Shown here piece after piece: positions 1-64,000 of a stretch of 64,000 nt of DNA. Positions within the stretch are counted from its first letter, which is position 1, and every line of letters begins with the position of its first letter. The notes under the pieces were generated by a model, which saw nothing but the letters and a program-made list of their open reading frames with translations, had not been told where the DNA came from and searched no databases. The DNA comes from Atriophallophorus winterbourni (Eukaryota; Platyhelminthes; Trematoda; Plagiorchiida; Microphallidae): the NCBI GenBank assembly GCA_013407085.1, contig JACCGJ010001650.1, forward strand, positions 182,568-246,567. The letters run 5' to 3'. A program made the translations under genes and the position numbers.

Positions 1-10
1 CACAAATATA

Positions 11-871
11 CAGTGGAACCCACCTACAACGAACTCGTTAACAACGAACTCACCATGATTTCCCAAATAAATTCCTTCTTTGTAAGCATATTTAAAACAT
101 TCGTACAACGGATCTGTTCGTTACGAATCTCACATTTTACGAACACTGTACACGTTTCCGACAGCTATGTTTGTTCAATAGAGTTCATACATACAATGAA
201 CTCGCTTTGTCTTGCTTTTAACACAACGCTCCGTCAAGAAAGGCCTGTAGTGTTTTAAGAATAGAACTGATACACACAGCTTGGCGAGACACAGGCAGCC
301 TAGCCTACAGTGTGCTTACTGATTCGCACGCACACACAAGTATATCACGTGAATTCTTTGTGACTGGTACAACCGCAGTGCCATTGTCTGACGAAGACAG
401 TGACACAGAAGTCGTAGCTCCGTCTGTGAAAGATGCCAGGAGTGCTCTTGATCTCTGCAGGATATTTTTTAGGATAAAAGGAAAATATTCGAAAGAGAGA
501 TCGTGTCGGTGGCGAAGTTAAAACTTAAACAAAAGAGCAACACCAGCTACGTTATGAAACGTGAGATTGGACTGTCAGTGTGTGTGCAAGATGTTTTCAC
601 TACTTCGTTTAGAATAAATTTACTATTATTAACATGAACTTGGATTTAATGTTGCGATATGTGTGCTGTGGCATCATCTATTCATTAAATGGATTACAAG
701 CATGCAAAAACACACAAATGTAAACATTCTTCACTTCTTTATTGTTTACACGTGTACAGAAAAACGGCGGCAAAATCACATGTCTGACAATGCGTTTTAC
801 ATGCAACGAACTCCGCTTTTAACAAACATTTTACTCTCGCCACAACGATTCGTTGTACCCTGGTTTCACTG
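11..871 (+). mobile_element. Tigger/pogo-like DNA transposon, internally deleted
   Basis: The left end starts CAGTG and the right end finishes CACTG. The outer 23 bases are inverted repeats matching at about 18 positions. The dinucleotide TA flanks both ends (9-10 and 872-873), as expected for the Tc1/mariner-pogo superfamily. At 861 bp it is far shorter than an autonomous element, and only a transposase C-terminal remnant is readable inside (312-521). I infer a non-autonomous deletion derivative. Superfamily assignment rests on the ends plus that remnant. Confidence 0.72.
312..521 (+). pseudogene. Tigger-type transposase C-terminal remnant
   Basis: A 69-codon frame carries an acidic stretch (SDEDSDTE) and then a region resembling the Tigger/jerky transposase tail, where a conserved Ala-Leu-rich helix ends in a Phe-Phe-containing motif (here SALDLCRIFF). 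The DNA-binding domain and DDE catalytic core are absent, so this cannot be an active transposase. It lies inside the element bounded by inverted repeats at 11-871. Confidence 0.5.
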
Positions 872-873
872 TA

Positions 874-1490
874 TTATCATTCATATTTCATTTGCCACGT
901 TGATCAAGAACGATAATTCGCGAGAATGATAATGTTATGTCTGTGCTGTACTATTGTTGGCCCAGCCCTTGTGGTCAGAGAGAACGCAACCGTCACTGAA
1001 CTCGTGTATTCACCGAATGCAAAGAGCATCACAATTGAGCAAATCTGTGAATATCACAGTGAATAAAAATCACAATTGGAACTCACCATCGATCTTGATT
1101 GGTCGACTAATCGATAGTTCGTTCACTATCTATACGACAGAGGGTGCCCTCCTAACAGATAAATGCGGTAACACGTCAATTTTGACTTTGATTCAAAAAC
1201 AACAAAGAAAGCAGCACCATCGAGCAACGCGAAAACCGTAATCCTGCCGATAATGTATATTCTAAATATATGGATTCAAACTTGCATTGACGGACCTGGA
1301 AAGTCACTTGAAAATAAAATGAATTCACAACTTGCCACAGAAACATAGTTTGTGCATACTTAATATCGGAGTGCTGGCTCCCCAACGGATAGCATTGAAG
1401 AAAATCTTGCCTCATGGTTGGCATTTAGTCTCATTTAGCCCTGTGAATCTAGAAATTAAACTTAAGATCCCTGCTATCCAGCAGAAAGCC
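874..1490. other. No recognisable gene; spacer and decayed repeat
   Basis: Short frames here match nothing I recognise. The last about 150 bases may be the decayed upstream part of the CR1 remnant that becomes readable at about 1490. Confidence 0.4.
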
Positions 1491-2250
1491 CGATGTTGTC
1501 CTATCACTTTACAAGGCAATAGTTCGGCCGCATTTAGAATATTGTGTCCAGGCATGGTTTCTTCATTACAAAAGGGACATTGTTCGACTCAAGGGCGTAC
1601 AGCGTCTCGCCACTCACGTGATTGAGGGTCAGCGAGGGAAACCTTACTCTGCACGCCTGAAGTCACTACATCTTTTCTTACTTACGCGCGGTCGTTTGAG
1701 TGGCGATTCAATTTATTCAAAGATTTATTCAAAGATGATCTGCGGGTAACAAGCTATGCTTTACAAGGCCCACATAAATGTACATAGGGTCGGATGGTAA
1801 AAAATATCAAATTAATTGAAACCTTCAAGATCATGAAGGGGTTAAGAGGTGTAATAATGAACGACTTCTTAAAGTTGAGTCCCGAGTAGGTCACCCGCGT
1901 TCATTCACTAAAACTTGCTGAGGATCGATGTAGACTAGACATCAGGAAAAGTTTTTTAGCATCAGGGTGGTAAATGTCTGGAACCAGCTTCAAGAAAACA
2001 TATATCCTGTAGTTCTGTTGTGAGTTTTAAGAATGGTTTCAACCGCGTCTCGGGTATGCTATTTCCTGATTACTACCCCTAATTAAAAAGCAACATTAGT
2101 CTGGGCAACGTATTCAGCGTTATCTAGTAAATAAAGGGAATGCTAGAGTTTTTTAATACACAACACTTCTTAGCTGACCTCTCACCTTATTGGTGAAATA
2201 AAATCGTTTTTTTATTTTTCCAGGATCATTCATAACGATTTGCTTCCTAA
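1491..2250 (+). pseudogene. CR1-like LINE remnant: RT C-terminus and 3' UTR
   Basis: Translation gives a degraded version of the C-terminal RT region that is better preserved at 46130-46603 (LYKA..RPHLEYCVQAW, then RLATH.IEGQRGKPYSARL). Several stops and frameshifts interrupt it. The 3' UTR also matches, including the small hairpin segment ACCTCTCACC..TGGTGAA at about 2178-2201, which corresponds to 46714-46737. It is an old, 5'-truncated copy of the same subfamily. Confidence 0.68.
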
Positions 2251-2664
2251 ATAGAAATCGGAAAATCTGTAGTGTGTAGTGCTAGACTATATTTTTCCTC
2301 AGTCCACTACAAATCTCTTGGCGTCGCGATCGACGAAGATATCCAATGTGCAATAACAAGAAAACAATTTGGCAGTGATGGTTGCTCCTCTGCAGCTTTC
2401 TACTAAAAACACTTCTGAACCCACGGTTGGCTCGTTAGCCACTAACTGTTCTGTTCAACAGCACTGCACTGAACTGAATTTAAATGTACTTCAACATTCA
2501 AGGTAACCGCGCAGTATTTAAAAATTATTTCTGTAACTGTCCCTCATTTATGTGACACCTTTTGTATTGCACGACAATATTGTCGTTTGACTTCATATCG
2601 CACAACACCGGAATAAGCGAAATTCAACGATAGTTGCAACATCCATTCCGTACTCCTTTTTTCC

Positions 2665-5350
2665 GTCGCAGTGTTGGCTCGCTTCCAGCATTCTGCCGGT
2701 ATGGCTGAGAGTATATGGTGCCGTATAAGGACTGCAGCTTCATTTGCCACGATAGGTGTCGTTTATCGTTCTCCCAATACTCAGGCAGATACTGTGATAT
2801 CATAGATATGTCAGTATGGTAGATCCTCAAACTGCTTGATTATGGGGGATTTCAATGCTCCTAGTATTGATTGGACTTCGCTAGATGAAGTTTCAGGGTC
2901 ATTCGAGCGGGACTTATTGGACGCTGTGGTTGATGTGGGCCTCGTGCAGCACGTTTCCCATCCGACCAGAGTAGGCCCTACTGTGTGTGAGTCCATTTTG
3001 GACTTGGTATTCACTCCCACGCAGTCCGATATTACTCAACTTCGGACTGAAGCTCCATTAGGCTGCAGTGACCATGCCACCTCAAGTTTTATGTGGAAAC
3101 GCAACACTGGCTGGGTACCAGATCCAATTCCCAGAAGGAATTTTTGGAAGGCAGACGTGGGTAGGTTACGGGATGTTGCTTCATCTCTCGATTGGTCTTT
3201 CGATCAAGCAGCTGATGTTGAAGATTGTTGGCTGGTGATCCGTAATAACATTTTGACAGTTATTGAGGTGGCTATTCCGTTGTCCATACGTCGTCGTAAG
3301 GCGAAAGGTCCACCTTGGTTTGATAAGGAGATAAGGAAACTTTTGCAGCAACGTCAAAAGCTCTGGTCGATATTCGTAAGTCGGAAAAACGCCACTGACT
3401 ATGACAATTATCGGCAAGCTAGAAACCTTTGTACGGCATTAAAACGCAGGAAACGTATGTTGTACGAGCAGCGATTGGTTGACGAGTCTACTTGTGCACC
3501 AAAACGGCTATTCGCATACATTCGACGCCGCACAAAGGCGTCGCCATATATTCCTAATTTGATAGATACTAATGGGGTAGACATTACTGAGGGTGGTTTG
3601 AAAGCTGAAGCCATGGCTAAGCAGTATGCCTCCGTGTACTGTCTGGAAGACAATGATCCTCCTTCTGTCTCTAATGACAGTGAGGTGCTGTCTGATCTTG
3701 ATGTAGATGTAGAGACTGTTAGACACCTGTTGGAACAGTTAGACACACAATCCGCGCCAGGACCAGACGGTATTCATCCGTTGGTTTTACGAGCACTATC
3801 AGAAGTGTTGTGCGTTCCGCTGGCCAGGTTGTTTACAAAATCTGTAACATTAGGGGTCTTGCCACAAGAATGGAAACAGGGTATTATTAAACCTATGTTT
3901 AAGAGTGGGGACCCCAGTAGTCCTGCTAATTACAGGCCGGTCACATTGACTTCTGTGATCGGTAAAATTTTAGAGAAGCTGATCAAAAGGAAATTAGAGC
4001 ACTTTCTTTTGGAGTGTGGGCGTTGGTGTCCACAACAACATGGATTCACCAAAAATCGCTCATGCGTAAGTAATCTGCTCCTGGCGCGAGAAAGTTGGTG
4101 TGCTTTGACTGATTCTGGTCAAGAGGTCGATGTCATTTTTATCGACTTTAGTAAGGCGTTTGACCGCGTGCCCCACCGCCGATTGCTCGTCAAGCTGGAG
4201 GGTTTGGGTATTCAGGGTTGTCTACTTAAATGGATCGAGGCATCCATCTCAGGGCGGTCAAACCGTGTCGAGGTGAATGGAGTTTTGTCTTCAGAGATGA
4301 TAGCAGGCTCCGGAGTGCCGCAGGGATCTGTCCTTGTCCCATTGTTGTTCAAAGTTTTCGTGAATGATATTTCGGACGCGGTAGCGATCGATTGTCTTTT
4401 ATTCGCGGATGATCTGAAACTGTGGGCCTCTGTCAGTTCCTGCGATGGCCACAAGCAACTGCAACAAGCAGTTGATGACTTAGTCAGTTGGACACATCGC
4501 TGGTCACTGCCTATCAATGAGGACAAGACAGTGGTCATGCGCATAAACTCCGATGACACTGGTGGTGAATACTTTATTGGAGGTAAGCCTATTAGAGCGG
4601 TGACGGTCGAAAAAGACTTAGGGATTCTGGTTATGGATTCCTTGAAGTCGAAGGCTGACACTTGTCGGAGAATAGGCAGCGCTACCAGGATGCTCTGGGC
4701 GATTCGGCGTTCCTTTGCGTCCATTACCCCGCAAATGTTCCAGACACTTTTCTCTGTGTACATTCGTCCTCTGTTGGAATATGGGCTACCTGTTGCATTT
4801 CCTCAGTCCAAAGGCGAATGCGACTCCTTGGAGAGGGTACAAAGGAGGGGCACTAAGATGGTTTGTGGAATGCGCCAACTCGCGTACGAGGATAGGAGGA
4901 GCTTGCTGAAACTCTACCCCCTAGAGCTTCGAAGGGAAAGATATGACCTGCTCCTGACACGCCGTATTCTTCTCGGTCAATATGGAGACGAGTTCCTCCA
5001 GTACTTCCGATTAGTAGGTGAGTCGAGGACTCGTGGACATGACTTTAAGTTGCAGAAGCCTAGAAGGCTGAAGCTGAGTAATGCGAGCACGCTATCCACG
5101 CGGGTGGTGAACACTTGGAACTCTCTACCGAAAGGGCTCCTGTCTCTACCATCTGAACAGCTATTCAAAAGCGCGTTGGATCAGCATTTGTTGAGACGGA
5201 TGGACTTGATCCCCGGAGTGATATAGTGGTGTTCCTCTACTCTCAGGGTTTGCTTTGTCAGCAGAAGTCACCCATGTCTATTGCTGTGATGAAGCTCAAA
5301 CGGGATTTTATCCCTTCCGCTTTCGATTCAGAAGAAGAAGAAGACTGGTA
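2665..5350 (+). mobile_element. CR1-like non-LTR retrotransposon, 5' truncated
   Basis: The copy starts abruptly inside the endonuclease at about 2665, where it becomes about 90% or more identical to the copy at 48870-49350 by eye. It runs through endonuclease C-terminus and reverse transcriptase to a stop at 5226. A GAA-rich stretch at about 5330-5343 may be a tail. Stops between 2665 and 2835 show the endonuclease part has decayed, while the RT frame stays open for 796 codons. 5' truncation is usual for LINE insertion by target-primed reverse transcription. Confidence 0.85.
2836..5226 (+). CDS. CR1-like ORF2: endonuclease C-terminus plus reverse transcriptase
   Basis: This is the longest uninterrupted frame in the window (796 codons). 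The first about 100 residues are the end of an APE endonuclease: GDFNAPSIDW (from residue 4), SILDLVF, and LGCSDHA with the catalytic His. The RT follows: SAPGPDGIHP, NYRPVTL, QHGFTKNRSC, FIDFSKAFDRVPH with the first catalytic Asp, GVPQGSVL, and LLFADDLKLW at about residue 521, where both catalytic Asp are intact. The C-terminal RT region LEYGLPVAFPQ..GECDSLERVQRR is also present. The ATG at 2836 is only the first Met in the open region. The true start lay upstream and the endonuclease is incomplete, so it could not mobilise itself. Confidence 0.88.
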   Translation: MIMGDFNAPSIDWTSLDEVSGSFERDLLDAVVDVGLVQHVSHPTRVGPTVCESILDLVFTPTQSDITQLRTEAPLGCSDHATSSFMWKRNTGWVPDPIPRRNFWKADVGRLRDVASSLDWSFDQAADVEDCWLVIRNNILTVIEVAIPLSIRRRKAKGPPWFDKEIRKLLQQRQKLWSIFVSRKNATDYDNYRQARNLCTALKRRKRMLYEQRLVDESTCAPKRLFAYIRRRTKASPYIPNLIDTNGVDITEGGLKAEAMAKQYASVYCLEDNDPPSVSNDSEVLSDLDVDVETVRHLLEQLDTQSAPGPDGIHPLVLRALSEVLCVPLARLFTKSVTLGVLPQEWKQGIIKPMFKSGDPSSPANYRPVTLTSVIGKILEKLIKRKLEHFLLECGRWCPQQHGFTKNRSCVSNLLLARESWCALTDSGQEVDVIFIDFSKAFDRVPHRRLLVKLEGLGIQGCLLKWIEASISGRSNRVEVNGVLSSEMIAGSGVPQGSVLVPLLFKVFVNDISDAVAIDCLLFADDLKLWASVSSCDGHKQLQQAVDDLVSWTHRWSLPINEDKTVVMRINSDDTGGEYFIGGKPIRAVTVEKDLGILVMDSLKSKADTCRRIGSATRMLWAIRRSFASITPQMFQTLFSVYIRPLLEYGLPVAFPQSKGECDSLERVQRRGTKMVCGMRQLAYEDRRSLLKLYPLELRRERYDLLLTRRILLGQYGDEFLQYFRLVGESRTRGHDFKLQKPRRLKLSNASTLSTRVVNTWNSLPKGLLSLPSEQLFKSALDQHLLRRMDLIPGVI

Positions 5351-5431
5351 TTATCAACGATTCACCCCAGGAGCAGGTACGCTCTCATCCTTCCGAACCT
5401 TTGAGAACAACTCGCACACTTCTGCAACGAC

Positions 5432-5570
5432 TGTCTCGCCTCATTTATTATTCTCTATTTCTCATATCTGTCTAGGCCTTGGCAACCTGGCAGTAATATC
5501 GCCCACGTACAGTCTCTGACTGTGCGGCTCTTTGCTTGGATCGGGCTTGTGCTTTCATACCATACATACC
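5432..5570 (+). repeat. SINE-like repeat copy (GCCTAGGC..CATAC family)
   Basis: This copy has the family core TCTAGGCC..GGCAACCTG, CAGTCTCTGACTGTGCGG and GGGCTTGTGCTTTCATAC, then a short CATAC-type tail. It lies between a CR1 3' end and a minus-strand RTE fragment. The full-length reference copy is at 10310-10538. Confidence 0.75.
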
Positions 5571-5574
5571 TTAA

Positions 5575-6900
5575 GAAATACCGGGTGGAGCTCGTGGGAA
5601 CCATGGAGGCTTGTGTCGCTTCAGTAATTAGATCTATCGTCGTATTTCTTCGACACTGGGCGGGGCTAGCGACACGGAACATTGCAAAGAAGATTGAGGG
5701 ATGTCGGTGGTGTCTGAAGGAGTGTGCTGATTTAACTGCTGACTTAAATATTCTCTCCATCTTTCTAAACGTATATGAAGGCTCGTTGTGCGCGATGGTT
5801 TCACTCAGGCCTTGTGGCTTAGGGACACAGAAACTAATCAATTGGTAAAGTCTTCGCATGTTGCCCACAGCTGACGCTCTTTCCATCTCCGAGGCGCGTT
5901 CTTTCCACCGAACCTCATGGTCACGCCTCAGACTATCTTTGATTAGGAGTCTAAGACACTTCCGATCGTTTTCAAACTGTAAACCACTCGGTAAGGCTTC
6001 GCGCTGTTTGAGTAGCATGAGGGACTCAGCAGAGATCCAGCGGTTTGAGGGTCGACGAGCGACTTTGCAGCATTCTGTAGCGGAGTCGTAGAATGCTTGC
6101 TTATAGTAGTGCCAATGACGAACTAGGTCGACCGGCCGATTTTTTGAAAGGGAAGCCGATAGAGTATCCCAAAATCTGGCTTTTACTTTAGTCAGCGATA
6201 GTGCGTTTCTGTCTAGTTTGGGTTTACCTCCGAATTGAAGGTTAATTGTTGCACACACTAAAGCGTGATCAAAATCTACACTGGTACTCCAATAAGACAC
6301 TACCTCACCACCTGTAGCTTATCGCAATATGGTCAAGCTGCGCCCAAGTACGTTGTGACGTGGAGCGCCAGGTAGCTAGATGGCACTTGTGATGTCGAAA
6401 ATTTGTTGAAGCGAGGAAGAGGCGGTGGTCGTCACAGAGAGACAACAATCTCTCTCCATTGTCTGCTCGGTCGTCTGACACCATACTTTCCTCCAAGGAA
6501 GCGCTCAGAATGCACTATACATCCAACTCGGGCATTGAAATCGCCGGCAAACACTACTTTATCGGTCTGCGTGCTTTTATTAAGAGAGAACGAAGTTCTT
6601 CGTAGAATTCGTCCTCCACCTCATCTGCCCCACAGTTCGTGGGCGCGTAAGACGTGATCATGAATAGGTTACGTCTGTCGTCACTATGTTTGTTCATTGT
6701 ACTGTAACCCTGAAATCTCGCTGCGTACAGTCGGCTATTAACGGGTATCCAATCTAAAAGGGAGGTTTCCGTTTTTTGGCTAAGAATAATTCCAACACCA
6801 GTTAGGCCGGCAGAGGAAGCAACGGGATCACTGGACACACGCAAGTGGAACCTACTCCCAAGAGGTATAGGAGAACTCAATTGAAATATCGAATCAATGT
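5575..6900 (-). pseudogene. RTE-like LINE fragment: endonuclease and linker
   Basis: On the minus strand this reads from an APE endonuclease into the basic linker before the RT. Visible landmarks are GLTGVGIILS, DDRRNLFMITSYAP, DNGERLLSLCDDHRLFLASTNF, the QLDHIAIS motif, and the linker RRDHEVRWKERASEMERA followed by NMRRLYQLI. These are typical of the RTE clade, which includes the schistosome SR2 type. No RT follows, and the frame shifts at several places (about 6300, 6500, 5850). It abuts the next RTE fragment at about 6900 in the same orientation. Confidence 0.8.
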
Positions 6901-8650
6901 CACGCTCTTTTCATTGAATCTATATCCTGTAACCGAACTTTGCACTTGGAAGGTGCACACCGCATACCGATGGATGGTATGACACTATATAGTCTGTTAA
7001 AAGTAGCTTGAGCATCCGCAAAGGAATTGAAAAGTAAAACTACGTCGTCGGCATAATCTAAATCAAAAACTTTCCTATCGCAGCCTATCTGAATGCCCGG
7101 TGTCGGTATGCCTGCATTGCATGCATAAATTATAGCGTCAATTACAAAATTGAACTAAATTGAGAAATTGGACACCACTAACCGTTGGAAAGTTGGCTGA
7201 CATGTTATTGTACACCACAACGCGCTCAGAGCTATAGGAATTAATCGCCCGAAATGTGTTTACGTACTTTTGTGGAAAACGTTTGAGCAGTGCGTTCCTG
7301 TCGACCGAATCAAAAGCACCCTTAAAATCAAGAAAGATCGTTACATTGTCAGCCTATAAGCATGGAGATCTTCTAAACTTCGAAGAGTGAATATGTATCG
7401 ACATCCTCTACCGGACAAAATCCCCTTCGCGAATCTTATACTCTATGTAATGTAAGGCTTGCCGAAATACCTCCACGTGGTGCAGCTGGGTGGGCTCGGT
7501 TTCCGAGCTCAGCGAAAGGTTCGGCGGTGGTGTCTGAGGGTGTGGTGGGTTTTCGCCTGGCAAGCGTTCTCCCTATAAAAAGCCACTGATGACATCACGA
7601 CGCGGCGGATGTGACTCGCCGCTCCAAAAGTCACTGCCCCTTGTCCTATCCAAGGACATTGTATGGTGCACAGGCAAAAACTGAAGTCACCAACCTATCA
7701 ACGGGGTTATCGGGCTCCGAACTGGAAATTCCCAGAAAAGGGCGTATGAACCGCTTCGTCGGTCACCGGCCACCGATAGGTGCGAACCTCTCTCGCTCCA
7801 CTGCCTTGTGGGTAAAGGCTCGGGGTGGGACCCCCTAAACGAAATCTCCCCTACTTCGGTGTAGGCAACCGGGTAGTATCATGCCTACGTTCAACGATGC
7901 CGATGACAACGCTTTGTACCCCCCTTCTCGGTTTTATCTCATGTTCATGTTGAACGGCAACTCAGAATTGTGCATAATAATAATAATAATAAATGTAAGG
8001 CGTCAAAGACGCACGAACAGATGCCCATATTATGAGGAGTAAGGCTGATTCCCCTGTGATTGAGCATGAAGTACGTACACCTTTTTGAAAATCGGTTTGA
8101 TTATAGATTCCCAAAACTGGGGAATAGTTTTCGTGTTCCATACCTGACGAAAAAGGTCAACTATAATGCCTTACAGAATATCACAACCCTCATTGAACAG
8201 AACCGGGGCCAGTCCATTGGGACCTGCTGCTTCGAAACTTTTCACTGACTCAACACCGAGCTTGATTTCGGCTTCGTTTGAAAGCGTTAAACCGACTGAC
8301 CATAGTACATAACACAAAATGGAAAGCAATGGACCATCTGCTGCTGGCCAGCTAAATTGCCATTGAAAATGCTCCGCCCAACGAGACAAATAGCGCTCTT
8401 TGTTAGTGATCAAGGTGCCATTATTCTCTATGATTGTTCCACTAACTTCAATGGCTTTAGAACCTGTAGATCGAATTAGCTGAAACAGCTTTCGGACATT
8501 ACCCGAATTGCTGGCTATCTCCATTTCCTCAAGTTTTGCAGCCACCACGCTTCCCTATTTGATCGAATGCTACGCTTAAGATTATTTCCAACGCGTCTTC
8601 GTTCTGTATTATATTGTGAACCAGAAGGAATCCTTCGTTTTTCTTCTAGT
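6900..8650 (-). pseudogene. RTE-like LINE fragment: linker and RT, split by an insertion
   Basis: Minus-strand reading begins with the linker (LEEMEIASNSGNVRKLFQLI at about 8530-8470). It continues as RT (IIKPIFKK; CSNHRGISLT-like) to about 8002, is interrupted by the 533-bp insert at 7459-7991, and resumes with FLDFKGAFDSVDRNALLKRF, then LDYADDVVLLF at about 7050, then MRCAPSKCKVRL. The YADD catalytic pair is intact, but stops and frameshifts make it non-functional. It looks like a separate insertion from the fragment at 5575-6900, because the RT tail here joins directly onto endonuclease sequence. Confidence 0.8.
7459..7991 (+). mobile_element. 533-bp retroposon with AAT-repeat tail in an RTE
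   Basis: A GC-richer block splits the RT of the surrounding RTE. It is flanked by a perfect 10-bp direct repeat, AATGTAAGGC, at 7449-7458 and 7992-8001, and ends in (AAT)n at about 7976-7991. It has no long frame. A TATAAAAAG box at about 7573 lies next to a CRE-like TGATGACATCACG. The segment CACTGCCTTGTGGGTAAAGGCT resembles the 5' flank of the RTE at 24030-24110 read on the minus strand (GCTGCCTTGTGGGTCAGGCT). I infer an internally deleted, RTE-mobilised non-autonomous element. Confidence 0.72.
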
Positions 8651-9081
8651 TAGACTGGGTGATCTAGTGGGGCCTTCTTCCAGGGATAGAACTGCCACAT
8701 GCCGACTCCGCGGCAGCGTGCATTCCACTGCTGTGTGACATTGTCGTACATCGCAGTGGGAAGATTATCTACTACCGCGATACGCTTGCTGAACTGAACT
8801 GCTGTAAGAAATCGCAAGCTTTGGTCGCTTGGTATTTGTTTGAACTTTAAAAAATGCTGACTGTTTCTCGTCCATGTTAACAGTCATCACGAAATCTTTG
8901 GCTTGAATTTGGTTTTATTCTACAAACAACTAGGGATAATAGTTTTTTAATTTGCCACTAAACTACCCTGTTTAACGATTCCATTGGTTAAACAGTTTAC
9001 ATTTTTACTCAGAAAAATATCTCACCTTTTCGTCACATGTCACTCATCCTGTCAAAATCCATGTTCTTTTCTCTGTTCCAG
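8651..9081. other. Upstream intron or 5' region of SLC35B3; nothing recognised
   Basis: AT-rich sequence ending in a good splice acceptor (TTTTCTCTGTTCCAG) at 9080-9081. I could not identify an upstream coding exon or a promoter here. Confidence 0.4.
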
Positions 9082-9308
9082 TCGGTGTCCCAGGGATGAT
9101 TAATGGAAATTTAATGAATCACACGGTTGTGCATATGCCTTCACAATCACTACCATCCCAACCTGCAGGATGTCCGATTGAAAAGACAAAATTGAATGAG
9201 AATGTGTTGATATGCGGCTTCAATCTATCCAAGCTACCTAGAAATACGATGTTTATAATCTGTATAATCGGTACTTTCGTTTCTTACCTTCTGTACGGAA
9301 TGTTACAG
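9082..9308 (+). CDS. SLC35B3: SLC35B3 exon 1 (first coding exon seen)
   Basis: Acceptor TTCCAG at 9076-9081 and donor GTGAGT from 9309; ends in phase 0. From ATG 9096 it encodes residues 1-71: a polar N-terminus, the conserved NLSK segment, then the first membrane helix (MFIICIIGTFVSYLLYGMLQ). The codons between 9082 and 9096 are open, so translation might begin in an earlier exon. Confidence 0.88.
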
Positions 9309-12300
9309 GTGAGTATATAGCCATCCTAATACAAATTTATATTTACGATCTATGTTTCATGTAATGTTTCCTATTTAGATCCTTGATATAATTATTTTAA
9401 CGACAAACTTCACTTGCATGACGTCCTGTTCACCGTAGTCCTTTCCGTAATCTCACTTCCATATGTGAGATCTTTATTCGCACGTAGTTGGTAATTCATT
9501 CTTTTGCGATGGTTTACACCTCGATGCTGCATCTTCACTTTTATTCGAGTGTTCGACACAAACCCTTGAATTCTATCACTAAAGCAGTTTGGTTCATCCG
9601 GTCTCTGCATATCACTTCCTTGCTTGTATTCAATGCATTTTAGTTTCGCTATTTTTATTGTATCTCAAATTCGATAGCAGGAAGAACGTTCAGACAGTAA
9701 AAAAGATTATCTGACGTTGCTAATTATTGGAATACATTGCTTCACGTTTCACGGTGTATCATATGCGCGTATGCGTGAGAAAAAAGGCTTTCTGGTTTAG
9801 TTAGCGCAAATAGTTTGACAGTAAACGCGCACTAAATGTTTACCAAACGTCGGATAAGATTAGTTATTTAGCCATAATCTTTCGACATGATGCGTCAACC
9901 TTCGCGTTCGATAAATCGGGTAGCAGTGTCTGTTGTTTACTTGTACTTTTATCTGCGCTGCGAAATTGATTTGCCACCGGTTGTGAGCTGCTTGCGAAAA
10001 CACTCTGGATCCTCATTAAATTTTTTAATTCTTTCACCTGCCTAGGCCTGAGCTACCTGATAGTATCTTAGCCCACGTACAGTCTATAGTTGTGCACTTC
10101 TTACCTGAATTAGACTTGTATTTTGATTAGTACATACATACCTGCTTCATACAACAAGCTGCTGTTCGTCCTACACCTCAAATGTTTTCGAACCACTTTC
10201 CCTCCCCATTTTATAACCCATAATGTTGAGCACCCTGCGACTTCAGCGACCGTTTTGAGCCTATTCGAAGCTTAACAAAGTTGTTTTTTTAAACCTCTTA
10301 CCTCTGTATTTTGCACGGATGTGCAATCGTGCAGCATTTCTGTGCTGTGCGGCTAACATCGTGCTAAATTGATTGGCCAACGGTAGTGAGCCGCATGCGA
10401 GTACACGCTGGAGTCTCACTACCATTTCTATTTCCACCCTCATATCTGTCTAGGCCTGGGCAACCTGACAGTATCTTAGCCCACATGCAGTCTGTGACTG
10501 TGCGGCACTTTGCCTGGACCAGGCTTGTGCTTTCATACTTACCTCTGTATGTACGATTGCTATGGATATTCAAATCCCGCGTCAATCGTGTCGGAAAACT
10601 GCTCTCGTATTCTGAATATATCCGTTATGTATCAATGCTTGCTGCTTGTTGGCGACGCGATTGTATGACGCGCATCAATGGTTAAAGAAGTGACCGCTCT
10701 AAACATTTCCCTGGGCAATTTTGCGCTTTGCAGGTGATTTGTTCGCTTCTTGATCAGACCGGACAGGTTTCGCTATAACCCTGAGCTCATGTACAGTAAC
10801 CTTACGGTTAACGACATCTGTCAACAATTCATCTTAAAGTAAGTACAACCTAGTAATAGTAGCCCCCTTCACCCTGACTAACTATTGCAATAATGAAAGT
10901 GATGATTTCTTTTAAGACGGACTCACTACACCAAAGGCTTTGGTTCAGTTCCACAACGGACATCCAGGTATTAATTTCATGATGGCACTAGTAGGAAGTT
11001 GCTTATTGGCCTGCATTGTATCAGCAGATTTCAGATTTAGTGCGAAATTGTTCTAAGTGTCAATCATCAGCTAAATCTCCTCCCAAATCAGATTTGTTTT
11101 CTTGGCCTCCATCCAAATCTCCCTGGTCACGTTTACATATAGACTTTGCTGAACCAATTGCCAACAGTACTTAATCCTTGTCGATGCCTACAGCAAATGG
11201 CCCGAAATATTTCCCATGAACCGTACATCTGAAGCCACCATCATGAAACTCCGTCATGTTTTCAGTTGTTTTGGTGTTCCAGACATTTTGGTGTCAGATC
11301 ACGGTCATGCTTTTACATCCGCATTTTTTGCTGAGTTCTGTCAACTCAATGACATACAACACATCTGTTCACTACCTTATCATCCGGATTCCAACGGGCA
11401 GCCATATATATACATATAGACATATTCAAGCGAGCCATTTCTAAATTCAGAGGAGAGGAGACGCTACCAAAAATTTATGCTCAACTGTAGATTCAATCCA
11501 ACCCCAAACGTTCCAAATAACTTCTCCAGAGGAAGCTTTAATGAACAGAAAGTTACGTCTATCATTTGATGCAATATATCCAGTTGCACAACAAACTATC
11601 ACCAGGAACACTGCGATGCAAAACGATTCAATCGTCGTTACAATGCAAAAATGAAATGCTTTCATCTGTTCAGGTCGTACTTGCAAAGGACTATCGTAGA
11701 GGTGTTGAAAAACGGACACACAGTTGTATCGTTCCGGTAATGTAGCCTACGACGTCGGCGTTCAGTCTTCAGTCTGTGTTCGGCATGCCAATCAATTATT
11801 ACCCTCGAATTCGCCTACGACGAACAGTCTTAGAGACAATGTTTCACTTGACATTCTTTTCGATACATTCGAAATACAACCGTCTGCAAATGTTGTCGCC
11901 GTTCCGGAAACTCCAGATCTAAGAAATCTTTGTACTCCATGAAGATGGTCTGATCGTGTTGATCACATGCAAATCGGTTAAGGAAATGTTTATCCAAGGC
12001 AAGAACTCAAAGAGAAGGTGCTATGAAAGTTTATTTCCGAACGTACATTAAGTAATAGTAGACAATTTACATAAGACCTCTTTTCCCTTCTCAGTTTGCC
12101 ATTGGTGCTTTTGTACACCTACAATAAATTTCCCTACCGAATAACTAGTGCTTCCGATTGAACCAGTCTGTTTTGCAAATCTAGTTTTTTCGTGACTGTG
12201 AGACATAACATGCCCGCATAACGCAAATCACATTTCAAGCACAACGATTTGCAAGCTGCTACAATGCCAGCTCAGCGAACACAGAACGCACAACATCCAA

Positions 12301-15300
12301 TCCCTGAGCGACAAGTGTTCGCTTCAATATCAAACAATTTCGGGCGAGACACGCTCAAGTATGCCAGACGATGGGAAACATACAGCCATCAAGCAGCATC
12401 AACGAACGAACAGCTTTTCTATTTACACGAATGCCAACGAAACCGACTAACGCCGAATGGCTTACAACGTCGTCCACCACTCAATCATCTCCGTGCAATA
12501 AAACTATTGGAGAAACAAATCCGCGATGATGATGATCACAGATGCTCACGGAAGACTGAGGAAATACAAAGCTATAATAAATGAAGAACAAGCGAGGTGC
12601 GACATCCACTTTGGGCAGTGTCATGATTGGTACTTGTTTGTGCTGTACACCTTTTGCATACAGTTACTAAACTTTCATATTTACATTTCAGCTCATGTAC
12701 TCTCGTTCTAGATAAGTAAAGCGTTACTTATTCTATACTAACGTGACTTCCGTTTGAACTCAATTCGGATCAGATTCTACAACGTTACAGGCAGCAAATA
12801 GCAAATGACCTGGAGAAAGCAATTAAGATCACAACAAGCCGAGCAAAAATGAAGAAGCGAAGAACGCTTGACCTGAAATCGCAAAGAATTCTGCCTAATG
12901 AATGTGATAATTGCACCGAAACCTGGGTGAGAAATCTTTCAACAAAGTAACTAACCAAAAAGCGGGCACTTGCGAAAGGACTAAACTTTAATTATCGGGA
13001 TCTCGATACAAGTGAATTCATAGCAGGTCTGGAAGATATAATCAAATCTCAAGATCTGGATCAAGATAAGATAAAATTTTCGGCAAAAAATCATTACCGC
13101 ATTACAGAGAAACGTACAACACCCCTTATTTAGAAGTGAAGAAAGGAAAGTCATCAACAAGCTTAATAACGACCAGAACGACCATTTTACCCATAGACAA
13201 AGGGCGAATGAAGGTAGTTATGGATAAAGCTGATTACATCGAGAAAGGTAAAGAACTGCCTACCGACAGGTCAGTGAAGATGAAACGAACCGACTAGATA
13301 ACAAGATTAACCCTGCTCTCAAGAGACTGAAGTTCAAGGCACAGATTACCAATGCTGAATATTTCCAAATGAAACCCGAAGATTCCTCAATTCCGCCATT
13401 ATACGATCTACCAAAGGTGCACAAAGAAGGTATCCCACTGCGTCTAATTGTTTCACTGCCCGGAGCACGCACACATAGATTGTCGAAAGAACTACGTATA
13501 AAACTCGTCAGAGGCTCAAACCATTCCGTGAACTCGGCAGAAGAATTCCTCAAAAAGCTGCAAAACGTAAAGATAACTGGCGACGAGCTGATGGTCTCCT
13601 TCGATGTCACCGCCCTATTTACGTCGATCGACCTTACACTCACCAAGCAAACAATTTCATCGCTGCTAACGGAAAACGGAACAACGTATGGCGAAAATCC
13701 TATCACTCATGAGGAACTAATGACACTCTTGGATCTTTGCCTCCAGACTCAATTCAAGTTCAATGAAAAATTGTATGAGCAGATCAAAGGAACTCCAATG
13801 GGGTCGCCTATCTCTGGACTGATAGCGGAAGCAGTAATGCAGAGATTGGAACGCATTGCCATTCCTCTAATAGAACTGAAACTTTGGGTACGCTACGTGG
13901 ACGACACTTTCGTCATAATCAAGTAATCACAAGTCGAATACGCTCATAGACTACTGAATTGTGTCTTCACAGGAATAAATTTCACGAAAGAAACTGAAAT
14001 CAACAGGTGTCTACCGTTCTTGGATGTTCTCGTCACTAGAAGCGATACGGATCCCTACAGACAAGTGTCTATCGGAAACTCACATACGGACCAAATCCTA
14101 AACTTTAAAACTAAGCATCCGATTGCTTACAAAATGAGCTGCGTACACTGTTCAACCTAGCGCAAACGCATTGCAATTCGTCTGAAACGCTGGTAGAGGA
14201 AGCAAGATACCTTTTCCAGGTTTTCAAGAAAAACGGTCACCCGAAGAACTTTATACTATGATACAAATCGCCAAGGAGCTTTTCTACGGAGCAACCAAAC
14301 GCACAGGTCAGGAAACCCCTACCATACATTGAAATGTTTCAGAAATCGCTGCAACAGTACTGAGACCACTTGGAATCAATGTTGCATAAAGACCTACGCG
14401 AACATTCCGCAATCAGCTGTTCAAAACAAACGTGGTCTACAAAATCACATGTGCGGATTGTGAGATGCATTACGTGGGAAAAACGGGAAGGAGATTGGGC
14501 ACCAGACTGAGTGAACACCTATCAGCGGTGAGGAGACACAATTACAAATCGCTACTATCAATTCACGGTAACCAAGAAGGACATAAATTCAACCGGAATG
14601 GGACCAGAGTCATTGCAAGGGGACGCACGCGCCACATAAGAGAATTCATCGAAGCGTGGCACTCAACGCTGCCATTGAATCAACACGTTCAATTGGACGA
14701 CATGTATGTGTCAATAAGGAACCGAACATTAAGCAGGGTGAGCTTGAGATCAACCAATGACGAAGAAAGAAACTGAACGGTCAGCGTATAAAAATAAGAA
14801 AACACGACGATTATAAATAATTCGCAAGAAGCTCAGCTGATGATGTCATCTAGCTTGATGACGAAACGCCCTACTGCAACAATGCCAGCTCAGCGAACAC
14901 AACGCACAACATCCAATCCCTCAGCGACAAGTATTCGCTTCGATATCTAGCTCCCATGATACCTGCCACATTCACCTAATTGCCTAACACGTGCCAACGA
15001 ATGAGACTGTTGGCAGAATGGTGATCCCTTAACTTGAAGCTCAATTCCGACTCAATTCCACTCTTAAGTATTTATAATTTTGAATATAAGCTAGTTTGTT
15101 GATGTGAAATGAGTTGGTCTTGCGCTAGACTTATGTATTCTGTCATATATTTGCGTAACCTTCCGTTTTTTTATTTTCCCCGCCATAGGAAGCAATCTTT
15201 AGCAAAGAAGAAATGCGGTTGCACAGCGCTTACATGACCCTCTTTCAGTTTGCGCTGTATTCAGTGTTATCCTATTTCGAACTCCGATTGCAAGGTTCTT

Positions 15301-18300
15301 CAATCAAACCGTGAGTTTCCCACCGCTTCGATTATTTCATATTGCAGATTTGGCGGACACTTGTACTGTCTCTTGGCCATCCTCACCCTCGGGACGATTG
15401 CATTTTCCAATGCCTCCGTGAGCTATTTGAACTATCCAACCCAAGTGATTTTCAAATGCTGCAAAATGATACCAGTTATGATCGGTGGTGTGGTGGTCCA
15501 GCGTATGTACTCGGCATTTTGTGTTTTTTTTCAACTTACCCCATTTCCACCATAGGCAAGGGTTATTCCTTTTTGGAAGTGCTTGCTGTCCTTTGCATGA
15601 CGTTGGGTCTGATCTGCTTTACTTTGGTTGACGTGTCTGTTCAACCAACATTCACTTTTGTCGGTATGTGACGTTTTCGTTGTATTGTTGGTTTTAAATT
15701 GTATCCATTATGATATAGTTTACTCCTATTTATTTATCTAGTCATTCTTTGCTGCTCTTACGTCTAGAAATAACTGAAAAAAACGTTTTGTGATGCGAAA
15801 GTCGTCTTTACCTTACCGCTCTCAGATTTGAATGATTCAAAATCTCCGGTCAAACGTTCCTGAGCAGACTAACATTGGTTACCGTAATGCGACTGATTAA
15901 TGCAATGAAATTTGAAGCAGCTTTAAGACCGTTATTCTCGAACCTCGTGTACTTGAAGTGAAATATCTGACATTTAATTTGCACTGAGGTTTGGTGTGCT
16001 CTAGTCGTTTCGAGTACTCATATCGGAAGGCAACCTCCCATTCCGTTGCCTTTTGACTTAGATATGAATATCAACGGCTGCGGTTGCACAGCGGTTAGGA
16101 AGTTCCACGTTAAATCCAACGACCCATGTTCGATCATGCTGCAGCTCCAGGCAATGTACATAAATCTCAGCATACCCAGATTTGACAACAGCAACCGTGA
16201 CTGCCTAGCCCCCTCTCCATTGAATGGAATCTTATCAACTAGACAGCGTTATGCTAAAGAAAAGAATGCCAAAAGTATTCGCATCCCACGGGCTGGGGCC
16301 TGTAACTAACCGTAACCGAGGTTTCTTATGGGTTAAGACTAGGTATGCTTTGTCTTATAATCCGGATATATTGACTTCAGGTCCACTCACCTTTTGAGAT
16401 GGTTTTCAGAGTTACCGCTGTCGAATTGCTCTACATGTTGTCTAGTTTGGTCGTTTCCGACATATAGAATTGGAAATTGATTTGACTTTAATTCTTCGCG
16501 GTTCCTTATTTCACTTTATCGGTACTTCAAAAATATCGAAACTTGATTAGTTCTTTATTTGATACCTGTTTATCCAAATTCGTCCAACGTAAAACCGAAA
16601 CTTAACTCCCGTTTACGATATTTTAGGTGTCGTCTTGGTTACTTTGGCCCTGTGCTGTGATGGCGCATTGGGTAATTTTCAAGAACTCGTTATGCACCGA
16701 CTGAAATGTTCCAATACGGAAATTGTAAGTTTTCTTCTGTGTGCTATACGCACCCGTGTGTAAATCAATAATTGGTCTGTCGCTTATTTTATTTGCTGTC
16801 ACGTGTTTTTCTACGGGTTCGCTACAAGCAACTCACGTCCGGTGACCAATCGAGCCTCGCCTTCAAGAGGGTGTTTCCGCGTTATTTCAACATATTTCTC
16901 TTCCGTTTGCATCCGTGATTTCGCTGGAATATTTCAATCTATACAAGCTATCGCTTTATCAAAACAAATTGTTAAACTGCTACTTGCGACTTGGCTTGAG
17001 TACTAAGCAAATTTTTTCGATATTTTTGTATTTCAGAGGCCGCGTTTGTTAGTTTTAGGCACGTCCGGTGACCAATCGAGCCTCGCCTTCAAGAGGGGCT
17101 GGGGCCTGTAACTAACCGTAACCGAGGTTTCTTATGGGTTAAGACTAGGTATGCTTTGTCTTATAATCCGGATATATTGACTTCAGGTCCACTCACCTTT
17201 TGAGATGGTTTTCAGAGTTACCGCTGTCGAATTGCTCTACATGTTGTCTAGTTTGGTCGTTTCCGACATATAGAATTGGAAATTGATTTGACTTTAATTC
17301 TTCGCGGTTCCTTATTTCACTTTATCGGTACTTCAAAAATATCGAAACTTGATTAGTTCTTTATTTGATACCTGTTTATCCAAATTCGTCCAACGTAAAA
17401 CCGAAACTTAACTCCCGTTTACGATATTTTAGGTGTCGTCTTGGTTACTTTGGCCCTGTGTTGTGACGGCGCATTGGGTAATTTTCAAGAACTCGTTATG
17501 CACCGACTGAAATGTTCCAATACGGAAATTGTAAGTTTTCTTCTGTGTGCTATACGCACCCGTGTGTAAATCAATAATTGGTCTGTCGCTTATTTTATTT
17601 GCTGTCACGTGTTTTTCTACGGGTTCGCTACAAGCAACTCACGTCCGGTGACCAATCGAGCCTCGCCTTCAAGAGGGTGTTTCCGCGTTATTTCAACATA
17701 TTTCTCTTCCGTTTGCATCCGTGATTTCGCTGGAATATTTCAATCTATACAAGCTATCGCTTTATCAAAACAAATTGTTAAACTGCTACTTGCGACTTGG
17801 CTTGAGTACTAAGCAAATTTTTTCGATATTTTTGTATTTCAGAGGCCGCGTTTGTTAGTTTTAGGCTTTTAGTGAGCCATTTGTAAAACAACCTGGACTA
17901 GAATGGTGAGACATTTTACCTGTGGTCGCCTGATTTTACCTCTGGAGAGTCGCCTGTTTCGATTGACGCGTTCAAAATAATAAGTTCAGATGAAGCCCTG
18001 AAAAAAAACAAAGTTTGGAATGAATCGGTGAGAGTAGTTTATTGGTAACGTTTCGCTTCTGACGAAACGAACTACTCTCACCGATTCATTACAAACTTTA
18101 TTTTTCATGATTATGATTCCCCGACCGGTCACGAACATTTTCCATCACATGAAACCCGTTTAGCAGGAATCTGCTGCCTCACCGCTTCGGGGTCGGATAA
18201 TCTTGATGATTCGAAATCTGGATGCGTCACAAATAACTCCTTGTAACGAGAGTATAATATTGCTGCACGGGCTTCAATAAACCTCCACTTGTAATGATAT

Positions 18301-21300
18301 CAAGTTGGTTAGTTATTCAATATCGAACTCCCTGAACCTACTCCACACCGTTTTAGACTTTACTGCTGTGATTATTACATCGTTCAGGAATGATGGTTTG
18401 TGCTATCTAGATTGCAACTCTAAGTGTAACTGCGTGTTGTATTTGTGTATGAAACCACAAGCCTGATCCAGGCAAAGTGAGCAACATGGTCATAGACTGT
18501 GTTTAAGCTAAGATACTACCAGAATGATTTTGCCTCCTGGCTTTCTTGACTGGGCACAAGGGTCATCCATCGAGATCTCGCCATAAACGGACGGTGACAT
18601 TTGCGTTTTCGACTGATTAGTACTTAACGGTGATAAACACGAAAACGAGACTCGCCATCTAGAAATTTTGAAAATGTTTGACACCGATCGGGAAACCGCA
18701 TTCATGAGACCAAATTCTGTCATGAATCGCCTGGAGCTATTTTTAGATAACGGCTCACTTCATTAACAAAAGCTCTGGGAGACAAAGTGTATCATTACGA
18801 CCCGGGGCAGGTTTAAATGGCAGTTACTTGACCAATCCTAGGCTGGTACTGAGCTTGCGGAATCCATGTCCCATCTAGGGGTGATGCACTTCAATGTATA
18901 TCCCATGTAAAACGGATGCTAGATCGTGGAGATTTCTGCCTTTTCCACCTTGTTGACCTCATTCCTACTAGTTTTTATTCCAGCTGCTTCAACGTGAAAT
19001 TGTTCCATATAAATTTTCACCTCTCGCCTTATTACCTCCACTTTATGAAGATTTACAGATCTTGGTTGATCTTTACTGGAATTGTGAGGTTGATTTTCGG
19101 TTCACTGTTGGTGCTCGTTTATTCGAATATTTTAATTGTGTGCCCGCTATAAACTCCCGGGTAACCATTGAAGTTGATTTTAATCACAGTTCATTGTGCG
19201 GCAGAGCGTTCTGACTCTTTTATGCAGTATTATTAAACAATCCATGCCTTGGAACAAGAGATTTTTTCTGTTTTCAGTAGCTGATTTTGCAACCGTTGTG
19301 ATGCTATTGCTATTCGCAATCAACCGTAAGAGTTTGGTTATCTTTAGTCTCTTGATTATAGATTTCACCATTTTTTCTCCCTGGGCTTAACAGCTTATGA
19401 ATAATAATCCAGCCTACTTCTAAGTACGTCAAGGATCAAGATTCCATTAAACAATGCGGATCACCTAACATTGATCTATTCGGGTTTACTTAACGCCCCG
19501 GAAAATGATGCAATGTTAACTTAGCAATACGAACCGGGCAAATGATTCGTTTCTTATTCAAAAAGCCACTGTCATGATTGCTTGGGACATGTCATTTGCT
19601 GGGTGTTCACAACTTCTGTAATGCGTAGAAAACTATTGAAACATCGAAAGGTAGCGTAAATTACTTTCCAATGTTTTACAAGGTGTTTCTTAAACTTGTC
19701 AATTACTCTTTCTGACTCTCTTTGTGTTCGCGCGCACTTCCCGACCGTATTGATTCACGTTTCAGCTTTTCTACTCCTACACAATTGGATTTTTGTTCCT
19801 TCTATTTGGTCTCCTCTCCATCGGCTCACTCATCCCATCTCTCCAGTACTTTTATAAAGTAAGTTCGTAGCCCGTTAACGGAATTTTCAAACTAACAGTG
19901 ATGGGTATCACTTGTATGCAGAATAGCACAACCACGGTTGGTGTTTAATCCCGAATTTATGCAGCGAATATGTGCATACCGTTAAACCGGCATGTCTAAT
20001 CGTGTGCGCAGTCACATGCACACGGATATTGAAATTGCATTCGACTTGTCATAAAGTCTATTTGTTTACGCGGATTTCGGTTCCTGTGACTCAGTGTGTT
20101 CTATTGCCATCAGGTTTGACATTCAACATTCCATTTTCGCGTAACACTTGAAATTCAAATTCATCTTTCCGTAGCGTGTGCTGCCTTTGTATTACTTTGA
20201 GCGCTGCGCGCAAATGGATACGTTTTTCCTGTCGTCATACTGATCAAATTAATTAATTTACCTTACACCCGCTAAATGGTTCGATTCGAGGTTTCATGAT
20301 GATAATAGACTACTACTTATGTTTGTCTAGGCCTGAGAAACCTGACAGTATATTAGCCAACGTACAGTCTCTGACTGTACGGCACTTTGCCTGGATCAGG
20401 CTTGTGCTTTCATACCATACCATACTTATGTTTGTTGGACTGATGCTCCCCTACAGAACATAATTTGCCCTACTGCGTCAGCATAGCCTACGATATATGC
20501 GTGAGCTGTAAAATGGATAATGGTCGCATTCCAAAAGGTATGCTCTATCGGGGATTAATTTTGGGCAGTAAGTCTTTGGTTATACCGCAAGACGTTTGTA
20601 AAAGAAATGAAAGAAAAATTAAAATCCTAAAATTTGGGGAAGGGGGACTTAAATAGCTACGGATTCTATATGAGAGTAAGCACAAACAACTTGGAAGTGG
20701 TGCCTACACCATGAATCAAACGCATTCAAACAAGTTTCGTGAACGAGTAGAGCGACAGCATGACAGCTAGCTTGCGGCTTTCACTGCCGTACATCGTAAC
20801 ATGCTTTTGTCATCACTCCGCTTGACAACATACAATGTTAAGCAAACACTCCAAGATGCTTAGTGCAAGACCGCCATTCAACACGGTTTTGGGACATATT
20901 CTGAAGCGTAACTAGCCATTGCGATATCTGATCACGGGGACACTAGCCTGGAAGACGTACTGCGCTGACTTTGGAAAGGTTACTAGTAAGGGTTTTTAAC
21001 TGCCTATGCCACGTGATGGTTTGGCCTCCACGATATTTACGCTAATCGGGATGTAGTGTCGCAAAAAGAATCCGTTTCGGAAGTCGGTGGTCCGGCATCC
21101 GTAAAACGTGACCCAACCAGCGTAACCAACGTAGGTTGATCTGCTTCTCTATATCAACATTACTACCCAACAACTTATTTCGGAGAGCATCGGTGCGAAT
21201 GCGATTGTAACAGCTAACTCCTAGAATGTTTCGGAGACATCGGTTGTCAAATACTTGGAGACGCTGAATGTGTTCTTTACGTTAGGTCCACGTTTCGCAC

Positions 21301-24300
21301 CCATACAGTAATACAGCCGAATTGTCGCTTTATAGATTCTACAGTTGAGTAACAGAAACAGTCCGTTCTGACCCCAGAGATGACCTAGGTTGCGGAATGC
21401 TACGGTCGCTTTAGAAATGCGTGTCGAGACCCCATCATCTAACGATGCAGAATTATCGATACAACCACCGAGATACGTAAAGCGATCTACAATTTCAAGC
21501 GCCTGATTGTCAACTAATAAAGTGCTATTTGATACGTCTATGTCATGCAGAAGAACACTGCACTTAGAGGGTGCAAAACGCATTCAAAATGCGGGCACAA
21601 TACTAGCTTGCCTGTTCAGTGTCGCCTGTGCATCTGCGTATGAGCCGAAGAGCAGAACTATATCATCAGCATACACCAAGTCGAGAAGCTTGCCGCCTGG
21701 CATTATGTGAACTCCGAAAGCTGGGGCACCATCGTTGCACAATTCCATGATGTCATCAATTACATAATTGAACAGAAACGGAGAAATCGGACATCCTTGT
21801 CGGACGCCACTAGTGGTGCGGAATTTAGGAGAGAGTTCGTTGTAAACCTTAACGCATCCGGATGTATGACCATAAAGTGCACGTAGTATGTTGACATACT
21901 TTTGTGGAACTCCTTTGCACAGCAAGTTGTTAAACAGGACATTTTGATCGACTGAATCAAATGCTTCTTTGAAGTCTAAAAAGATGGCTATTGTCGGCTG
22001 TCAATAGGTGTGACGCAATCCTAAGATCCGTCGAAGAGTAAAAATGTGGTCAACATAGCCTCTACCAGGCCGGAAGCCATGTTGCTGCTCTTGTAACTTT
22101 GATTCCTTATGCGATGTTAATCTTCGAAGGCATGTGGACGCTAATGATCTCGTAATGGAGTGAGACTTATCCAACGGCGATTAAAGCAGGAGCTTCGCAC
22201 ACCTTTTTTAAATATCGGTATGATACCCGATTCTCCCCAACTCTGGGGGACGGATTCTTACAACCACACTTTACGGAGGGGATCGCCTAATGTGCAGATT
22301 AGGACTTGGTCACATTCTTGGAACTATACATGCGGTATGTCATCGGGACCAGCGGCTTTGAATCGTCTCATAGATTCGATACATGCTTTAATTTTTTAAA
22401 TAATTAGAGGATCTACGCTAACAGCCCAAGGATCACACTGCTTCAGATGAGTGAATGATTCTGTTGCAGGCGATCAGCTGAATTGTTCTTCAAAATGGCC
22501 GGCCCAGCGTGAGAGGCGGTGATTCTTATTAGTGATGAGAGTACCGTCTATTTCAGCGATAGTCTCACTCACTCCTTTTTTTCGTAGGCCCCGTCGATCG
22601 AATAAATTGGAAGAGTTTTCGCACGTTACCCGCATTATTTGCTATTTCCATTTGTTCGATCTTATTTAGCCACCACTTTTCTCTGTCTAGTCTTAAGCTC
22701 CGTTTAAGTTCATTCCAGGACCATGAGGTATTTGGTGTTGCTGGTGAAGAATTTCTATAGAGCCCTGAGAAATCCAGTGGGACTTTTGGGTTGATTGTGT
22801 AATCTCACAGGCTGTTATTGCGGTGGCTCGCGTAATCACCGCTATTTTGTTCCACCTTTCATCGGCAGTTGCACACGGGGAAACTGGGAGTGAGTTACTC
22901 AAGGTGGTCCTATGAATTTCTTGACCTGCAGGCGGAGAGAATTTTTTGACCGCAATGCAGTTCCCGTTCGAAGGATTCGGACCGGAAAACTTTAACGAGA
23001 ACCTACATCGCACAAGAGCATGATCTGAATCCATATAGGTATTCCAAAAGGAGCGGCAGTCGTCAGTGCAACCTCTCCGGCGGGTACTTACGACGATATG
23101 CTCGATTTGGGCCGAAGGTTGGCTTCCATCCGGCGAGCGCCATGTGGCACATTGACATGTTTTATGGCGAAAGGAAGTGCTGCTAATGAATAATCGAGAT
23201 TGTGCACAGAATTGTATAAACCGTTCACCATTATCTGTGCGTTGGCCTTCAAGACCAAACATGCCACCTAATTGTGATTCAGATGTATCCAAGCGACCCA
23301 GTATGACATGCTTATCTCCAACTAAGAGGCGTTCTTCTCGTCGTTGGAATTGGTGTTGCACAATAAACAAGCATCTCTGATTAAACGATTTTGAGTTTGG
23401 TCTAATATTAGTAGCTAGTCTTACTACGCACATCCTGCTATTGCAAGGAATCCAAGTGATTAGTCAGGATTCGGCCCGTGAATTTAGCACTATACCAACA
23501 CCCGCCTGTCCTGAGACGGCAGCTACAGAATCAGCAGAGCAGCGCGAAAAGTAGCGAATTGAAAGGTTTGGGGTAGTAATTTCAGTAATTATAGACGGAT
23601 CATATGCGCGCGTTGCCGATAAACAGCAAACATCAATAGTTAGACTATCTAAGGTATGAGTAAATGCAGCTTGCTGGCCTATCTGTCTGAGAGTTCTGAC
23701 ATTCATGGCTCCGATGTGAACAGAGTTCCGTGGTTTCAGAAATTCGCAAACAGAAAATGTTCTAACATGTTCGGCGAGGTCTTTTCGGAGGCTGGGATTG
23801 ACAGGCGAAGAGTTGTTAATTGTGGATGGAGGAGGGGAAGGGTCAGAAACCGTTTGAAGAGTAGGGCCAGCAGTAGCTTGTTTTCGCTTACCCGCCACGC
23901 TGTACGCAGCAGGTAAGGCGACCCTGTTTATCGTGCGCGACGGCCGATGCACTATGAAGTTGGGTTTTTTGGTTATAGTCATGGTCGTATGCGGGCTGGG
24001 ATACTGCCAGGTCACCCATGCCTAGACAGGAGAACAATTAGGGTTCTAGACCAAAGCCTTTGGCTAAAAAGCCTGACCCACAAGGCAGCGGGTTAGGTTG
24101 AGACCGTGTTCGTCTGACCTCTATCCATTGACCTTCATGGTATGAGTGACTCTGAAGGTGCTCGGAGTCTTGATCCAATCAAAGTGCCGCATAGTCAGAG
24201 ATTGTGTGGGCTGAGATATTGCCAGGCTGCCCAGGCCTAGACGGATATAAGGTAATATGATCATATACAAACTGTTCATACTCTGTAATGTCAAACCTTT

Positions 24301-27300
24301 GAGTTGCTGTAGAGATTCGTGTGCTTCTTAATTCTGTCATTTTGTTTGTTTTCTCTTCCATTTTATTAGAACCCAATCCCAACCTACTGTTATGGAATTG
24401 TGTTCTCACTGTGTGGTTACTTTGGCCTTCATTTTGTTCTGTGTATGGTACAATCTCACGGAGCTTTGACTGCGGTGACCGGTAGGTCGGAATAGATTCA
24501 GTGTTCTCACGGATCGTTTTGCTTACTGTTTTTATTTTACCACATGTAAACTAAATTTATGCTTTGGGTGTGGATTTTACATACGGCAACGCTCATTAAT
24601 CTCATTCCAATCCGCTGTTTACTAGAGCAATGTCTTATTGACGATTTGCTTTCACGTGTTTCTGACACGTTACAGTACATTGATGACTAAAGTTATCCGC
24701 TGAGCCATTGAGATGCGATATCGATTTTTTCATCGACTCAACTCGATTGGCGCACAACCACGGCATGGAAAAAACGCCCAACGGCATAGAGAGCAAACAA
24801 TCTAACTAATAATCTTCCTCCATTAGACGGAGTCAGTCTTCTTAGCTAGGATCATCTTGATGAGATTTAGCGGGGCGATAGTTACTACTAAGGATTTGTT
24901 TCAGAACTCTTTCCACTTTTGACGTAGGCGTCTTGTCAGGTGTGTTTAAGTGAAATGTTTCGCTTGCTGTGTGAGTGCTGAAGAAAACATACTATCGCGC
25001 TTGACAAAGAAAGCTGTCATGCTAACGTCACTTCACCCTTCACACAAATAATGTTTGCTGTTAGTCAACATCGTGCACACTTCAGCCCACTTTCTGTGCG
25101 CTTTTTTAATACACACGCTTTACTTCTTAATTTCTCTTTCCCATTTTCTGTGTGTGCATAATGATGTGGTGATTGTGTTGCAGTCGAGCATCCGTATGCT
25201 ATATGTTTTTGAGGAGTTACGCATCTTTGTTTGTTTGTTAAAGTGGTCGCGCTGCATGACAATAATCATTATCACTCTGGATACAAGTATGGGGAGCAAG
25301 CTGGTGTACCTTCTAGCTTGAGTGTTCTCCCCATTTCTCAGTACACAAACATTTTCTATCTACCCCAGTGATTTAATAGTGTATTGGATGTCGTCACGGA
25401 TGCTGCTAACTTGCTGTTTATCAGTTTAAACATAGGTATGAATGCTTTTGTATACGCAGTAGGCATAATTTTCAGCCAGGTCATTGTTCACGCGTGGCTC
25501 TTAATAAATTGAGTTCCTGCGAATGTGAAACTTGTCCAGCTAACGAATTAAAAATGATTCCGTGCATTTATTCAGCTTTTAAAATTCACTGGGGAGGTCC
25601 TGCTCTAATACGCAATTGTAAAACTGGAAGTGAACGCTTTGTTTTGGCACCGAAAACTTGCCGCTTTGTTGTCAATTTGTCTCTACCCGCATTGAGTGTT
25701 CAACTAATCAGATTTATTGTCTGTTGTAATTGCGTCGTTATGCAAGCTTCATCGATTGTCTGGTGATTGTACTCCGCTGTGTCCTTACTTTCAACTTTCT
25801 ATTGATCGTTATCGTATTTCGTTATGTGGCTATAGTTTTTCTCAGCATTCCGCTGTTCGAGATTTAATGTCGTTCCCTACTGTTCTGGGGTTATCCTGTT
25901 CTCAATTTCGAATATCAGTGTTTTCGTTCTCACCTCCCGTAGTTTTACCTTATCGGTTTGCTTGACAACCGGAACTCCGGTCGTGTGTGACAGTAGCACG
26001 GAACGTACAGCGGCAACTGCTGGTTTACAATTTATTTCCACACAAGCTGTTCCGGGTAATCAGTGCGACTAGATCTCACGTTGTCATTTCCAACTTGGGA
26101 GCGCTTCATCCGTCGCACAAACTTAGGCATCCTACTCGATGGTGCGTTAGTCACCTGAAAGGTGTTTACAATGTACTGCTTACTAGGATTCACAAGTGAC
26201 GGTGGTGATAACAAGGGCTTGACCACCTCAATCTTCGTTCCATCTTTGCACCAACATTAACCTGTTTGCTTCTTCAACCATTTCCCGTCAGATATTGACC
26301 TAGCCTGTACTTATTTCACTGTTGTGCTGCCGGCTCCATGGGTCAGTTGTTCTTTGTCAACTGAAGTTCGTACTTTAAAACTCGGCACTGTTTTCAAACT
26401 TACTTGAACATACCTAATGCCAATATCGCAAACTTGATGGAAGAGCGTGGCCGTCTGTTGTTAACTCATGTGCCTCTTTTGTTCGCTTGTCTCTAATGTA
26501 TTTGTCTCATTCTGTTTCAGTTACCACATTTCGAAAAGCCGTATCGATGATGTTGTCTTTCATGTTGTTTGAGAAGAGCTTCTCTTTCGCGTACGTTCTT
26601 TCTCGTTGGTTTCAATTGAACGCTTACATTTCTACATAATTCTTTTTTTAATATTTTGATGATTTTGCTCTGTATAATATATTTGGCTGTTGTGATAGCC
26701 TGGTGTGTTATTGCTGTCACTTGCTCTCTTTTCTCGATAAGTGTCTCATCAAGCAGTTCGATTAAGCATTTTAATATTTTATGATGTTCTAGCTTGCTTC
26801 GTTTGGCTACATAAACATAAAGGTGATCGCGTCTGTTATGCCATTAACTTACGACCTATGAAGGACGAAAATTTAAGTGTGACCTTGAGAGGTTATTCTA
26901 CTTCCCTTAATGCTATCATGACTTGCTACAGCAAGAATGCCTACTCGCATCCCATACGTTTCAGAGTGAGCGAGATTATTGTTCTGAAGATCACTGAAGC
27001 CAATCTTGTTATTCGCCTAGTGTTGGCAAACAACTGGAAACCGGTAGAGTGATGCCAGTCCTACAGATGTGAGCAATTTAACTGACATTCGCGCAGCCAA
27101 AACTGCCGTTGAGCTGAGGTATACGATGGGGAAATGAGTTTTATGCAAATAACTGGTTATTCGGAGCACATTTCGCTTAATTGATGAGTTGCCAAATGTT
27201 TTCGCAAGCCATTAGTCTGATCAAAGTCCCTCGAATGATGCTTCATAGTTATTTTCATTGAACCATGGGACTCGATTCATGTCATTGGAAACAAGATAAT

Positions 27301-30300
27301 GAAGCTGCATCGCATACGACACATGCCCTAATACCTGTTTCGCTGAAACAATAGTCCGAAAAGGGGCATAATGGTACAGTGGATATGGCGTTTACCGTGC
27401 AATCGAATAGTCTACGTTCCAATCCCACCCGGTTGCCCATTTGTTGAAATGTGCTTAACTCAAAACCTCATCATGTCTGGTTGTAAACTTGACAGTCTTA
27501 TCGTTTCGTGCTAAAGAAACCGGAAATAAGGTACGGCCCCATCAGCCGATCGCCTGATAAATAATAAAAATTTAGTCTGACGAGCATAAAGCTGTGGATG
27601 TATGGACCAGTTCTCATTTCTTGTTGTCTTCTCTTATTATGTTGAGAGTTCCTAAACTCCTACCCAATTGTGCTGCCTTCAACTGATCTCCACGACTCGA
27701 TCAGCTTTTGTTACCTCTTTTGCCATTTATGCTGGTACAACTTATTTCACATCATCCGCGTGAGATCGTTCGTCGTTTTTAACCCCGTCCGTTCGAGTTG
27801 CTTGATTTCTTCGTGTCAGATCTCAAATATGGTTATAATTTTAATCGTTTGACTGTCAGTGTACAATAACATCTGCAATGTCGGCCAACTAGCTGGGCGC
27901 AAATCGATACTAGCCAGCTCATTCAGACCCCGGCGAAATTTCCGATGCCGTAGCAATACAGACACATCGCGCTGCACCCGTAATCTTAGTCAGCGTGGCA
28001 GCTTTGATCTAGATTTATGATGCCGCTTGAGAAATTGATTGTGCTGTCATCACGCATATCGTTGTGCGCTTGCCACGTTTCTCTCATTGGTCATCAGTTC
28101 GATCCTTGGTAGACTCATTGGAACATGCCATGAAATTAGTCTGTTCGTTGTATTGTGGATGCCAGTGAAGTTTGATTTTCCTTGGTTTCGTGCAATTGTT
28201 TAACCACCCAAGTAACCGACAGAAAGGATTGCGAATTTGTTTATTCTACTTGAAAACGTCGCCGTGTAAATCTAGTTGCTGTTCTATGGAGACGATTGCT
28301 GTCTCGTCCGGTTATCAGGCTAACTTCATAAGAAACTCGTAGGATTTGAGTTCCAAAGACCGAACTATCGTGTCTGTTGAAGTTTAGCCTATTTCGTGGG
28401 GATCTTCCTGCATCACTCAGCGTTCTCGCTCACCACACATTGTTCATCCCAGTTATTTAAATCACTATCTGCCGTTCATGTCACGAAGATACGAGATTAC
28501 CGTTTAGTACCGAATGATAATTGTTCATGTTTCCTGGACAAGCTCTTCAAACGTTTATTGAATCATTGACAGGCATGATCCCTTCGTCAAAGGATCTTAG
28601 TCTTCGGCGTTCTCCTTTATCACAGAATATTTGTGGATGAGCATAGAGTCACGGGAAACTTTCCAGCATCGTGAAAGCAAAAACCAAGTGTGCTATAGAG
28701 AAACTTATTTTCTGGTCATACCGTCATGAATGATCGCTATTAAGCATCGCTTGAACTAACTATTTACCCTAGTGATGTCTAATTTAATATTTGGCGTCCT
28801 TCACAGTCGGACTCATATCCGGTTTTCATGCGATACCCACATACTTCCTTAATTTACAATAAATTTCCTCAGTAGTACGTCGCCATCTTGAAGGATTTAA
28901 AAGCTCAATTGCTAATACATATGCGAGACAAATCTGCTCGGTTTTCTTATTCTTGTCTAATTTCACTATCAATTGTATCTTTCGGCGTTCTAAATAATTT
29001 CGTTATGAGTGGTATTGAATTTCTCCCAAATGCTATAGGCTTGGATTACATCTATGCTTTTCCATTACTGTCCAAACCTTACATCATTGGGGCAATATTT
29101 TTCTGTCTTGTAAGTGTGAAATGATGAATCAGAACTCATTAGGTGATTTATCAACTACCTGGGAAGCTAGTTGGTCTCTAGTGTGGTGCAGAAGAGGAAT
29201 TCGCTTGCAGCATTACTGAAGACAGACTTGCATGTTCCAAGTTTATTGGGCCCTGAACTCGAAAGTTCCCAAACATTTTTCTATGGCACACAGACAGTCT
29301 TGGTTGCATCGAAATCCGGTTTTGAACAATACGACACCGTGGTTGAAACACACACACAAAAGTCAAGTGATCACTAAATTAGCTGACGATCAGTCCTCGG
29401 CAAAATTAAGGAGATTGGTGGCAACTAGGCCATAGTAAGTCCTACAATGCTATGTAATGTTGTAAAAGAGTCGGGTCAAATTGGGCCAAATCACTTTCCC
29501 TGTTCTAACATCTTTCACGTTGTCTGCACATGCTTCAAGCCGCCCGATCGTACATTAATCATCACGTCACCTCCCAATTCATCACTGAGATCAACAAGTC
29601 TTAACGCTAATCGCGTTCACTTACGAATCCCGCAACTCAAAAAGACGCCAATTGGTCAAACATGTTTATTGCGCACATGACGAAGAATAAAATACACGCC
29701 TATTTTATACAGGCAAATCACGTAACACTCACCTGAAACATGTTTGGCTCGGTTGTCACTTCGATCTGATTTGTCAATCGATTTCGCGCCAATTAGTTGT
29801 TTTCCGCCCCTCGCCACGTGGAGCTTTTTTGACCGAAAGCTATTCGCTATTCACACTCATCGCTGATGCACTTCACGCCTATAACGTAAAATTAATACGA
29901 GTGGAGTTGCATGCACGTGCTGCATTTTCTCTCATCGGGTTCCTGTTTACTTCACGTTAGCAGGTGTCGGTTTTATTTTGTGTAGAGTCCTTTCAACAAT
30001 GCAGCTTGTTCGATTACCCAGAGATGCGAAAGAACACGACAAGTGTGTAGCACAAATTGCTATGTTATTTATTGTGTATTAAGTCCCGAGCATGCGCCGG
30101 AATTTGTTGGTCAGTGGGAACCAGATCTAAGTGTTTGTCAAATGGACTAATCAACTTGAGGTGCATTGATGTAATATCAGTTAGGCAAATCAGTCGTGTG
30201 AGTGACCTAACAAACGGTTTGTTCGATTGGCGCGTTTATATTTTACATACCATCAATCCTTCTTTCTCAACAGTCTCATTGCAATCAATTTCCGTCGTTT

Positions 30301-30516
30301 GAACACTTACTTAACGCGTACGCTAACTGATAACTAACAACATCTTTGTGGTCCGTTGTTCACAGTTACGTTTGGTCCGGACTCCTGGTGGTTTTTGGGC
30401 TGTATTTGAATTTGTACACGAAAAATCGCAAATCGTGGGATCCGGTCATCCACGCCTGGTTGCACAAAGTTGGCCTAAGGAAGAATCCCCCGTTGACGTC
30501 TGTTTGCCCGATGTAG
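9096..30516 (+). CDS. SLC35B3: SLC35B3-like PAPS transporter (PAPST2), nine exons
   Basis: Joining 9096-9308, 15189-15310, 15348-15502, 15556-15663, 16627-16724, 19766-19858, 24370-24481, 26521-26590 and 30366-30516 gives 1,122 nt, exactly 373 codons plus TAG, with all phases compatible. The product is a multi-pass membrane protein of the SLC35/UAA nucleotide-sugar transporter family and aligns end to end with SLC35B3. Family knowledge: it imports adenosine 3'-phospho-5'-phosphosulfate into the Golgi for sulfation. Landmarks are NLSK near residue 31, YLNYPTQVIFKCCK (138-151), IPVMIGG, the GVVLVTLALC helix in exon 5, FSLCGYFG, ALTAVTVTTFRKA, and YVWSGLLVVFGLYLN near the end. The acceptor at 9080-9081 leaves the frame open upstream of ATG 9096, so an upstream exon may add residues. 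Oddity: exon 5 is duplicated (17433-17530). Confidence 0.93.
9309..10029. other. Start of SLC35B3 intron 1, unique sequence
   Basis: Intron sequence after the donor at 9309. I see no coding similarity or recognised repeat before the first SINE-like copy at 10030. Confidence 0.5.
10030..10142 (+). repeat. SINE-like repeat copy, degenerate
   Basis: Recognisable core (CCTAGGCCTGAGCTACCTGA, TAGCCCACGTACAGTCT) with many substitutions in the 3' half, and a TACATACATA tail. It is an older copy just upstream of the full-length one. Confidence 0.68.
10310..10538 (+). mobile_element. Full-length SINE-like element (229 bp) with 12-bp TSD
   Basis: A perfect 12-bp direct repeat, TTACCTCTGTAT, flanks the element (10298-10309 and 10539-10550). 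The 5' part contains GCACGGATGTGCAATCGTGCAG and GCTAAATTGATTGGCCAACG, the middle GAGTCTCACTACC..CATATCTGTCTAGGCCTGG, and the 3' part CAGTCTGTGACTGTGCGGCA..GGCTTGTGCTTTCATAC. No open frame of note and no clear tRNA-like A and B boxes, so the promoter type is unknown. The target duplication shows it moved as a retroposon; the partner LINE is not proven. I use this copy as the family reference. Confidence 0.85.
10551..10909. other. Intron 1 spacer
   Basis: No gene recognised. Part may be decayed gypsy pol sequence upstream of the integrase remnant. Confidence 0.4.
10910..11945 (+). pseudogene. Ty3/gypsy integrase remnant
   Basis: Across frames the sequence reads as a retroelement integrase: a zinc-binding end (NCSKCQSSAKSPP at about 11045), SPWSRLHIDFAEPI, the core VDAYSKWPEIFPM with T.EATI..L, FGVPDILVSDHG with a catalytic Asp, FCQLNDIQHICSLPYHPDSNGQ, and a C-terminal stretch like gypsy integrases (MNRKLRLSFDAIYP at about 11540). 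Frames shift at about 11170 and 11420 and stops occur later. The style matches trematode CsRn1-type Ty3/gypsy elements. Upstream RT and RNase H are missing. Confidence 0.78.
11946..12248. other. Spacer, possibly gypsy 3' end
   Basis: Contains an AATAAATTT motif at about 12123 that could belong to a decayed 3' LTR, but no second LTR copy was found. Confidence 0.3.
12261..12331 (+). repeat. 5' copy of Penelope pLTR-like direct repeat
   Basis: This 71-bp segment, starting ACAATGCCAGCTCAGCGAAC, is repeated at 14879-14947 with only a few substitutions and a 2-bp gap. Confidence 0.8.
13369..13926 (+). pseudogene. Penelope-type reverse transcriptase, central part
   Basis: A 185-codon open segment contains PPLYDLPKVHKEGIPLR (Penelope RT fingers motif), SFDVTALFTSI (first catalytic Asp), GTPMGSPISGLIAE and WVRYVDDTFVI (catalytic Asp pair). 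A stop follows at 13924-13926, while homologous sequence (RLLNCVF..INFTKETE, then LPFLDVLV) continues to about 14110. The RT is therefore broken but recent enough to keep its catalytic residues. Confidence 0.85.
14432..14776 (+). pseudogene. GIY-YIG endonuclease domain of the Penelope-like element
   Basis: The frame reads VYKITCADCEMHYVGKTGRR then LGTRLSEH, the GIY-YIG fold with the YI/YVG pair and the conserved Arg. It ends in a basic tail rich in Arg and Ser. The Cys-x2-Cys before the YVG motif is a Penelope trait. The Met at 14432 is not a real start: the domain is the C-terminal part of the RT polyprotein, separated from it by frameshifts. Confidence 0.87.
14837..14867 (+). ncRNA. Hammerhead-ribozyme-like core in the Penelope 3' repeat
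   Basis: The sequence has CTGATGA (14837-14843), one base, a perfect 6-bp stem II (GTCATC 14845-14850 with GATGAC 14857-14862, loop TAGCTT), then GAAAC (14863-14867), the conserved hammerhead core in the right order and spacing. Hammerhead motifs are documented in Penelope-like elements. Stem III and the cleavage triplet are not clear (CTA at about 14871-14873 is the nearest candidate), so cleavage activity is doubtful in this copy. Confidence 0.6.
14879..14947 (+). repeat. 3' copy of Penelope pLTR-like direct repeat
   Basis: Partner of 12261-12331. It lies directly downstream of the hammerhead-like core, the arrangement expected for a 3' pseudo-LTR. Confidence 0.8.
14966..15188. other. End of SLC35B3 intron 1
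   Basis: Unique intron sequence ending in the acceptor CCGCCATAG at 15187-15188. Confidence 0.5.
15189..15310 (+). CDS. SLC35B3: SLC35B3 exon 2
   Basis: 122 nt, phase 0 to phase 2. It encodes residues 72-111 and part of 112, starting EAIFSKEEM and continuing with helix MTLFQFALYSVLSYFEL. It is followed by a 37-nt intron (15311-15347). Confidence 0.9.
15348..15502 (+). CDS. SLC35B3: SLC35B3 exon 3
   Basis: 155 nt. It encodes residues 113-163, including SNASVSYLNYPTQVIFKCCK and IPVMIGGVVVQ, the most conserved part of the family. The following intron is 53 nt with donor GTATGT. Confidence 0.92.
15556..15663 (+). CDS. SLC35B3: SLC35B3 exon 4
   Basis: 108 nt. It encodes residues 165-199 (KGYSFLEVLAVLCMTLGLIC, then FTLVDVSVQP); acceptor CATAG, donor GTATGT. 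It is followed by a 963-nt intron. Confidence 0.92.
15664..16290. other. SLC35B3 intron 4, first part
   Basis: Unique intron apart from the tRNA-like segment at 16077-16145. Confidence 0.5.
16077..16145 (+). repeat. tRNA-like segment, possible SINE head
   Basis: A GCTGC/GCAGC acceptor-like pair (16077-16081 with 16141-16145) encloses an A-box-like GGTTGCACAGCGG and a B-box-like CCATGTTCGATCATG with a 4-bp T-arm. The other arms are poor. I read it as tRNA-derived repeat sequence, not a working tRNA gene. Confidence 0.4.
16291..17060 (+). repeat. Tandem duplication, copy 1 (806-bp period)
   Basis: Repeated at 17097-17866 with an offset of exactly 806 bp. The two copies look identical by eye except at two positions inside the exon (16655/17461 and 16661/17467). 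The block carries SLC35B3 exon 5 with both splice sites and flanking intron. Confidence 0.93.
16627..16724 (+). CDS. SLC35B3: SLC35B3 exon 5, copy 1
   Basis: 98 nt between acceptor GATATTTTAG and donor GTAAGT. It encodes residues 201-232 (VVLVTLALCCDGALGNFQEL then VMHRLKCSNTEI), entering in phase 1 and leaving in phase 0. An almost identical exon follows 806 bp downstream. Because 98 is not a multiple of three, including both would shift the frame. Confidence 0.92.
17061..17096 (+). repeat. Filler at the duplication junction
   Basis: The bases between the two copies (ACGTCCGGTGACCAATCGAG, then CCTCGCCTTCAAGAGG) are a third copy of an internal stretch of the unit at about 16834-16869 (also 17640-17675). 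This suggests template switching rather than a simple unequal crossover. Confidence 0.85.
17097..17866 (+). repeat. Tandem duplication, copy 2
   Basis: Second copy of the 806-bp-period duplication. It begins GGCTGGGGCCTGTAAC as copy 1 does and ends at about GTTTTAGGC. Confidence 0.93.
17433..17530 (+). CDS. SLC35B3: SLC35B3 exon 5, duplicate copy
   Basis: 98 nt with the same acceptor and donor as 16627-16724. It differs at two third-codon positions (TGC to TGT, GAT to GAC), so it encodes the identical peptide. Either copy joins in frame with exons 4 and 6, and using both would not. It may be an alternative exon or an assembly or allelic artefact. Confidence 0.8.
17867..18003. other. SLC35B3 intron 5, short spacer
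   Basis: Nothing recognised between the duplication and the hairpin. Confidence 0.4.
18004..18105. repeat. Long hairpin (inverted repeat)
   Basis: Arms 18004-18040 and 18069-18105 are reverse complements at about 34 of 37 positions. Inside, CGTTTCG (18049-18055) and CGAAACG (18063-18069) form a second stem around CTTCTGA. The minus strand reads GAAGCGAAACG..CCAATAAACTACTCTC, which resembles Penelope-type ends, so this may be a head-to-head junction of element ends. That origin is inference. Confidence 0.82.
18106..19765. other. SLC35B3 intron 5, remainder
   Basis: Mostly unique intron with one SINE-like copy at about 18446-18530. No coding similarity was recognised. It ends in the acceptor TTTCAG at 19760-19765. 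Confidence 0.45.
18446..18530 (-). repeat. SINE-like repeat copy (minus), degenerate
   Basis: Contains GAAACCACAAGCCTGATCCA then GGCAAAGTGAG, and AAGCTAAGATACTACCAG, the reverse-complement core of the family. Confidence 0.7.
19766..19858 (+). CDS. SLC35B3: SLC35B3 exon 6
   Basis: 93 nt, phase 0 to 0. It encodes residues 233-263 (LFYSYTIGFLFLLFGLLSIG, then SLIPSLQYFYK), aligning with the LYSYSIGF helix of the family. Donor GTAAGT. Confidence 0.9.
19859..20326. other. SLC35B3 intron 6, first part
   Basis: Unique intron; nothing recognised. Confidence 0.45.
20327..20422 (+). mobile_element. SINE-like element, 5' truncated, 13-bp TSD
   Basis: A 96-bp copy of the 3' half of the family, flanked by a perfect 13-bp duplication TACTTATGTTTGT (20314-20326 and 20423-20435). 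It begins inside the element at CTAGGCC and ends GCTTTCATACCATACCA. This is 5' truncation as in LINE-mediated retroposition. Confidence 0.88.
20440..20680 (+). pseudogene. APE-type LINE C-terminal fragment
   Basis: The frame includes CKMDNGRIPKGMLYRGLILG, then DVCKRNE, matching the conserved region after RT seen at 59900-60100 (GNCRIPKDLLYGEL..YKDVCKRDMKS). Only this short piece is present; the zinc finger is missing. Confidence 0.6.
21210..22690 (-). pseudogene. RTE reverse transcriptase, interrupted
   Basis: Motifs in order: QHGFRPGRGYVDHI (about 22090), IFLDFKEAFDSVDQ with catalytic Asp (about 21980), SGVRQGCPISPFLFNYVIDD (about 21800), LLDLVYADDIVLLFGSYADA (about 21670) with an intact Asp pair, MRFAPSKCSVLLHDID and RFTYLGG. 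A stop at about 21586 and frameshifts at about 21970 and 22390 break it. Confidence 0.85.
22693..23433 (-). pseudogene. RTE endonuclease, C-terminal part
   Basis: Contains VGDKHVILGRLD (family GD.NAQVG; the Asn is His here), DNGERFIQFCAQSRLFISST and SAQIEHIVVS (usual QIDHI; the Asp is Glu here), then YMDSDHALV with the catalytic His. Two active-site replacements suggest an inactive enzyme. Confidence 0.78.
23464..24015 (-). pseudogene. RTE endonuclease, N-terminal part
   Basis: A proline/serine-rich leader is followed by the endonuclease start (HIGAMNVRTLRQIGQQ) and CCLSATRAYD. The usual Glu of the family's SET/QET motif is Ala here, so the catalytic site is damaged. GVGIVLNSRAES near the end matches the same element type at about 6780. 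Confidence 0.78.
24138..24250 (-). repeat. SINE-like repeat copy (minus)
   Basis: Contains AAAGTGCCGCATAGTCAGAG, GGGCTGAGATATTGCCAGGC and CCCAGGCCTAGACGGATATA. It lies just upstream (on the minus strand) of the RTE start, whose own 5' segment at 23991-24032 resembles it. Confidence 0.8.
24370..24481 (+). CDS. SLC35B3: SLC35B3 exon 7
   Basis: 112 nt, ending in phase 1. It encodes residues 264-300 (NPIPTYCYGIVFSLCGYFGL, then HFVLCMVQSHGALTAVT); acceptor TTTATTAG, donor GTAGGT. Confidence 0.9.
24482..26520. other. SLC35B3 intron 7
   Basis: About 2 kb of AT-rich unique intron. No repeat or coding similarity recognised; short frames in it are chance. Confidence 0.5.
26521..26590 (+). CDS. SLC35B3: SLC35B3 exon 8
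   Basis: 70 nt. It encodes residues 302-323 (TTFRKAVSMMLSFMLFEKSF, then SF), preceded by acceptor TCTGTTTCAG and followed by donor GTACGT. The TT.RKA motif is highly conserved in the family. Confidence 0.9.
26591..30365. other. SLC35B3 intron 8
   Basis: 3.8 kb of intron, largely unique. The only item noted is a weak tRNA-like stretch at 27364-27438. It ends with the acceptor GTTCACAG. Confidence 0.5.
27364..27438 (+). repeat. tRNA-derived segment, likely pseudogene or SINE
   Basis: A GGGCA/TGCCC pair (27364-27368 with 27434-27438) encloses A-box-like TGGTACAGTGG and B-box-like GTTCCAATCCC. The T and anticodon stems do not pair properly. AATAATAAAAA about 125 bp downstream could be a SINE tail. 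Confidence 0.4.
30366..30516 (+). CDS. SLC35B3: SLC35B3 exon 9 (last, with stop)
   Basis: Encodes residues 325-373 and the TAG at 30514-30516: YVWSGLLVVFGLYLNLYTKN, then a short basic cytosolic tail. No AATAAA was found in the next 300 bases, so the polyadenylation site is unknown. Confidence 0.92.
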
Positions 30517-31014
30517 CAAACAATCACTGTGAGGCATCACTCAACTGCCCTTATTTCTCATCATTTCCGATCTGTGATAAGCAGCTCCAGAGGTGGTCCA
30601 ATTGTTTCTGCCTTATTTTGAACCTATTGTATGCCGCGTTGATGTGATCTACTTCACGCGCACTATTTTCTGATGTAAATTCAGTTTGGAGTTCAAGAAA
30701 ATAACTGATTTGCTGTCTAATGATGCTTGTTCTTTTTGTTTGGTTGTTGGAATTTAGCATCGGGGTGAATTACCATTGATGTAACTATTTGATCAAGTAC
30801 TTTTTTCCTGTGAACTGCAAAGTGCTCTGGAATTTGATAATAGGAGGTAAATAGACAGGGGGGAATTCGGAGAAACTGCACCAAGTCTTGGTAATGCGGA
30901 ACTTGAAAGTGTTAGCTATTTGGGCATATGCATGAATGGTAGTGTGTACTGAACCACGGATGGTCATTCGTATACTGGGCCATCTGTCGAGTTCGATTGG
31001 CTTGTTACTGAAGC
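30517..31014. other. SLC35B3 3' UTR and spacer
   Basis: Nothing recognised. The distal part abuts the gypsy fragment. Confidence 0.4.
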
Positions 31015-31297
31015 TTGTGTGCAGAGTCAATAATGCAACAATTCCAAATCAGATCTCCGCCGTATTATCCGCAATCCAAAGGACAAGCAGAAAGATCTGT
31101 TGACACATTCAAACGGGCACTCTTGAAATCGAAAGGGGAGGGGACCACCTCAGAAATTCTGAACAGATGTTGTATTGTTGTTGAATTATCGTGCAACATC
31201 GACAAACGCCCGGAAGAGTCTCTCCACCAGAAGCATTCTTCAGTCGTCGAATCCGTACCCCATTGGATCTCATCCGACCGCAAGTTTCGAACCCAGG
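31015..31297 (+). pseudogene. Ty3/gypsy integrase C-terminal fragment at the gap
   Basis: Across frames it reads SPPYYPQSKGQAERSVDTFK, LLNYRAT, then VSPPEAFFSRRIRTPLDLIR, the end of a gypsy-type integrase core and its C-terminal domain. Frameshifts at about 31170-31190 break it. It runs into the assembly gap, so whether RT and an LTR lie nearby is unknown. Confidence 0.78.
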
Positions 31298-32297
31298 NNN
31301 NNNNNNNNNNNNNNNNNNNNNNNNNNNNNNNNNNNNNNNNNNNNNNNNNNNNNNNNNNNNNNNNNNNNNNNNNNNNNNNNNNNNNNNNNNNNNNNNNNNN
31401 NNNNNNNNNNNNNNNNNNNNNNNNNNNNNNNNNNNNNNNNNNNNNNNNNNNNNNNNNNNNNNNNNNNNNNNNNNNNNNNNNNNNNNNNNNNNNNNNNNNN
31501 NNNNNNNNNNNNNNNNNNNNNNNNNNNNNNNNNNNNNNNNNNNNNNNNNNNNNNNNNNNNNNNNNNNNNNNNNNNNNNNNNNNNNNNNNNNNNNNNNNNN
31601 NNNNNNNNNNNNNNNNNNNNNNNNNNNNNNNNNNNNNNNNNNNNNNNNNNNNNNNNNNNNNNNNNNNNNNNNNNNNNNNNNNNNNNNNNNNNNNNNNNNN
31701 NNNNNNNNNNNNNNNNNNNNNNNNNNNNNNNNNNNNNNNNNNNNNNNNNNNNNNNNNNNNNNNNNNNNNNNNNNNNNNNNNNNNNNNNNNNNNNNNNNNN
31801 NNNNNNNNNNNNNNNNNNNNNNNNNNNNNNNNNNNNNNNNNNNNNNNNNNNNNNNNNNNNNNNNNNNNNNNNNNNNNNNNNNNNNNNNNNNNNNNNNNNN
31901 NNNNNNNNNNNNNNNNNNNNNNNNNNNNNNNNNNNNNNNNNNNNNNNNNNNNNNNNNNNNNNNNNNNNNNNNNNNNNNNNNNNNNNNNNNNNNNNNNNNN
32001 NNNNNNNNNNNNNNNNNNNNNNNNNNNNNNNNNNNNNNNNNNNNNNNNNNNNNNNNNNNNNNNNNNNNNNNNNNNNNNNNNNNNNNNNNNNNNNNNNNNN
32101 NNNNNNNNNNNNNNNNNNNNNNNNNNNNNNNNNNNNNNNNNNNNNNNNNNNNNNNNNNNNNNNNNNNNNNNNNNNNNNNNNNNNNNNNNNNNNNNNNNNN
32201 NNNNNNNNNNNNNNNNNNNNNNNNNNNNNNNNNNNNNNNNNNNNNNNNNNNNNNNNNNNNNNNNNNNNNNNNNNNNNNNNNNNNNNNNNNNNNNNNN
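31298..32297. other. Assembly gap (1,000 N)
   Basis: Exactly 1,000 unknown bases, a conventional scaffold-gap length, so true size is unknown. Frames running through it are artefacts. Confidence 0.99.
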
Positions 32298-33198
32298 CGG
32301 GGTTTTAGGTTTAGGCTTTGACAACCTTGGAACCTCGACAAATATACTAATAAGTCTAAGAATATACTACTGATGAGTAAGCGGTAAAAGTAAAACTACT
32401 CAAAGTTGAACTAAATGCATTGGAACTTTGCAGTCAGTTCAAGGCTTGAAACCAAGAGTTTGTGCACCAGTTTATACTCAATCAAAAGAATCTCATTATT
32501 TATTTAAGTGATTACAAATGGCAAAATATCGGTGGTGGAGGCAATATAATTTGATCGAGTCTTTAAAGCTACTTAACATTTGAGGTTAACCTCGATATGC
32601 CGATCAAACATACTACACTATGAATAGTAACTGCTACGCAACCCGTAAAGGTTATATTACCGGCACTATTATCTTTGAAAACTTCAATTATAATGGAAAA
32701 TAATTAGACGCTCATCGGAGTGTCGCAAACCGTAAGAACAAGCAGGATTCGCTTGTGTGCACATTGTTTTTGTGGTACCTATATTGCAATTTTCAGAAAA
32801 TCCTTTATAGGATTCTTCTGTATGTTTCTACAGGTTGCCTAACAATGAGCTTGCTCGATGCTGAAACGAGTTTCAGATATATATCCTGCGGAAGGTAATT
32901 CGAAATCTGAAGATCAATCGCAATCAGAAATGACCTCTCAAGTTTTGCTACGTGTTTACATGTGAGATGTAATGCTACTTTCAGTCATATCGGTTTCGTC
33001 TTGGCATGCAGGAGCCCAAGTCAAATTAAGCCTAATGACGATGATGTAAAACTCATCTGATGTGTTGGCTGCTTCGCGATGGATTCGTGGGCTTTATTAT
33101 TGTGAAAACATTTGTTGGAATACACGCAAAACAACCGATAATGGCCCATGATGACATACCTTAAGCTCGCGTCTGCAACGAGTCATTTGGAGTTGGTT
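32298..33198. other. Intergenic sequence, nothing recognised
   Basis: AT-rich, no coding similarity. Confidence 0.45.
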
Positions 33199-33350
33199 TG
33201 TGTATGCATGAAATCACAAACTTCATCAAGGCATTGCAGCAGTTATAAACTAAGACACTGACATTTTGCATAGAAAGAAGTAGTAGTAAAACAAACAGTA
33301 GTAATACTCCTGCGTGTGACTCAACACGCAGCTCAGTACCGGCGGGAAAT
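33199..33350 (-). repeat. SINE-like repeat copy (minus), very degenerate
   Basis: GAAATCACAAACTTCATCAA and AAACTAAGACACTGACA match the core poorly. GCAGCTCAGTACCGGCGGGA at about 33329 matches the 5' half (GCAGCTCATTACCGGTGG in other copies). Confidence 0.5.
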
Positions 33351-33584
33351 CACGTTGGCACGGTTAGTGACGCTCCAAATAAAGTTTTGATACAGCATTT
33401 TTACACCGATCAATTAGTTACTATATGAACGCTAAATGTTGCTGTGTTACTCTACGTTTTCACCTTTGTCAGTCGCGAAACAAAGCATCGGTCTACAAAC
33501 CATGTTTAATGATCAATATAAATATTATACGTATATGACATGAATATAACGATGATATCTCTAACAACCTGCAATAAAAATGGA

Positions 33585-33850
33585 TTATGATGCATGCCAG
33601 TGAAAGCCGCAAGGAAGCTGCCATGCTGATGTCGCTCTACTCGTTCAAGAAACTTGTTTGAATGCATGTTCCATTCGAGGTATAGGCACCTCTTCCCAGT
33701 TTGTTTGTGCTTGCTCTTCTATAGAGGCCGTAGCAATTTAAGTCGCACCCTTCCCCATGTTTAAGGATTTTACTTTTTCATGGTTGTGTGGCAGTTAAGC
33801 ATTCGGTACATGCTACCGGGGTAATGATGATGATTATGATGTATCAGATA
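33585..33850 (+). repeat. RTE-like LINE 3' end
   Basis: Matches the 3' part of the RTE at 20720-20840 in the opposite orientation (AGTGAAAGCCGCAAGGAAGC; TCGCTCTACTCGTTCA; ATAGGCACCTCTTCCCAG; TAGCAATTTAAGTCGC). It ends in a GATGATGATTATGATG tail. It is a 5'-truncated insertion. Confidence 0.68.
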
Positions 33851-34059
33851 GCTTGATTAAAGACCGGCTATCAGGTCAGACGCGTCTGCTATTGCGGAGC
33901 TTGAAGAAACCGACGTAGGGCGCGGAAACCGGCATAGCAGATTGCATAAATAGAAGCTGGCCATTGTATGTAGAACCCTAGTATCTTTGACACAGGTCAC
34001 CCGGCTTCTAGCTCATCCTTGCCGGAGTGAAATATAACAAAATGAAAATGCCTGAAGAA
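33851..34059. other. Spacer downstream of METTL9
   Basis: No feature recognised. Confidence 0.4.
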
Positions 34060-34065
34060 TTTATT
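34060..34065 (-). promoter_or_regulatory. Polyadenylation signal AATAAA for METTL9
   Basis: AATAAA on the minus strand, 100 nt past the METTL9 stop codon, a plausible 3' UTR length. Confidence 0.6.
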
Positions 34066-34164
34066 CCGCAAAGCCCGAAAATAGAAAATAGCAATTATGC
34101 AGTGGAGTACATATCCGAATAACCGAGAGCAAATCAATAACGTAATACACGACTGCATTATGCG

Positions 34165-34388
34165 TTATCCAGGTGCAGTTGATTGCACACGCAAAACAAA
34201 CACCACGTCATTCAGGTAGTAGAAAGACTGAGAAAAATCACCTTCACAGAGGTATGGAACTCTGGTCCATTTTTCCAATACAAAACCAATAGGTTCGAAA
34301 ACGTGACGAACAAGATCATCCAACTGATTTTCCCAAATGTCTGAGTGGGCAACATCCAGCGTTTCCAGAGGTTTATGATCAGGTGAGG
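34165..34388 (-). CDS. METTL9: METTL9 exon 5 (last, with stop)
   Basis: 224 nt after acceptor TTATTTCTCCAG. It encodes residues 256-328: DVAHSDIWENQLDDLV, EPIGFVLEKWTRVPYLCEGD, then YYLNDVVFVL and a short tail, stop TAA at 34167-34165. The PYLCEGD motif is diagnostic of the family. Confidence 0.93.
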
Positions 34389-37300
34389 CTGGAGAAATAA
34401 AAGGAGAACTCGTGTAAGAAAAGATAACAAAGAGACAAGTAAATGTAGCTGTGTTGTGAGTGAGACAAAGATAGGGACGTCAAAAGGCTTGAAGTGACTG
34501 TGCTATCATGCATGCATGGATGAAATCACAAGCCTGTTCCAGACAAAGCACCATACAGTCACAGACTGTAAGTGGGATGAGATATACTCAGGTTTCGTAC
34601 ACCGAGATAAAGATGCTTCAGTGGAACAACCTTATCTGCCAGTCAAAATATTAGAGAATTTTTCAATCAACTTCAGTCGATTCATAGGAAAAAGATATTG
34701 GAAATGGTGGCTGATAGTGGGCGCGTGATATCATCAAGAGTTTGAGCAGGTTGGCTTCGAACAGCACCACGAGAACAACCTGTAACACAAAATTCAAGTA
34801 CTTCGGAAAACAATGATCTACACTACACTCGAATAAGGGTACAGCGGCGAGTCAGGTTGAGTACAGTCTCATCTGCATCCGCTATAACGAGTAATGGATT
34901 GCAGGCTGAATAACGGGAATGAGGCGGGCACTGATTATACATGCGTTTGTGCAAAGCTACGACCTCGACAATTGAACTTCCTGAAGAAAACTTGGCATTA
35001 AAAGTATTGGACCAATCAAAACAAGCTCACACGAGGTCTCTGAGCAGTTAGATGGAATAGATCGCTCAGTTGAGCTACAACGGTCAAAACGAAAGACAGC
35101 TATGCAGGCAGCACATGAGCACCGTTATTCGTAATCGGCTGGACTGGATTTTCAGAAAGACTATTCAGCACTTTGCTCAAGCAGGTAATGCTCGGTTCAG
35201 TTGAGCTGTTGAACACCGATTCTTAATTTCTGCATCACCCGCAAGCTATAATGAGAGAAATCATTGCTGTGATACAGAGCGGTAGCTCTCCAGTATATCG
35301 TAATGCAAATCGCGTAGGGACAACACAATATTTTGAGATCAAAAAACGAGAAATGGATAGAGGGTGGGATTTTGGCTAAGCTTGTCAAAACTCGTGCAGG
35401 TGCTCTGTACTCGAAAATGCATAATTTGTTTTGTTTAATTTGGGAAACTGAAGCCTTCGAGTTAAACTGGGCTATATTTTATTTCTAACGCCAGAATATT
35501 TTCGTAAAATTTCCGGCAGAAATTTTGAAAATTTGACGTTGAAAAATAAGACCGAATCAAACCAGTTAAACAGTTTACTAACGCATCAAAGAGTTTAAAC
35601 ACATGTACGCGCGTGATTCAGCAGATTGGTTGTGCCAAGCTTAACTAGTGGTGGCTCCAACGTCAAATTTTATGGATACAAAAACCCATGGGTTAACGAA
35701 ACCGGGAAATCAAATCACCGAATGTAATCCCATGGACGCAAAAATGGTGAACACCGGAACTAACTTTCAACGTATTGCTTCAGTGGTAAGACCAATGCAA
35801 GTAACAATCGACCGGTTTGCGGTTTCAGAACCGATGCGATTTGCCGTAGCATGGTTAGTGGGCGGTCACAGCGATCGAGTAAATTTAAACAACTAACAAC
35901 GTCGTAATGAGTTTGTGGGGAAAGATTCGTACACGACCATTGATCGGGATCCAAAAGCCTGTGAATAAAATGAGGTGTGATTAGAAATAGAAAGTCATTT
36001 GTGGTTGTGTGGTTGAAACGTTTCGCGCCAACTAACTTGAAGCCCCGTTCAACGAGACGACGGCGCATTGGACCAGAAAGTTCGGTTACGTAAACATCGT
36101 GGAAGAATGGTGCTAATTTCGAAGTGACAAGTCCATCCCCGGCACCTACAGTTTAAACATTGCGACGGTAAATATTATATGTATCATCGATACAGTAAAT
36201 AATTGCACTCTTTTTGCGTTACTAGATATTTAATGAAGAGAATACTGCCGAGGTGACAAAGGGGGAGATATCGGTGTCTGAAATCACAAGTCCGATACAG
36301 GAAACCTTTCGCATAGTCATAGACGGCACATGGGCTAAGATACTGTTAGGTTACCCAGGCATGGACAGATATAAGAACTAAAAAGGTGATGAGACTCAGG
36401 TGCGTTTCCATGTGCAGCTCACTACCGGCGGTAAAACAATTTAGCATGTTAGCTGTACAGCACCGTGCAATATCAGCGTCATGCGAATGCAATGTGACTG
36501 AGGACAGGCAACGGAAGCGCAATCGAGATAAAATAATACCTAAGTACCTACAGGATTATCGGAATTAACGTAGTAGAACAAATTAAGCATAAGGACTAAA
36601 GGGGCGACAATGAGTTGCTGCTATACAAGATCTAAAAGAGAGGAAAAGCAGCCAAGCAGTTATGGCCTGAAGCGAATTAAAATCATGACATAACGGTTGG
36701 TGTGCAAACGTGCCACTGCTGAATAATTCTTCCCGGACAGAACTAACACCAAGGAAATTTCATTGCCACCAGAAACAAGAAGCAACCACGTACACGCTGC
36801 AGTTTCAAGGTCAGCAGCATACTTAAGGTTTCACTCAGTGATTAACCTGAACGTAGGTCAGCCTACGTAAATTAAGCCTTCCAAAACTACTTTACGTTTG
36901 TCGGTAGATAAGCAGTGGTTAGATTTCAAGGCCAGGGGACCACAGTGGCACCGGGTGACGTTCGAACAACAGTTGGTTTGGTTAAGTCCGAATATCGCCA
37001 AATTTAACATTTCGGAAATGTGCTTAACCTAGATCCTCGGCATAACCAGAAATAAAATGAGTACCAGCGATAGCTCCCACAACCCAGCACCTCGTTCAGT
37101 AGGTGAGATGTGACCCACAAGGTCATCTGTTGGGGCCTGATAAAAATAAAAAAGCTCAAGGCTCATAGAGATAAAACCGTGTGACCACGTTTAAATCAAC
37201 AATAGCCGTTTAATACACTTATATGTTGTGCATTATAATTCCTACGACTCAGTCCGTGATGTCTATCTTCCATTATGAGGGGCACGTGGAATAAATCCAC

Positions 37301-39067
37301 GGATGTGGTGGAAGATCAGGATTAGCGTGCTAACGAAAAACCTACCGAGATCAAGAAGAGTGTTGAGTTTGCAGTCCATTGGTATGTTCAGAAGCTTAGC
37401 AAATTGCGCTGAGGATAAAACGAACATTGATCCACGCCCTAGCAAGCTAAATGTATGGAACAAAATTGGAGTGAGATGCAAAAATATCTGAAAATGTTGA
37501 AGCAGTTTAGATGCGTTAAAATAAATAGCTCCAACAGTTCGCCGCAAAAAGAAGCCATTGTTATCCAGGTCGAGATAAACCGATAGTATTACGAGCCTTA
37601 AGCAGTCCAAAATACTGGAAGTCAACACCATGAACACGGACAGGTATGATGGTATATAGCACAAGCCGAATCCAAGCAAAGTGCCGCACAGTCAGAGACT
37701 GCACGTGGGCTAAGATTCTGTCAGGTTGCCCGGCCTGAGGCGATCTAGGGGGAAATAAAAATACAAATGGTATTGATACTTTCCATCGTGTTTTCAGCAT
37801 GAGCTCACTATGTTGGCAAATCAATTTAGCACGATGTTCGCCGTACAGCACAAATGCCTGCACGATTGCACATCCGTGCACGGACAGCATTACCCTGTCA
37901 TGCAACTGGGTCCCGATGAAATCCTAAAATAGATAGTGAGGAGGCGGGACACAAAAACCTAGGGAACCCAGTAGGCCATTAAACACGACACACTGCCAGA
38001 GAAAATGGGTATGATACATCACCTCCATCCATTCAATCTATCACCGCCTTTCCTTCTCGGGGGCGTTTTGTGAACCCAGTAAAGCGACAGTGCAACACGA
38101 TATTTACTTTAATTACGGGGTGCATCGTCGTGTAGCTAAACGCGGTTTCCTTGTAACATCACTCGGCAACATACAAGATTAATCAAACGCTCCAAGAAAC
38201 CTACAACTTGACAGCCATAGAACACTGAATTGAAATAGTCACAACTCTGAAGACAACATCGAATGCTGGTGGTTAGAAAACATTCATCAGATTTTCAGCA
38301 AGAACAAAGAAGCGATTATTCATTGTTTTTAAATCGAGGTGACGATGAGCATTCAAACAAATATATATGCCCCGGCACCTTCTGGTATGGTATGAAAGCA
38401 CAAGCCTGATCCAGGCAAAGTGCCGCACAGTCAGAGACTGCACGTGGGCTAAGATACTGTCAGGTTGCCCAGGCCTAGACAGATATAAGAAATAGACAAT
38501 AAAGATGGTAGTGAGACTCCAGCCTGTTTCAGGATGCAGCTCATTACCTCTGGCCAATCAATTTAGCACGGTGTTAGCAGCACAGCACGATTGCACATCC
38601 GTACAGCACCTTAGGATTAAATAAATAAAAGAACCCAATAAAAATAATGAAAATCGTAGAAAAATTGACATTCGATAGATCGTGAAAGATTCAATAATGT
38701 AACACAAATCGAAGCACTAGTTGAAATCTCAAATTAAATTAAAACCACCTACCCATTGACAGAAGTTGCACTCATGAACCAAGTGAGTAAGGCTTTGGCT
38801 ATAGCGTGATAGAAATGGGTGAATATCCAATCAGACTTCATAAAACAGTTTGAAAGAAAAGTTTCGGTTTCCTCATCTTGGAATGATTGTACGAAAGCTT
38901 CCAGAATAGCCGGGTTCAAATATCTCTCCCGGATTACATACCACTATAAGGCAAAATTCAGAATATCTTTTAGATACATCTTGGTGTTTATTATTTGCAT
39001 GTGACTGTTGATGCTCTAATTTGGCATACAGTGTGCGAACAAGCGGGCTCCGGATGTACTCACTCAT
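34165..39067 (-). CDS. METTL9: METTL9/DREV-like histidine methyltransferase, five exons
   Basis: Joining, on the minus strand, 39067-38978, 38943-38753, 37446-37346, 36145-35765 and 34388-34165 gives 987 nt, 328 codons plus TAA, with compatible phases. The protein aligns along its length with METTL9. Landmarks: IRSPLVRTLYAKL (residues 5-17), SATSVNGLLGRGSMFV, the SAM-binding LDLGAGDG (125-132), YVTELS (146-151), YDVVSCLNLLDRCD (208-221), and TRVPYLCEGD (296-305). Family knowledge: METTL9 methylates the N1 (pros) position of His in HxH repeats. Human METTL9 has an N-terminal signal-like segment that is not seen here; it may lie in an unrecognised upstream exon. Exon 4 carries about 20 extra residues (171-190). 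SINE copies sit in introns 2 and 3. Confidence 0.92.
34389..35764. other. METTL9 intron 4
   Basis: 1,376-nt intron with one degenerate SINE-like copy at about 34512-34600, otherwise unique. Confidence 0.5.
34512..34600 (-). repeat. SINE-like repeat copy (minus), degenerate
   Basis: GAAATCACAAGCCTGTTCCA, GCACCATACAGTCACAGACT and GTGGGATGAGATATACTCAG match the core with several changes. Confidence 0.68.
35765..36145 (-). CDS. METTL9: METTL9 exon 4
   Basis: 381 nt from acceptor ACTGTAG to donor GTTAGT. It completes LDLGAGDG, then encodes LVTSKLAPFFHDVYVTELS and YDVVSCLNLLDRCD to LLLALVLPLKQYVE (residues 129-254). Between 36019 and 35959 there is a GT...AG stretch of 61 nt with a good polypyrimidine acceptor. 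Removing it would better match the family length but breaks the frame by one base, so I leave it unspliced. Confidence 0.82.
36273..36469 (-). mobile_element. SINE-like element (minus), nearly full length
   Basis: Core plus most of the 5' half (GCAGCTCACTACCGGCGGTA, then CAATTTAGCATG). A 5-bp repeat ATATC (36268-36272 and 36470-36474) may be the target duplication. It is in METTL9 intron 3, same strand as the gene. Confidence 0.75.
36475..37345. other. METTL9 intron 3, remainder
   Basis: Unique intron with a weak tRNA-like stretch at about 36905-36985 (CAGTGGTTAGATTTCAAGG; GACGTTCGAACAAC). It ends at the exon 3 donor at 37345-37344. Confidence 0.4.
37346..37446 (-). CDS. METTL9: METTL9 exon 3
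   Basis: 101 nt, phase 2 to 1. It encodes LLGRGSMFVLSSAQFAKLLN, IPMDCKLNTLLDL and the first base of Gly128 of the LDLGAGDG motif. Acceptor ACATTTAG; donor GTAGGT. Confidence 0.92.
37644..37878 (-). mobile_element. SINE-like element (minus), full length, 9-bp TSD
   Basis: 235 bp flanked by a perfect 9-bp repeat CACGGACAG (37635-37643 and 37879-37887). It has all family blocks from GCACAAGCCGAATCCAAGCA to CTGCACGATTGCACATCCGT. It is in METTL9 intron 2, about 190 bp upstream of exon 3. Confidence 0.87.
38090..38262 (-). repeat. RTE-like LINE 3' fragment (minus)
   Basis: Resembles 20815-20900 (CTCGGCAACATACAAGATTA, AAACGCTCCAAGA, then the AACACTGAATTG stretch), i.e. the 3' part of the RTE. Confidence 0.5.
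38382..38605 (-). mobile_element. SINE-like element (minus), full length, 7-bp TSD
   Basis: 224 bp flanked by GCACCTT (38375-38381 and 38606-38612). The 3' end at the low-coordinate side is CTGGTATGGTATG, i.e. a CATAC-repeat tail on the element strand. It is in METTL9 intron 2. Confidence 0.86.
38753..38943 (-). CDS. METTL9: METTL9 exon 2
   Basis: 191 nt. It encodes WYVIRERYLNPAILEAFVQS, the FLSNCFMKSDWIFTHFYHA segment and LLTWFMSATSVNG, closely matching family spacing before the LLGRGSMF motif. The acceptor follows a 34-nt intron; donor GTAGGT. Confidence 0.9.
38944..38977 (-). other. METTL9 micro-intron (34 nt)
   Basis: GTATCT...TTATAG on the minus strand. Removing it joins ..NNKHQD to WYVIRE in phase 0 and restores family similarity on both sides. 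Read through, the frame leads to a stop. Confidence 0.8.
38978..39067 (-). CDS. METTL9: METTL9 exon 1 (first recognised)
   Basis: From the ATG at 39067: MSEYIRSPLVRTLYAKLEHQ then QSHANNKHQD. An in-frame TGA lies 24 nt before the ATG. An acceptor-like CAATAG also directly precedes TATG, so an upstream exon with a signal sequence cannot be excluded. Confidence 0.78.
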
Positions 39068-39377
39068 ACTATTGTCGACAAGGGAGAACCGTCAGTATGC
39101 ATACCCAGAACATGTCTGAAATAAAAGTGAAGAATAGCACATTTGTGTGTGGAAATCGAACATAGCTTCATCTAATAAAAAAGGAAACATTTAGCATAGA
39201 ATTTGACTATATTAATCATAAAATAATTTGGTATTTGATAACATTCTAACAACGGTATGATAGATGTTGAAGCCATTACTAAGATTGTATTGCGCACTAA
39301 TGCATGACCAAATCGCGGCGGCACAGCGCAAATAAGGTCCGACATTCAATCGGATGGTTTGCATCCTACTCATTTTA

Positions 39378-39575
39378 TCAAGTATGGTATGGTATGAAAG
39401 CACAAGACTGATCCAGGCAAAGTGCCGTACAGTCCGAGAATGCACGTGGGCGATATTAGTGCCAAGTTTTCCAGGCCTAGACAGATATGAGAAATAGAGA
39501 ATAAAGTGAGGATGTATGATGAGCGATTATGCACTATTTCTGCACTGCGCATGTATAACCGTACAAAATTGATTT
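39378..39575 (-). repeat. SINE-like repeat copy (minus)
   Basis: A GTATGGTATGGTATG tail, then GAAAGCACAAGACTGATCCA, GCACGTGGGCGATATTAG and CCAGGCCTAGACAGATATGA; the 5' half is degenerate. Confidence 0.78.
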
Positions 39576-39624
39576 GCTAAATGTACTGAGCTGCAAGCGG
39601 AAACGCGCCGTAGTCTTACAACCA

Positions 39625-39740
39625 CATTTCATCTGATATCCATCTAAGCCTGGGAAACGTAATAATATCTTAACGCCCTGGCGGTCACTGACTCTGTGGC
39701 ACTATATCTTGACCATGTTTGTGATTTCATAGGCACAACT
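39625..39740 (+). repeat. SINE-like repeat copy (plus), very degenerate
   Basis: GATATCCATCTAAGCCTGGG, ATCTTAACGCC and TCTGTGGCACT..TTGACCATGTTTG resemble the core. Confidence 0.5.
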
Positions 39741-40079
39741 AATAGTTGGTTCGAAAACAATATGTTTGTTTTCTGGCCTCCTTCGGTCGATGTCGACCAC
39801 GGATGTACATCACAAGTGCATGATACTTTTCATGCTCCACAGCTTGTCTGATTTGGGAGAAATATTCTCTCCCGCAGCGCGCGAACGATAAACAGTACTC
39901 GGTCAATCGGTGTGATCTGCGTTAAGCAGGCAAGAGCTGTATCTGCTCCTCCCCAGCTTGCAGACGACGTTTTACACAATGACTCCAATGTGAGCGGTCA
40001 AGAGCAAGTTCTTCCAAACACACGGGGTCAATGCCAAGAGCTTTCATATCTCTTTTGCAAACGTATTTGTACCGCATGT

Positions 40080-40140
40080 ATGGTATGATGGTATGAAAGC
40101 ACAAGCCTGATCCAAGCAAAGTGCCGCACAGTCAGAGACT
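40080..40140 (-). mobile_element. SINE-like element, strongly 5' truncated, 6-bp TSD
   Basis: Only 61 bp of the 3' end, with tail ATGGTATGATGGTATG, flanked by GCATGT (40074-40079 and 40141-40146). It splits the LINE reading frame between the RIPK and YVCKRD motifs, where the copy at 59985 has no such insert. Confidence 0.85.
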
Positions 40141-40924
40141 GCATGTAAGTTGTAGGTTGCCCAATGGTCGACTCTCCTAATTGCAACTCACCATAGATGA
40201 TCTTTCGGAATACGAACCATTTCCATTCTATAGACATGACAAAGCAAGCAGGCGGCCGCTGTCGCAATAGGGGGAAAATCCTCTGTAGACCAGCTTTTGA
40301 AAGAATTCAGCATTAGGTCACTCGTCCATTCCGAATATAGTTCAAAGATACGAAGGATGTTCGTAGATGGAAAGCATCAGCTTTCCCGTTTGTGTCTTGC
40401 GTGGGTTGGTCCAGGTTCCACTGCGTACAAAAAAGCAGATTAGTATGGATGCGCTGTATACCATCATTCTTCCGTATTTACAGTCAGCTTGCGGTTACCC
40501 CAAACACGAGAGTTCAATCGAGACAGAATGACAGCTGCTCTGCCAATCCGCTTATCAATCTCCGTGTCTAGCGAGATGTTATCCGCAATGGTTGAACCAA
40601 GATATGTGAAACGATGTACTGGGTTAAGCTGACGGTTTTAAACAGTGATGATTGGTGGCGATACAGTCCTTTGACCAAGGACTTTGGTCTTGCTCATGCT
40701 GATTGTTAACCCAAAGTCTTTGCATGCCGACGAAAAACAATCCATTAGCGACTGGAGGTGTTCTTTGGAGTGAGCAATAATGGCTGCATCGTCGGCAAAC
40801 AGCAGGAAACGGATTAGCATTGGTTTGTGCCCTCAACCGGTTCGGGTTGTAAATCTTGCCATCACTTCGCGTGCGTAGGTAAATGCCTTCAGTTCTCGTT
40901 CTAAAACCGTGCATCAGAAGCAGA

Positions 40925-41160
40925 GCAATAGTATGTTATGAAAGCACAAGCCAGTTCCAGGCAAACTACCGCACAGTCAGAGACTGCACGTGGGCTGAGA
41001 TACTGTCAGGTTGCCAAGGCCTACACAGATGAGAAAATAAATAGAAATGGTAGTGAGACTCCAGCGTGTTTCCGCATGCAGCTCATTAACGGTGGTCAAT
41101 CAATTTAGCACGACGTTAGCCGCACAGCACAGAAATACTGCACGATTGCATACCAGTGCC
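40925..41160 (-). mobile_element. SINE-like element, full length, 7-bp TSD
   Basis: 236 bp flanked by AAGCAGA (40918-40924 and 41161-41167), nested in the minus-strand LINE. Confidence 0.86.
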
Positions 41161-41589
41161 AAGCAGATCAAAGTAAATACCGAAAGGCAAGAACATACCC
41201 TTGTTAGACGCCTCGGTGAATTTCAAAGACTTCTGAACTAAACCGTTAAAATGGATTGAGCCCATCATGTCAGAGTGGAACGAAATAACGAGTTTGAGCA
41301 GTCTTGGGGGCAGCCTATCAGATCAAGCATTTCGAAAAGACCCTCCCTACTGACGTAGTCAAATGCCTTCGTTAAATCAATAAAAGCAGAGTATAATGGC
41401 ATACGCTGTTCCCAAACATTTTTCTTGAAGTTGTCTCAAGACGAATATAATGTCAACGGTTAATCTCCAGGGGAAGTCACATTGAGATTCGGGGTAAACT
41501 CTATCAGTTAAAAACTTGTAGACGGATCTTTAAGACTTTAGCAAACAATTTACCCACAACATTCCGACTGTGCGTTGTCATGCTGTAAA

Positions 41590-42088
41590 CCTTCAATCTT
41601 CATCCTACTATACTAGGTATTCGTGCGGCCTCACTTGGAAAACTGTGTTCAATCCTGGGCACCGTACTTGAAAAAAGATATCCGGAAGGGTTCAGCGCCT
41701 TGCGACTAGGATGGTTGAGAGTCAGGCAGGTAAAACCTATGAGGCAAAACTCAAGAACCTCGACCTGTTCTCACTAAAGAGACGGCGGCTGCCAGGCGAC
41801 CTAATAGAAGCCTCTAAGATTCTAAAGGGTATCACTAGTGATATTACTGAATTACTTAAAACTTGCTCCTGGCCTGCACGTGGCGGAACTGCTTCTACTG
41901 ACAGGAGAAGGGGCGAAGGCGGATGACTGGTGCCTCAAAACCAGTTTGCTCCGGGTAGATGGAGCTCGTCAGCCTGGGAGGGCAGTCCATCTAAGGGAAG
42001 GAAAACCCTTATTCCAAACCTCCGCTGCCTTGCGGCATACCCGATTGCGGGAAAGGCTTCGGGAGTGAACCTACCATATTTCCACACA
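41590..42088 (+). pseudogene. CR1-like RT C-terminal fragment
   Basis: RVQRLATRMVESQAGKTYEA, then LDLFSLKRRRLPGDLIEASK matches the CR1 C-terminal region at 46200-46360. Diverges after about 41860. Confidence 0.68.
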
Positions 42089-42099
42089 TTGTCTAATAA

Positions 42100-42610
42100 A
42101 AAACTTAAAACAACACAAAACGTATTGCTCGACAAAAGGGAGATTCACAAAGCTCGTCAAAGGACTCAGTTTGCTGAACAATGAAGACCGCCTCCAGCAA
42201 ATCAACGTGTTCCCGATGAGTTACCGTCACATCCGAGGGGAACTGATACTGGTTTTCCAGATCCTTAAGGAGAACAAACCCGTGCCATGGACTGCGTTTG
42301 ATGGCACCCTGTTCCGGAAATCGGGGACGTCTTCAAGCTAGCTCATCAGTCTAGGCTTGGGCAACCTGACAGAATCTCAGCCCACGTGCAGTCTCTGACT
42401 GTGCGGCACTTTGCCTGGATCAGGCTTGTGCTTTCACACACATCACACATCAGCCCAGTCGGTTCAACTGCCTTAAATTTTCATTTTCTGGCCGTACTTC
42501 GTGTGTTCGGAATGATCTACCAGTTTTGTCGTAACCTCCCCGTCACTCTCGATTTTTAAAGAGCGACTTGACGCTTATCTCTATTTTTCTCAACAAGTTT
42601 AATGGATTTT
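42100..42610 (+). pseudogene. CR1-like RT C-terminal fragment, second copy
   Basis: Translations include LLNNEDRLQQINVFPMSYRH, RGELILVFQILKENKPVPW, then after the SINE, FSFSGRTSCVRNDLPVL and FLKSDL, the usual C-terminal order in CR1 RTs. The SINE at 42350-42447 interrupts it. Confidence 0.55.
42350..42447 (+). mobile_element. SINE-like element, 5' truncated, 6-bp TSD
   Basis: 98 bp flanked by CATCAG (42344-42349 and 42448-42453), nested in a CR1 fragment. It begins TCTAGGCTTGGGCAACCTGA and ends GCTTTCACACACATCACA. Confidence 0.83.
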
Positions 42611-42854
42611 CGCTTTTTCTTCTTCGCGATACTGCACCCATTTTCCTCTAGATACACATATACGGATCTACGCCGATTCATCTCCCCTTGTATTGACATT
42701 TATGATATATATAACCTCACCCATCAAGGAACTTTGGCAAACGACGCCGAACCCGGTGAACTACACCCGACCCCTTGTATTGACTATCCTATGGTTATAT
42801 TTTAAGCTCAAAGCTTATTGCACCATAATATACTATTGGCTATTGACTATTCCA

Positions 42855-42965
42855 TTTTCCTTCTCATATCTGTCTAAGCCAGGGCAACCTGACAGCATCT
42901 TAGCCCACGTGCAGTCTATGAATGTGCTGCACTTTACCACGATTAGGCTAGTGATATCAGACATC
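42855..42965 (+). repeat. SINE-like repeat copy, degenerate 3' half
   Basis: TCATATCTGTCTAAGCCAGG, CCTGACAGCATCTTAGCCCA then degenerate sequence. Confidence 0.75.
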
Positions 42966-43019
42966 ATGCATTGTTCACGCATATTATTGTATTGTTTCCA
43001 GAATCGATGACCACTCACA

Positions 43020-45500
43020 ATGCTGGTGAAGAGAACCACTAACTTACTTTCTGCCGGTGGTGTTGCCGTATACTTTAAAGAGCACCTGATTGTGGAAGTA
43101 TTGGAAAGGTTTCAACGCGATGCTGGAAATGCCGAAAGCATCTGGTGTAAGGTGAAGTCCAGCTCTGGGGCTGCATCACTTGGGGTCATTTACCGTTCCC
43201 CTGGCGCTTACGTTCATGCGTTATGTTATCAAATCAAACGGTATGGTATCACTGGTGACTGTATCGTTCTTGGAGATCTGAATGCTCTCGATATAAGCTG
43301 GCGGATTTAGTTTCGAGGGGCCAACCGTTCCAATAAGAATTCCTAGATACGATTTTGGAGCTGAATTTGGTGCAGAATGTAAACAATTCTACGAGGATAT
43401 GTGTCGGACAAGTTCCTTCGATATTGGATTTGGTGGACACACCTCGATTCGCTGATGTTACGAATCTGTCGATCGAGACCCCTATTGGTTGCAGCGATCA
43501 CTGTTCTTTATGGTTCGTTTGAAATCGGAATCTTTAACGGAGAATACGTACGCATGCCCGGAGAAACCACTGTAAATTAAACACAAAGAGTCTAATCACG
43601 TCCGCAGACTCGATAGGCTGGTCATTCCCTCCATCAACGAATGTTGATACCTGTTGGTTGGACTTTTTGGGCAAAATCAGATCGCTTGAAAATCATGACC
43701 ATGGATGAATGGAAGATCCCCCGCTAAGGGACCGCGTGGTTTGATTACGTTATTCGCAAATACACGAAGGAGAGAAAGCGGTTATGGCGGAAGTTTTCTT
43801 CTAGTGGATGCACCGATGACTATGTAACCTACAAAGTTATCCGCAACAAGTGCACCTACCTAAAAAGAAAAAAGGCAGAACTATGAAACTCGTTTGGTGG
43901 ACGAAGCCAATTCGGTGCCGAAACGCTTGTTTGCGTACATTGGACGTAGAACCAAAGCTTCTCAACTAGTACCTTACTTGAGATCTATGGGAGGTTCGAC
44001 TGAACATGAAGATGAACGTAAAGCAGTTCTCACCGCTCAGTACAGTTCGGTTTACACAGAGGAGACGTTTCCAATTCCTCTGCTTCGTGAGAGCAGCGCC
44101 GAAATGCCGGAAATCTCGATCTCGCCAGAGATGGTGCAGTGTTTACTTGAACGACTCGATGTACAGATATGGTATGGTATGAAAGCACAAGCCAGATCCA
44201 GGCAAAGTGCCGTACAGTCGGAGACGGCACGTGGGCTAAGATACTGTCAGGTTGTACACTCAGCACCTGCTCCGGACGGAATACCACAATTCTTTTAAAG
44301 GTATTGTCGGGTATCATACACAAACCACTAGCGCTAATCTTCTGTTTATCCATGAGGTGTGGTAGGTTACCTCAAGTGTGGAAGTACGGCATTGCTAAAC
44401 CAATGTATAATGGCGGTGAAACCAGTGATCCGGCTGACTACTGACCGGTTACCCTCACTTCGGTAGTTGGGAAGAGTCTGGAACGACTGCTGAAAAACAG
44501 ATAGAAGATTTTCTTTTTACATCCAGTCAGTTAACATCTGCTTAGCATGGTGTTACGCAAACACGATCATGCGCATCCAATCGCATCACTGCTCGCGAGC
44601 ACTGGTGTACTGAACTTGATTTGGGCCACCGGGTAGTCACGGCCTTCATTGACTTCAGCAGGGCTTTTCACCGTGTTCCATTTCAACGTCTATTACTCAA
44701 GCTCCGCGCTCGTGGTGTAAAGGGGCCTGTTCTAACTTGGATTGAAGACTTCCTTATTGACCGTTATACACAGGTCGAGGTTAACGGAGTTAAATCGCAG
44801 ATTACACGTCCAACTTTCGGGATTCCGCAGGGATCTGTTATCAGCCCGTGACTATTTAAGGTATATGTTATTGATCTCTCCGACTCATTAAATCTGAATT
44901 GTCTACTTTTTGTGGATGATCTGAAAGTTTGGGGTACAGTAAGTTCTTCTGTTGAGAAAACAGTTTTCCAGAACGAATTGAACAAATCGCTTGATTGGAC
45001 GGTAAAATGGCAGCTTCCTGTAAACCGACAGAAATGCGCTGTAATGATTTTGTGGCCAAGCACGCCTTAAGGTGCGTACTTCCTCGGGGATCATCAACTG
45101 AAATGGGATGACATTGAACGTGACCTGGGTACAATTTTGAATCGGTCGCTTAAATTCAAGAAGGATACGAACAGAAAAGCTGCTGCTGCAAACCGCGCAT
45201 GGTAGGCCATTAGTCGGTCGTTCTTGGCTATTACTAAACAAACGTTTCGCATTCTTTATTCCACATACGTGAGACCAGTATTGGAATATGGTTTGCCAGC
45301 AACCTATCCACAAACTAAGGGAGAACGTGACCAGTAGGAAAAAGTGCAAAGACGGGCGATGAAAAGAGTACAAGGATTGAAATCAATTCCTTATACAGAG
45401 AGAGTTTACCGCCTCAACCTCATGTCGCTCAGTATCCGGTGCGTGCGCTACAACCTGCTGACTAACCTCCTTAGCTTTCTCAATACTGCCCACAAGGGAT
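43020..45500 (+). pseudogene. CR1-like LINE: endonuclease and RT, many stops
   Basis: Endonuclease: SAGGVAVYFKEHLIVEVLER, SLGVIYRSPGAYV, VLGDLNALDISW and IGCSDHCSLW. Linker: VPKRLFAYIGRRTKAS. RT: SAPAPDGIP, WKYGIAKPMY, TSVVGKSLERLL, FIDFSRAFHRVPFQRLL (the Asp of AFD is His here, though the FIDF Asp remains), FGIPQGSVISP, LLFVDDLKVWGTVSS, YVRPVLEYGLPATYPQTKGE. At least eight stops or frameshifts. A SINE (44166-44252) splits the APAPDG region. Confidence 0.85.
44166..44252 (-). mobile_element. SINE-like element, 5' truncated, 6-bp TSD, in CR1
   Basis: 87 bp flanked by TGTACA (44160-44165 and 44253-44258). Removing it and one duplication restores the CR1 reading LDV.SAPAPDG. The tail is GATATGGTATGGTATG. 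Confidence 0.9.
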
Positions 45501-45524
45501 GGATGAAGGGGGAAGCCGTCGGAA

Positions 45525-46950
45525 GCCTCTCCTACCTAGACTCAGTAGCGCCTTCGATTCCGTAAATCACCGCCCTGCTAGAGATAGCTAGCAAGCAAAG
45601 GCATACGGAGGTAGTTCTACTGCTGGAAAAGGCCTTCCTTAAAGTGCGACATTCGAGTGAGAGGTAGGCCATGTCGCTGTCGAATCACACTGCACGTGAT
45701 CAGGGGGTTGTACCCCAAGGGTTCGATACTTGGCCCTCTTCTATTCCTGATTTTCATCGATGACTTGTCCTCTGAATTGAAGTGCCCATGCTTCATTTTC
45801 GCGTATGATGTGAAATTCATCGGATCAACGGATGAAGAGACCTTGATGCACGACCTTGAGCGGGTCATAAACTGGTCATACCAGTGGGATCTCCCATTGA
45901 ACCTGAATAAGAGCCAACTCTTGTCAACACTGGTTGATAAGATTTCGGTCCAGGTGGCGATGAATTCCCTCAGTGTTAACGCCACACAGTGTGTTAAGGA
46001 TTTGGGTGTACTGGTTAGGGCTGACTTCAAATGGGAGGACCAATGTGCCGCTGCGGCTCAGCGTGCACGCAAGGTACTTTTTCGGCTGAAATCAGTGCAT
46101 CGAGCAGAAGACCCGATGTATTCCTGCCACTGTACAAGGCATTAGTTCGGCCGCATCTTGAATACTGTGTTCAGGCGTGGTGTCCTCAATACAAAAAGGA
46201 CATCCTTCGACTTGAAAGTGTACAGCGCCTCGCAACTCGCATGATTGAAGGTCAGCGAGGGAAACCCTACGCTGTGCGCCTAATGTCTCTCGATCTTTTC
46301 TCCCTTAGGCGCCGTCGTTTAAGAGGTGACTTAATAGAAACCTTTAAGATCTTGAAGGGTTTGAGTGGCGTGCAAATCAACGACTTCTTTACCCTAAGTC
46401 CCGCTCTGGGCACCCGGGGCCACTCACTCAAAATTGCTAAGAAACGATGTAGGCTAGACTCCAGGATACACTTTTTCAGCCTTAGGGTTGTTAACTTCTG
46501 GAACATTCTTCCAGAAGAACTTATATCCTGCAGTACCGTGTCTAGTTTTAAGCAGGGGTTGGACCGCAACTGGGGTAAGTTGTTTCCTGAATACTCGCCT
46601 TAATTGCTTTACAAGCTTAGATTTTTCATCTTTTAGCGTTATCCCGTAAATATAGTGAGGCTAGAGTTCTCTGTGCTTTTTAATTTTTATTATACACAAT
46701 GCTACTTCAGCTAACCTCTCACCGTGCTGGTGAAGAGAAACTGCTTTTTCATTTTCCAGCATCGGCTATAACGCGGTGCTTCCTAAGTTCAACCCGGATA
46801 ATCTCTTGGCTTCGACGCATCGGCGAGAGCATTCCAAACAGACCAAAAGAAATTACGTTTTTGGCAGTGGTGGGCCGCTTCTCTTAACGCTTTCCCACCG
46901 AAAGCAAATCTGCGTACGCTCGGATGGTGTTAGAACCCCATACCTGTCCT
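45525..46950 (+). pseudogene. CR1-like RT (other subfamily) with 3' UTR
   Basis: RT from AFDSVNHR (about 45545) through GLYPKGSILGPLLFLIFIDD and CFIFAYDVKFIGSTDEE, where the first Asp of FADD is Tyr, so it is catalytically dead. A frameshift at about 46130 is followed by a clean C-terminal region, LVRPHLEYCVQAWCPQYKKD to VVNFWNILPEELIS, ending at the stop at 46603. The 3' UTR (46604-46950) includes the hairpin segment ACCTCTCACCGTGCTGGTGA. Confidence 0.82.
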
Positions 46951-47397
46951 GGCAAACTGAAATGCAACTACAGTCGCATATACTGAGAGCTTATGGGTGC
47001 TCGAGCTGCACGATTTTTCCTCTCCGCGACGAGTCTCAAGACCCACGTCTGGCTATAGACTCTAAAGACTTCAAAAGCGAAGGACACTACGCCTAACTCA
47101 GGGATTCACGCTCTCAACCAGAATTGTTAACTTGTGGAATGCGCTTCCGGAAAAGGTTATTTCAGCAAGATCTGAAAACCAATTCAAGCAACTAGTAGGT
47201 AAGGTACTGCCTGTAATTACGGCAAAGCTGTACAAAACTGGACAGGATTTTTTAAACTTAGGTTCTCCTGGACTATGTTGCTGATATAAAGAAATGCGGC
47301 TTACACGGACTTGATTTTGAATTTCAAGGTCAACGTGAACGTTGATTCTTACGATATTTTGATATTGCTCAATTCAGTTCAGTTCAGTTTGCACAGG
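46951..47397. other. Spacer with weak CR1 tail similarity
   Basis: The frame near 47105-47190 reads like a CR1 C-terminal end (STRIVNLWNALPEKVISARS); otherwise nothing. Confidence 0.45.
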
Positions 47398-47760
47398 ACA
47401 GTATGTGGCTGACAAGCCAATCGAGCGTCCAGAATTTCTTTCGGTGGAAAGCTGCGGAGAAGCGCCCACCACTGCCAAAGGGTAAATCCTTTTTCTCCGT
47501 GTGGAACCTCTGATGGTCGTAGGACTAGGAGAATGTAGTTGGAGGAGCACCGCGCTATAATCGATGCACTGCCAAAAGGTAATTTTCTTTCTTCTCTGTT
47601 TGCAATCTCTGATGATCGCGGTGCCAGGAGCTGTAGTAGTAGGATAGTAGTAGGACAGCAACGCGCAATAATCCATGCTGGAAAAAAGAAAAGGCAGTTT
47701 CTCCTCACCAGCACGGTGAGAGGTCAGCTGAAGGAGAATCCGATATCCGATCTATTTCAA
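47398..47760 (-). repeat. CR1 3' UTR-like block, inverted
   Basis: The reverse complement of about 47660-47735 matches 46700-46790 (CAGCTGACCTCTCACCGTGC; TGAGGAGAAACTGC; TTTCCAGCAT). 47430-47490 matches 46840-46920. Short internal direct repeats (CGCTATAATCGATGC and CGCAATAATCCATGC; TCTGATGGTCG and TCTGATGATCG) give units of roughly 100-110 bp. Confidence 0.65.
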
Positions 47761-47803
47761 GATTATTACAAGAATTTTTATGCTATTTTCAACGAATTTG
47801 ATT

Positions 47804-48525
47804 ATGGTTACGACTCGTAAATTCGCAAAAGGAGATCATGCAGCACCGACTGTAAGGAAGCCTCAAGATAATGGGGGCTTCGCTGCTCACTCTGGGGATT
47901 CTTGTCTGGTTTGTTCGAAACAGGTCGCCAATACCGCTAAAGCTGTTCAATGTGAAATTTGTTTAATGTGGATACATATTCAATGTGGTGGAATGAAGCC
48001 GGAGATGCATCGTTGGCTTCAGAAAAATTAATGCGATATCATTCGCACGATATGTAATATATGCCTTCCACCGACTGGTTTTAAGCTCGCAAGTACTCAG
48101 CTTTAAGTTGACACGGCTTCTGCTAAGACCTCTGAAAGTATTGATGGGAAATTGTAAATAGTGTCTCACCCTCGAAGAAGGATAACCACCACACATCTTG
48201 TGTACAGCAAGTTTGCGTGCAATCTGAAGATGTACGCACCTTTGCGGAAGTTGCTTCCTCGCCTGTAGTCGATTTCAAAGACGGAATTAGTTTTGCCAGT
48301 GAAACAAACTTTCTTGAGCCCAAAGAGGTCCAGGAACCCTCACAGCTAGATAAAACTATAAAGAATAAACACCAGAACTTTACGACTGTTGAAAGTAGAA
48401 AATCCTGTGTTATTCTTCACAATGCGCCGGAGCAAACAGGTGCCTTGGCGATAGACAGGGTTAAACAGGAACGCGAGTTCTCCGAAAGATCGTGTGAAGA
48501 TGCGAAAAGCTACTCAGGAGATTAG
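47804..48525 (+). pseudogene. CR1 ORF1 with PHD-like zinc finger, broken
   Basis: 47804-48031 reads MVTTRKFAKGDH, then CLVCSKQVANTAKAVQCEIC and MWIHIQCGGM, a PHD-like Cys/His finger as in ORF1 of CR1 elements. A stop at 48029-48031 interrupts it. A second segment (48217-48525) continues the hydrophilic, Ser/Glu-rich ORF1 body. Its role in the family is RNA/nucleoprotein binding for the LINE. Confidence 0.7.
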
Positions 48526-48555
48526 CGAGCGCAGAGCCGCAGGTGAAACTAACTT

Positions 48556-49365
48556 GTGCATTGTGGATTTTCGGGTTGTGAGGATGAGGCCAAAAGTTCG
48601 TTGGGAACCTCTGACAATAGGCATTCGGAGGGATCTGGATCTTTGAAAGTGATATATTTTAATGCGAGGAGCTTGAGAAACAAACTGGATGAACTCTTTG
48701 ATCGGATTAGACAAGACCCTCCAGCGATCATTGCGGTGACGGAAACCTGGCTCTCACCTGAGCAGGAAGATCCTGAGCTGGCCTTACTTGGATATAGACT
48801 CTTTCGCTCAGATCGAAAAGACGCTGAAATCGGTGGTGGGGTTGCCTTATATTTCCAACAACATATTTTCGTCGCAGTGTTGGCTCGCTTCCTGCAGACT
48901 GCCGGTATGGCTGAGGGTTTATGGTGCCGTATAAGGACTGAGGCTTTATTTGCCACGATAGGTGTCGTTTATCGTTCTCTCAATACTCAGGCAGATACTC
49001 TGATATCACAGATATGTCAGTATGGTAGATCTTCAAGTTGCTTGATTATAGGGGATTTCAATGCTCCTAGTATTGATCGGACTTCGCTAGAGGAAGGTTC
49101 TGGGTCCTTCGAGCGGGACTTATTGGACGCTGTGGTTCATGGGCCTCGTGCAGCATGTTTTCCATCCGACCAGAGTAGGCCCTACTGGGTGTGAATCCAT
49201 TTTGGACTTGGTATTCACTCCCACGCAGTCCGATATTACTGAGCTTCTGACTGACGCTCCATTAGGCTGTAGTGATCATGCCACCTTAAGTTTTAGTTGG
49301 AAACGCAACACCGGATCCAATTCCCAGAAGGAATTCTTGGAAGGCAGACGCGGGTAGGTTACGGG
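48556..49365 (+). pseudogene. CR1 endonuclease (ORF2 N-terminus), 3' truncated
   Basis: Reads VIYFNARSLRNKLDELFDRI, IIAVTETWLSPEQEDPELAL (catalytic Glu), GGGVALYFQQ, GVVYRS, LIIGDFNAPSIDRTSLEEGS, then after a frameshift at about 49140, ILDLVFTPTQSDI and LGCSDHATLSFSW. It is the same subfamily as 2665-5226. It stops at about 49365, before the RT. LINEs normally lose the 5' end, so the missing 3' part implies a later deletion or rearrangement. Confidence 0.85.
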
Positions 49366-49399
49366 ATGTCGATTATTACCGAGTTGAAATAAATCACTG

Positions 49400-49670
49400 C
49401 GGGTGCCCACTTCTGGTGAGTTCCGTTACTTTTCTCAGACAAACGACTGTAAGTGGCTGATAAGCCAATCTCGCATTCTGGATTATTGTTGCTTGAAATC
49501 TTCGATTGAGCGTCCACTACTGCAAAATTTGGTTCATTCTTCATTCATACCCTCATCGTATACGACAGTTTATGATACGTCAAGAGTTATTCATAACGTC
49601 CATTGTTGCACAAAGCCTTTGAAAAAACGGAGGGTTTCTCTTCGCTGAGTGGTCAGCTGAGGATGAATTG
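49400..49670 (-). repeat. CR1 3' UTR-like block, inverted, second copy
   Basis: GTGGCTGATAAGCCAATC at about 49452 matches 47405, and TTTCTCTTCGCTGAGTGGTCAGCTGA resembles 47700-47735. Same orientation as 47398-47760. Confidence 0.5.
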
Positions 49671-50429
49671 GTGCGTACATCGGTAACGTGATATTATATT
49701 ATGCAGTGTTGTTTTACATGATGAGTATATTTTTAGCACTGTTACAGTATTTCTTCAACTTCATTTGTAGAAAGATGGACAAAAATAATAATATACAACA
49801 TTTTGAGAACAGATCTATCCAAATAAATGAATGAATAAATAATTTTATCCTTGGAAATCCAAGACATGTTAATCATGATCAATAATTTCCAAAATGTTTG
49901 TCCAATGAAATTGCTGTATGAACATCTGCAAAAACATTTTCAATGACATTTCTTCAGCAGAATTTGACGTGCATTAAATATAAAGTTACTAGTATTTACA
50001 AATTGCGATCAGATAATCTGAACGTGATCTGATATTATACAAAAACACTAAAATTCGGGAAAAAATTCATAGATGTTCCCAAGAGCACTGATATTTAAAA
50101 AAAATGTACATCGAGGATGCGTGATGATCACTGTTGTTGATTTTCCGAGCCTATTCGTTTTGATTGTTCGAAATAGACTGATCTATCCTGAATATAAGCC
50201 GTGTCCTTGTCCGCTGGGCGAAGAAAATTGATTTCACTATGTTGATGTCTCAAGCGGGCCAGTTTTATTTGGGTGCATATTGAGAAATTATGCTGTGAAG
50301 TAAATACTCGAACGCGAGAGAACGTTCTTTCGAAAGTTATGAAAATTTGTTTAATATCAATATTCAGGAATGCCATTATTATATAAATCATCAGATAGAA
50401 CATCTAAGTGTTTTTTCGATGGTAAGTAA
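49671..50429. other. AT-rich spacer
   Basis: No recognised gene. The sharp rise in AT content continues into the LINE that follows. Confidence 0.4.
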
Positions 50430-51880
50430 TGTAGCCAGATGTGATTTGAATTCATTTAAAGAGGAGCTGAGTCTTATATTTTTTGGAAGAAGATTCCACA
50501 GTTAACCATATTTATTTGAGTAGAAATTGTTCCTTTCTTTAGTACGAAACCTTGATAATTTAATATTCTTTTCACTGTTTCTCAAATTCATGCCGCATAT
50601 GAAGATTCGAACTTATTTCTATATTATTCGTTGGCAGTATTTTAAAGAATAAGATGAGATTATGCTTGAGTCTGCGAAACAATAAGGGATCGAGGTTCAG
50701 TTGTATACACCTTTCTCCATAAGATCGTTTGTTTTTATAACCGATGTTGGGTTTTGAGAAATTACGTTGTATATTTTCTAAAACTATGTCATTAGATTTA
50801 TTGATATTGGTACATATTATGCTACAATAGTCCAGAAGAGGAATGGTGAATAATTTATATATTTCCATTTCACAATGAGGTTGAATTATAGATCTATGTA
50901 TAATATTCATACTTTGCTTGGCTTTAGTAATAAGATGGCGAATCTGTTCATTGAAAGTGAGTGGTTCAGTATATCGAAATCCTAAATCACGCGTGCTGTC
51001 TATTATTTGAATTGCGTTATTGTTAAGAAGAATTGAGTTATCTTTTATCATGCATCTTATAGGTATAAAAATTGATTTTGCTGCTGAGAACGTAAGACCG
51101 TTATTTGTCGCCTATTTTGCAAGTTTAGTCGAGCTATATAAGTTTGTGTTCGAATAACTGGGAATTTGACAACGACTTTCAAGTAATCAGCGAATAAGAG
51201 CAGTTTACTATGTGAAATGAACTTATGTACGCCATTTATATACATAATAAACAGTAAAGGGCCTAACACGCAACCTTGAATCACCCCACTGGGAATAGGC
51301 GGGATGCGATAACTGTAACCATTGACTTCAACAGTATAAGTGCGATCGGAAGGAAAAGAAGTTAGCCAGAAAAGAATTTTATCATCGATGCCATATGATT
51401 CAAGTTTTAAAAATAATAACATATGAGGAACAGTATCAAATACTTTAGTTATATCTAGGAAGACAAATACTACCTCCGATCCTTCCTCGTATATAGTAAT
51501 ATAATCAAAGTATCCAATCTGGCATGTAATGCAATATCTTTTCTTCATAAAGCCACGTTGAGCTCAAGAGAAGAAACTAGGAGATAAGTGATTAAAGATA
51601 GCTTTTCTATTATTTTTTCCAAGTAATCTAGATAGAATTACTGTGTGGTTATTTAGGCAATAATTTGAAGCAGTGTGCTTCGAGCCAGACTAATGTCTGC
51701 GTGTAACAACACAGTGTTTCCATTATAAAGGGAAGATTCCAGATTCGATTGAAGTGTTAAATAAGTTCTGTAGAATAAGTTTGAAATCATCACCACCCAT
51801 TCTGCAAACGGCAGGTGGAAGACCTATTGTGTCTGGATTGATTCTCATTTTATTTTGCTACAGACTTCATTAATCTCATT
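50430..51880 (-). pseudogene. AT-rich CR1/jockey-like LINE: RT
   Basis: Minus-strand order: INPDTIGLPPAVC (about 51840), SIESGIFPL, VVFVFLDITKVFDTVPHMLL (first Asp kept), PSGVIQGCVLGPLLFIMYIN, KLLLFADYLKVVVKF (second Asp of FADD is Tyr), then DSTRDLGFRYTEPLTFNEQI, IPLLDYCSII and RRLKHNLILFFKILPTNN. The AT content is higher than in neighbouring LINEs, suggesting a distinct family. Catalysis is lost. Confidence 0.78.
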
Positions 51881-51935
51881 CAGCGCAGTCAGCCAATGAT
51901 TGCTCGATGGGACAGCAATCTATATCGATCGCGCT
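51881..51935. other. Spacer
   Basis: Short spacer before the direct repeat. Confidence 0.3.
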
Positions 51936-53275
51936 TGAATAATGTGATTAACATTGATTGTACAAACATTGTGATATTCATTTCATTCAGTCGATAGACG
52001 AGTTCACACAAGGTTGTGGCTTTCTCTTACTCACCGCTGGGCCAGCATCTCACACAGATATAACAATTAACTACGGCCATGGACCTACAGGAAGAAATAT
52101 TTCTTTCCCAATAAAAAAACTAAAGAACGTCAACTGAACATTTTTGACATCATTATGTCAAAACTCACTAAAAGAACACAAGATTTAGTACTAAACTCGA
52201 ACATAATAGAGTCAGAGAAAAATACTTTCACATATTGGAGCACGCCAGTATCATCAGAATTCATACAAGCATTAATCAGCCAAAAGAAGCAGCACTCACA
52301 GGCATAATGCTTTACACATCAAAGAATGTCAGATCCATGTGAACTAATACAAGAATATTTACAGTTTCAGCAACAGGTCATGCAGCGAATCACATCTCAC
52401 TTGATCAACAGTTCAATTTCTGCACAATCGACTGACACTCCAGCACAAAGCGTCCACAAATTTCATAATCAGCCAGAGGATGTAGTGCCTTTGATTCGCA
52501 AGGATTGAAAAAACTCACTAAACATGCGTTCACGGAAAACGAGGTGCAGTCTTCCGGTTACTATGAGTTTCAAGCAAAAGTTGTATGAAATCCGGAATCC
52601 GCCCTCCGACATGGAATTAATAAATGCCGGTGAAGAATGTCGAACATGGGAGAATCTTAAACACGAATCTGAAATGCTTGAACAAACTAATCTGCCTCTA
52701 ATTGCAGACTTGAATACTTTTCAATCGAAAAGTAGAATGCTCACAACATTAAACAGCAAAAAATACATTGAAAAAATTCCACACTGCACCGTGAAATGTG
52801 GCACTATGGACCAAAATTCACACAAAAAACAAATTGGCGAGCTAATGCTGCCACGTTATGTCAACCATCTCGAACAACAAAACGGAAATTCAGAGTACAC
52901 AAAACAATCGCCAAATAAGTCAACCAATAAATTCTACCAAACTGTGACTCGACCCAAAATCTTCATGACCCACCCAGCAACAAGCCACCTTAAAACCGAA
53001 GTTTATAAAAAGCAAAATCACATGTCACGTAGATCACCTGTCAACTGACGATGTCCGAACTGTCTGTCGAACGTTACAATTTTTTCAAATCAGGAATTTG
53101 CAGCGTAGTCATCGAATGAATAATCGACAAAGCATCAATCAATATTAATCGAGGGTGAATAATGTAAATATCATTCATTGTACAAACATTGTGATATTCA
53201 TTTCAGTCGGGCGATAGACGAGTTCACCTAAGATTGTGTATCTCACTTACTAACGGCTAGGTCACACTTGATCAT
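51936..53275 (+). mobile_element. Element between about 120-bp direct repeats, possibly LTR-type
   Basis: The segments 51936-52062 and 53156-53275 share TGAATAATGT, TTGTACAAACATTGTGATAT, CGATAGACGAGTTCAC and TCACAC with moderate divergence. Between them two frames (52326-52508 and 52524-53048) encode hydrophilic, Gln/Asn/Lys-rich protein beginning MSDPCELIQEYLQFQQQVMQ, which looks like a gag N-terminus. No protease, RT or integrase. I infer a small non-autonomous LTR element with two diverged LTRs; a primer-binding site was not recognised. Confidence 0.5.
52326..53048 (+). pseudogene. Gag-like frames between the direct repeats
   Basis: Two adjacent frames in different phases (52326-52508; 52524-53048), 60 and 174 codons. 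Composition is polar and rich in Gln, Asn, Lys and Ser. The first resembles gypsy gag N-termini. No zinc knuckle is certain. If one gene, it carries a stop or frameshift at about 52508. Confidence 0.4.
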
Positions 53276-53782
53276 ACTAGTGGAATAACGTGTATTGCAC
53301 AACCAACAAGGCGTGTATGTATTGAACGGACGTATATTCCGGCGCTCCTACGATTTCGAATCTACTTCACTCCCGAATTGTCGTATCTGGATATTTTATA
53401 CCTTTTCGGATTCCTCTCATAACAAGCATTGTGAACACAATATTCTTGGAGAGAAAACACACAATTTCTAAAGAAATTCATCCTTCACCTTCTGAACCAA
53501 ACTGAACGCACGCGTGCAAGTTTGAGTAAACTACGGAATATTCGACTGATTTTACGACTGTTCAAAAAAGCTCAAACTTCTACTTCGCTTGTCACCTTGG
53601 ACCACAAAATCGGATCCAATTTTGAGGAGCTACGCGACGTTTTACCCATACTACACTAAGCGCGATTTTTCACTCACCTAGTTCGTTTCATCCGCTACGA
53701 AACCCGTCTACACATCATACGGACCTACACGAACACACCCACTTACCCGAACCATCGATCGATAATTTTTCGCTCCGGTGCC
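53276..53782. other. 5' UTR region of the CR1 element
   Basis: No frame. Probably the 5' UTR of the CR1 copy whose ORF1 begins at 53783. The exact element start is not visible. Confidence 0.4.
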
Positions 53783-54931
53783 ATGACCTCACAAACGAAG
53801 CCCATTGACATCGGTCACGTGTGCAAACTTTGTCGAAAGGCCGTAAGCCGCAAAGCCCGACAGGCTAATCGTTTTGTTTGTCGTGAGAAGGTTCATATGA
53901 AGTGCGATGCTACTTTGACCGTCGATGCCCTTACTGTTATCAATGCAGACGAAATTCCAGGAGTTTGCTACATCTGTCAGGCATGCAGATCTCAATCCAG
54001 AAATTTTACGAAGACAACTGTGAGCACACAGACCGACGCGGATACGAAAATTTTATGTTTAGAGAGTAGTGTACAAAGAATCGAAGGTCTGCTAAACGAG
54101 CTACTGATTGGTAAACTTGGATCTAGAGCAGATTGTGAACATCATGTCTCATCCGCGGTTATAGAAAGGCAGCAAACCGAAAAAGATGATGACCAACCTG
54201 TACACAAGCGCCCACATAATTCGAAACACGTTTCTGACGCGAACTCCTCTGTCACTAAAACGGTTACAAAGACCAAGATGCTTGCTCATCGGGTGGTTCC
54301 GCTCAAACAATCGGTTTTAACACCTAATGTTGCCGCCCCAAAGATCTCAAAAAATCTCTCTGTAATCTGTACCAACATACAGGAGTCCAGCGAGACACTT
54401 CTGGTGAATAGACAACGATACGACCTAGAACAATGGTCCAAACTTTTTACGTTGATGGGGTTGGAAACGATAAAACCTTCAGCTGTTACACGTTTGGTTC
54501 GCCACCAAAGCTCCCCACACTCCCGCGAAGCGCGGCTACTAAAAGTAACACTAAACAGTGAGAGGGATATGGAGATTATTCTTTTGAATTCTTACTTGTT
54601 ACGTGACATACCTACGTGCAATACTCGAATCTACGCCGATATACCCTGGTATGAAAGAAAAGGAGGCGGAGACGTTCGTAAGAAAGCCAATGAGCGCAGT
54701 CTGATCCCTCTAGGCGTTCCAGAGGCTACCAGTACAACAGAGGCCGCGAAACAACAACAACACGACTATAAACAGTGGTTATACGTTGCAGAAGCGATTG
54801 GAGCACGCGAAAGTGTTGTCGCAAATACCTTCAGGATATCGAGGTCATCAAACTACAAAGGCGATGGACCACCCTTTTTAAAACTCACTTTCATAACTTC
54901 TGCTATGGCAGCCTTTGTCAGACAAAATTGA
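53783..54931 (+). CDS. CR1 ORF1 protein (382 aa), PHD-like finger
   Basis: Begins MTSQTKPIDIGHVCKLCRKA. The finger uses CKLC (about 14-17), the VCREKVHMKC stretch (about 33-42) and CYICQAC (about 64-70). A short coiled-coil-like segment (SVQRIEGLLNELLI) follows, then a basic Ser/Thr/Lys linker, and a folded C-terminal region (from about 190: NLSVICTNIQES, RLLKVTLNSERD, FLKLTFI) with the pattern of an RNA-binding/transposase-22-like fold. The frame is intact over the usual length for CR1 ORF1. Known role of such proteins: nucleic-acid binding and chaperone activity in the LINE RNP. The start is the first ATG after a long frameless region. Confidence 0.82.
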   Translation: MTSQTKPIDIGHVCKLCRKAVSRKARQANRFVCREKVHMKCDATLTVDALTVINADEIPGVCYICQACRSQSRNFTKTTVSTQTDADTKILCLESSVQRIEGLLNELLIGKLGSRADCEHHVSSAVIERQQTEKDDDQPVHKRPHNSKHVSDANSSVTKTVTKTKMLAHRVVPLKQSVLTPNVAAPKISKNLSVICTNIQESSETLLVNRQRYDLEQWSKLFTLMGLETIKPSAVTRLVRHQSSPHSREARLLKVTLNSERDMEIILLNSYLLRDIPTCNTRIYADIPWYERKGGGDVRKKANERSLIPLGVPEATSTTEAAKQQQHDYKQWLYVAEAIGARESVVANTFRISRSSNYKGDGPPFLKLTFITSAMAAFVRQN

Positions 54932-55014
54932 AAAATACACAGAAAAAATATACCAAATGAGCTCAGACTCAGCATACCGAAGGTTGCCTCCGAAACACAA
55001 GCTGCAGCGACGCC

Positions 55015-57922
55015 GTGCGAAGACACGGACAGACTGAACTCGTAATTTGTTTCAAAAAACTGCAATGGTCCGGCTCTCAGGTGGTCGGACATACAAACAT
55101 CATCCGCGTAGGCTCGCTACACACGAAGACCACTGTTAAATGCCTATACACAAATGCACAGTGCTTGCGGAACAAAATCGCCGAATTATCCCATTTTAAC
55201 GCTCAGTTTTCTGCTGACATCATTGCTATTACCGAAACATGGTTTTACGATCAGGTGAACGATTGCGAGCTGGCACTTCCCAACATGATCCTACTTCGAC
55301 GAGACCGTTCAAGATCAGGTGGTGGAGTTGCTTTGTATTATAACGAGCGTCTTCAATGCACAGCTGTATCTGACACAACGTTTGAGCTAGAGGACACCAT
55401 GTGGTGTAGCCTTCGCTTGGAAACTGGAGAGAACTGTATACTTGGTGTGATCTACCGCTCGCCCAACTCTTCCGATGCCCACAATAAAACGTTGTTACAA
55501 ATGATGCGCAACGCTGGAAACATTAGAGGATGCCAATTGTTAATAATGGGTGATTTTAACCTCCCACATCTCTACACCAAGAGTGTGCATACTCAGCAAT
55601 CCCTTGAGTACAAATTCCGTGAGATTATCACTTTCACTCCCCTATACAACCATGTCCGTTCATTCACTCAAAAAAGGGGCCTCAATGAATCATCAATTCT
55701 AGATCTAGTTTTAACCACCGGAGCAACAGCAGTGGAGTCAGTGCACTATCATAGTCCTTTGGGGCTAAGTGACCATCTTGTGTTGTCCTTCGAATTCGTG
55801 TGCAACGCCAGAAGGGCGTCGGGCGACGTTAAGTTCATCAGAAGAGTCGATTACTTCGGCCTTCGCGGTGCCATTACGATTATGGAGGAAGAACATCTCG
55901 ATCTTATGAATGCAGGTACTCATTGTTCTAGTCTGTTAAGTTATATCGGTACAAATCTAGACGAAAATTCTACCTGTGTTCCCAAAAGGAAATCAAGAAC
56001 ATTTTGCTTCAAACTCCGAAGACGCACTCGGAAGTGGATAGCCATGCGAAATTCCGCATGGGCTGCACACAAAATAAAACGAACAGACGCATCTTGGGAA
56101 CACTTTCGTAGTTTTCGTAACAAGGTGACGTCCTTGATTCGAGAAGACAAGCAATATCACCATTTTAAGCTGATCGACCAGATGGAACGACATCCTAAGT
56201 TGCTGTACACCATCGTAAACACCGCGACCAAGGTTAAGCCAGGTGTATTTCCTATCCAGACAGAGAACGGACTGACTGATAATGTCACGGATACAGATGA
56301 TGCCCTAATATCATTTTATGCGCAAGTATTTTGTCCAAAGAACGTGTCAACGCTGACGTCTTTGCCGCACCAACTACAAGTCGAATGCCTTAGCAACATC
56401 GAGGTAAATCCTACGGTTGTGCGAAAGCATTTACGCGGGATGAACGTTCGCAAATCACCAGGAGAGGATGGAATAACACCCGCTGTTCTGAAGTCATGCG
56501 AGCTGGAGCTTTGTGGCCCACTAAGTGGTCTATTCAGGCACTCATTGAATACGGGAACCGTAACAAATCAATGGAAAACCGGTGTTATCACACCAATCTA
56601 CAAAGGGGGCAGTCGTTCTGATCCGGCGAATTACCGCCCCGTGACGCTTCTTTCAGCGGTTTCTAAAATTTTGGAACGCCTGGTGTGTGAACGACTTGTT
56701 GAACATATCGAGAACCATCAGCTAATAACTTTCACACAACACGGATTTAGGAAAACATATTCATGCCTGTCTAACTTGCTCACGACTCTAAATGACTGGA
56801 CGCAAGCACTAGACCAAGGGGTTCCGTCCATGCCGGTTACTTAGATATATCTAAAGCATTCGACAGAGTGAATCACTCCTTACTGCTTCAGAAGCTGCAG
56901 AATGTTGGCGTCATCGGAAACCTACTAACATGGTTCAAAAGTTACCTGTCTGGACGCAAAGTAAAAGTCAGAATAGATGGTGAAACTTCTCGAACAATTG
57001 AAGCCACGAGCGGAGTCCCTCAGGGTTCGGTTCTCGGTCCGATACTGTTTCTCATATTTATAAACGATCTACCAAACTTACTAGCATGTAAGCTTGTTTT
57101 ATTCACAGACGATGTAAAAATCTGGACGAAGGTCAACTCTATCGAGGACTGTCAAGTTCTGCAAGGAGATTTGAATAAGCTGCACCAGTGGTCAATCCAA
57201 AACAAACTGCCATTTAATTTCCGCAAGTGCAAAATGTTGCAAGTCGGAAAACCCTTTCCCTTACCTACACACTTGGCAGCCACCCGCTTGAATGGAGTAC
57301 ATCACAAAAAGATCTCGGAATCTTGGTGTCTGGCACTTTGAAGAACAGCCTACAGTGCGAAGCCGTCTACAAGCTTGCTAGGTTTACTGAAACGCATTTT
57401 CGGACGTTTCCCACCACACTCACTCGCGAAATTACTAAACACTTACATACATCCTGTCGTTGACTACGCTGTACAAGCTCGGACGCCATGGATGGAAAAA
57501 ACATCTCGCTCCTCGAACGAATTTATCACAAGGCAACCAAAATTGTTACCGGATTGAATAATTTACCCTTTGAGCAGCGACTGACCAGACTTGGACTGTG
57601 CACCCTCGAGCGCAGGCGTATCCTACACGACCTCAATCTGACATATCGAATTATCTATGCGAAATCCCACCCTCTCAAACACCTCTTCAAGTTTGGTTCG
57701 GTTGTCCCCACACGCAGCCACCCTTTGACCCTTCAAATCCCACACTCACGATTGAAGTGTCGTCGTCACTTCTTTGCTGTTCGTGTATGCTACTTGTGGA
57801 ATAGCTTGCCGACAGATATTGTTACCTCAGCGAACGAGCACATCTTTAAACAAAGGTTACGAAACCTTATGTTGAGAACTACTGCGTTGGCCCCTACCCT
57901 ATTGATGTCTATATTATTTTAA
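55015..57922 (+). pseudogene. CR1 ORF2: APE endonuclease and RT, frameshifted
   Basis: Endonuclease: YTNAQCLRNKIAELSHFNAQ, IIAITETWF (catalytic Glu), GGGVALYYNERL, GVIYRSPNSS, LLIMGDFNLPHL, SILDLVLT, LGLSDHLVLSF (catalytic His). RT: KSPGEDGITP, NYRPVTLLSAVSKILERLV, QHGFRKTYSCLSNLL, YLDISKAFDRVNHSLLL, SGVPQGSVLGPILFLIFIND, KLVLFTDDVKIW (Asp pair intact). C-terminus: HPVVDYAVQARTPW, RRHFFAVRVCYLWNSLP. Frameshifts at about 56830, 57260-57290, 57370 and 57480 are the main damage. All catalytic residues survive, so the breaks are recent or partly sequencing indels. Confidence 0.87.
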
Positions 57923-58115
57923 CGCACGGAACTACCGTCCATCCAAAGATTCTTTTCCCTCAGTCTGTGTCGCCATTGAGGATTATTTTTGCTCCACCTA
58001 TGAAGAACATGGATATGACCATACAAGTAACGATTTTTTTAATTTTTTATACGTATATCCTATGGTACTGTACAGCAATTTGCTTTTTTACCCATAAATC
58101 TTGAATCTTGAAAAC

Positions 58116-58299
58116 GGGTTTTAGAAGTACCCTTACCGCCGAGCAACGACGCATTTAATGTTGCCTTGCACCTACATTAACGTCATCATCACCAAAGCAG
58201 AGTACAAGCAACTAAATCCCTCAAATATAACACGGCCATGGCTGTTCCATAGGGTTTGTATTAAATCCATCTGCTGACACCACAGAGAAATAATTCAGC
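58116..58299. other. Spacer
   Basis: Nothing recognised. Confidence 0.3.
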
Positions 58300-59560
58300 T
58301 CAAAAATTCTGACCGCCATTCACTTTCTCATAGCAAGAATTACTCCACACGTGGAAAACAAATCCCTGCAAAACTGCACAGAAAATTGCTTAACGTGAAC
58401 AGATTTTTGCTGACTAGGCCAAAAACTGTTTTCAATAATAACTGAGTCACTCGCCGCGTTAAAACAGTCAATCAAGTCGAAGTACGCACCCTGGTGAGCC
58501 AACTCTCAACGGACAACAGAGTCGAACGAACGGTGAATAGAAATACGCTCCCAACTCTCTGTCAGAGCCGTACCAAAACACCCAATTGATGACAAGTACA
58601 AACCATTTCTTTAATTTCAAAAGCTTAGACCGGTTTGATCTAATTTTTGCGATTGAAATCGCAATATAAAACTTCCGAAAAATATAAATTTCATCTTACC
58701 ACGGTTTGCACGAATCAAATACCATGAAACGTCAAGCTGAAGACGTAATTTAACAATTTGCTCACTGACAATACGCGAATGGAAAATTGTCAAGGTCAAT
58801 GGATTTTCGGGTCCAGTGAGACATCGGTGTTCCCTGTTTGCCTCGAATAGAAGTCTCAAACCTACTGATAGGCTGTCTGGTAGAAAATCGCATCGAGCTG
58901 ATCTTGCTATTCAATTTAAGGAAACTATCTATATATTTAGACGGGAAGCGTGCGTATGTTGTTTGTCTTCCTCATCGGCACGTGTATGATTGTAACTAGC
59001 GTTTACAGTCATCTTTAAACTTGTTGTAAGAAGAATTCTCTTTAGCAGGTTCAGTTTCGCTGTCTTTCGTAATTCGCGCGATTGGACAAGAAACTTGAGG
59101 TTCCATCAGATTTGGAATGTAGAGAAAGGACCTGTGTATCACCGAGTCGAAGACATTTTTAAAATCTAGGAAGCCTACTTCTACTGCTCTCCTCTGAGAA
59201 ACAGGTAATGTCAGCTAATGAGCATTAGAGATTCTGCTACCAACTGATTATTTCCAAGCTCATACAAAGATTGCTGGTCGGACTTACAGGTTAATAGTTG
59301 TGTATATCACAATTGAGGTCATTATCGTGTATGGCAAACTCTGTCTCTCCATTTATCGTGGATTAATTGAACTGTAAAATATTTGCTAACTTCAGTGCTA
59401 GCCATACTCACGACTAATTCCATAATAACCGGATGTATACCATCATGACCAGACGACAGAATGTCGTGCAGTTGTTTTTGGATAAATAAGTATCTCTTTA
59501 ATCTTGCAAAATGTAAAATTCTGCAGGTTCGCAAGTCCCCGCACAGCAAGTTTTAGCTTG
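58300..59560 (-). pseudogene. Decayed CR1-like RT fragments (minus)
   Basis: Separate minus-strand pieces: SSGHDGIHPVIMELV (about 59450; usual KS.GPDGIHP), RRAVEVGFLDFKNVFDSVIH (about 59190-59140), and AHQGAYFDLIDCFNAASDSV (about 58500-58440), the last two both resembling the DFSKAFDSV motif. This suggests at least two old insertions. No frame is intact. Confidence 0.55.
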
Positions 59561-59562
59561 GA

Positions 59563-59769
59563 ATGCAAGATCTCGTCTGGACTATCGCAGTGAAAGATAT
59601 TAGTGTCTCGGTATCGTGTGACGGTAAGCCCCAACAGCATTGTCGCACAGAGTACAATAAAGCATGTAGTTTCTTGAGTCTACTAAATAGGATATTCATG
59701 GGTGTGTTGCCCGAAACATTACTCGGATACGTAATACATATGTGCACGCAAGACACGAACAGGAGCTAA
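59563..59769 (+). pseudogene. CR1-like RT C-terminal fragment (plus)
   Basis: Reads TIAVKDISVSVSCDGKPQQH, then YNKACSFLSLLNRIFMGVLP and LLGYVIHM, the post-catalytic LG..V...L...AA.KA...L..I.R.F region of CR1-type RTs. Confidence 0.55.
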
Positions 59770-59874
59770 ATGCTTTCCATCTATGAAGCATCCGTCGTAT
59801 CTTGAACATATTGTGGATGGACAGAGTGACTAATGCCGAAGTGATTTCAAAAGCTGGTCTATAGAGCATTTTCA

Positions 59875-60350
59875 CCCTACTACGACAGCGCGGCCCGCGG
59901 TGGCTTGGCCATGTCTACATAATGGGAAATTGTCGTATTCCGAAAGATCTACTCTATGGTGAGTTACAATCAGGAAGTCGACCATTGGGAAGACCACACT
60001 TGCGGTACAAAGACGTTTGCAAAAGAGATATGAAATCTCTTGGTATTGAACACGTGAGTCGGAAAGGACTTGCTCTTGACCACTCACATTGAAGGCATTG
60101 TGTAATGCGTCTTCTGCAAGCTGGGGAGGAGCAGATACAGCTCTTGGCTGCTGAACGCGATCACGCCGCCGGCGTGTAACTGATGCAATACAACCGAGTT
60201 CTGACTATCGTTGCCAGCGCTGCGGGAGAGATTGTTCCTCCCAAATCGGACTGTTTATTCATTCCAAAAGCTGCAGAACATGAACATTCACGCGATTCTG
60301 ATGTACATCCATGGTCCACATCGACCGAAGGAAGCTAACAACAAAACATT
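59875..60350 (+). pseudogene. APE-type LINE C-terminus with C2H2-type finger
   Basis: RWLGHVYIMGNCRIPKDLLY, GELQSGSRPLGRPHLRYKDV, CKRDMKSLGIE, LLQAGEEQIQLLAAERD, then across a frameshift CQRCGRDCSSQIGLFIHSKS, a Cys2-His-type finger. It is the same family as 39790-41420 and 20440-20680, without the SINE insert. Confidence 0.72.
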
Positions 60351-60892
60351 TGTGCGTCCTGATATAGAATAATCAATCAAATCTAAAGTACCATGGCTGA
60401 GTAAAGTTATCGAAATACTCCATAGGATTTATTATTGTTCGGACACGTCGATCTCCTTAGAAAGTACTGAAACCGGGACTACATATTCTCGCCCACTAAC
60501 ACGTTCGGGATCCCGTTATGTTGACACTTGAAATTATGCAACATCTTTCCTACAAACGTTTTCTAAAGCCCAAGGACCTCAGTAGAACGTGAGACTCTTC
60601 AAAGGATTCGAGCATTCTACGTTCTCGATTGGGTATTCGTGTTAATTTGTTCTTGGTCAGAATTTTTCACTTGAAACGTTTTGCCTGAATAAATAATACG
60701 CTCAGAATCAGTTGTCGTTTTCCATATTTGCTTAATGAATATATGAAGAACCATGCGGTATGCGACTGTCTATATTTATTCTTCAAAGATTATACATTTT
60801 CATACAATATAACTCGTCACCCTGTGCGGTCACTAGTTTCGTAACGATTGTCTACAACGCGCGCTGATAAAAGTTTCGGTGTGTCATTTACA
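60351..60892. other. Intergenic spacer
   Basis: Nothing recognised before the CR1 tail. Confidence 0.4.
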
Positions 60893-61380
60893 GATTCAAG
60901 ATTCAAGAATTTATGGTATAAAAGGCTCGTAGCTGTACAACACCACAGGATATTCGTATAAGGACAATAAATATATATACAAAAAAAGATTGAGTCTTCA
61001 GGAAGATCGACAGTTTTGTAGTTGCAAAAAAATGCCATGTATTGTGGCGGTATGATGGGTAAAAAAATATTCGTTTGGAAAAAAAATCATGTTATATATA
61101 CGGGATGTAGGGTGGAATTACTACGCATAAATATATCCAATTTGTTCCTGAAAATCCTTTCACTAGATGATTGGACAACATCTGACGGTAGGGAGTTCCA
61201 TAAGAAACAAACGCGCACCGAATAGAAGAACCGACGACAGTTCCAGTGAGAATGTGGAATATCAAATGCCAGTGGGTGAGTACGTGTGACATGGCTTGAC
61301 CGGAGGCGAAATAGATGCTTCCGAAGGTACATCCTTGCGTTCATTATTTTATAAGTTAGGATTAGATCAAATTAAACCCG
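60893..61380 (-). pseudogene. CR1-like LINE 3' end (minus) with ATTCAAG tail
   Basis: Minus-strand frame 61344-61087 reads FDIPHSHWNCRRFFYSVRVC, FLWNSLPSDVVQSSSERIFR, matching the CR1 C-terminus at 57740-57860. The 3' end is at about 60893-60909, where ATTCAAGATTCAAG (plus strand) is the tandem tail. Confidence 0.78.
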
Positions 61381-61618
61381 TCTGCGGGGCAGTGTATCCA
61401 AATTAAAAAAAAGATAACCTTGAAAAAGAGAAATATCCGACAACAATTTCCCGAAATGCCTTCGCATACTCATGCTTACGGTTGGTTGCATTGCGAAAAT
61501 CTTTCTTTAGCAACACAACAAATGTAACGTTATGTTAACGGAGGTAAAATAAAAAAAACTGTTCACCTAATGTCGAGAGAGCGAAAATCCTAACATCACG
61601 TCCCATGCTGTAAACTAC
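61381..61618. other. Spacer
   Basis: Nothing recognised. Confidence 0.3.
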
Positions 61619-62030
61619 ATTCAACGATTCAACGATTTATGGTTGAAAAAGTTAATACTTTACAACACCACAGGATGACGGTATGAATGAAAATGTGAAA
61701 AATACAATAGTATAAAAGGATTAGAGAATATCAAATGTAAGGCTCTCAAATGATGTGTTTTCGCATGTGTAAGTCCAATGTCGCTTTAAACGCCGCCAGG
61801 CAAGGAGAGTCTACCACATGTTGGGGTAGGGAATTCCAAAGATATATAGCAGGTACGAAGACAATCAATAAGACAATCAATACATATTGTGGAGCACTAA
61901 AGTAAGAGCGTTGCGTGTAAATCCAACTTCAGCAGATGAGATGGAATTTTGAGAATTTCGTCATTAAATTTACTTTTAATCAATAAGCAACGACGTATTT
62001 TAGACTGGAAATTCAAAATGACTCAAGCGA
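61619..62030 (-). pseudogene. CR1-like LINE 3' end (minus) with ATTCAACG tail
   Basis: The minus strand reads RRCLLIKSKFNDEILKIPSH then, across frames, LEFPTPTCGRLSLP, a worn WNSLP..VV region. The tail ATTCAACGATTCAACGATTTA is at 61619-61639. Confidence 0.62.
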
Positions 62031-62100
62031 ATCGTTAAGTCTTGTTAACTGAATCATGAAGGGCCGATCGCTTATTGAGGGACACAGTGGGTAGCTTTGA

Positions 62101-62626
62101 ATCTGTATGCATAAGAAGAATTACATACGGCCGGTGAATAAAGGTTCACATTTGCTACTGCGTTACACTATTATTCCACCGAGAAAGCACACGACAAGTA
62201 AACAACAGGTCCACTTGAATGCCAGGTTCCGAAGGTATATTTATGCTGTACGTGTATGTTTTACCTGGTACTCCCTACCCCGTAACGTTGCACATTCACC
62301 CAACTTGGATATATTCAAATCGAACTTGGACAACTTCATGTCGACCAATCCAAACATTGAACCTGTATATTCTACACCATTACAGCTTTGAACTTTGAAC
62401 CCATGCATCGAAGTAAACTATACATCTTGACCACATGGATTTACATGTGCCATCCAACCGATTGAAAACAGTTACTGCTTTAATGATTTTCACCTGATTC
62501 CTGAACTGCTCAGTAAACAAACAAATCACGTTTTTACTACCTATGTTATTCGTAATTGGCTTAATATTTCGTGTTTCTTGTAAAGCTATGTGCTTTTTAA
62601 ACCATTAAATTGAATTGAATTGAAAA
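62101..62626 (+). pseudogene. CR1-like LINE 3' end (plus) with AATTG tail
   Basis: Frame 62107-62391 reads NARFRRYIYAVRVCFTWYSL then PRNVAHSPNLDIFKSNLDNF, the CR1 C-terminus. The tail TTAAATTGAATTGAATTGAA is at about 62605-62624. It lies head-to-head with the preceding minus-strand copy. Confidence 0.75.
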
Positions 62627-64000
62627 GATAAATTAGTGAGCTATCTTTTGGGATGTATCTCTAGAATCCTTGCATGTATACTCGCAGATGAATTTCGTAC
62701 GACCTTTTATCAAAATTTGTAATTTATTAAGTCGTTTTGCGACAAGAATGACAGATTATTCGGCACTTTACGAAATGTTCACGCTGATACATATTCCAAT
62801 GAAAACCATGATTCTGTTGTCTGCTTTTACTGAAAGCATGGAATATGCGTTCTTGATTCACACATATGATGGGCAGACACTGTCATAATAGTCTAATTGT
62901 GGCTTAGTTGAATACTGCAATGACATTCTTTAATCCTGCGTTGCTTGATGGGCTAATCGAAATTGCTACCGTGAAATTTCTTACTTTTGTACACGAAAGT
63001 ACTGTTTTGTGAATTCCGTTAGCAGTACTTGTATATTGTGTGACGATAAATGGGATAAAACTGAGTCTAAGTGGCAAGAACTACGAAACCGGTTGAGTGA
63101 TTCCATCCTGCTTTTCGAGAGATAAATACTACTTATTAGGCGAATATGAATTCTAGTAAACGTTAACCTTGCTGCTCTCAAGGGATCGTTGCGAAAATAT
63201 ACAAAACCGTCACTCTTGCTGCATTGCAACGGTTGTGGGACTCAGCTTGATCTCCACATGAAGTTAATTTTACAATTTGGAGTAGAGGATCTATCCTTGC
63301 GTTCGCATTTATTGATATCTACACCACTGCGTCGCCAAACGGAGAAAAGTGTTTGCTTTATTAGACAGAGATGTTACTTTTAAATCAACAAGGACCCAGG
63401 CTAGCCTCGAATTAGATTCGCTTGTGATCAGACGAAATTGAACAGTCAAACGCACACAGAACACAAAAGCGAGATTATGGGGAAAGCGTATTGATTGTTC
63501 AATCATAGGCGGTAGATGGTAGCTTGCGAGTACAGAAGTGAGTTCCAGGCCAGGCAAAGGACATACACTGCTAATGAGCACAAATGGAAGCGAAGCTCCT
63601 GTACGGTGATGCATTTCTGTGGCCGTCTACGTTGTGAATATTGCAAATAAACAAACAAATTCACTGATATTCATTAAAAAATAATCCATCAGGTAAAAGA
63701 TGAACGTTTATAAGGACTCATTTACGCTCACTCACGCCATAACCAAACGATTCTAAACTATGAACACTTCTGATTACAAAGTATGCGAGCGCAACTCAAA
63801 TTTCAAAATTATTTATTCTCATACGAAAATGCGAATGAAGGTCATTAAAATATTTTGAAGGATTTCTGAATAATAGCACGGGATTTATGGTTACCATACA
63901 CAATATATCTTGCAAACCGTTTACGTTTGATAGCTTTCGTTGAAGTTTAGTGATGATACAAAATGGCTAATTTAAAATTATTTTTTTAAATAATTCTGTG
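62627..64000. other. Terminal stretch, nothing recognised
   Basis: AT-rich. Frames up to 101 codons (63309-63614 minus) show no similarity I recognise and no splice context. No SINE copy seen. Confidence 0.4.

What the first reader, a model, noticed from the sequence alone, without database searches (positions are those of the whole stretch)
16291..17866. Tandem duplication of a whole SLC35B3 exon whose only two differences are synonymous
Exon 5 (98 nt) and about 670 nt of flanking intron are repeated at a period of exactly 806 bp. By eye, the only differences are 16655/17461 (C/T) and 16661/17467 (T/C), both third-codon positions inside the exon; introns and splice sites are identical. Since 98 is not a multiple of three, using both exons would shift the frame, so they can only work as mutually exclusive alternatives or as one live and one spare copy. 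Identical introns with changes only in the exon is unexpected under neutral decay and could reflect gene conversion, or two haplotypes placed in tandem.
Basis: partly seen in the sequence, partly recalled or inferred. Interest (0 to 1): 0.8.

Follow-up and report, generated by a model that had tools for sequence, protein, structure and literature searches.

The report
Recently duplicated exon with templated scar
In an unnamed parasitic fluke, one exon of a sulfate-donor transporter gene has very recently been copied head to tail, and a short extra piece left at the join looks like a DNA-repair slip; it is most likely an ordinary young mutation rather than a working pair of alternative exons.

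Summary
The duplication is in the sequence as described. Two 771-bp copies (16290-17060 and 17096-17866) lie at period 806 and differ only at 16655/17461 and 16661/17467, both synonymous. The 35-nt spacer is a further copy of the unit's own intron (38-nt match, 17060-17097 = 16834-16871), joined with 1- and 2-bp overlaps. That is the scar expected of template-switching break repair, not of two haplotypes laid end to end. The gene is a digenean-fluke SLC35B3/PAPST2, and the eight other exons found are single and intact. Copy A or copy B alone gives the same 377-codon open frame; both give a stop inside copy B; neither shifts the frame. A search of the 537-Mb assembly found the unit only here, so no paralogous donor or haplotig is visible. 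Two differences both falling in the exon has P about 0.016; they lie 6 bp apart, so one event or chance suffices. A regulated mutually exclusive pair is not supported: same protein, same splice sites, a 708-nt intervening intron, and an intronic inverted repeat no better than shuffles. RNA decay could still enforce exclusivity. No reads could be examined, so artefact is not fully excluded.

The parts
16290..17060 (+). duplication unit, copy A (771 bp)
17096..17866 (+). duplication unit, copy B (771 bp), 2 mismatches to A
17061..17095 (+). 35-nt templated insert at the junction; with 1 bp (C) overlap on the left and 2 bp (GG) on the right it forms a 38-nt match 17060-17097 to 16834-16871 (and 17640-17677)
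16834..16871 (+). source of the insert inside copy A (intron 3' of the exon)
16627..16724 (+). duplicated exon, copy A (98 nt, enters in phase 1, leaves in phase 0)
17433..17530 (+). duplicated exon, copy B (98 nt)
16655..16655 (+). C here, T at 17461; synonymous Cys
16661..16661 (+). T here, C at 17467; synonymous Asp
9082..9308 (+). SLC35B3 exon (first one found; an earlier exon may exist)
15189..15310 (+). SLC35B3 exon
15348..15502 (+). SLC35B3 exon
15556..15663 (+). SLC35B3 exon
19766..19858 (+). SLC35B3 exon
24370..24481 (+). SLC35B3 exon
26521..26590 (+). SLC35B3 exon
30366..30516 (+). SLC35B3 last exon, ends with TAG

Best explanation
A genuine, evolutionarily young tandem duplication of one exon plus 673 nt of flanking intron in a fluke SLC35B3 gene. 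Shown from the sequence: two 771-bp copies, a 35-nt insert copied from inside the unit, 1- and 2-bp overlaps at its two joints, all in the same orientation, and no other copy found in the assembly. Inferred: the event was template-switching repair. Synthesis reached the end of the unit, jumped back 226 bp, copied about 38 nt, jumped back a further 580 bp to the start of the unit, and then went on through the unit into the right flank. This could be polymerase-theta end joining of a failed strand-annealing intermediate, or microhomology-mediated break-induced replication (the latter named from memory). The two linked synonymous differences are most simply one later event, or an allelic haplotype copied from, or converted by, the homologous chromosome. 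Functionally (inferred) the pair is not regulated. Identical splice sites and a 708-nt intervening intron allow double inclusion, which makes a premature stop in copy B with copy B's own exon junction and three more downstream. So the allele probably yields a mix of normal single-exon mRNA and RNA-decay substrate, with one copy as a dispensable spare.
For: unit, spacer, source and overlaps; 771-bp query hits only these two copies plus the 38-nt insert in an assembly of 537,331,230 bp; the tool warns that words very common in the genome are skipped; five matches of a 141-residue SLC35B3 segment, all on this contig; reading frames of A-only, B-only, both, neither; two other tandem repeats of 300 bp or more at 96-97% in about 320 kb sampled; one has a 13/14 copy of the unit's own start in its spacer, the spacer of the other was not examined; PMC8654963, passages: C. 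elegans helq-1 mutant tandem duplications of about 100 bp to 10 kb, median about 1 kb, with microhomology and occasional templated insertions, attributed to theta-mediated joining of failed SDSA intermediates.
Against: No reads could be examined, so depth and spanning reads are unknown. The insert source lies 189-226 bp from the break end, farther than I recall for typical theta inserts. Overlaps of 1 and 2 bp could arise by chance. [quoted passage not shown] Both differences in the exon is unlikely for two independent mutations (P 0.016). The sample of the genome is small and not random, and the spacer match in the second repeat is short.
Confidence: 0.76

Rival explanations
1. Assembly artefact: two alleles of one locus, or a chimeric or wrongly gap-filled stretch, placed in tandem.
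For: Draft assembly with a 1000-N gap in the window and 15,840 contigs. 0.26% difference between copies is compatible with allelic difference. False exon duplications on one scaffold are known in assemblies (PMC9516828, passages).
Against: [quoted passage not shown] The joint needs two novel breakpoints and a 35-nt insert copied from inside the unit, which overlap-based joining would not be expected to invent. No second place for the unit or for the gene segment was found in the assembly.
Confidence: 0.15
2. A young, functional pair of mutually exclusive exons, kept exclusive by RNA decay of double-inclusion and double-skip transcripts, or by competing intronic pairing created by the duplication.
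For: 98 nt is not a multiple of three, so both or neither breaks the frame; RNA decay is a described way to enforce exclusivity (PMC6071210, passages). An intronic inverted repeat, 16519-16541 / 17015-17037, lies either side of the exon and is duplicated with it, which allows alternative pairings.
Against: The two exons encode the same residues, so there is no isoform to choose. Splice sites are identical GT-AG, and the intervening intron of 708 nt is no steric block. The inverted repeat is matched or beaten in 14 of 200 shuffles. No transcript evidence.
Confidence: 0.06
3. Old duplication whose introns are kept identical by continuing gene conversion, with the exon escaping.
For: Zero differences in 673 intronic positions against two in 98 exonic (P 0.016).
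Against: Conversion that spares only a 7-nt stretch in the middle of the unit is contrived. The junction insert is also still identical to its source. Nothing but recency is needed.
Confidence: 0.03

Closest known systems
Tandem duplications with templated insertions made by template-switching repair (polymerase-theta end joining; MMBIR/FoSTeS recalled)
   Same: Sub-kilobase direct duplication, short overlaps at the joints, insert copied from nearby DNA (for the C. elegans class).
   Different: Natural genome of a fluke, not a known repair mutant; the insert is long (38-nt match) and its source is about 200 bp from the break end.
Tandem duplicated exons / mutually exclusive exons (Dscam docking and selector pairs, passages; U2AF1 exons Ab and 3, abstract)
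   Same: Adjacent homologous exons of the same length and phase, duplicated with flanking intron.
   Different: Here the protein is unchanged between copies, no regulatory difference is visible, and exclusivity is untested.
False heterotype duplication in genome assemblies (PMC9516828, passages)
   Same: Near-identical adjacent copies with a few SNP-like differences in a draft assembly.
   Different: No gap between the copies; templated insert at the joint. Read depth and k-mers, the other marks, are untested.

Membership tests
Template-switch tandem duplication | two direct copies, head to tail | tested here: met
Template-switch tandem duplication | insert at the junction templated from nearby sequence | tested here: met
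   38-nt exact match; the assembly search found it at three places, all in this locus
Template-switch tandem duplication | microhomology at the joints | tested here: inconclusive
   1 bp and 2 bp overlaps; too short to exceed chance
Template-switch tandem duplication | dependence on polymerase theta or another named polymerase | not testable with these tools
   needs mutants or cell assays
Mutually exclusive exons | adjacent homologous exons with same length, phase and splice sites | tested here: met
Mutually exclusive exons | alternative copies give different protein segments | tested here: not met
   A-only and B-only translations are identical
Mutually exclusive exons | exactly one copy in each mature mRNA | not testable with these tools
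   no transcripts of the species at hand; the closest protein relative found is 67% identical
Mutually exclusive exons | an exclusion device: short intervening intron, U2/U12 mismatch, competing pairing, or frame-break with RNA decay | tested here: inconclusive
   708-nt intron and identical GT-AG sites speak against the first two; inverted repeat not better than shuffles, 14 of 200; the frame-break is present but decay is untested
False assembly duplication | gap between the copies | tested here: not met
   no N between 16290 and 17866; the only N run in the window is 31298-32297
False assembly duplication | half-normal read depth, haplotype-specific k-mers | not testable with these tools
   no reads available
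SLC35B3 / PAPS transporter 2 | UAA-family transporter, closest to named PAPST2 proteins | tested here: met
   PF08449 E 7.2e-42, 144 bits against a cut-off of 26.2; the best named hit is adenosine 3'-phospho 5'-phosphosulfate transporter 2 of Paragonimus heterotremus
SLC35B3 / PAPS transporter 2 | PAPS transport activity | not testable with these tools
   needs a biochemical assay

The most novel reading that the evidence does not exclude
A mutually exclusive exon pair caught at birth: a duplication of a frame-breaking exon whose only immediate guard is RNA decay, with synonymous differences already separating the copies. It would be a natural test of whether exclusivity comes before protein divergence.
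Probability: 0.06. Interest if true: 0.65.

Novelty: new member of a known kind. Interest (0 to 1): 0.33.

Why it matters
Exon duplications are the raw material of mutually exclusive splicing, but the well-studied ones are mostly old. A copy this young, still carrying its repair scar, shows how they start and lets one ask what splicing does with two identical frame-breaking exons before any regulation has evolved. The scar also gives a cheap sequence-level argument against assembly artefact. If the call is wrong, the practical lesson is that the gene model of this transporter would be mis-annotated.

Tried and rejected
Regulated exclusivity by competing intron pairing: an inverted repeat (16519-16541 / 17015-17037) flanks the exon, but 14 of 200 dinucleotide shuffles of the unit do as well or better, so it is not claimed. 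A paralogous donor for gene conversion: none found in the assembly. Known RNA elements: no match in the window at Rfam gathering scores. Tandem Repeats Finder: silent here because of its period limit of 500. Solved structures: the segment matches only SLC35B1 entries (three distinct sequences, best E 6.8e-14), which adds nothing on the duplication.

Naming the species: the SLC35B3 protein is closest to Paragonimus heterotremus at 67% among the 18 relatives aligned. The Atriophallophorus winterbourni assembly (601.7 Mb, 26,114 scaffolds; passages of PMC7936022) does not match 537.3 Mb in 15,840 contigs. A COX1-like stretch (L056) gave 80-81% to unnamed sequences and carries changes at residues that are the same in the three relatives aligned, so it may be a nuclear copy; species not resolved. 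Paper searches for the assembly gave nothing that fits. A paper search for exon duplication with Schistosoma and mutually exclusive exons gave one methods paper (listing only).

Rows left out of counts: searches left out nine loci that overlap the window (L001, L031-L038). One search examined 290,502 non-N bases; one search examined 50,000 bases, of which 20,000 had been, hence about 320 kb in all. Searches also list a 64-bp repeat of period 33 (L042), below the 300-bp size counted here.

Full report
What is there. The window holds two direct copies of a 771-bp unit, 16290-17060 (A) and 17096-17866 (B), at period 806, with 769 of 771 positions the same. The differences are 16655 C against 17461 T and 16661 T against 17467 C. 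The exon is 16627-16724 in A and 17433-17530 in B, 98 nt, between the same AG and GT sites. Both differences are third positions and synonymous: the first Cys and the Asp of the segment LALCCDG. That Cys and Asp are present in 16 of 18 fluke relatives examined; the other two (P0016, P0018) are Schistosoma japonicum models that lack or replace this segment.

The period is 806 but the unit is 771. The remaining 35 nt (17061-17095) are a copy of part of the unit's own intron. With overlapping bases at both ends the match is 38 nt, 17060-17097 to 16834-16871, and again 17640-17677 in copy B. The left joint shares one base (C) with the end of copy A, and the right joint shares two bases (GG) with the start of copy B. 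So the joint holds two separate breakpoints with a templated insert. The assembly search found this segment only in this locus (the tool warns that very common words are skipped).

The gene. The window's + strand encodes a UAA-family transporter (PF08449, E 7.2e-42; the query lacked two exons and part of a third that were found later). The best named relative is adenosine 3'-phospho 5'-phosphosulfate transporter 2 of Paragonimus heterotremus (67% over 360 aligned residues). Exons were located by tblastn with fluke relatives and by splice sites: 9082-9308, 15189-15310, 15348-15502, 15556-15663, the duplicated exon, 19766-19858, 24370-24481, 26521-26590 and 30366-30516. An earlier first exon may exist. 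Of the nine exons found, only one is doubled. A-only and B-only transcripts give the same open frame of 377 codons, counted from the first exon found. Both gives a stop at codon 262 of 410, inside copy B, with copy B's own junction and three more downstream. Neither gives a stop at codon 234 (all).

Is it an artefact? No reads could be examined. Against artefact: there is no N between the copies, the joint carries a templated insert with two breakpoints, and the assembly searches show a single place for the unit and for the gene segment. Gaps between duplicated pairs on one scaffold are listed as a primary mark of false duplications (PMC9516828, passages); the other marks listed there, read depth, discordant read pairs and k-mers, could not be tested. 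For artefact: it is a draft of 15,840 contigs, and 0.26% divergence is compatible with alleles. I put artefact at 0.15.

Are such duplications common here? In about 320 kb of the same assembly, window included, there are three direct tandem repeats with units of 300 bp or more and 95% identity or more. They are this one; one at L044 7917-8590 (332 bp, 96%), whose spacer holds a 14-mer that matches the unit's own start at 13 of 14; and an array with period 368 on C9444 at 22084-23179 (97%), whose joints were not examined. The sample is small and not random: 124 kb of the window's own contig, stretches of two others, and 29 short loci brought in by a repeat element. It is only a rough guide, but it suggests that local tandem duplication is not unusual in this genome.

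How it arose (inferred). The order of the pieces reads as synthesis to the end of the unit, a jump back of 226 bp, about 38 nt of copying, a second jump back of 580 bp to the start of the unit (spacings), and continuation into the right flank. In C. elegans lacking HELQ-1, tandem duplications of about 100 bp to 10 kb (median about 1 kb) with microhomology and occasional templated insertions are assigned to theta-mediated joining of failed strand-annealing intermediates; [quoted passage not shown] Microhomology-mediated break-induced replication, which I name from memory, would leave a similar scar. Another listed paper ties small tandem duplications at breaks to polymerase alpha-primase (PMC8355091, listing only). 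A palindromic repeat element at about 18003-18151, also found on 39 other contigs (a lower bound), lies 137 bp beyond the right boundary and might have stalled replication; this is only an idea.

The two differences. If two independent mutations fall at random in 771 bp, both lie in the exon with P 0.016, and both are synonymous exonic with P 0.0009 (any change) or 0.0023 (transitions). A spacing of 6 bp or less has P 0.016. These are post hoc. The close spacing points to one event: a double mutation, or a short tract carrying an allelic haplotype from the homologous chromosome during or after the duplication. No paralogous donor was found. Consensus building over near-identical copies may also have erased intronic differences or swapped which copy carries which state (inference).

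What it does (inferred). Nothing local distinguishes the copies. The intervening intron is 708 nt, against 963 nt upstream of copy A and 2235 nt downstream of copy B (from the coordinates), so double inclusion is not blocked. I expect a mixture of correct single-exon mRNA and frame-broken RNA, hence a mildly weakened allele or a neutral one. A regulated mutually exclusive pair would need an exclusion device. RNA decay of frame-broken transcripts is one that the literature names (PMC6071210, passages), and the frame-break is present, but it removes wrong products rather than choosing an exon. The inverted repeat that flanks the exon would be the natural candidate under that paper's model that duplications create competing RNA structures, but it is no better than shuffles (14 of 200), and the two exons encode the same residues.

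Verdict. Most likely it is a real, young, unregulated tandem exon duplication with a template-switch scar: a new member of a known kind.

Noticed in passing
18003-18151: Palindromic repeat element (36-nt arms, 94% complementary) found on 39 other contigs of the assembly (40 of 2273 candidates were scored, so a lower bound), 137 bp from the right edge of the duplication.
   Followed up: partly
L044 7917-8590 (C1457, about 160.5-161.2 kb): A second, older tandem duplication (332 bp, 96%) on the same contig; its spacer holds a 13/14 copy of the unit's own start.
   Followed up: partly
C9444:22084-23179 (L053): Tandem array of about three copies, period 368, 97% identity; joints not examined.
   Followed up: no
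2806-5223: Uninterrupted 806-aa reverse transcriptase frame; best relative 54% identical, most of the top hits from unnamed sources.
   Followed up: no
13252-14773: Broken reverse-transcriptase-like frames followed by a frame that looks GIY-YIG-like (labels recalled, not searched), perhaps a Penelope-like element.
   Followed up: no
31298-32297: Run of exactly 1000 N beside a stretch that looks like an LTR-element integrase (label recalled).
   Followed up: no
G000 contigs C4859, C4746, C8922, C11485, C4773, C15234, C10138: COX1-like stretches, most of them with stops, on contigs other than the best one (C6618): perhaps nuclear copies of mitochondrial DNA.
   Followed up: no
P0242 (database protein): A record named COX1 of Schistosoma bovis holds much the same segment three times in a row, which looks like an assembly or annotation error in that record.
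   Followed up: no
P0012, P0016, P0018 (Schistosoma japonicum): Protein models of the same gene that cut short, lack or replace this very exon, so alternative use of this region may occur in relatives, or the models may be wrong.
   Followed up: no
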